Assembly (NCBI GenBank): GCA_947447825.1 | Contig: CANFLL010000049.1 | Coordinates: forward strand, 1 to 32,427 | From: Chitinophagaceae bacterium | GTDB lineage: Bacteria > Bacteroidota > Bacteroidia > Chitinophagales > Chitinophagaceae | Length of the DNA: 32,427 nt | Direction: 5' to 3' | Shown here: positions 1-32,427 of the stretch, piece by piece | Layout: the number at the start of each line of letters is the position of its first letter | Position numbering within the stretch: the stretch's first letter is position 1 | Notes under the pieces: model-generated | The model's database searches: none | What the model was told of the DNA's origin: nothing | Seen by the model: only the letters and a program-made list of their open reading frames with translations | Translations under genes and position numbers: made by a program

Positions 1-3000
1 AGTTTAGAGTCGAAAGTCGAAACTTTGGCAACATTGCTGTAGCTAACTGTTCCTACTTGACTGATTGCTTTAATGCGATAGTAAGTGGTAGCAGTTACGC
101 TGTTATCAGTTGCCGAATAAGCAGCAGAGGCTGTGTTTTTAGCAATAGCTTGACCAATCTTAGTAAAGCTCTTAGCATCAGTAGATTTCTCTACTTCAAA
201 TGTAGAAACCCCTTTTTCTCCAACTGTATTCCAGCTAATAGTAGCAATCTTATTGCTCAAGGTTGCACTAGCTAGGATGCTATTAACAGCCAAAGTGGTT
301 GGTTTGAAACCAAGACTAAATCTGCTAGCATAAGATGCAGCATTTGTAGTATCAACTGTAAAGGTGATGGTATCGATACCTGTTGAAAGTGCTGTAACTG
401 TACCCTTGTAATTATCTTTCAATATAGGTAAGAAAGCAGAAGCATCATAAGCACTTGCATCAATCACTAATTGATAGTTCTTACCGCTTGGTTTGCTTAA
501 TGCAATTGGTAATACATCAGTAGCAGTTGCAGGTAATCTGCCATCAATGCTTAGGTTTTTACCCTTATCTAAAATTGATATGTTATCGGTTGATGAACCA
601 AACTTAACCGCATCCTGAGGGCCGTAGGTATCATTAGTAAATCCAGATGCAAATGCTATTGCAGCAGCATCTCTACGGGCATATACGGTAGCACTATCTT
701 CTTTTAATAAGCTTACATATATTTTGCTTAATGATTTGTTTGCACCAAAAATGCTTTTCAAGTTTGCGGTTGATGCTGCTTTTGTTGCTTCAGTAAATTT
801 CACTGATGGCGTACCAGAAGAAGCTGTTTGCACAAAGAATGCTTGACCAGGCTGTATGTAATCAGTGCCATTTGGAACTGTTCCTGTGTTGGTATAACTA
901 CCAGATTGTCCATAAACTGTTGCAGAACCTGTAAGTGCATTGAAAGCAATGTATTTTCCAGTTGCAGCAGATGTAGGATCTAGATACCAGAAGCTACCAT
1001 TAATGTTACTGCTAGTAGCTCCACCAGAAGCAGCATAAACTGATGACCAAGACACTGGAGAAACATAAGGATTAGCCACAATGCTGAAACCATTAGCAGC
1101 ACTATTCAATCCATTGCCAGAAAGTGAAGTAGCTGAGGTAGCACCATTAACTGTTGCTGTAACACCACTAGTTCCATAAGTTACCTCTCCATAAACCAAA
1201 TTACCAGTAGTACGGAGCTTAGTTGAGTTATACATCAATAAACCATAGTTGTAGATATTAGAGATGGGTGTTTTAGCAAGGTTGAAGTTTCTGTCGCCTC
1301 TCACCAAAACTCTGTATCCACTAAAGGCATCAAGATAAGTAGTCGTAGTATTGCTAATTGCACTGAAACCAGTACCATTGGTATAAGTATAAGCAGAGCT
1401 AGCACCATTGATACTGTAATCTAAACCGTTAGTAGCATTTGCAGCAGGCTGAGCAGCAGCAGCATTTGCTCCATAATATCCATCATCTGCATGAGTGGCA
1501 TCAGGGCCAGTAATAAAGATACCAGAACCACTAGTCATTGACCCATTTTCTTGCCAGTTTTTGTACATACTTCTAGTTGAAGAAGAGGATGAATTATATA
1601 CCTCAGGTGCAATGTCACGGTAAGCACGGTAACCAGCAGGGATATAGCGTTCAACAATTGTTTTTCCTGTTATGGCGCATGAAGGGCATACATTAGCAAC
1701 CATTGCAGTGTTTGAAATTGAAGTAGATTTAAGTGTCAGAACATTGCCAGTTGCTAAAGTACCTGCATTTACAGTTAGTTTGCCTGTTATATCTAAGGCT
1801 TGTGAAAGTGTTAAAACTGCACTAGCAGCAGTAACATTTACCGTAACATTGGCAGCAGTAGATGGAAATCCTACTCCAGTAGAAACACTTGTTGCACTTG
1901 TATTTTGGAAAACATAAGTTACATTGTTAGGGTCATAGTATCTAGTAGCTCCTGTGGTGCGAATACATCCATTGGATGTTGCTCCAATTCCATTTGATGA
2001 GCCAATATACAATGTAGCACCGCTATTTACAAACAAATTAGCTGCCCCATCAAAATATATGGTATTTGCACCAGGGAAGTTTACAGAACCATTAATAATG
2101 ATAGAGGAAGCTACAGTTATCTTAGTAGTGTAAGTTGCATTACTAGTAAAAGTTAATGTTCCACCACTACTTACGGTTAATGTTCCAGAAACAGTTGCAA
2201 CAGGAATAGAAGAACTCGTTGCATTTGCTGTTGTGGCACCAGTTGCAGACGTATTACTGATGATGAGGTTGCCATAGGTGATGTTTGTTATTGTTTGTGC
2301 CACACTTGCACCATACTCTATAGTGCTACCAGAATTGATTGTTCCAAAGGTTGGTAAGGTGGCATCTTGTAACAATAAAGTGTTTGTTCCAGAAGCGGCT
2401 GCTGCTATATCAATTGTAGCAACAATTGATTTGCCACTTGCAATAGTTAGTGTTTTACCAGTAATAGAACTATTACCTACTATTACCTTTGATCCACTTC
2501 CGCTCACTGTCCAAGTACCAGAATTAGAAGAAGTTGAAGCATTACTTCTTATCTCAAACGTAGTGCTACTTTGTGTAAATACACTTGAAGAAGACGCTGC
2601 AACAGCGGATGCTGAAGATGAGCCATTACTAGCATACCAATTAGAATAGTTATCCAACGCCCCAGTTCCACCATAATAATAATAGGTAGCAGCAGCAGTT
2701 GTTATTACCAATGTTTTGCTGGCACTTGCTGTTGAATTTGTGGCTGTAATGGTAACATTGCTAGTGCCAGAAGCGGTAGGAGTACCTGATATTTTACCGG
2801 TAGAAGTGTTTATTGTTAATCCATCTGGCAAACCACTTGCTGCGTAACTAGTAGGTGAATTTGTAGCGGTTATTTGATAGGTCAACGGTTGACCAACAGT
2901 GGCAGAGGCAGTGAGCGTGCTTGTGATGGCAGGAGTAGTTGATGGATTTACGGTGTAAACCAAAATGGCAGTTCCAGTGCTTGAACCATTATTTGCCGCT

Positions 3001-6000
3001 ATGTTAATAGGATAAGTTCCCTGAGAGCTACTTGCACTAACAGTGAAAATACCTGTGTTAGAATCAAACGTCATAAACGAAGGATACCCAGAAGCACTGT
3101 AAGACACTATGGGGCCATTGCTAGCAGTAATAGTATAAGAATCGGCAATGCCAACGCTTGCATTATCCGTAAGTGCACTTGTAATTACTGGAGTTGGTAA
3201 TGCTGTTGCAGTTCCAGCAAATACCACTGTTCCTAATACTGCTGTAGTGCTTGCTCTTGTTACGGTTGCTTTACTCCAAATGATTACTCTTACATAAAGT
3301 GTGTTTCCGTTTGCAATAGCTATTGGTGATGATGGAACAAATGTGGTAGTAACTGTTGATCCTGGTGTATTTACCTGAACATCATAGGTGTTTGTTATCA
3401 AACTTCCTGCGGATGAAATAGTACTCAAAGCACTGCTTGACACTCTTGTCCAAGTAGTATTATCTGTGGAATAAGCCAAAGAATAGTTGATAGAGTTAAA
3501 TGCACTAGAAGATTTGATTGGAACAGTAATCTGACTGATTGAAAGATTGTACCCAGCAGCAGGTGCAACAGTAAAGTCAATATGTCTAGTTGTTACGGTT
3601 GTTGCAGCACTACTTGGGGTATTGGCAACACCCGTATAAGCAGTACTAGTAGTAGAACTAACCCCATCCGAAGTCCAGTTGCCAGCACCATCAGGGCTAA
3701 CTATTAAACCATTACTATATGATGGTGAAGTGTAGCCTGTGAATGTAGGTGTGGTGGCAACTATGCCTGTTGTGTTAGTAGGTGTTCCAGTAGAAGTAAA
3801 TGAATAAGTAGAAATAGCATTTACCACGGTGGCACTTCCACTTAAAGCACTTGCTACTAAATAATTGTATGTTGCTGCATGACTACCATCCCATGTGTAT
3901 GGAACTAAAGTATAGTAGTATTTAGTATTAAGCGTTAACGCTGTATTGTTTGAGTAAGAAGTAGTAGCCCCACTTGTAATGTCAGTAACAAGAGAAACTC
4001 CAGTTCCTAATGTTTGAGAGGATGGTGCTATACCGTTTGTATAGCCAGAAACTATTGGATTTGAAGAAGTACTTCTTACCAATAGATAACCGCTAGCGCC
4101 AGTAGTTCCAACCCAATTTAGGTTAATGCTTGATGAACTTGCAGGCACCACATCAAAAGTATAAGGCTGTGCAGTTGGGGCTGTAGTATAGGTATATGCT
4201 GTGAAAGCAGGATTGGTGCCATCCGTTTTATAATTGATAGCTGTTCCTGCATTTGTGTATGGATAGATAGCTATGTTATAATTTGTTTGTGCAGACAAAC
4301 CTGTAATGGTGGTTGTTTGCGCACCATAAGCAACATTTTTATAGATCACACCAGAAACAGTACCGTCAGACAAAGCCACTCCATCAGTAGGATCTGTTAT
4401 TGCAGAGGTACTTAAAATCACTAGATAATTCTCAGGTAATTGTGCTCCTGTGGCATCCGTCCAATTTAATGTTATGCTAGTACTTGTTTTTGTACCAGTA
4501 GCAAACGCTGTCGGATAATTTGTTGGCTGAGGGCTTGCTGCTGCTGTAGTAGTTACATTTACAGTTGCAGGTGAAGTGGTATAGTATTGATAGCCTGAAC
4601 CGTCTGTGTTAAACTCATAAACATACACATCATAGGTTGTTGTAGCAGATACGCCTGAAACAGAACAAGAAGATGCTGAACCATTGTATAATACTTTACC
4701 AGTACCCAATGTGCTACCTGTACTATAGATTCCTGTTGCATTATAAGAAATGTTGCTTGGTGCAACAGGCGAAGCACCTGTAGGATAAACCACCACCAAA
4801 GTGTTACTTGCATCACTGGCTTTTGTCCAGCTCAAACCAAATGATTGATCTGCAATTCCATTGGAGCTTATACCTGTTACCTGTGCAGTTGGTGCTACAA
4901 CAGAAGTACTTCCTGAAATATACATTGGTTGAAAATCCATTGTAGTATTACTAGAAGAACTAGTGGTTCCTCTCCACAGAATAGCACGTAGCGTTAATGT
5001 TTTTCCAGCAGAAACAGTAATGGGGGTACTATTATAGGAAGTAGTGATGACAGAATTAGCCGTGCTGATTTTAACATCTGAACCCGAAATAGTAGAACCA
5101 GTTGCAGTAATGGTACTCAAAGTTGTGTTGGAGAACTTAGTAAAGTTTGTGCCATCAGTTGAATACGCTAAACTATAAACATGAGATGCCGAACTAGAAT
5201 TATTCGATTTAATTGGCACCACAATATTGGTTACACTGAGTGTACTACCACTTTGAGGTGAAATTGTAAAGTCAATATACCTAGTATCTGTTACAGTGCC
5301 AGATACGCCAGTAAAAGTTGCATTTGTTGTTGTACTTGAACCATCTGCATTCCAGCTACCTGCAGATGAACCATAACTAGTTTGCAAGAAGTTAGCATCA
5401 GAATAAGCTTGATAACCATAATTGGTAAACGCAGGGGCGGTTGCATTGACATTACCAACAGTTAGAGGGGTACCTTGGTTTGTCGCATTCATATCCCATA
5501 TTGCTACAGCCGATTTAAGTGTTACTGAAGCTGATAGAGGTGAAGTAGCTAAGTAACTATAAGTTGTACTATTAACTCCATCCCAGGTGTAAGGAACAAT
5601 AATTACGTTATAAGTTGATCCTGCAGTTAAACTATTAGCAGTTACACCTGTAGCAGTAGGAACTGCTGGCAAAGTAGCTTCAGTAACTGCAATTTGAGTT
5701 CCATTAGAAATTACAGATGCAGGGGCTAATCCATTTGGAGAGGCGATAACTGCTGGAGTGCCAGTTGAATATAAAACTAAGTAGCCAGACTTAACTGCAT
5801 TGGTTGCAGGAAAGTTTGATGCATTACCAAACTCCAATGCAAAAGAGGTGGTACTCTTTTCAATTACATAAAAATTAGCTCCTCTGCTTGTTGGTGCGCT
5901 AGAAGTTGTATAGGCACTAACAGTGCTACTGTAAGCACTGGAACCACCTGCATTAACAGCTTTAACCCTGAAATAATATAGCGTTTGTGGGGTAAGCGAA

Positions 6001-7685
6001 GTAACAGACGAAGTTAAAGTGCTAGAAGCTATTGATGTATTTGATACTACACCCGTGGCAAACGTGTTATCTGTTGAAGCTTCTACTGTGTAAGTAAATG
6101 CTTCTGAGCCTTGCGATGTTGGTGCTGTCCAGTTTGCAGAAAGAGAGGTAGAAGCAAAAGTGCTTACTGCTGCAATGGTTGGTGCTTTGGGAAGTGTTGT
6201 AGCATTTGCCAAAATGCCAGAAGAATAAGTAGAACCAGAAACTGACCAAGCTTTAAAGTAATAAATGGTATTTGGAGTAGTAGAAGTAGAAAAGGTTGCA
6301 GAACCAGCTGTGCCATTATACACTACTGTGCCACCCCCAGATATTGAGTTGCCTACAGAATATGTACCCGTAGGAGTGCCGAAAATATTTGAGGTATTTA
6401 CCGCTATCATCACATTATCTGGGGTAGCGTTTGCAGTGGAACTTAAAGAGATACTACTTGTAGATGCCGCACTTGCCGTGAAAGCAGAAGGGTCATTAAT
6501 AGATGCCGCAGTGGTGGATTGATTCATAACTAATGGACTAGTCGTGTAATATGTACTTGTTCCATTAAAAGAATAAACATATACATCATAAGAAGTATTT
6601 GCGGCAAGCCCAGTAACAGATACTGTATTGCTTGTGCCGATGGAAACCACATAACCAGTATTTAAACCAGTGCCAATAGCAGATCCACTTCCATAAACAG
6701 TATTAGCTGTGTAAGTTCCACTTGGGGTGGTAGGGGTAGCATTATGAGGATAAACCACTGCTAAAGAGTTAGTGCCTGTACCTGTTCCATTTGTCCAGTT
6801 TGCTGTTAACCCTACAGAACCCACATTGGTGAAAGCAGCTGAGGTTGGTTGTGCAGTAGGCGTTAGATAACTAGTGGTTCCATTGATAACCACGTTACTT
6901 ATATCCATACTTGTAGAAGTGGAGGCACCTGCTGATTTTCTCCACATTATGGCTCTGAAGGTTAATGTAGAACCGGCAGGTACTGAAATAGTTTGAGACG
7001 CTACAGATGTTGTAAGGGTGGCATTAGGTGTGCTAATAGTAATATCGTTTGTATTAGATACTGTTGCACCTGTAGAAGTTGTGGAAGCAGCAGTGGAAAT
7101 TTTTGTAAAATTGGTTCCATCAGTAGAATATCCTAAACAATACGTCATTGATACCGACGAACTATTATTAGACTTGATACTCATAGATAAGCCTGTTACT
7201 GTAAGGTTGAATCCTGTTGCAGGGGCAATCTTAAAATCAATACTTCTAGTGTCAGTGGTAGTTGTGTTAGAAGCCGGGGCAGCTGCAATACCAGTAAAAG
7301 TTGAGTTCACGGTAGCAGTTGTTCCATCACCATTCCACCAGTTAGTGGCATTTGCTTTTTGCATTTTCAATGCCGCCCCACTAACATAAGCCTGATTATA
7401 CATACTTGTAATAGTTGGCGCAGTAGTGGTGGTGGAGTTCAAGGTAGTGCCGCCAACCAATGTGGGCGAAGTGGAAGTTTGAGTACTTCCTAACCAAGTG
7501 GCAGACACCGTAGTTGTTTGCGCCATTAGATTAGCATTGAATAAAGAAAAAACTAACAACACAAATAAGCATTTGCTTAGGGGGTTATTAAGTTTAGTTT
7601 TTTCAGCTAGTCTTGAATTGTGATAGCTAAAATTTAATTTAGGGCATACAATGCCCTTTACCGTTAGAGTAAGACTCTTTTTCAT
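1..7685 (-). CDS. Giant secreted multidomain protein (FnIII/Ig-like, T9SS type), 3' end outside window
   Basis: A stop-free minus-strand frame begins at the ATG at 7685 and is still open at base 1, giving at least 2561 residues. Residues 1-56 form a long basic N-region followed by a hydrophobic core and ...LMAQ, a signal peptide. Next come three copies of a roughly 200-residue module (see separate entries), each followed by fibronectin III-like domains (motifs such as TSYDVYVYSFN, TLYYFRVKAVN). Two putative Ig domains lie at about 3195-2700 (pattern GLPDGLTINTSTGKISGTP). Then follow a Ser/Thr/Ala-rich repetitive beta region (about 2690-1660) and a region with VERYIPAGYRAYRDIAP and NWQENG, common in type IX-secreted proteins. 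The last visible domain is fibronectin III-like (TYYRIKAISQVGTVSYSN). A C-terminal sorting domain is expected left of the window but not seen. The role is inferred to be a cell-surface or secreted adhesin-like protein; no catalytic domain was recognised. M54 lies inside the signal peptide, so 7685 is the best start. Confidence 0.85.
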   Translation of the reverse strand, partial: MKKSLTLTVKGIVCPKLNFSYHNSRLAEKTKLNNPLSKCLFVLLVFSLFNANLMAQTTTVSATWLGSTQTSTSPTLVGGTTLNSTTTTAPTITSMYNQAYVSGAALKMQKANATNWWNGDGTTATVNSTFTGIAAAPASNTTTTDTRSIDFKIAPATGFNLTVTGLSMSIKSNNSSSVSMTYCLGYSTDGTNFTKISTAASTTSTGATVSNTNDITISTPNATLTTSVASQTISVPAGSTLTFRAIMWRKSAGASTSTSMDISNVVINGTTSYLTPTAQPTSAAFTNVGSVGLTANWTNGTGTGTNSLAVVYPHNATPTTPSGTYTANTVYGSGSAIGTGLNTGYVVSIGTSNTVSVTGLAANTSYDVYVYSFNGTSTYYTTSPLVMNQSTTAASINDPSAFTASAASTSSISLSSTANATPDNVMIAVNTSNIFGTPTGTYSVGNSISGGGTVVYNGTAGSATFSTSTTPNTIYYFKAWSVSGSTYSSGILANATTLPKAPTIAAVSTFASTSLSANWTAPTSQGSEAFTYTVEASTDNTFATGVVSNTSIASSTLTSSVTSLTPQTLYYFRVKAVNAGGSSAYSSTVSAYTTSSAPTSRGANFYVIEKSTTSFALEFGNASNFPATNAVKSGYLVLYSTGTPAVIASPNGLAPASVISNGTQIAVTEATLPAVPTATGVTANSLTAGSTYNVIIVPYTWDGVNSTTYSYLATSPLSASVTLKSAVAIWDMNATNQGTPLTVGNVNATAPAFTNYGYQAYSDANFLQTSYGSSAGSWNADGSSTTTNATFTGVSGTVTDTRYIDFTISPQSGSTLSVTNIVVPIKSNNSSSASHVYSLAYSTDGTNFTKFSNTTLSTITATGSTISGSDVKISTANSVITTSYNSTPITVSAGKTLTLRAILWRGTTSSSSNTTMDFQPMYISGSTSVVAPTAQVTGISSNGIADQSFGLSWTKASDASNTLVVVYPTGASPVAPSNISYNATGIYSTGSTLGTGKVLYNGSASSCSVSGVSATTTYDVYVYEFNTDGSGYQYYTTSPATVNVTTTAAASPQPTNYPTAFATGTKTSTSITLNWTDATGAQLPENYLVILSTSAITDPTDGVALSDGTVSGVIYKNVAYGAQTTTITGLSAQTNYNIAIYPYTNAGTAINYKTDGTNPAFTAYTYTTAPTAQPYTFDVVPASSSSINLNWVGTTGASGYLLVRSTSSNPIVSGYTNGIAPSSQTLGTGVSLVTDITSGATTSYSNNTALTLNTKYYYTLVPYTWDGSHAATYNYLVASALSGSATVVNAISTYSFTSTGTPTNTTGIVATTPTFTGYTSPSYSNGLIVSPDGAGNWTSDGVSSTTSTAYTGVANTPSSAATTVTTRHIDFTVAPAAGYNLSISQITVPIKSSSAFNSINYSLAYSTDNTTWTRVSSSALSTISSAGSLITNTYDVQVNTPGSTVTTTFVPSSPIAIANGNTLYVRVIIWSKATVTRASTTAVLGTVVFAGTATALPTPVITSALTDNASVGIADSYTITASNGPIVSYSASGYPSFMTFDSNTGIFTVSASSSQGTYPINIAANNGSSTGTAILVYTVNPSTTPAITSTLTASATVGQPLTYQITATNSPTSYAASGLPDGLTINTSTGKISGTPTASGTSNVTITATNSTASASKTLVITTAAATYYYYGGTGALDNYSNWYASNGSSSASAVAASSSSVFTQSSTTFEIRSNASTSSNSGTWTVSGSGSKVIVGNSSITGKTLTIASGKSIVATIDIAAAASGTNTLLLQDATLPTFGTINSGSTIEYGASVAQTITNITYGNLIISNTSATGATTANATSSSIPVATVSGTLTVSSGGTLTFTSNATYTTKITVASSIIINGSVNFPGANTIYFDGAANLFVNSGATLYIGSSNGIGATSNGCIRTTGATRYYDPNNVTYVFQNTSATSVSTGVGFPSTAANVTVNVTAASAVLTLSQALDITGKLTVNAGTLATGNVLTLKSTSISNTAMVANVCPSCAITGKTIVERYIPAGYRAYRDIAPEVYNSSSSSTRSMYKNWQENGSMTSGSGIFITGPDATHADDGYYGANAAAAQPAANATNGLDYSINGASSAYTYTNGTGFSAISNTTTTYLDAFSGYRVLVRGDRNFNLAKTPISNIYNYGLLMYNSTKLRTTGNLVYGEVTYGTSGVTATVNGATSATSLSGNGLNSAANGFSIVANPYVSPVSWSSVYAASGGATSSNINGSFWYLDPTSAATGKYIAFNALTGSATVYGQSGSYTNTGTVPNGTDYIQPGQAFFVQTASSGTPSVKFTEATKAASTANLKSIFGANKSLSKIYVSLLKEDSATVYARRDAAAIAFASGFTNDTYGPQDAVKFGSSTDNISILDKGKNLSIDGRLPATATDVLPIALSKPSGKNYQLVIDASAYDASAFLPILKDNYKGTVTALSTGIDTITFTVDTTNAASYASRFSLGFKPTTLAVNSILASATLSNKIATISWNTVGEKGVSTFEVEKSTDAKSFTKIGQAIAKNTASAAYSATDNSVTATTYYRIKAISQVGTVSYSNVAKVSTFDSK
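2..22. repeat. Edge of a 7-bp GTNRAAA-type tandem array, inside the giant CDS
   Basis: Three 7-bp units (gtttaga, gtcgaaa, gtcgaaa) sit at the left edge of the window. They match the period and sequence of the intergenic arrays at 10058 and 13222. Read on the minus strand in the giant frame they encode STFDSK, so the array appears to form a short linker after the last fibronectin domain. How far it continues to the left is not visible. Confidence 0.5.
3200..3815 (-). repeat. Protein-level repeated module, copy C, of the giant secreted protein
   Basis: Third copy, with NWTSDGVSSTT, TRHIDFTVAPAAG, VPIKSSSAFNS, YSLAYSTDNTTWTRVS, VQVNTPGSTVTTTF and TLYVRVIIWSK. It is more diverged at its start than the other two. 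Three fibronectin III-like domains separate it from copy B, and it is followed directly by the putative Ig domains. Ends are approximate. Confidence 0.65.
4905..5515 (-). repeat. Protein-level repeated module, copy B, of the giant secreted protein
   Basis: Second copy. The same landmarks are visible: SWNADGSSTTT, TRYIDFTISPQSG, VPIKSNNSSSAS, YSLAYSTDGTNFTKFS, VKISTANSVITTSY and TLTLRAILWRG. It is separated from copy A by four fibronectin III-like domains. Ends are approximate. Confidence 0.7.
6880..7500 (-). repeat. Protein-level repeated module, copy A, of the giant secreted protein
   Basis: This is the first of three homologous coding segments of about 200 residues in the giant protein. 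Shared landmarks in order are an NGDG / NADG / TSDG-type turn, TxT(R)xIDFxIAP, the phrase SIKSNNSSS, YSTDGTNFTKIS, ISTPNATLTTS and TLTFRAIMWR. The pattern suggests a beta-sandwich; I do not recognise a named family. Ends are approximate. Confidence 0.7.
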
Positions 7686-7779
7686 ACGTGCAATCTTTAG
7701 ATGTTAGTGTATTATTTTTTAATGACAATGAATAGTCTATTTACCATTAGTGATGTAACATTTTTTTAATATAAAATTT

Positions 7780-7947
7780 GTAACTATTCATGGTTTGTTT
7801 ACCCACAAGGGTCACTAAGGCTTTCACCAAGAACACAAGGATTGTGTTGAATTACTTCTACAGAACTACTATCGGTTGACTCTTAACCTTAGTGTTCTTA
7901 GTTTTTTCCTTGTGAACTTTATGGTAAACAACCCCCTGAAGAGTTAC
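7780..7947 (-). mobile_element. Non-autonomous mobile element (MITE-like), intact copy 1
   Basis: A 168-bp copy of a dispersed element with imperfect terminal inverted repeats, GTAACTATTCATGG at one end and GTAACTCTTCAGGG (reverse complement) at the other. It is bounded by a perfect 8-bp direct repeat TAAAATTT at 7772-7779 and 7948-7955. It is inverted relative to the copies at 12196 and 14607. It has no coding capacity. GTAA ends with 8-bp duplications are characteristic of the IS66 family, so a deletion derivative moved by an IS66-type transposase is a reasonable inference, but no transposase is in the window. Confidence 0.85.
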
Positions 7948-8083
7948 TAAAATTTTAAATGCTAATAATCGGCTAATAATCTATTTCAATATACTTTCAA
8001 CTTCTTAATTCGCAATGGTAATATGAATGTTTAAAACGATGGTTTACTGAATTTTTCGGAATTTTTTTAAAGAAGCGAAGCTG

Positions 8084-8112
8084 TTTCGGAAATCGTTAAG
8101 CTATTTCCGAAA
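8084..8112. other. Inverted repeat (hairpin) in the 7956-8265 spacer
   Basis: TTTCGGAAAT at 8084-8093 is perfectly complementary to ATTTCCGAAA at 8103-8112 across a 9-nt spacer. There is no T-run, so it is not a convincing terminator. The rest of 7956-8265 shows no gene or other recognisable feature. Confidence 0.5.
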
Positions 8113-8265
8113 TGCATTTTCCTTTGGCTATCTCTCTACATCATTGTTTTATGAATAGCTGTTTGAAAGGCAAAATGTGTTGCTTTTTATTTCTCAGTTA
8201 AAGCTAAAAAAATAGAAATGATGTTATTTCACTTAATACTAATCTCTTTAAAACAATCATTTGAG

Positions 8266-8560
8266 GATGTAAATTCAATCATTAATGTTCTTGGCTAGAT
8301 ATCAACCGATGTAAATTCAATCATTAATGATCTAGGCCAGATATCAACCGATGTAAATTCAATCATTAATGTTCTTGGCTAGATATCAACCGATGTAAAT
8401 TCAAACATTAATGATCTAGGCCAGATATCAAGTCGATGTAAATTCAATCATTAATGTTCTTGGCTAGATACCAACCGATGTAAATTCAATCATTAATGAT
8501 CTAGGCTAGATATCAAGTCGATGTAAATTGAATCATTAATGATGTTGGCTAGATACTAGA
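8266..8560. repeat. Seven-copy 42-bp tandem array with alternating subtypes
   Basis: Seven head-to-tail units start at 8266, 8308, 8350, 8392, 8435, 8477 and 8520, each opening with GATGTAAATT. Units alternate between a TTCTTGGCTAG core (1, 3, 5) and an ATCTAGGCCAG or ATCTAGGCTAG core (2, 4, 6). Unit 7 is divergent. The effective amplified unit is therefore an 84-85 bp dimer. Units 4 and 6 are 43 bp (AAGTC instead of AACC at the junction). The array is not coding. The following 8561-8826 stretch is AT-rich leader DNA with nothing else I can call. Confidence 0.9.
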
Positions 8561-8826
8561 TTTATCAAAATTCAATTCTGAATAATTCATTTTAGATAAA
8601 AAGTAGAATTTAGTTTATCCGCCATATTCATTTTAAGAAGTAAAGATTGTTTCCAATCCAAATGCAACGGAGTTTGGTAGTATATGAAACACTTTTATTC
8701 ATCCGATACACTTTGCGGAATTAGATTCTAATAAAAACCATTATTTTTATCCGCTTGACAAACTTTATTTAATAAATTAGGTTACGCTGCCATTAGTTTT
8801 AACCCCCATTTGCCATATACATCAAC

Positions 8827-10044
8827 ATGATACAAATTAAAAAAGGTAGAGAAGAAATAATGTACCTTTTAGCAAGGTCTATAGAAAAATATAAATCGGA
8901 AACAGGGAGGATTATCATTCAAAATACAAATAGGAAAAACTATGAAGAGCTCGCTGTTGCTTTAAGTGAGATAAGTAATAGACTGCCAGAAACTTCTAGC
9001 ACACTAAACCATGAAGTTTATCCTCCAGATAAAAGCCAGACAGATTCAAAATACCCGTTTAGAAAATATGATATTACTGGTGGGCAAATTAAAGATGCTA
9101 TTTCGGGCATCGTTTCTAATCCTAGGCACTTTTTAGTGGATGCTTGCTACATTTATCTTTATGGCGTTGGAAGAAATGGGTTTGAGCAAAATCCTGTGGA
9201 TAAGAATCTGATAGTTGATGCTGAAAAAGAGCCTGAAGCAAAAGAAAGTAAACCCGCTGAGGAAGTTGTTTTGCTAGAAACTGATAAGGCTGAAAAATTG
9301 AAAAGAACTTTCCCCTACAAGCTTTCTACAGTAATACTTTCTGTGGTTTTGGTTTTTATTTCAGTCATATTTTATTACAAATACATGAAATGGGAAACTA
9401 TTAAAACGGATATGAATTTGATGTCCTATAAACCATCAAAAGCAGAAATAGACAGTTTAGAGGGGGTTTGGTTGTGCTACACTGGCTCTCCACAAGCCCG
9501 TATTTCGGATGAAAACAGGTTTCATAAAGTTGTGCCTAATATTATTGAAATAAAATACGTAGATGGATATTTTAAGCTAATTAGATATGGTGCAAGTTTT
9601 AATCATATAGGCTATGCCCAATTTGAAGCACCCAATATTGTTTCTATCTATTCTAGGGTTAAAATTAAAAATGATAGTACCGAGTCTCCAAGGCATTCAT
9701 TGCTGTTGCTAAACTCGGCTAAGAAATATTTATCAGTAATTTCTTCTTCTTGGAATTTTGACATTGGCGAAAAAAACAAAATTATTGGTATAAGAGAAGT
9801 GCTAATAAAACAAGGTAAGGGTGGGGCAATAGAAGAAGTGATGAATGAAATTGAAAATTCAAGCTGTCAATGCAAGGTAATTCGTTGGCACCAAGATGAC
9901 AATCAAGTAAAGACCTATCATTTAAAAAATTTGTTATTGGATTCTTTAACAATGCCCGAAATTAAACCGTTGATTGATGAACATAGTATTTTATTAAAAG
10001 ACCAAGAGGATAGCATTATGCTTTGGCACGATAAAAACAAGTAA
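8827..10044 (+). CDS. Orphan single-pass membrane protein
   Basis: 405 residues with no family that I recognise. The N-terminal part (about 1-125) looks helical and soluble (RSIEKYKSETGRIIIQN, ELAVALSEISNRL). A charged Glu/Lys-rich linker (about 130-160) follows, then one clear transmembrane helix at about 166-187 (STVILSVVLVFISVIFYYKY). The remainder (about 205-405) looks like a mixed alpha/beta domain beginning LEGVWLCYTG and containing an SCQC pair. With no signal peptide, an N-in/C-out inner-membrane topology is the simplest reading. A Bacteroidota signalling or sensory protein with a cytoplasmic N-domain and periplasmic C-domain is possible but is inference. M12 is an alternative start. 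It stands alone: divergent repeat-filled DNA lies upstream and a convergent gene downstream. Confidence 0.75.
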   Translation: MIQIKKGREEIMYLLARSIEKYKSETGRIIIQNTNRKNYEELAVALSEISNRLPETSSTLNHEVYPPDKSQTDSKYPFRKYDITGGQIKDAISGIVSNPRHFLVDACYIYLYGVGRNGFEQNPVDKNLIVDAEKEPEAKESKPAEEVVLLETDKAEKLKRTFPYKLSTVILSVVLVFISVIFYYKYMKWETIKTDMNLMSYKPSKAEIDSLEGVWLCYTGSPQARISDENRFHKVVPNIIEIKYVDGYFKLIRYGASFNHIGYAQFEAPNIVSIYSRVKIKNDSTESPRHSLLLLNSAKKYLSVISSSWNFDIGEKNKIIGIREVLIKQGKGGAIEEVMNEIENSSCQCKVIRWHQDDNQVKTYHLKNLLLDSLTMPEIKPLIDEHSILLKDQEDSIMLWHDKNK

Positions 10045-10057
10045 TTATTGTTAGGAA

Positions 10058-10162
10058 GTTGAAAGTTGAAAGTGAAAAGTCAAAAGTGAAAAGTCGAAAG
10101 TCGAAAGTCGAAAGTAAAGAGTAAAAAGTAAAGAGTAGAAAGTTGAAAGTCAAAAGTGAAAA
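10058..10162. repeat. 7-bp GTNRAAA tandem array (15 units)
   Basis: Fifteen 7-bp units of the form GTNRAAA (gttgaaa, gtcaaaa, gtgaaaa, gtcgaaa and variants) lie in perfect register in the spacer between two convergent genes. The same heptamer family recurs at 13222 and at the left edge of the window. No hairpin terminator was seen in this convergent gap. Confidence 0.85.
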
Positions 10163-10218
10163 TTACGCTTTGGACTCTATTGATTTTTTCTCTTAGCTTA
10201 TCTTTATTGGATACATAA

Positions 10219-12087
10219 TTAATTAAAAACTACAAAGTCGGGTCTTTTAATGTATTGACTATTAAAAACATAACGAAGGTTCGAGGATAAGTTAATGTTA
10301 AACGGACTCATCATGCCAATTGTTCTTGGAAAATAGAATGCTCTTAATTCAATAGTTCCGAAAATTAAGTTCTCATTTCTTGTTCTCAATCCCAATCCGA
10401 TACTTGCATATCCGTCAATATTGGAACTACTGTTGTAGGTTCTATCCGTTTTTAGTGTGCTAAAATTGGTAAAAGCAAAAGGCGCAAAACTAAAACCTGC
10501 TAATCTCCATTTACTGTAGAACACCGATTCTGCATTTAGTGTTGCACGTGTGGTGGATAGGGTAGAGGAGTCGCCACCAAATTGTGGAATGCCATATTCG
10601 CTATTCAATAATAATGGAGCATCTAAAAGACGGTGAAATTGATGTGCTCCACTTATACTAAAGAAGCCTCTATTAAACCAAGAAGCGCCAATTTTTTTTA
10701 GCCGAGTAAATGTTTCTACATTGAACAATACACTAAGGTCTTCAAACTTTTTATGCCTGAAATAACTACCTACTTTTAATTCATAGTTAAAGTAGTTTTT
10801 CTTTTTTGTAAAGTAGTTTCTTTCAAAATTAATACCTAGGTAGGGTCTTTCTATTCCAATTTTATATGTCCATCCGCCAATAAACGAAAAGTTATACCCT
10901 TCCGGAACATCCTCATTTCGTCCAAAACCATAAATATGATTAGTGTGATAATATTCTTGTTTAAAAAAGGTATAAGCCCCAATAACACATTTCAGGTTGG
11001 CATACATAGGGTTATAAGCAATAATATATTTATTGGGTATAGTTTTAAATTGGCGATCACTTATTCTTAAGGCTAAGAATTGTTTTGCTTTTCGTTCAAT
11101 AGGGTCATCATAAAATTTTCTACAAGTAATGTTGTAACCCGCCCATACATCATAATCATTAAAATGATACTTATTGTTTAGTCCGAATAAGGAGTCCATT
11201 CCATATTTGTTGCTGTTTCTGTGGTTAGCAATCTCCGCCTCTCCCGTCCATAAATGATAGGGACTCACTAATGGCAAACTAATTCTAGCAAAAGTGTATT
11301 TTTCATCTCTATTGCCATTACTGTAAGCATTGGCTATGTTTTGATAACCTAAAGTAATGTTAGCAAAGGAACTCAAAAAGTTTCTACGGGTATACTCTGC
11401 CCCGAAACCATAATTGGGGCTACGGTTTAAATCGTAGAGGTTTTTAATGGCAAACTCTTGCCCTGTTCCCATAATGTTATTGTCTCTCAATTCTCCATAA
11501 ACCGTTTTGCCATTAACATCAGCTGCACCACTAACAGAAAATATGTCTTTAAAAAAGATGTCAACATCAACCTCATTTGTGTTTTCGGCACTCTCTTTCA
11601 CGTCAATCCGTGCATCTTGCAAGTAGGAAAGACTGCGCAGGTATCTATCATTTTCTGCAATAAGGCTAGGATTGAGTACATCTCCTACTCTGAAAAATAA
11701 GTTAGCACTGATTAGTTTTTCTCTTGTTGGTTTATGAAGGTTATTGGCAAGGTTTATTAAAAAGTTTCTCATTACTTGGCTTGTATCATTTACCGATACA
11801 CCAAATTTTACTTGATTGATGGTGATAGTACTTATTCTCTTCCCTTTAAAGTTTTTAAAAGGTGTGATGTTTTTGGTTGCTTCCAGATTATCTTGGTCTA
11901 CAGAAGTGTTGGTAGAAACACTTTTTCCTAGTTTTCCTAATAATCCAGCTTTCTTGGCAAGAAAGAAAGTGTCTTGTTGTGTAGTGTCTGCTATTGGCGT
12001 ATTTTGAGCTATCAATAAACTATTAAATAAAAAGCATAGGGAGATACTTTCAATAAAAATGAAGAAGTAAATCCTTATGCTTTTCAT
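10219..12087 (-). CDS. POTRA-containing Omp85/BamA-like outer-membrane protein
   Basis: 622 residues. A signal peptide occupies about 1-28 (FLFNSLLIAQ). A POTRA-like region follows at roughly 83-165 (RISTITINQVKFGVSVND; FFRVGDVLNPSLIAENDRYL, then RSLSYLQDARIDVKE), and then a C-terminal barrel of alternating aromatic strands ending ...RPDFVVFN with a terminal Asn. The domain order and the 'R-x-L-SYLQDA' phrase fit the surface antigen D15/Omp85 superfamily. The protein is shorter than BamA, which carries five POTRA domains, so it is more likely an accessory Omp85 protein inserting or exporting envelope proteins or lipids than BamA itself. The substrate is unknown. It runs in the same direction as dapF but is separated from it by 356 bp of mobile-element DNA, so an operon is unlikely. 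Confidence 0.7.
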   Translation of the reverse strand: MKSIRIYFFIFIESISLCFLFNSLLIAQNTPIADTTQQDTFFLAKKAGLLGKLGKSVSTNTSVDQDNLEATKNITPFKNFKGKRISTITINQVKFGVSVNDTSQVMRNFLINLANNLHKPTREKLISANLFFRVGDVLNPSLIAENDRYLRSLSYLQDARIDVKESAENTNEVDVDIFFKDIFSVSGAADVNGKTVYGELRDNNIMGTGQEFAIKNLYDLNRSPNYGFGAEYTRRNFLSSFANITLGYQNIANAYSNGNRDEKYTFARISLPLVSPYHLWTGEAEIANHRNSNKYGMDSLFGLNNKYHFNDYDVWAGYNITCRKFYDDPIERKAKQFLALRISDRQFKTIPNKYIIAYNPMYANLKCVIGAYTFFKQEYYHTNHIYGFGRNEDVPEGYNFSFIGGWTYKIGIERPYLGINFERNYFTKKKNYFNYELKVGSYFRHKKFEDLSVLFNVETFTRLKKIGASWFNRGFFSISGAHQFHRLLDAPLLLNSEYGIPQFGGDSSTLSTTRATLNAESVFYSKWRLAGFSFAPFAFTNFSTLKTDRTYNSSSNIDGYASIGLGLRTRNENLIFGTIELRAFYFPRTIGMMSPFNINLSSNLRYVFNSQYIKRPDFVVFN

Positions 12088-12106
12088 ATTGCCGATTAAA
12101 TTGTTT

Positions 12107-12437
12107 GTTTCTGCTCAGTTGGTATTTTAACCACAATGGACAATAAGGTTTTCACAAAGAACCCAATTATTGTAGGATGTTATTTAATCAGAATGTAACT
12201 ATTCAGGGATTATTTACCACGAAGTACACAAGGAAAAAACTAAGTACACAAGGTTTAGAGTCCCTATATGGTAGTCCTGAAGAAATAATACAATACAATC
12301 CTTGTGTTCTTGGTGAAAGTATTAGTGACCCTTGTGGTTAAATTTCCCTAGAATAGTTACATCAGAATTAATAGTATTGATACTACATCTTAGTGTTTTT
12401 CTTTGTGATTTAGTGATTAAACCCCTGAGTAGAAAAC
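12107..12437 (-). mobile_element. Degraded copy of the MITE-like element, interrupted by an inserted intact copy
   Basis: The two arms (12107-12187 and 12369-12437) align to the two halves of the element at 7780: AACCACAATGGACAATAAGG and TTTTCACAAAGAAC on the left, CTTAGTGTTTTTCTTTGTGA and ACCCCTGAG on the right. Removing the inner element and one 8-bp duplication leaves about 158 bp, close to the 165-168 bp of intact copies. Possible decayed target duplication: aattgttt at 12099-12106 against tgttgttt at 12438-12445 (6 of 8 identical). The right end is a few bases from the dapF stop codon. Confidence 0.7.
12196..12360 (+). mobile_element. MITE-like element, intact copy 2, nested in an older copy
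   Basis: A 165-bp copy with terminal inverted repeats GTAACTATTCAGGG and GTAACTATTCTAGGG (reverse complement), the best preserved pair in the window. A perfect 8-bp direct repeat ATCAGAAT flanks it at 12188-12195 and 12361-12368. It inserted into the middle of a degraded copy lying in the opposite orientation. It contains no reading frame of note. Confidence 0.9.
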
Positions 12438-12443
12438 TGTTGT

Positions 12444-13220
12444 TTACAACTCAATTACTCCCTTAAACACAAAAGTAGCTGGACCGCAAAGCCAGATGTT
12501 TTCAAAATGATTATCAGACACTTTATCAAATTCCACTGCTAAGTTGCCCCCAAGGGTAGAAACTTCAATTCTATTAAATCCAATGCCTTCTCTTGCAAAA
12601 ACTAAAGCAGATGCTGTAACGCCAGTGCCACAACTAAGGGTTTCATTTTCCACACCTCTTTCATAGGTTCTAACACTAATATGTCCTTCTTCACCACTTT
12701 CAGCAAAGTTCACATTGATGCCTTCTTTCTTAAAGTCGTCACTGTATCTAATGGCTTTTCCTTCTTCAAAAACATTCATTGCATCCAAATCGGTAGTCGG
12801 TTTCACATAATGAGGACTTCCCGTATTCAGCACAAAAGAACCACAATGGTTTTCAATAGAGGTAACATCCTTCATTTTCAAATTAACCCAATCTTCTGAA
12901 AAATAGGCATCATGTTCACCGTCTATTGCAATGAATTTGTATTTGTCCTTCACAATTCCCCTGTCAAAAGCAAACTGGGTAAGGCATCTACCACCGTTGC
13001 CACACATTGTGCTTTCATTGCCATCGGCATTGTAGTACTTCATTTCAAAGTCGTAGCCTTCTTTCACGTTCAGTAGCATCAACCCATCAGCACCAATGCC
13101 AAATTTTCTATCACACAGAAAGTTTATCTGTTCTACGGTTAGGTTTATTGTCCCTTCACGATTATCTATAATCACAAAATCGTTACCTGTTCCTTGATAT
13201 TTAAAAAAGTTAAGTTCCAT
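12444..13220 (-). CDS. dapF: Diaminopimelate epimerase
   Basis: 258 residues, near the usual DapF length. The enzyme interconverts LL- and meso-diaminopimelate, the penultimate step of lysine synthesis and the source of meso-DAP for peptidoglycan, using two cysteines as acid and base without a cofactor. Both are present: Cys73 in MCGNGGRC and Cys197 in LSCGTG. Other family marks are GTGNDFVIID (about 10-19), GIGADGLM (41-48), NADGNES (64-70), NTGSPHYV (132-139) and YERGVENET (186-194). The start is fixed by the MELNFFKYQGTGNDF opening. A heptamer repeat array lies immediately upstream, which makes an unusually repetitive 5' leader. Confidence 0.96.
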   Translation of the reverse strand: MELNFFKYQGTGNDFVIIDNREGTINLTVEQINFLCDRKFGIGADGLMLLNVKEGYDFEMKYYNADGNESTMCGNGGRCLTQFAFDRGIVKDKYKFIAIDGEHDAYFSEDWVNLKMKDVTSIENHCGSFVLNTGSPHYVKPTTDLDAMNVFEEGKAIRYSDDFKKEGINVNFAESGEEGHISVRTYERGVENETLSCGTGVTASALVFAREGIGFNRIEVSTLGGNLAVEFDKVSDNHFENIWLCGPATFVFKGVIEL

Positions 13221-13221
13221 A

Positions 13222-13333
13222 GTTTTAAGTTGAAAGTCAAGAGTTTTAAGTCAAAAGTCAAGAGTTGAAAGTCAAAAGTCAAGAGTTGAAAGTCAAAAGT
13301 CAAGAGTTGAAAGTCATAAGTCATAAGTTGAAA
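13222..13333. repeat. 7-bp GTNRAAA tandem array (16 units) upstream of dapF
   Basis: Sixteen units in register (gttttaa, gttgaaa, gtcaaga, gtcaaaa, gtcataa) start one base upstream of the dapF start codon. A higher-order 21-bp pattern is visible as gttgaaa-gtcaaaa-gtcaaga repeated three times. The array therefore fills the region where the dapF ribosome-binding site would be. Confidence 0.85.
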
Positions 13334-13378
13334 ATTGACTACATTGAATCATATTGGTATAGTGAAATTCTTAATACA

Positions 13379-13411
13379 AAGGAAGGTTTCGCTTAAAGCG
13401 AAGCCTTCCTT
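13379..13411. terminator. Strong palindromic hairpin, probable terminator of the phosphorylase gene
   Basis: AAGGAAGGTTTCGCTT at 13379-13394 pairs with AAGCGAAGCCTTCCTT at 13396-13411: 16 positions with a single G-T. It lies about 95 bp downstream of the stop codon of the minus-strand phosphorylase gene. The T-run after the stem is weak on either strand, so a terminator is likely but not proven. Confidence 0.55.
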
Positions 13412-13505
13412 ATCTAAACAGCATTGAAATAAAAGCCTTTACTTAAGAAAAAACGTAGAGTCCACACAGTAAAAATTTCAATTATCAATTACAAATTATC
13501 AATTA

Positions 13506-14378
13506 TCAGATTCCTTCAATAATACCCAATCCTTTTTGGATAAGGTTTTCTACCGCAGCGGCCCCATCTTTACTAAATTGTTTGCTAATACGGTTAGCCA
13601 CTATCACGTTAACACTTAAACATTGATGCCCCAAAATTTTACTAATGCCATAGATAGCACTTGTTTCCATTTCGAAATTGCTGATAAATCTATTGCCAAA
13701 CCTAAAACTTGTTAATTGATCTATCAGATGCGGATTAGACAAGCTCATACGCAAAACTCTTCCTTGAGGGCCATAGAAGCCAGGACAAGTAACCGTGATG
13801 CCATGATGAAATCCATCCACAAAATGTTTCAGTAAGCTGGCACTAGCCGTACCCACATAAGGAACAATGGCACCATCTAGTTTGGTATGATTCACAAAAT
13901 AATCGAACAACTGCTTTTCCTCTTCATTGTTTTCAAAACGGTAATAGTGCAGCAAATTATCTAACCCAATGGAATGGGTGCCTGCCACTAAACTATCAAC
14001 CGGGATGTTTTCTTGCAAAGAGCCAGAGGTGCCTAGTCTGATAAAAGTTAATTGAGTGTGTTGAGGTTTAATAGTACGAGTTTCTAAATCGATGTTAGCC
14101 AATGCATCCAATTCGTTCAATACTATATCTATATTGTCTGGGCCGATGCCAGAAGAAATTACTGTCAACCTTTTTTTGCCTACATAACCCGTATGCGCCA
14201 CAAACTCTCTGTGTTCCTGTTTCACCTCAATTTTATCAAAATATTTACTTATTGCAGCTACTCTGTGAGGGTCTCCAACGGTAATAATGGTGGTTGCTAA
14301 CTCCTCTGGGCGGAGGTTAATGTGATAAATTGCCCCTCTGTTGTTAATGATTAGTTCACTTTCTTCTATCTTACGCAT
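13506..14378 (-). CDS. Nucleoside phosphorylase, uridine phosphorylase-like
   Basis: 290 residues of the PNP/UDP phosphorylase family, which cleaves nucleosides with phosphate to a free base and (deoxy)ribose 1-phosphate in pyrimidine or purine salvage. Visible motifs are the phosphate-binding VGDPHRVAAI (34-43), the glycine-rich SSGIGPDNI (75-83), RLGTSGSL (114-121) and the nucleoside-binding FEMETSAIYG (235-244). The order and FEMET resemble uridine phosphorylase more than purine nucleoside phosphorylase, but substrate choice cannot be settled by eye. It is somewhat longer than E. coli Udp (253 residues) because of an N-terminal extension and an insertion around 145-160. Downstream lie a hairpin and then dapF, in the same direction but about 285 bp away. 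Confidence 0.85.
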   Translation of the reverse strand: MRKIEESELIINNRGAIYHINLRPEELATTIITVGDPHRVAAISKYFDKIEVKQEHREFVAHTGYVGKKRLTVISSGIGPDNIDIVLNELDALANIDLETRTIKPQHTQLTFIRLGTSGSLQENIPVDSLVAGTHSIGLDNLLHYYRFENNEEEKQLFDYFVNHTKLDGAIVPYVGTASASLLKHFVDGFHHGITVTCPGFYGPQGRVLRMSLSNPHLIDQLTSFRFGNRFISNFEMETSAIYGISKILGHQCLSVNVIVANRISKQFSKDGAAAVENLIQKGLGIIEGI

Positions 14379-14430
14379 ACTTTTTATTTAATTTTTCAAA
14401 TTTAAAGCTTACAATTTCAAATCAAAACAT

Positions 14431-14438
14431 TATTTTCG
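14431..14438 (+). promoter_or_regulatory. Possible -7 promoter box for tRNA-Cys
   Basis: TATTTTCG differs in one position from the Bacteroidota -7 word TAnnTTTG and lies 16 bp before the mature tRNA start. No clear -33 TTTG box was found, so this is tentative. Confidence 0.3.
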
Positions 14439-14454
14439 CCCTCTAATAAAAAAA

Positions 14455-14525
14455 GGCTCTGTGGCCGAGTGGTTAGGCAAAGCTCTGCAAAAGCTTCTAC
14501 AGCGGTTCGAACCCGCTCGGGGCCT
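14455..14525 (+). tRNA. tRNA-Cys (anticodon GCA)
   Basis: A 71-nt cloverleaf can be drawn by hand. The acceptor is GGCTCTG with CGGGGCC (two G-U pairs). The D arm is GCC...GGC. The anticodon stem AAGCT/AGCTT carries loop CTGCAAA, giving anticodon GCA. The T arm AGCGG/CCGCT has loop TTCGAAC. The discriminator is T, as expected for cysteine tRNAs. CCA is not encoded. Confidence 0.93.
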
Positions 14526-14536
14526 CAAACAAAAAA

Positions 14537-14566
14537 GGATGTTGATTAATCAACATCCTTTTTTTT
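14537..14566 (+). terminator. Intrinsic terminator after tRNA-Cys
   Basis: The perfect inverted repeat GGATGTTGAT/ATCAACATCC, starting 11 bp after the tRNA, is followed by eight T residues: a textbook rho-independent terminator on the plus strand. Confidence 0.9.
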
Positions 14567-14606
14567 ATTTTAGCCTACTACGCATTTAACAAGCAATAGA
14601 ATTGTT

Positions 14607-14774
14607 GTAATTGTTCAGAGATTATCTACCACGAAGTACACAAGGAAAAAACTAAGGACACTAAAGTTTACAGTCCCCCAAAAGGCAGTCCTGTAGAAAT
14701 AATACAACACAATCCTTGTGTTCTCGGCGAAAGTCTTAGTGCCCCTTTTGGTTAAATACCCCCTTAATATTTAC
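14607..14774 (+). mobile_element. MITE-like element, intact copy 3
   Basis: A 168-bp copy with ends GTAATTGTTCAGAG and GTAAATATTAAGGG (reverse complement), flanked by a perfect 8-bp direct repeat GAATTGTT at 14599-14606 and 14775-14782. It has the same orientation as the copy at 12196 and shares long internal stretches with it, such as ACCACGAAGTACACAAGG and CAATCCTTGTGTTCT. Confidence 0.88.
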
Positions 14775-14818
14775 GAATTGTTTAGCGAAGGATGCATAAT
14801 CTACAATCCAAATTTTCA

Positions 14819-15067
14819 TCGCTACCAAGGTCGTTTATGTCGCTACCAAGGTCGTTTATGTCGTTACCAAGGTCATTAATGTCGCTACCGAGGTCGTTTA
14901 TGTCGTTACCAAGGTCGTTTATGTCGCTACCAAGGTCATTTATGTCGCTACCAAGGTCGTTTATGTCGTTACCAAGGTCGTTTATGTCGTTACCAAGGTC
15001 GTTTATTTCGCTACCAAGGTCGTTTATTTCGCTAAAAAGACCTTGGTAGCGACTTAAACGACCTTGG
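14819..15067. repeat. 21-bp tandem array (10 units) capped by an inverted unit
   Basis: Ten head-to-tail 21-bp units start at 14819 and repeat every 21 bp, each opening TCGYTACC followed by AAGGTC or a one-base variant. A partial unit (15029-15034) and AAAA lead into about 1.4 units in reverse orientation (15039-15067, GACCTTGGTAGCGACTTAAA...). Because 21 is a multiple of three, a plus-strand frame of 85 codons stays open (14792-15049, repeating SLPRSFM). I see no signal peptide, domain or convincing ribosome-binding site, so I treat it as a repeat rather than a gene. Confidence 0.85.
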
Positions 15068-15109
15068 AAATTGCAAAACTAGAATGCTACGGGTTCTTAA
15101 AAGTATAGT

Positions 15110-15231
15110 GTAGGTTATTGCTGAAGAGCATTGCCAAAAGAACACTATTTGATTCACAAAGAACACCTAAAATTTTTGTTTTATTTATGAAACACCTAGT
15201 ATTCCTTGTGTTAATGCTGCCGAGTAATTAC
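15110..15231 (-). mobile_element. Relic of the MITE-like element
   Basis: This 122-bp stretch aligns to the element in the orientation of the 7780 copy. Matches include GATTCACAAAGAACAC (compare CTTTCACCAAGAACAC), then CCTAGTATTCCTTGTGT, and a right end GCCGAGTAATTAC (compare CCTGAATAGTTAC). A deletion of about a dozen bases lies before the right end, and further bases are missing from the middle. No target duplication remains, so it is an old copy. Confidence 0.5.
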
Positions 15232-15254
15232 CAAAACGGAATCAGCTATTATTT

Positions 15255-17654
15255 TTATTTCACCTCATAGTTTACAACTTTGCTGATAGGTAAACCATTT
15301 TCGGTAATGCCCTCAACAATAACACTCCATTTTGAAGAAGCTGTTTTATTAGTAAATACTACTCTTGCACTGCCATTTTCGGTTGTGATATCGGGCTTCC
15401 AGAAAAGAGTGGTTAAATAGTTTTTGTTTAATAAGCTAGCTTTAAACTGCGGCACATAAAAAGATCTTGCTTGATAGTAACCAGTAACTTCTTTGTTTAT
15501 CAAATCGGGACTAGCTTGTTGATTCGCTTCGGGTTTTAAGGTAAGGTTTACAAAATATACATCACCCATAGAATCTCCAACAGAAACTACGTGTTCAATT
15601 ACAATTTTAGAAATCACATTCACAGGCAAAGAATAATAATCTAGTCTTTCAAATAAATCTTCCCGATTTTCAACTGTGATACGTGGCTTATGCTTTTTAG
15701 CTCCAATAGTAATTCCTCCATTATCAAAATCGGATTGCACACCATTCATTTTGTGAAGCAAATAGTTTTCTAGTGTTTCATAGCGTTTCATGTCTTGTTC
15801 GTTAGGCGTAAAAACAGAATCCTTATAGCCAGCATCCATTACTGGGCTAAACCCTATCATTCTAACTTTTGGTTTCACACTAGTTACGGTTACACCCTCA
15901 AATTCATTTACTTCCAAATGACGTGCTTTGTCCATTGCTTCCATCCGTTGATTGGCAGCAGACGTAAATTGTTTATAGATAGAGTTAGTGTCAATATATG
16001 GGTTGAAATAGTCGGAATACTTCACAGGCAATTGATTATTGAACACTTCATCTAATGTGATAAAGCCACCATTTTTTCCTTTGTTTGTTTTAGAAACCAC
16101 CTTAATTCTGCTAGTACCTGTTATGTTAACGCCATCAAAAAAGTAATGCCCCGTAGAATCAGATTGGGCAGAGAACAGTTTTGTGCCAGTTGCTTGGCTA
16201 GCAAATAAGGTTACATTCATACCAGCAAGGGCTTTATCTCCTATCTCTCTTCTTACTTTTCCACTGATGGTGATTCCTCCTTCTGGAATATATTTTATAT
16301 TGATGCCTTGTTGAGCAATTCTTACCCATATAAAATCTCTCCAGCCTTGAGTTAAAAGCAAAAGGTCTAAATCTTTTAGACGGTCTTTATTGTTTTTATC
16401 GAAATACTGGTTTGCTTGTTCTATCTGCCCTTTTATTTCAGATTGTAAATAAACATAGTTCACAATATTGCTAGAGGAAACCGGAACGAGCGTGCCATCA
16501 ACTACCGACATAGAAAGATTAGCTTTTAATGGGCGACCATCAGGATCGAGTGTGTTAATGTTTACTACAGTACTTTCTTGTTTGGAATAAGAACTTTTAT
16601 TTGTAGTAACGGTGGTATTTAAAGGATTTTCTTTTTCAATATAAATTAGTCGCTCACTATTAGGACGGCCTTTTTCGTCAAATAAAGTAATGATGGCAAC
16701 ACCTTGCGGTAATTTTTCTTTAGGTACTTTCAGTGTTATGTTTTCTGCTGTAAGCCTTATGGTATCTTCAAAATACTTTTTACCAGCATGTTTGGCAATA
16801 ATAGAAAGCAGATTGTTTTGAAGAGAAGCTAGTGTTGCTTTATTGGTTTTGATAGTAACTTGAACAAATTCGGTGTCAATGTCTTTAGTAGCAATTAGTA
16901 AACCTTTTGATAATGGCAAATCAAGGTCTCCATTTATTGGTTTGTTTGCATTGATAGTAAATCCTTTTACATCATACGTTTCGTCTGGTATTGGGGTTAG
17001 ATTAAAGCTTCCAAAACCAAGACTATTACTTTTAAATGATACAACCACTTTGTTTTTGCTATCAATAATGTCTCCTTTAACTGCCACTCCTTTGCCTAAT
17101 GCATCTTCCGCCTTAAAAGCAACAACACTAGGCACACTGCTAATTAATGAACCTCCTTCTGGGAAAAAGTGAATAGAATAATTTTCTTTCAACGCATTTT
17201 TGCTAGATGCCTTCGAATCATTGGTAATTGCTTGCGTTTTATTGCCTATTTTAATAATTCGGTCATATATAAAATTGTCACCAAAGTTTTTCATCCAATT
17301 TGTGTAGGCACGAATGTGGTAAGTACCAGCCAACAAACTATCACTCAGCCTGAAGTCGCCATTGCCAACACCATTTTCTAGCCTAATTACATCTCTGTAA
17401 GTTACAGTTGCATCGGGTGCAATTAATTCAACATATAGATTGTTGCTTGTGTAGATTGGGGTATTGTTTTGGGCGTTTAAAAGATAGGCTTTAAACCATA
17501 TATCATCGCCCAGAACATAATATTCTCTATCTAGATGTAGGTAAGCTTTTTCAAAAAAGAGCTTCATTTGTTTGTTAGGGGATTGTGCAATTAACTGGTT
17601 TAAGGACAGAGCTAACAATGCAAATGTTAAGGCTCGAAGTGTAATTTTTTTCAT
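15255..17654 (-). CDS. MG2/carboxypeptidase-regulatory domain envelope protein with plug-like segment
   Basis: 799 residues. A signal peptide (about 1-23, ...LSLNQLIAQ) is followed by an alpha-2-macroglobulin MG2-like domain (about 27-137: EKAYLHLDREYYVLGDDIWF, then KAYLLNA; later AGTYHIRAYTNWM). Further beta-sandwich repeats follow (HFFPEGGSLISSVPSVVAFK). A characteristic LLLLTQGWRDFIW segment comes next, then a carboxypeptidase regulatory-like domain at about 460-530 (ISGKVRREIGDKALAGMNV). A TonB-receptor plug-like part lies near 625-690 (MNGVQSDFDNGG, VNVISKIVIEHV), and the C-terminal beta domain begins TTLFWKPDITTENG. This architecture is widespread in Bacteroidota, usually annotated as a TonB-dependent receptor plug or MG2 protein, and its function is not established. 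It is too short for a transporter barrel. It is divergent from the fasciclin/Sus cluster across a 382-bp gap, so any functional tie is unproven. Confidence 0.75.
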   Translation of the reverse strand: MKKITLRALTFALLALSLNQLIAQSPNKQMKLFFEKAYLHLDREYYVLGDDIWFKAYLLNAQNNTPIYTSNNLYVELIAPDATVTYRDVIRLENGVGNGDFRLSDSLLAGTYHIRAYTNWMKNFGDNFIYDRIIKIGNKTQAITNDSKASSKNALKENYSIHFFPEGGSLISSVPSVVAFKAEDALGKGVAVKGDIIDSKNKVVVSFKSNSLGFGSFNLTPIPDETYDVKGFTINANKPINGDLDLPLSKGLLIATKDIDTEFVQVTIKTNKATLASLQNNLLSIIAKHAGKKYFEDTIRLTAENITLKVPKEKLPQGVAIITLFDEKGRPNSERLIYIEKENPLNTTVTTNKSSYSKQESTVVNINTLDPDGRPLKANLSMSVVDGTLVPVSSSNIVNYVYLQSEIKGQIEQANQYFDKNNKDRLKDLDLLLLTQGWRDFIWVRIAQQGINIKYIPEGGITISGKVRREIGDKALAGMNVTLFASQATGTKLFSAQSDSTGHYFFDGVNITGTSRIKVVSKTNKGKNGGFITLDEVFNNQLPVKYSDYFNPYIDTNSIYKQFTSAANQRMEAMDKARHLEVNEFEGVTVTSVKPKVRMIGFSPVMDAGYKDSVFTPNEQDMKRYETLENYLLHKMNGVQSDFDNGGITIGAKKHKPRITVENREDLFERLDYYSLPVNVISKIVIEHVVSVGDSMGDVYFVNLTLKPEANQQASPDLINKEVTGYYQARSFYVPQFKASLLNKNYLTTLFWKPDITTENGSARVVFTNKTASSKWSVIVEGITENGLPISKVVNYEVK

Positions 17655-18036
17655 GAGTATTTAGTAAAGTGATGAATAGAAAAGTAGTTTTCAGACATCA
17701 ATATTATAACTTGTTTAAATCCTGAGCGATTAAAAAATGTTAATATTTACTACATGACGGTATATGACAGTTGTTAAAATGTGCTTAACTAATATTGCAC
17801 CTCAAACGATTGCGAATGTTTGAATGGTTCGCATTCAGATAAATGTGTGACAATTTGGGGATTACCCCGTATTAAATAACTAAATGTTGCTGTCATGAAA
17901 AATGTTTTGTTCCCTTCTTCTTGCAGACTTTTTCTACCGACTAAAATAGTTGATATATAAATAGACTGTAAGTTTGTATCATTCTAAATTAGTCCAATAG
18001 TATTATTAATTTTTCAAGAACATTATATATTTTGCC
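17655..18036. other. Divergent intergenic region with small inverted repeats
   Basis: The 382-bp AT-rich region separates the minus-strand MG2 gene from the plus-strand fasciclin/Sus cluster and must contain both promoters. Besides the plus-strand promoter candidate listed separately, there is a small inverted repeat TGCGAA (17811-17816) / TTCGCA (17828-17833) that could be an operator. No gene or RNA was recognised. Confidence 0.4.
17949..17976 (+). promoter_or_regulatory. Candidate promoter of the fasciclin/Sus operon
   Basis: TAAGTTTG at 17969-17976 is an exact match to the Bacteroidota -7 consensus TAnnTTTG. GTTG at 17949-17952, 16 bp upstream, is a 3-of-4 match to the -33 TTTG box, with slightly short spacing. 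Transcription would start near 17983, leaving a leader of about 54 nt before the first fasciclin gene. Confidence 0.45.
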
Positions 18037-20238
18037 ATGAATGGATTGTTAAGAAACATCTTGATTGTGACTTTGACATTGTTTGCATTTTCAAGTTGTA
18101 AAAAGAAAGCTTTCGACGATTATTACTATAAGACCAACAATTTAGCTGCCCCAATTTATCAACAATTGCAATCTAGGGGGAATTTTAAAAATTTATTAGC
18201 CTGCATCGACAAAGCAGGATATAGGGATATATTAGGCTCTGCTGGATACTGGACATTTTTTGCGCCAAATGATAGTGCCTTTAAGAAATTTTTTGTTGAG
18301 AGGGGGATTTCTAGTGTTAGCCAAATTGATTCCGCAACTGCAAGAGATATTGTCTCTTTTTGTCTAGTATATAATGCTTTTGCAAAAGCAAGATTAGGTG
18401 ATTTTCAGGATAAAAATGGTTGGGTTGCTAATCAAGCGTTTCGAAGAAGAACTGCTAACTATTTAGGTTATCACAACGATACAACGTTTACTGGACAAAT
18501 TTTGAAGGTTGTTGATATAAATAGAAATACAGGTACTTTGTTTGTTGGTGATAACAATAATAAATATATTCCATATTTTCTGAGTAATTTCATGACAGCT
18601 AGAGGTTTGTCTGCTTCGGATTATAATTATTTCTATCCAAATACTCCTTACACTGGATTTAATGTTGCTAATGCTTCTGTAGTTACACCTGATATTCCAG
18701 CTGAAAATGGTTATATTCATGAGATTGATAGAGTTATATTACCCCTAAAAAACATAGAGCAATATTTAGCTGCTAAACCGGAATACAGTGAATTCAAAAA
18801 GCTTTTTGATAAGTATATGCTGAATTATTTTGTTGGCCAAAACTCAACAGTACGTTATCATAATTTAACGGGCTTAAACGATACAATCTATGTAAAATAT
18901 TATAACACCAATTTAGCTTTTTCATTGAATAATGAAAACTATCAGAAGGTAACAGACAACGATGCACAAACCAATTCTTACACTTTGTTTGCTCCTAAAA
19001 ATGATGCTTTTATAAAGTATAGAGATTCTGTTTTGTTAGAACATTACCCAAGCTTGGATGTAGTGCCTCAATCGATAATTATTGATTTTTTAAGTGCGCA
19101 CATGTTTACAAATGTTGTGTGGCCTACCAAGTTTTCATCAACAACCAATGTTCAATCAGAACCTGCCCGTTTTGACCCTTCTGCTGATGTGATTGATAAG
19201 CAAATTTTGAGTAATGGAAATTTTTATGGTACAAGTAAAGTACAAGCTGCGAATGTTTTTTCAACTGTGTATGGTAAGCCTTACTTAGACCCTAATTACT
19301 CGTTGATGACTAGAGCATTGGATTTAAATCTTAGATACAGCATTACTGTTCCTTCTGTGAAATACACAGTTTTTATGATGTCTGATGCCTTGTTACAAGC
19401 AAAGGGATACGACTATAATTTCACACAAAGTCAATGGCAATATACGGTTCCTGGAACTACAAACGTAACAGTCAGTAGTACTGTGAGGGATAACCTTCTG
19501 AGGATATTAGCCACTCATGTTGTAAAAACACCAAATGACGAGATGAAAGATTTGTCCTCCGGAAGTGGTATTATTGAGACTTATGGCGGTGAATATATAA
19601 AGTGGAACAGTGGAAAATTAAGTTCAGCAGGTACAGGCACTTATAAAGTAACTGCTGGTGCATCAAAAGTAGCTTCGAATGGTAGAGTATATTATTCAGA
19701 TAGTTTGTTAGAATATAGTGACACACTAGTTGGAACAACACTAAAAAAGCTTGCAAATGCACCAGGTTCAGATTTTAGTTATTTTTATCAATATCTATCA
19801 AGTTCATCCCTTTATACTGCTTCTAATGATGATATTACTGGGGTTAAAGTGGGAGGTTTTTATACATTATTTGTTCCAAATAATGACGCTATAGTGTATG
19901 CAACTCAAGCTGGATTATTACCTGTAAATAGTGACTCTTCTTTAAATTTCACTCCAACTGAATTGAGTGACCAAATTTTGGTGAATAACTTTATTAAGTA
20001 TCATATTGTTAGTGGAACCACAATAATTACCGATGGAAATAAACTTGGTAAATTCAATACTCTTTACAAAGATGCCTCAGGAGGAACAGGGACGATTTCG
20101 TTAAATAAAAGTAGCAATGGAACAATTCAATTGAAGGACCAAGCTAATACTAATACCGCAAACTTTATTATGAAAAGAAGCAACATCTTAGCAAATAGAT
20201 GCACTATTCACTTAATTGACAATTATCTACAGTATTAA
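18037..20238 (+). CDS. Fasciclin-domain lipoprotein 1 (four fasciclin-like domains)
   Basis: 733 residues. A lipoprotein signal ends in AFSSC with Cys21, followed by KKKAFDD, a Lys then Asp-rich start that resembles the surface-export signals described for Bacteroidota lipoproteins. Four fasciclin-like units can be traced. Unit 1, about 48-235: NFKNLLACIDKAGY, TFFAPNDSAF, NGYIHEIDRVI. Unit 2, about 250-410: SYTLFAPKNDAF. Unit 3, about 418-560, degenerate: KYTVFMMSDALL, LATHVV. Unit 4, about 575-733: YTLFVPNNDAIV, FIKYHIV. Fasciclin domains usually mediate adhesion or ligand binding. As first gene of the cluster, 40 nt before the SusC gene, it is probably an outer-membrane surface partner of that transporter. 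No enzymatic domain is seen. It has no extra C-terminal domain, unlike the other two fasciclin proteins here. Confidence 0.88.
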   Translation: MNGLLRNILIVTLTLFAFSSCKKKAFDDYYYKTNNLAAPIYQQLQSRGNFKNLLACIDKAGYRDILGSAGYWTFFAPNDSAFKKFFVERGISSVSQIDSATARDIVSFCLVYNAFAKARLGDFQDKNGWVANQAFRRRTANYLGYHNDTTFTGQILKVVDINRNTGTLFVGDNNNKYIPYFLSNFMTARGLSASDYNYFYPNTPYTGFNVANASVVTPDIPAENGYIHEIDRVILPLKNIEQYLAAKPEYSEFKKLFDKYMLNYFVGQNSTVRYHNLTGLNDTIYVKYYNTNLAFSLNNENYQKVTDNDAQTNSYTLFAPKNDAFIKYRDSVLLEHYPSLDVVPQSIIIDFLSAHMFTNVVWPTKFSSTTNVQSEPARFDPSADVIDKQILSNGNFYGTSKVQAANVFSTVYGKPYLDPNYSLMTRALDLNLRYSITVPSVKYTVFMMSDALLQAKGYDYNFTQSQWQYTVPGTTNVTVSSTVRDNLLRILATHVVKTPNDEMKDLSSGSGIIETYGGEYIKWNSGKLSSAGTGTYKVTAGASKVASNGRVYYSDSLLEYSDTLVGTTLKKLANAPGSDFSYFYQYLSSSSLYTASNDDITGVKVGGFYTLFVPNNDAIVYATQAGLLPVNSDSSLNFTPTELSDQILVNNFIKYHIVSGTTIITDGNKLGKFNTLYKDASGGTGTISLNKSSNGTIQLKDQANTNTANFIMKRSNILANRCTIHLIDNYLQY

Positions 20239-20278
20239 CGACTATTTAAACCACCAGCATATTAACTTAATTAAGGGT

Positions 20279-23200
20279 ATGAAAAATTTATTTAAACACT
20301 TACAGCTTGCTTTTTTGGCTCTCACAACTTTGTTTTGCATTAGTGCTAATGCGCAAGATGCACCTGCTAAATTAATTGTGAGAGGAACAGTAACTGATAA
20401 AAAAGACAATTCGCCTGTTGCGCATGTTTCAATCACTGAAATGGATGCTGATGGAAGAACCATTCGAGGTGTTAGCAGTGATATTGATGGGAATTTTGCT
20501 TTGAAAATTAATAATAGTCGTGATAAAATCAGTTTTGCTTATATTGGTTTTATAACCCAAACAATAGAGATTAAAGGAAGAACAACTATAAATGTTAAAC
20601 TGGAATCAAGTAGCACTGAGATGGGTGAAGTTATTGTGGTATCTGGTCCTAAAACAAATAATGGAAATTTGAATGTTGCTGATAGAGATTTAACTACAGC
20701 TTCTGCAAAAGTAAATGCTAAAGATTTAGAAGAACTGGGTTCTGCAACAATTGACCAAGCTTTACAAGGAAGAATGTCTGGTGTTGATATTAGTGCTTCC
20801 TCAGGAGACCCTGGTGCTCCAATATCCATTAAAATTCGTGGAACTTCCTCTATAAATGCTAGTACAAATCCTTTGATTGTTGTGGATGGTTTACCGCTTG
20901 AAACAACAATACCCTCAGATTTTAATTTTGGTACGGCTGATGATCAAGGTTATGCTCAGTTATTGAATATAGCACCTTCTGACATTAAAGAAATTGTGGT
21001 TCTAAAGGATGCTGCTGCAACTGCAATGTGGGGAGCAAAAGGCGCAAGTGGGGTACTATTAATTACCACTAAAAGAGGTGGGATTGGTAAGCCAGTTTTG
21101 ACATATACTGCTAGGGAAATTATTTCTAAGCAACCAAGAGTTATTCCTTTACTAAATGGTGATCAATATTCAAACTTAATTCCTGAAGAATTCATGAATA
21201 GAAATGGTGTTCCACTTAACACCTTAACAATCAAGGAATTTGCTTATGATAAAAATGATCCCTACTATTATAATAATTATAGTCAAAATACTGATTGGTT
21301 AGGTGCTATTACTAGATTAGGATTAACACACGATCATAATTTATCTATGACAGGTGGTGGTGAAAAAGCAAGATATTTTGCCTCTTTAGGTTATTATTAC
21401 CAAACTGGTACTACCATTGGAACAAGTCTTACTAGGATTAATACAAGGGTCAATTTGGATTATGTAGTTTCTGATAGAATTAAGTTTAGAACAGATTTTG
21501 CATACACATACACTGATAACCCAAAAAGTTATTACCCTGGCTCTGCTTCAAATGAATTAAGAAATGTTGCTATCAATAAAATGCCTAATATGAGCATTTA
21601 TGAGTATAATGAACAAGGCGTTTTGACTGGCAACTATTTTTCACCTGCTTCAAATATTCAAGGACAGTATCCTTCAACTTACAATCCTGTTGCAATGGCG
21701 AATACTGCTAAAAATAGGACTATTGGCAATCGTATTACCCCTACATTTAATGTTCAATATGATATTATACCTAAAACTCTTGTGGCTACAGCCGATATTC
21801 GGTTTGATGTAAACAATACAAAAAACAATACATTCTTACCGCAAATAGCTACTGGTAGACCAACTACTGAAACAGTTGTTAATAGAGCTTATGATGGTGA
21901 TGTAGATGCGTTTAATGTTCAAACAAAAACAAATCTTCTTTTTACACCTAGACTACCAAAAAATCATACACTTTCTTCAGTCTTATCTATTCAGACTTAT
22001 GATAATAAGTCTTTATCTAACCAAGCTATGACTTCAAATACTGCATCTTCATTATTACAAGATGCCTCTACACCTGCAAGAACTACTAATACCGAATTGG
22101 GTGTTTCAGCAGGCTACTCTCAAACTAGAACTTTAGGTGCATTAATAAATGCTCAGTATGGGTTTAAAGGGAAGTACATTGTAAATGTAGGTCTAAGAGG
22201 TGATGCAACCTCTAGATTATCTCCTTCTAACAGGTTCAAGCTATTTCCATCTATATCTACTAGGTGGAGAGTTTCAGGAGAATCTTTTATGAAAAAATTG
22301 ACTTTTATCAATGATTTAAGTTTGAGAGCTAGTTACGGCTTATCTGGAAACTCTCCAAAATATGACTATTCTTTCTACAGTAGTTATAGCAATTTCGGTT
22401 GGACTTATCAAGGTCAAAGTGGTGTTTATCCTTCCTCTGTAGAATTATCAAACCTAAGATATGAAGTAATTAATGGAAAAAATTTAGGTCTTAATCTAAT
22501 AGTTCTTAAAAACAAAGTAAACATTGATGTAGAGGTTTATAAAAATACTACAAGAGATTTATTATTCTATGGACTGAAAATTCCAACTTTTAATGGTTAT
22601 TCTTCTGTTGATATGAATGGAGGTACTTTAGATAATCAAGGTTGGGAATTTAGTATTTTAGCTAGTGTTGTTAAAAAGCCAACATGGACATTAGATTTCA
22701 ATTTTAATGTTTCACATAATGAAAATGTTCTTCGTAGTGTTTCGCCTTTTATCACTACTAGAAGCGGAGATGTTACAACAAATGGTAGTTACTTAGCTTT
22801 GTTACAGCTGAATAATCCTTATGGTTCTATATATGGATATAGATATAAAGGCGTTTATGAAGATGCTGATGCAACAATAGCTACTGATGCAAATGGTAAA
22901 AAAATTATTGGTCCCAATGGTCAAGCAGTTTATATGCGTTTTAATTACCCTAAAACTGACTATTTATTTCAAGCAGGTGATGCAAAATATGATGATATAA
23001 ATCATGATGGAAGTATAGATTATAAGGATGTTGTATACCTGGGAAATAGTAATCCTGCTTACACTGGAGGATTTGGCCCAACTGTTTCATATAAGAAAAA
23101 TTGGAAGTTCAGTGCCTTTTTTAATTTTAGATCCAACTATAAAGTAGTTAATGGAACCAAGATTACTACCACTAATATGTATGGGTTTAATAATCAAAGT

Positions 23201-23557
23201 ATTGCTGTGCTTAGAAGATGGAGAAAGCCAGGTGATAAAACTGATATTCCACGTGCATTATATGCTTCTGGGTATAACTGGTTAGGAAGCGATCGATATG
23301 TTGAAGATGCCTCTTTTATTCGATTTCGTTCTATAACTGTACGTTATAATTTGACAGGGGAAATTTTGAAAAGGTTAAAAATGCGTAACATCAGTGCGTA
23401 TCTTACCGCTGAGAACTTAATAACCTTTACAAATTATACAGGTCAGGATCCAGAGGTTGCTCCGAGGGGTATTTCTGGTCCATTCACGGTTGTTACTGAT
23501 AATAGTACAACGCCTCCAGTTTTTACTTTAACTTTTGGTGTTACGGCCTCTTTCTAA
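20279..23557 (+). CDS. SusC/RagA-type TonB-dependent outer-membrane transporter 1
   Basis: 1092 residues from the ATG at 20279. An upstream in-frame ATG (20216) would overlap the previous gene and put 21 residues before the signal peptide. Signal peptide ...LFCISANAQ (about 1-26); carboxypeptidase-D regulatory-like domain (about 33-120: RGTVTDKKDNSPVAHVSI, SSDIDGNFAL); possible TonB box EVIVVSG; plug (about 160-265: IDQALQGRMSGVDIS, SIKIRGTSSINASTNPLIVV, then DGLPL); and a 22-strand-type barrel ending TLTFGVTASF with a C-terminal Phe. A DxNHDGSIDYKD loop, conserved in many SusC proteins, is present at about residue 910. It imports a bulky ligand, often an oligosaccharide or peptide, using TonB energy and the SusD partner encoded 24 nt downstream. 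The substrate is unknown. Confidence 0.95.
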   Translation: MKNLFKHLQLAFLALTTLFCISANAQDAPAKLIVRGTVTDKKDNSPVAHVSITEMDADGRTIRGVSSDIDGNFALKINNSRDKISFAYIGFITQTIEIKGRTTINVKLESSSTEMGEVIVVSGPKTNNGNLNVADRDLTTASAKVNAKDLEELGSATIDQALQGRMSGVDISASSGDPGAPISIKIRGTSSINASTNPLIVVDGLPLETTIPSDFNFGTADDQGYAQLLNIAPSDIKEIVVLKDAAATAMWGAKGASGVLLITTKRGGIGKPVLTYTAREIISKQPRVIPLLNGDQYSNLIPEEFMNRNGVPLNTLTIKEFAYDKNDPYYYNNYSQNTDWLGAITRLGLTHDHNLSMTGGGEKARYFASLGYYYQTGTTIGTSLTRINTRVNLDYVVSDRIKFRTDFAYTYTDNPKSYYPGSASNELRNVAINKMPNMSIYEYNEQGVLTGNYFSPASNIQGQYPSTYNPVAMANTAKNRTIGNRITPTFNVQYDIIPKTLVATADIRFDVNNTKNNTFLPQIATGRPTTETVVNRAYDGDVDAFNVQTKTNLLFTPRLPKNHTLSSVLSIQTYDNKSLSNQAMTSNTASSLLQDASTPARTTNTELGVSAGYSQTRTLGALINAQYGFKGKYIVNVGLRGDATSRLSPSNRFKLFPSISTRWRVSGESFMKKLTFINDLSLRASYGLSGNSPKYDYSFYSSYSNFGWTYQGQSGVYPSSVELSNLRYEVINGKNLGLNLIVLKNKVNIDVEVYKNTTRDLLFYGLKIPTFNGYSSVDMNGGTLDNQGWEFSILASVVKKPTWTLDFNFNVSHNENVLRSVSPFITTRSGDVTTNGSYLALLQLNNPYGSIYGYRYKGVYEDADATIATDANGKKIIGPNGQAVYMRFNYPKTDYLFQAGDAKYDDINHDGSIDYKDVVYLGNSNPAYTGGFGPTVSYKKNWKFSAFFNFRSNYKVVNGTKITTTNMYGFNNQSIAVLRRWRKPGDKTDIPRALYASGYNWLGSDRYVEDASFIRFRSITVRYNLTGEILKRLKMRNISAYLTAENLITFTNYTGQDPEVAPRGISGPFTVVTDNSTTPPVFTLTFGVTASF

Positions 23558-23581
23558 AATTAATTCTGAAAATTTATTCAA

Positions 23582-25069
23582 ATGAAATATAAATCATTTT
23601 TTAATATTTTACTTTTTTCATTAACGTTATTCCTTTCAACGTCATGTAACAAGTATTTATCTCTTCAACCTCAAGATGGTATAATTCGTCAAGAATTTTG
23701 GCAAACTAAGGAACAAGTTCAATCCGCAGTTATTGGTTGTTATGCTTCTCTGTTAGGCAATTTGAGTGAAACTTTATTTATGTGGGGGGAATTAAGAGCC
23801 GATATGATTGCTCCTGGAGTTAACATGACTCAAGACGAAACTGATATTATGAATGTAAACACCTTGCCTACAAATTCTGTAACAAGTTGGACTAGTGCTT
23901 ATCAAGTAATTAATTATTGTAACACTGTTATTGATTTTGCCCCCGGTGTTTTGTCAAACGATAATACTTTTACCAAACAGCAATTAAATCAATATTTAGC
24001 TGAAGTAAGAACGTTACGTGCTATGATGTATTTTACTTTGGTAAAAACTTTTAGAGATGTTCCGTTGAAATTGAAATCTTCTGCAAATGATAAAGATTTA
24101 TTGCTCCTTCCAAAAACATCTGGAGATTCTGTACTTGCACAAGTGTTAACAGATTTAAAATTTGCAGACAGTAATGCTGTATTTACTTATGGTAATACCA
24201 TTACTGATAAAGGTAGAATTAATAAGTATACAGTAAAAGCTTTATTAGCAGATGTCTACTTGTGGATGGATAACTATGCTGAGTGCGAAGCAGCATGTAA
24301 TTTTATTATTGACTCAAAAAAATATGGTTTGATTGCTGGTAATTCAGGTTGGTTCAACACTTTATACTATAACGGTAACTCAAATGAAGGAATATTTGAA
24401 TTTCAGTTTGACCAACAAAAACTAAACACATTTTATAATGTCTTTTTATCCTCCAGAGCTCGTTATTTAGCTTCTCCAAATGTTTTGGATTTAGTGTTTA
24501 CGATTGATTATTTGAATGAAAAAAATAAAGATATTAGAGGTGATGGTGGCTCTGTTCGTTCAAGTGACAACTCAATTTGGAAATATTTGGGCGCCACTGC
24601 TACTGCTACAAGAACTACTGATGCGTCTTATGCCCATTGGTTTGCCTACCGTTATGCAGATATTTTGTTGATGAAAGCAGAGGCTATTAATCAAATTGGT
24701 GGTCGTGGAACTGAAGCCTTATCACTTGTATATAATATTAGAGATCGTGCAAATGCACTTGATGCTACAGATTTAAACCCTGACCCAACTGATAGAAATG
24801 CTGTTGCTGATTTCATTTTAGCCGAGAGGTCAAGAGAATTTGCTTTTGAAGGTAAGCGTTGGTATGATATTTTAAGGAATGCTAAGCGCAATAATTATGA
24901 AAGAATTGACATACTTCTTAATATGATTTCTAAAACGGTTACTCCTAATCGTCAAATTTCTGCTATTAATAAGTATAAAGATCCTGAACATAACAGTCAT
25001 TATTTACCAATTTATTACTATGAAATTCAGTCTGATCCTAATTTAGTTCAAAACCCTTTTTATCAATAA
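23582..25069 (+). CDS. SusD/RagB-type surface lipoprotein 1
   Basis: 495 residues. The lipoprotein signal ends LSTSC with Cys22, followed by the usual SusD opening (NKYLSLQPQDGI, EFWQTKEQVQSAVIGCYASL). The TPR-like helices and C-terminal features of the RagB/SusD family are present: YRYADILLMKAEAINQIGG, VYNIRDRANA, FILAERSREFAFEGKRWYDI (the ER-x-x-E-x-x-F-E-G-x-R-W-x-D signature) and a final ..NLVQNPFYQ. It acts as the ligand-capturing lid over the SusC transporter encoded just upstream (24 nt gap). The binding pocket cannot be assigned to a substrate from the sequence. Confidence 0.95.
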   Translation: MKYKSFFNILLFSLTLFLSTSCNKYLSLQPQDGIIRQEFWQTKEQVQSAVIGCYASLLGNLSETLFMWGELRADMIAPGVNMTQDETDIMNVNTLPTNSVTSWTSAYQVINYCNTVIDFAPGVLSNDNTFTKQQLNQYLAEVRTLRAMMYFTLVKTFRDVPLKLKSSANDKDLLLLPKTSGDSVLAQVLTDLKFADSNAVFTYGNTITDKGRINKYTVKALLADVYLWMDNYAECEAACNFIIDSKKYGLIAGNSGWFNTLYYNGNSNEGIFEFQFDQQKLNTFYNVFLSSRARYLASPNVLDLVFTIDYLNEKNKDIRGDGGSVRSSDNSIWKYLGATATATRTTDASYAHWFAYRYADILLMKAEAINQIGGRGTEALSLVYNIRDRANALDATDLNPDPTDRNAVADFILAERSREFAFEGKRWYDILRNAKRNNYERIDILLNMISKTVTPNRQISAINKYKDPEHNSHYLPIYYYEIQSDPNLVQNPFYQ

Positions 25070-25087
25070 TTCTTTAATCGCTTAATT

Positions 25088-26761
25088 ATGAAAAAAAACA
25101 TCTTTATAGTAATTGTTTTATGTTTCTGTTCGGCAGTAACTATTTCAATGTTTACTGGTTGCAAAAAAACACCACTTGCTTATACTACAACTAGTGATGT
25201 TAACATAGTTGATTATTTAAGACTTTACCCTCAAAAATATTCCGAATTTGTTAAAATCTTAGATAGAACTAATATTAGTCCTTTTCTGAATGCTTACGGT
25301 GCTTACACTGTTTTTGCGCCCACCAATTCTGCAATTAAACTGTACTTGCAGAAAATTGGTAAATCTTCAACAGATTTGTTAGATACCGCATCTCTAGCTA
25401 AGATTTGTAAGTTTCATTTGATTTCGGATACCATTACAACAGGTGCTTTTACTGATGGTAAATTACCTTCACCAACCATGTATAACGGTCAATATTTAAT
25501 TACTGGTGTAAGCCAGTCAGGCTCTACTGTCATTAATAGACAGGCCACTTTAACTCAATCGAATATTTTAACAGGGAACGGGTACATTCATGAAATTGAC
25601 CACGTACTTGAACCGCCAACGCTCACAATTGCACAAACAATTGAGGCAAATGCAAATTATTCTATATTTACCCAAGTTTTAAAAGCAACTGGTTTTTATG
25701 ATACTTTGAATATTGCCAATAATCCTGATACAACTAGAAAATTTCTTACATGCTTCGCTGAGCCAGATTCTGTTTTTGCAAAACAAAATATTAATTCTTA
25801 TGCTGACATGGTTGCCAGGTATAGTACTATGAAAAATCCTAGAGATACAACCGATAGTTTATATCTTTTTGCTGCTTACCACATTTTACCTGCTTTAAAA
25901 TATGTTGCTGATATTGTTTCAACTCAATCTCATTTAACACTTGCTCCACAGTCAGTACTTACTGTAGTTCTTAGTGGTCAAGCTGTTTACCTAAACCAAG
26001 TAACATTTAATGGTGTTTTTGAGCAAGGTGTATTACTAAATAGGTTTAATAGTGATATTAGTTGTACAAATGGCGTTTTTCATATATTAAGCGAACAATT
26101 AATTCTTAAAACTAGAACACCTTACAGAGTGGACTTTGATCCAGGCGATCAGCCAGAGATTCGTAAATTAACCTCTATTTTTAGAAGAGCTGGTAAATCA
26201 CAAACTTTTAATTATGGTCAATTAAAATATGTAAACTGGCAGGCCACTTCACTTACCTTTTCTTATTACACTGAAGCTTCAACTACTTCAAACTATTATT
26301 GGTTTGACGATGGAGTATCTTTTAATCTCAGAGCTAAGTTTAATAGTTGGATTGAATTCACAACACCACTAATTGTAAAAGGAAAATATAAATTATGGTG
26401 CAATTTTAGACGTGCTTCTATGGGACAATATATTCAGGTATCTGTTGATGGTAAAGATTTACCTAACATAGTTGACTTTGCTACTTCACGTCCTAGTGGC
26501 ACACCTGATGTTTTGCTCTCAAAACCTGTTCCTTACAAAATATATACTGTAAATCAGACGCAAAAAAATAATTTCGGAATGTGTGCGGGTAATATTGATA
26601 TACCAACAACGGATAGACATGTCATACGTTTAACAAGTATAAAAGATCAAGGTACTGGTACAGGGAATAGTGTAACATTAGATTTTTTCCAATTTATTCC
26701 TGTAAATGAAGAATCACAGATTAGACCTTTGTATAATCGTGATGGTTCAATAGTTCCCTGA
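25088..26761 (+). CDS. Fasciclin-domain lipoprotein 2 with C-terminal jelly-roll-like module
   Basis: 557 residues. The lipobox MFTGC places the lipidated Cys at 25. Two fasciclin-like domains follow. Domain 1, about 38-175: YSEFVKILDRTNISPFLNAY, YTVFAPTNSAI, GNGYIHEIDHVL. Domain 2, about 185-340: NYSIFTQVLKATGFYDTL, FAAYHIL, TNGVFHILSEQLIL. The C-terminal part (about 345-557) is beta-rich: TPLIVKGKYKLWCNFRR, QYIQVSVDGKDL, DRHVIRLTSI and VTLDFFQFIPV. That order, a constricting strand, a 'VDG' turn, 'H-x-I-R-L' and a closing 'LDFFQF', resembles family-6-type carbohydrate-binding or galactose-binding folds, but only as a visual match. The gene starts 18 nt after the SusD gene and is probably co-translated with it. 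Confidence 0.85.
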   Translation: MKKNIFIVIVLCFCSAVTISMFTGCKKTPLAYTTTSDVNIVDYLRLYPQKYSEFVKILDRTNISPFLNAYGAYTVFAPTNSAIKLYLQKIGKSSTDLLDTASLAKICKFHLISDTITTGAFTDGKLPSPTMYNGQYLITGVSQSGSTVINRQATLTQSNILTGNGYIHEIDHVLEPPTLTIAQTIEANANYSIFTQVLKATGFYDTLNIANNPDTTRKFLTCFAEPDSVFAKQNINSYADMVARYSTMKNPRDTTDSLYLFAAYHILPALKYVADIVSTQSHLTLAPQSVLTVVLSGQAVYLNQVTFNGVFEQGVLLNRFNSDISCTNGVFHILSEQLILKTRTPYRVDFDPGDQPEIRKLTSIFRRAGKSQTFNYGQLKYVNWQATSLTFSYYTEASTTSNYYWFDDGVSFNLRAKFNSWIEFTTPLIVKGKYKLWCNFRRASMGQYIQVSVDGKDLPNIVDFATSRPSGTPDVLLSKPVPYKIYTVNQTQKNNFGMCAGNIDIPTTDRHVIRLTSIKDQGTGTGNSVTLDFFQFIPVNEESQIRPLYNRDGSIVP

Positions 26762-26804
26762 TTCTATTGAATTTTTCGAATGATTATTGATTTTAAAGTA
26801 AGAA

Positions 26805-28253
26805 ATGATGCGAAATAATAAATTAAGTCTGTTAATGTTTTTGGTTGTAATAACAACTATTTTAGCGGCATGCTCAAAGAAATGGAATGAACATGACCAA
26901 ATTACTGATCCAGCTATTTCAAATAACTTGTTTCAGGCAATAAGTAAAAATACTTCACTGTCACTATTTAGCAAATTATTGGTTAAAAGTGGGTATGATA
27001 AAATTATTTCATCTTCCAAATCATATACTGTTTGGGTTCCGACTAATCAAGCTTTAGCTACCCTAGATTCGTCGATTATTAATGATTCTATCAAATTAAA
27101 GGCTTTTGTTGGTAATCATATTGCAAATCTTGCTTATACAACTGGTTCAGACCAAAGAGTAGCAATGATTAATGGAAAGTATATACAGTTTGCAGGAAAT
27201 ACTTTTGACTCTGCTAATATTAGTACTCCAAATTTATATGCTGTAAATGGGGTTTATCATATAATTGATAAATTTATTCCTAGAGTTGATAACTGTTGGG
27301 AATTCGTAAATAATAATTCTTCTTTTTCTTTATTTAAAAAGGCCCTCACTGATCTTAATTACATATATTTTGATTCTACTTTAGCTACTCAAATTGGAAC
27401 TGATCAATTAACTGGTAATGCTATTTGGGATTCTACTAATGCTAAAGTTATCAGAAACAAGTTTTTAGATAATGTTCAGAATATCGCGGATGAGAGCAAT
27501 CAATTTACATTATTCTTATTAAATGATAATTCATTTAATACAGAATTCAATAAATTAAGTCCATGGTTTATCACACCTAGCATCGATACAATGAATAAAT
27601 TAGTTAACTCTTTTTTAATTAAGGATTTAGCTGTTAAAGGTTCTTACAGTGCATCACAGCTGCCAGATACTTTACTATCAACATCTAATGTAAAAATTCC
27701 CATTGATAAATCTCAAATAGTGGCGTCCTACAAAACAAGTAATGGATACGTACATGTAATGAATAAATTAAATATCCGCTTAACTGATAAATTTCCACCT
27801 ATAGTTATAGAGGGTGAAACACCCACAGCCTTTGCCTCAACAGATAAAGCTGCAAATACATTTTACCGAACTAGTAGAAATCCTGTAACTGGTTTAGTCT
27901 TTAAAGATATACTTATGCAAAACTATGGTTGGGCTAATTACTATATCAGATACACCAAAACTGAAGTGCCTGCGATGAAGTATAATGTATATTGGGTTGC
28001 TATTAATGATTATTCAAGTAATCCAATTTGGAATCAAACTTTTGCCATTGATTCAAATTATGTACCTAGTCCTGCTGCTTTTACAGTACCTGTTGCTCGT
28101 AATAATTACAATGAAGTTTTTCTAGGTCAGATTGAAATTTTGTCTTATCGAAGTAAAATTAATATGTATGTGATTGGTCCCAATTCTACATCTACTACAT
28201 CAGGAAATACATCAATTTCTCTAGACTACATAAAATTAGTTCCTGCCTTCTAA
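26805..28253 (+). CDS. Fasciclin-domain lipoprotein 3 with C-terminal jelly-roll-like module
   Basis: 482 residues. The lipobox ILAAC places the lipidated Cys at 23, followed by SKKWNEHD. Two fasciclin-like domains are visible. Domain 1, about 38-162: SLFSKLLVKSGYDKII, YTVWVPTNQALATL, VNGVYHIIDKFI. Domain 2, about 170-320: SSFSLFKKALTDLNYIYF, FTLFLLNDNSF, SNGYVHVMNKLNI. The last 155 residues start at PIVIEGETPTAFAS and end TSISLDYIKLVPAF, the same type of ending as in fasciclin protein 2, so the two share a related but diverged C-terminal module. Two adjacent ATG codons open the gene; either could be used. It lies 43 nt after fasciclin 2 and 51 nt before the second SusC gene. Confidence 0.83.
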   Translation: MMRNNKLSLLMFLVVITTILAACSKKWNEHDQITDPAISNNLFQAISKNTSLSLFSKLLVKSGYDKIISSSKSYTVWVPTNQALATLDSSIINDSIKLKAFVGNHIANLAYTTGSDQRVAMINGKYIQFAGNTFDSANISTPNLYAVNGVYHIIDKFIPRVDNCWEFVNNNSSFSLFKKALTDLNYIYFDSTLATQIGTDQLTGNAIWDSTNAKVIRNKFLDNVQNIADESNQFTLFLLNDNSFNTEFNKLSPWFITPSIDTMNKLVNSFLIKDLAVKGSYSASQLPDTLLSTSNVKIPIDKSQIVASYKTSNGYVHVMNKLNIRLTDKFPPIVIEGETPTAFASTDKAANTFYRTSRNPVTGLVFKDILMQNYGWANYYIRYTKTEVPAMKYNVYWVAINDYSSNPIWNQTFAIDSNYVPSPAAFTVPVARNNYNEVFLGQIEILSYRSKINMYVIGPNSTSTTSGNTSISLDYIKLVPAF

Positions 28254-28304
28254 AGTTTTGCACCACTAATCTTATTCGTTTTATAATTTTGAATTCAACA
28301 TAAA

Positions 28305-31300
28305 ATGCTAAAAAATATATTTATAGGTTGTGTAATTGTAAGTGCTTCTTTAGTTGGGTTGACTAATTTAATGGCACAAGCAGAGCCTCAAAAGACTGTT
28401 GGTCAGTCAAATAATTTGTCTACTTCAAAGGCTACTGGTGTTATTAAAGATGCTGTTACTGGTAAACCTTTAGCAGCTGTGAATGTCACAATCCCAGATT
28501 TTGCTGCTGCTTTAACCGATGATAACGGAAAATTTTCTATTAAAGTGCCTAACTATTATGTTACCTTATTTGTTAGTGGCGAAGGTTTTCAGTCTAAGGA
28601 AATACCATTACGCGGCAATCCTGTTGTCAACATATCTTTATACGAAGACTCTTACAATTCTATTTATGATGTAGCAATCCTGCCTTTTGGTTCTAAAACC
28701 AAAAATCAACTCGTAAACGCAGTTTCCTCAGTAAGTACTTTAGATAATTGGGCCAGAAATAATGAATCAGCTGATGGGTACATTCAAGGAAAGGTTGCTG
28801 GTCTAAATTCTACAATGCGTTCTGGTACTCCCAACATTGGTGCATATACAAACATTAGAGGTTACAATTCCCTTTATTCAACTAATCAGCCCTTGGTTAT
28901 TGTAGATGGCGTAATATATGATTATAATGATTATGGAACTTCTATGATTTCTAAGCATTATACTAATGCAATTGGTGACATTGACATTAGAGACATTGAA
29001 AATATTACGGTTGTTAAAGATGGGTTATCTACTTATGGTACTAAAGGAGCAAATGGAGTTGTTATAATAACTACTGGACATGCAAAACAATTAAATACTC
29101 ATATTGATGCAGGTTTTTATTATGGAGTAAATTTTGCACCAAAAAAATTGCCTGTAATGAATGCAAGTGATTATCGCACTTACCTCACAGACGTTTTAAA
29201 GTCTCGTGGTTGGTCTAATAGCACTATTCTGGCCCAACCTTATATGAATGATGATACTAGTTCCGCAAATCCTAATTATTATAGATATCATAATGAAACC
29301 GATTGGCAAGATGAAGTTTTAGGTAACACTTCCAATAATAATTATTATCTTAAAGTTTCAGGTGGTGATAACATTGCAAAATATGTATTATCTATGGGTT
29401 TTTTGTCTAACCCAAGTGTCACAAAAGGGTCAAACCTAAAAAAGTACAATATTCGTTTGAATGCTGATTTTAATATCATTAGACGTTTGACTGCTACCTC
29501 TGCATTTACATTTAATTTTTATGATCAAAGCATTAGAGACCAAGGAATGTCAACCAAAACAAATCCAATTTATTTAGCACTTACTAAAGCACCTTTCATG
29601 AATAATCATGAAATATCTGATCTTGGTTTAGTTTCACCAAACTTGGCTGATACTGATACATTGGGTGTTGGTAATCCAACAGCAGTAGTACAGAAAATGA
29701 TTGGTTCAAGTAAAGTTTATAGGTTTTTTGGTTCTATTGGTTTAAAATATACAATAAATCAATATTTAAGTGTTGGTAGTATAATTGGTACAACTGTAGA
29801 CGAGGTTCGTGAACAGTATTTTGTTCCGAGAAAAGGCGTTGCAAACGATACTACAACTACTGCCTATGTTGATAGTCGTTTAGCTGGTCAGGCAAAAAGG
29901 ATTTATAGCTTGTATAATGATACATATTTAAATTATACTAGAACTTTTAATCGCATACATGTTCTTAATGCACGTGGAGGAGTTCGGACGCTTGATAGTA
30001 GAAATGAACAAGATTTTGCAACTGGAGCAAATTCTGCAACTGATGATTTTATTAGTGTTGGCACAGGTTCAAATTTACTTCGTAAAGTAGGTGGGGATGT
30101 TGGTAAATATGGTTGGTCTAATGCTTATTTCGGGGTTGATTACGCTTTGTATAACAAATATTTCTTTGCTTTTAATACAGCATTTGATGCTTCATCCAGA
30201 TTTGGTAAAGACATAAATAACACTTTAAAGATTGGTGGTAATAGTTATGCTGTTATGCCCTCTGTTGGTGCATCCTGGGTAGTTTCTTCTGAACCTTTTA
30301 TGACTAAATACAGCTTTATCAATGTATTAAAATTGAGAGCTACAATTAGTAAAACAGGTAATGATGATATTGGAAATTACACTGCCAAGCAATCTTATGT
30401 TTCTCAAAACTTGTTAGGTATGCAAGGATTAGTTCGTGGTAATGTTGCTAACCCTCATTTGCAATGGGAATCAAATACTAAATACAATGGTGGTATAGAT
30501 TTGGCAATTTTAAATGAAAGGGTATCACTCAGTTTTGATGTGTTCCAAAATTACACAGATAATATGTTAGCTTATGAACCCTTACCTGTTGCTTCTGGAT
30601 TCAGCTATGCGATCACTAATTCGGGTTCTATGAAAACTTTCGGTTTTGATTTAAGCTTAAATAGCAGATTGATCAATAAAAAGTCATTTAAATGGGATTT
30701 AGGATTTAATATATCTGCATTTAGAAATAGGGTTACTTCTTTGCCTAACACTATTAATGAAACTATTGTTAAGTATGGTGGTGCTATCATTCAAACAGTA
30801 GTTGGTGCGCCTTCGAGCAGTTTTTGGGGTTATAAAACAGGCGGAATTTATAAAACTGATGAAGATGCTTCAAAGGATGGATTTACTAAACTTCAAAGTA
30901 ATGGAACTTATGCATCCTTCAAGGGTGGTGATGTTAAATTTGTTGATGTAAATGGGGACAAAGTAATTGATGAAAATGACCGTCAGTTTATTGGTAATCC
31001 TACACCAAATTATGTGGGAGGAATATCTACTCAATTAGTTTACAAACGCTTTTCTTTAGATGCGATGTTCACGTTTAGTCAAGGTAATAAAATTTATAAT
31101 GGAGTTCGTGCAGCGTTGGAATCTGAATCAACCACGGAAAATCAATTGAATAGTGTAATTAATAGATGGCGTGCCCCTGGACAAGTTACAAATATACCTA
31201 GGGTAAATTATGGTGATCCAATGGGTAATAGTAGTTTTTCTGATAGATGGATAGAAGATGGTTCTTATTTGAGGTTAAAGACAATAACAGCTAGTTACCA

Positions 31301-31496
31301 ATTACCAATTAAACCTGGAGTTGCTTTTAAATATGTTACGGTTTATATTACTGGTAATAATCTTTTAACCTTTACAAAATATCTTGGTTATGATCCTGAG
31401 TTTTATTCATCAGAGTCTGTAATTGCTAGAGGGGTTGATGTAGGTTTAGAGCCGCAGTTTAAATCTGTTATAACAGGCGTTAGAATTGGTTTATAA
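28305..31496 (+). CDS. SusC/RagA-type TonB-dependent outer-membrane transporter 2
   Basis: 1063 residues. Signal peptide ...LVGLTNLMAQ (about 1-25); carboxypeptidase-D regulatory-like domain (about 44-115: GVIKDAVTGKPLAAVNVTI, LTDDNGKFSIKV); plug (about 145-258: YIQGKVAGLNSTM, TNIRGYNSLYSTNQPLVIV, then DGVIYDYNDYG); and a barrel with the SusC loop VDVNGDKVIDENDRQFIGNP near residue 885, ending SVITGVRIGL. No clear TonB box was seen between the first domain and the plug (the segment reads YNSIYDVAILPFGSK). The sequence is clearly different from the first SusC of the cluster, so the pair is not a recent duplication. Its SusD partner follows after 16 nt. Confidence 0.94.
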   Translation: MLKNIFIGCVIVSASLVGLTNLMAQAEPQKTVGQSNNLSTSKATGVIKDAVTGKPLAAVNVTIPDFAAALTDDNGKFSIKVPNYYVTLFVSGEGFQSKEIPLRGNPVVNISLYEDSYNSIYDVAILPFGSKTKNQLVNAVSSVSTLDNWARNNESADGYIQGKVAGLNSTMRSGTPNIGAYTNIRGYNSLYSTNQPLVIVDGVIYDYNDYGTSMISKHYTNAIGDIDIRDIENITVVKDGLSTYGTKGANGVVIITTGHAKQLNTHIDAGFYYGVNFAPKKLPVMNASDYRTYLTDVLKSRGWSNSTILAQPYMNDDTSSANPNYYRYHNETDWQDEVLGNTSNNNYYLKVSGGDNIAKYVLSMGFLSNPSVTKGSNLKKYNIRLNADFNIIRRLTATSAFTFNFYDQSIRDQGMSTKTNPIYLALTKAPFMNNHEISDLGLVSPNLADTDTLGVGNPTAVVQKMIGSSKVYRFFGSIGLKYTINQYLSVGSIIGTTVDEVREQYFVPRKGVANDTTTTAYVDSRLAGQAKRIYSLYNDTYLNYTRTFNRIHVLNARGGVRTLDSRNEQDFATGANSATDDFISVGTGSNLLRKVGGDVGKYGWSNAYFGVDYALYNKYFFAFNTAFDASSRFGKDINNTLKIGGNSYAVMPSVGASWVVSSEPFMTKYSFINVLKLRATISKTGNDDIGNYTAKQSYVSQNLLGMQGLVRGNVANPHLQWESNTKYNGGIDLAILNERVSLSFDVFQNYTDNMLAYEPLPVASGFSYAITNSGSMKTFGFDLSLNSRLINKKSFKWDLGFNISAFRNRVTSLPNTINETIVKYGGAIIQTVVGAPSSSFWGYKTGGIYKTDEDASKDGFTKLQSNGTYASFKGGDVKFVDVNGDKVIDENDRQFIGNPTPNYVGGISTQLVYKRFSLDAMFTFSQGNKIYNGVRAALESESTTENQLNSVINRWRAPGQVTNIPRVNYGDPMGNSSFSDRWIEDGSYLRLKTITASYQLPIKPGVAFKYVTVYITGNNLLTFTKYLGYDPEFYSSESVIARGVDVGLEPQFKSVITGVRIGL

Positions 31497-31512
31497 TTCA
31501 TTAAAAGTATCA

Positions 31513-32427
31513 ATGAAATTTATGAAATTCATATTAATAATATCAAAGAATAGTATTTTCGCACTTGCTTTTCTTACTTGTTTTTTTGCAGTTTCTTGCA
31601 ATAAGATTTTAAATAAAGACCCTGAAACAACTTTAGATTCCAAAAATGTTTATAGGAATATTTTTGATGCAGATGCTGCTGTAATTGGTGTTTATGGTAA
31701 GTTCATGGGGCTTGCCAAACAGTATGTTTTAATGAATGAGTTACGAGCTGATCTTTTATCTGTAACTGATAACGCTGATAATGAATTAAGAGAAATTAGT
31801 ACCCATTCCACGACTCAAAATAACAGTTACACTAGTCCAAAGCCTTTTTATTCTTTAATTAATGAATGTAATGATGTCTTGAAAAACTTTGATATCATGC
31901 TTAAGGATAATAAATTTAAAATAACTGAATACAATCAACGCTATTCTGATGTTGCTTGCATACGTTCTTGGCTATACCTTCAATTAGGTATTCATTTTGG
32001 AAATATTCCTTATGTTACCAGTTCCTTAGACAATGTTGATGCTGTGGTTAAAGATTCACTACAGTTTAAACCAATTTCTTTCAATACATTGTTAGACACT
32101 TTAATAAAATTTACTAGTAATCTTCCTTATATTTCTCCATATTCTGCTGGTAGCTCTTTACTTTTAACAGTTGATGGATCATCTACCACTAACTTTTTTA
32201 TTGAAAAAAACGCACTACTTGGAGATTTAAATTTATGGCGTGGTAAATACAATGCCGCAGCAACCTACTATAGGGCATTGATGGAGGGTTCGGGTTATTT
32301 CTTTGCTAGTGGTTCAGGTGCATATTATGACAATTTTAAAGTTTCTAATTTTTCTTCTATCCCTGGTTATTTAGATATTAGTTACCTTAGATATCATGAG
32401 AATGATTTGAGATCTTTTATTGATAAT
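31513..32427 (+). CDS. SusD/RagB-type surface lipoprotein 2 (3' end outside window)
   Basis: The first 305 codons of an open frame run off the right edge. The ATG at 31513 gives a lipoprotein signal ending FAVSC with Cys29, then NKILNKDPETTL, a typical SusD opening. NIFDADAAVIGVYGKFMGLA, LMNELRADLL and INECNDVLKNFDIML fit the family, as does RSWLYLQLGIHFGNIPYV, which matches the R-x-x-x-Y-x-L-x-x-x-x-G-x-[IV]-P-x-V region of SusD proteins. M4 (31522) is a possible alternative start. It starts 16 nt after the second SusC gene and must pair with it. Confidence 0.92.
   Translation, partial: MKFMKFILIISKNSIFALAFLTCFFAVSCNKILNKDPETTLDSKNVYRNIFDADAAVIGVYGKFMGLAKQYVLMNELRADLLSVTDNADNELREISTHSTTQNNSYTSPKPFYSLINECNDVLKNFDIMLKDNKFKITEYNQRYSDVACIRSWLYLQLGIHFGNIPYVTSSLDNVDAVVKDSLQFKPISFNTLLDTLIKFTSNLPYISPYSAGSSLLLTVDGSSTTNFFIEKNALLGDLNLWRGKYNAAATYYRALMEGSGYFFASGSGAYYDNFKVSNFSSIPGYLDISYLRYHENDLRSFIDN

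What the first reader, a model, noticed from the sequence alone, without database searches (positions are those of the whole stretch)
18037..32427. Double SusCD uptake cluster built around three fasciclin lipoproteins
Seven co-directional genes with gaps of 16-51 nt read fasciclin(x4)-SusC-SusD-fasciclin(x2)-fasciclin(x2)-SusC-SusD. Classical polysaccharide utilisation loci put glycosidases, surface glycan-binding proteins and a sensor beside SusCD. Here the surface-binding-protein positions are filled by fasciclin lipoproteins, and no degradative enzyme or regulator is visible in 14 kb. Inference: a two-transporter system for a ligand captured by fasciclin domains (adhesion-type glycoconjugate, protein or extracellular polymer), with one fasciclin set per SusCD pair.
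Basis: partly seen in the sequence, partly recalled or inferred. Interest (0 to 1): 0.72.

Follow-up and report, generated by a model that had tools for sequence, protein, structure and literature searches.

The report
Fasciclin-equipped pectin uptake gene cluster
A conserved seven-gene cluster in several Bacteroidota looks like the uptake half of a system for eating a pectin (rhamnogalacturonan), with fasciclin proteins, better known from cell adhesion, in the place where glycan-grabbing surface proteins usually sit.

Summary
In detail: fasciclin-SusC-SusD-fasciclin-fasciclin-SusC-SusD, co-directional, gaps 16-51 nt. The cluster recurs in 18 loci of 17 genomes; 17 keep the order as far as visible. 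The window ends inside the second susD; another contig of the genome holds the rest, followed by an esterase of a type linked with pectin. In relatives the cassette adjoins rhamnogalacturonan lyases, GH28, GH105, GH2, L-rhamnose genes or an HTCS sensor, and it co-occurs with PL11. Best reading: transport half of a rhamnogalacturonan-I PUL, resembling BT4164-BT4169 of B. thetaiotaomicron, with FAS1 lipoproteins as surface glycan-binding proteins. Against: diagnostic lyases adjoin only 3 of 18 cassettes, no carbohydrate gene or sensor was recognised beside 6, and binding is untested.

The parts
18037..20238 (+). F1: lipoprotein with four FAS1 domains (733 aa)
20279..23557 (+). C1: SusC/RagA-type TonB-dependent transporter (1092 aa from this ATG; longest ORF starts at 20216)
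   Evidence: TIGR04056 703 bits; start read, orthologues 1083-1100 aa
23582..25069 (+). D1: SusD-type lipoprotein (495 aa)
   Evidence: PF07980 4e-30, PF14322 1.4e-14
25088..26761 (+). F2: lipoprotein, two FAS1 domains (about residues 36-342) plus a C-terminal CBM-like sandwich (344-540)
26805..28253 (+). F3: lipoprotein, one FAS1 domain, a probable second one and an unassigned C-terminal part
   Evidence: PF02469 1.7e-15; second FAS1 by hhalign only, C-terminal part unresolved
28305..31496 (+). C2: second SusC/RagA-type transporter (1063 aa)
   Evidence: TIGR04056 643 bits
31513..32427 (+). D2: second SusD-type lipoprotein, cut by the contig end; the remainder lies on contig C80 of the same genome (minus strand, frame open to that contig's end)
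   Evidence: PF14322 29.0 bits; C-terminal part on C80 at 72% identity to the G003 orthologue
15255..17654 (-). Divergent neighbour U799 (MG2 and CarboxypepD_reg matches, both below cut-off); membership in the system is not claimed
   Evidence: beside F1 also in G003, G004, L033 and, as a fragment, L031

Best explanation
The seven genes are the outer-membrane capture-and-uptake half of a polysaccharide utilisation system for pectin, most likely rhamnogalacturonan-I (RG-I). The FAS1 lipoproteins F1, F2 and F3 sit on the cell surface and hold the polymer or its fragments; F2 binds sugar at least through its C-terminal CBM-like module. Lyases and esterases, in some genomes encoded beside the cassette and in others elsewhere, cut and deacetylate the chain. 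Two SusCD transporters (C1-D1, C2-D2), probably for different oligosaccharides, import the pieces with TonB energy; periplasmic enzymes then release the sugars. Shown: gene content, conserved order, predicted domain folds, enzyme neighbourhoods, co-occurrence with PL11. Inferred: surface location, sugar binding by FAS1 or by the CBM-like module, division of labour between the transporters, and RG-I rather than another pectin.
For: The gene after D2 in the own genome is an AGA-YXIM_GBD + GDSL esterase, 84% identical to the gene in the same place in G003; G004 has it too. Relatives: G026 has PL4 and GH2 directly after D2, and GH105-like, CE12-like, GH28, SASA and GH115 before F1. G027 has PL11 after and PL26-type before. 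G030 has PL9 before and GDSL, CE12-like, PL11, GH2 after. G016 has GH2 after, and a rhamnose-isomerase-like gene and an FGGY kinase before. G308a has GH105-like, GH95 and CE12-like on one side and rhamnose-isomerase-like, FGGY kinase, RhaD and RhaT 4-10 kb away on the other. Two Mucilaginibacter have an HTCS beside F1. PL11 is in 6 of 9 cassette genomes versus 1 of 50 others among 59 relatives (p 1.2e-5), and in 7 of 8 versus 14 of 387 in a 395-genome phylum sample (p 3.2e-9) (related genomes are not independent). The own genome has PL11, a PF07470 (GH88/GH105) gene and two GDSL genes on C124, one GH106 match and 8 GH28 matches. Pairwise identities of the seven proteins correlate at 0.67-0.92 over 13 loci. 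Precedent: the B. thetaiotaomicron RG-I PUL uses BT4164/BT4165 and BT4168/BT4169 with SGBP BT4167 (PMC8002723, section 9 read).
Against: Diagnostic lyases adjoin only 3 of 18 cassettes (G026, G027, G030). No carbohydrate gene or sensor was recognised beside 6 of 18: G018, G395, G078, G257, G308b (an FN3/LamG/CHU_C protein) and L033 (right side not held); only some of their flanking ORFs were scanned with Pfam, the rest only compared with 18 annotated proteins. G012 has PL11 without a FAS1 match; G003, G018, G026 and G449 (the genome of L036) have the cassette without a PL11 match. In 10 PL11 loci (of 14 genomes with strong PL11 and no full-length F2) no F1/F2/F3 relative was seen, so fasciclins are not needed for PL11-type loci in general. 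Distant FAS1-SusCD loci lie beside sialidase-like proteins and a sulfatase (G034) and beside GH10 (G005), so FAS1 does not itself mean pectin. GDSL is a broad family, so the esterase alone is weak evidence. No binding or expression data.
Confidence: 0.7

Rival explanations
1. The cassette takes up a different plant cell-wall glycan (galactan or arabinan side chains, homogalacturonan, or an acetylated or glucuronate-bearing hemicellulose) whose genes merely travel with RG-I genes.
For: GH2, GH95, GH115, SASA and AXE1-type enzymes in the neighbourhoods are compatible with side chains or hemicelluloses; the F2 sandwich resembles xanthan-binding, CBM6 and CBM35 modules, not one RG-I-specific family.
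Against: PL4, PL9, PL11 and PL26-type lyases and L-rhamnose genes beside some cassettes point to the RG-I backbone; PL11 co-occurrence.
Confidence: 0.18
2. One reading: FAS1 domains capture an adhesion-type protein, glycoconjugate or matrix polymer for uptake, without a dedicated degradative system.
For: FAS1 is known from adhesion proteins, and F1 matches TGFBIp and periostin best; 6 of 18 loci show no recognised carbohydrate gene or sensor.
Against: 11 of 18 cassettes have a carbohydrate-related gene in the fetched flanks and one more only an HTCS; PL11 co-occurrence; CBM-like module on F2.
Confidence: 0.08
3. Two adjacent, independent SusCD operons that happen to be neighbours.
For: C1 and C2 fall in separate orthologue sets, each with its own susD.
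Against: Gaps of 16-51 nt, cassette kept together in 18 loci, correlated divergence.
Confidence: 0.04

Closest known systems
Bacteroides thetaiotaomicron RG-I backbone PUL (BT4145-BT4183) with SusCD pairs BT4164/65 and BT4168/69 and SGBP BT4167
   Same: Two SusCD pairs with two locus numbers between them (BT4166, BT4167), an outer-membrane lyase next (BT4170), further lyases, GH28, GH106 and GH2 in the system (PMC8002723 section 9; that BT4175/BT4183 are PL11-like and BT4174/BT4176 GH105 is recalled). The PL9 beside the G030 cassette matches the BT_4170-like C-terminal model just below its cut-off (29.4 of 30 bits).
   Different: Here FAS1 lipoproteins stand at the binding-protein positions and a four-FAS1 protein leads the cluster. 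Relation of BT4166/BT4167 to F2/F3 was not tested: no B. thetaiotaomicron sequence was at hand.
[quoted passage not shown] 6 legend)
   Same: A FAS1 protein inside a SusD-bearing PUL: the association had been seen before (section 19 read).
   Different: Named in a legend only, with GH5/GH9/GH26; no role proposed in that section; orthology not tested.
TGFBIp / periostin (four-FAS1 adhesion proteins)
   Different: Bacterial lipoprotein in an uptake cluster; 19% identity; overall rmsd 12.8, so domain arrangement differs.
Xanthan-binding (MiXBM 7ehg, xanthan lyase 6f2p), CBM6 and CBM35 modules
   Different: Sandwiches of unrelated function (Cry proteins, laminin) score 9.3-9.9 in the same list, so only the two top matches stand out. 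No sequence hit to these chains.

Membership tests
SusCD-type polysaccharide utilisation locus | adjacent susC and susD homologues | tested here: met
   two pairs
SusCD-type polysaccharide utilisation locus | linked carbohydrate-active enzymes | tested here: met
   none inside the window; esterase after D2 on contig C80; lyases and glycosidases beside the cassette in G016, G026, G027, G030, G308a; none recognised in G018, G395, G078, G257, G308b, L033 as far as scanned
SusCD-type polysaccharide utilisation locus | linked regulator (HTCS or other) | tested here: inconclusive
   HTCS beside F1 in both Mucilaginibacter loci; none seen in the window; 4 of 16 ORFs of C80 scanned
RG-I PUL | rhamnogalacturonan lyase (PL4, PL9, PL11 or PL26) in the locus | tested here: inconclusive
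   beside 3 of 18 cassettes; in the own genome PL11 lies on another contig, C124, of unknown distance
RG-I PUL | growth on, or induction by, RG-I | not testable with these tools
   needs culture
Surface glycan-binding protein (SusE/SusF-positioned) | lipoprotein encoded beside susCD | tested here: met
   position and lipobox-like Cys at 21, 25 and 23; no signal-peptide predictor was run
Surface glycan-binding protein (SusE/SusF-positioned) | binds glycan at the cell surface | not testable with these tools
   only a CBM-like predicted fold in F2
FAS1/fasciclin domain family | PF02469 above the gathering score | tested here: met
   110.6, 97.0 and 57.7 bits, cut-off 22
Xanthan-binding/CBM6/CBM35-like modules (F2 C-terminus) | beta-sandwich fold of these modules | tested here: met
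Xanthan-binding/CBM6/CBM35-like modules (F2 C-terminus) | sequence membership or conserved ligand residues | tested here: inconclusive
   Pfam at E 0.001 gave for this part only DUF5108 below its cut-off; ligand residues not mapped

The most novel reading that the evidence does not exclude
FAS1-bearing lipoproteins are an undescribed general class of surface glycan-binding protein of Bacteroidota PULs: the FAS1 array is a reusable binding unit or scaffold, with members tuned to RG-I (this cassette), a xylan-type glycan (G005, beside GH10) and sialylated or sulfated glycans (G034), and FAS1 here serves nutrient capture rather than adhesion.
Probability: 0.4. Interest if true: 0.65.

Novelty: new variant of a known kind. 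Interest (0 to 1): 0.45.

Why it matters
FAS1 proteins of Bacteroidota have been read as adhesion proteins (for example in PMC10199937, passage seen). A conserved cassette that ties them to pectin uptake would give them a testable nutritional role, offers a substrate prediction for this SusCD lineage, and has carriers with named strains (Hufsiella ginkgonis HMF7056, Mucilaginibacter rivuli HMF5004) in which to test it.

Tried and rejected
Adhesion-only reading: not first choice because of the enzyme neighbourhoods. Pfam DUF5108 (PF17133) as a marker: 5 of 395 phylum genomes match at E 0.001, 1 over the cut-off, none of 14 control genomes. A Bacteroidetes-type promoter box (TANNTTTG, motif recalled) upstream of the first fasciclin gene: in the window, but in none of the nine other loci printed before the script stopped with an error; dropped, and its shuffle control never finished. 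RNA families in the window: only tRNA-Cys. Ten PL11 loci (about 20 kb each side; 10 of the 14 genomes with strong PL11 and no full-length F2) searched with profiles of the seven proteins: no F1/F2/F3 match and no tandem double SusCD in the rows printed (ORFs of 200 aa or more). hhalign of the F3 C-terminal part against the F2 sandwich: probability 5.

Limits of counts. The phylum searches scored at most 3 candidates per genome, so 8 of 395 for full-length F2 is a lower bound. In one search nine matches have 566-918 bits and the next has 118; I took the nine as orthologues. 'Strong PL11' (over 600 bits, 21 genomes) is my cut; the tool's tally at E 0.001 is 26 of 395. Dropped as duplicates: L029 (= G003), L030 (= G004) and L031 (= G005:C107). 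L031 and L032 hold only F1 and part of C1 and are not among the 18; G005 is counted as a cassette genome among the 59 relatives on that fragment. only printed the length of a table I had typed from earlier calls; it is no evidence. Fold rows naming insect toxins or a virus protein are shared folds and were not pursued.

Literature: 'fasciclin' with SusC+SusD (1 paper), with TonB-dependent+Bacteroidetes+operon (2), polysaccharide utilization (3), TonB+pectin+Bacteroid (0), carbohydrate-binding+TonB-dependent receptor (1), surface glycan-binding protein (0), SusD-like (0); FAS1+SusD+Bacteroidetes (2). Seen: passages of PMC10199937, passages and section 19 of PMC4891872, passages and section 9 of PMC8002723; the others as listings only. 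In what I saw, no FAS1 protein is described as a PUL binding protein. Only open-licence PMC papers are held.

Full report
What is there. The window is the whole of contig C49 (32,427 bases) of a 4.65 Mb, 187-contig genome. From 18037 to its right end seven co-directional genes read F1 (FAS1 x4), C1 (SusC), D1 (SusD), F2 (FAS1 x2 + sandwich), F3 (FAS1, probably x2), C2 (SusC), D2 (SusD, cut). With ATG starts in keeping with relatives the gaps are 40, 24, 18, 43, 51 and 16 nt. All seven PF02469 matches found in the own genome fall in these three genes.

Across the contig end. A search of the own genome with the C-terminal part of the G003 D2 found the missing part on contig C80 (72% identity, 22067-22840 minus; frame open to the contig's end at 22891), and the G003 gene after D2 is matched by the next gene on C80 at 84%. 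That gene has AGA-YXIM_GBD and GDSL domains and a weak match to pectin acetylesterase PaeY (42 bits, cut-off 1000). I recall this domain pair as typical of CE12 rhamnogalacturonan acetylesterases; no call assigned CE12. Of the 16 ORFs called on C80, four were scanned: this esterase, an AXE1-type esterase and a helicase on the other strand, and an FG-GAP protein. The two contigs do not overlap, so their adjacency rests on synteny with G003 and G004.

Conservation. Eighteen loci in 17 genomes (two in G308) hold the cassette as far as they are visible; seventeen show F1 first, and G027 has F2-F1-C1-D1-F3-C2-D2. A complete D2 was seen in 13; the window's is cut, L034-L036 end in C2 and L033 in F2. 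Between those 13 loci the proteins are 26-85% identical, and the seven sets of pairwise identities correlate at 0.67-0.92. Carriers include Chitinophagaceae MAGs, Hufsiella ginkgonis, two Mucilaginibacter and three genomes of another, unnamed family of the same class. In a sample of 395 phylum genomes 8 hold a full-length F2 (9 genes, 566-918 bits; next best 118).

Neighbours. G003, G004 and the own genome: the same esterase after D2. G026: PL4-type lyase and GH2 after; GH105-like, CE12-like (both by blastp), GH28, SASA, GH115 before. G027: PL11 after, PcRGLX-type (PL26, label recalled) before. G030: PL9 before; GDSL, CE12-like, PL11, GH2 after. G016: GH2 after; rhamnose-isomerase-like (TIGR02629 487 bits, cut-off 646.75) and FGGY kinase before. 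G308a: GH105-like, GH95, CE12-like on one side; on the other, 4-10 kb away, a rhamnose-isomerase-like gene (501 bits, below cut-off), an FGGY kinase (60 bits to rhamnulokinase, far below cut-off), and RhaD and RhaT, both over a cut-off. G205: SASA+GDSL esterase after, then UvrB; amidase, M28 peptidase and a phytase-like protein before. L035: HTCS and GH2 before F1; L036: HTCS on the opposite strand. L034: a GH105-like fragment 9.4 kb before F1. None recognised: G018 (one flank ORF scanned by Pfam, a thioesterase), G395 (transposase, TonB receptor, two ABC-2 proteins), G078 (aminotransferase, DsbD, M16 peptidase), G257 (HMGL-like), G308b (FN3/LamG protein with a CHU_C signal, and one 421-aa protein without a match), L033 (none scanned; right side not held). 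So diagnostic lyases adjoin 3 of 18, some carbohydrate-related gene is in the fetched flanks of 11 of 18, only an HTCS in one, and none in 6. Relatives of the isomerase and the kinase also sit in 5 of 10 PL11 loci of genomes without a full-length F2.

Co-occurrence. PL11 (PF21348) is in 6 of 9 cassette genomes and 1 of 50 others among 59 relatives, the own genome included. In the 395-genome sample, with a 600-bit cut, it is in 7 of 8 and 14 of 387; by genus, five of six cassette genera have it. The genomes are related, so the p-values (1.2e-5, 3.2e-9) overstate the case. The own genome's PL11 lies with a PF07470 (GH88/GH105) gene and two GDSL genes on C124; the genome also has one GH106 and eight GH28 matches, so a full RG-I pathway is plausible.

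How it likely works: see Best explanation. The nearest described architecture is the B. thetaiotaomicron RG-I system with two SusCD pairs and SGBP BT4167 (PMC8002723, section 9 read). A FAS1 gene had been drawn in a Gramella PUL (PMC4891872, section 19 read). Distant FAS1-SusCD loci in G034 (sialidase-like BNR proteins, sulfatase) and G005 (GH10) suggest that FAS1 proteins serve several glycans. Whether FAS1 itself binds sugar, or only spaces the sandwich and docks on SusD, is open.

Verdict. Real, conserved, and mostly explained: very probably a pectin PUL transport cassette with unusual binding proteins. Interest moderate.

Noticed in passing
window 15255-17654 (-): Divergent 799-aa protein with MG2 and CarboxypepD_reg matches below cut-off, beside F1 also in G003 and G004 (80%) and L033 (51%), not matched beside the other cassettes.
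   Followed up: partly
window 3-7685 (-): Open-ended 2561-aa protein with an FN3 domain at the left contig end.
   Followed up: no
window 14455-14526 (+): tRNA-Cys (gca).
   Followed up: no
L051/L052 (G034): Diverged FAS1-SusCD cluster beside several BNR sialidase-like proteins, a sulfatase and an MFS transporter.
   Followed up: partly
L053 (G005:C52): Diverged FAS1-SusC-SusD-FAS1 cluster beside a GH10 protein with CBM_4_9.
   Followed up: partly
L104 (G308:C13) and L105 (G308:C9): One genome with two copies of the cassette, one in a pectin/rhamnose setting, one beside an FN3/LamG protein with a type IX secretion signal.
   Followed up: partly
window 18037-32427 versus 1-18036: G+C 32.9% in the cassette against 36.9% in the rest of the contig.
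   Followed up: no
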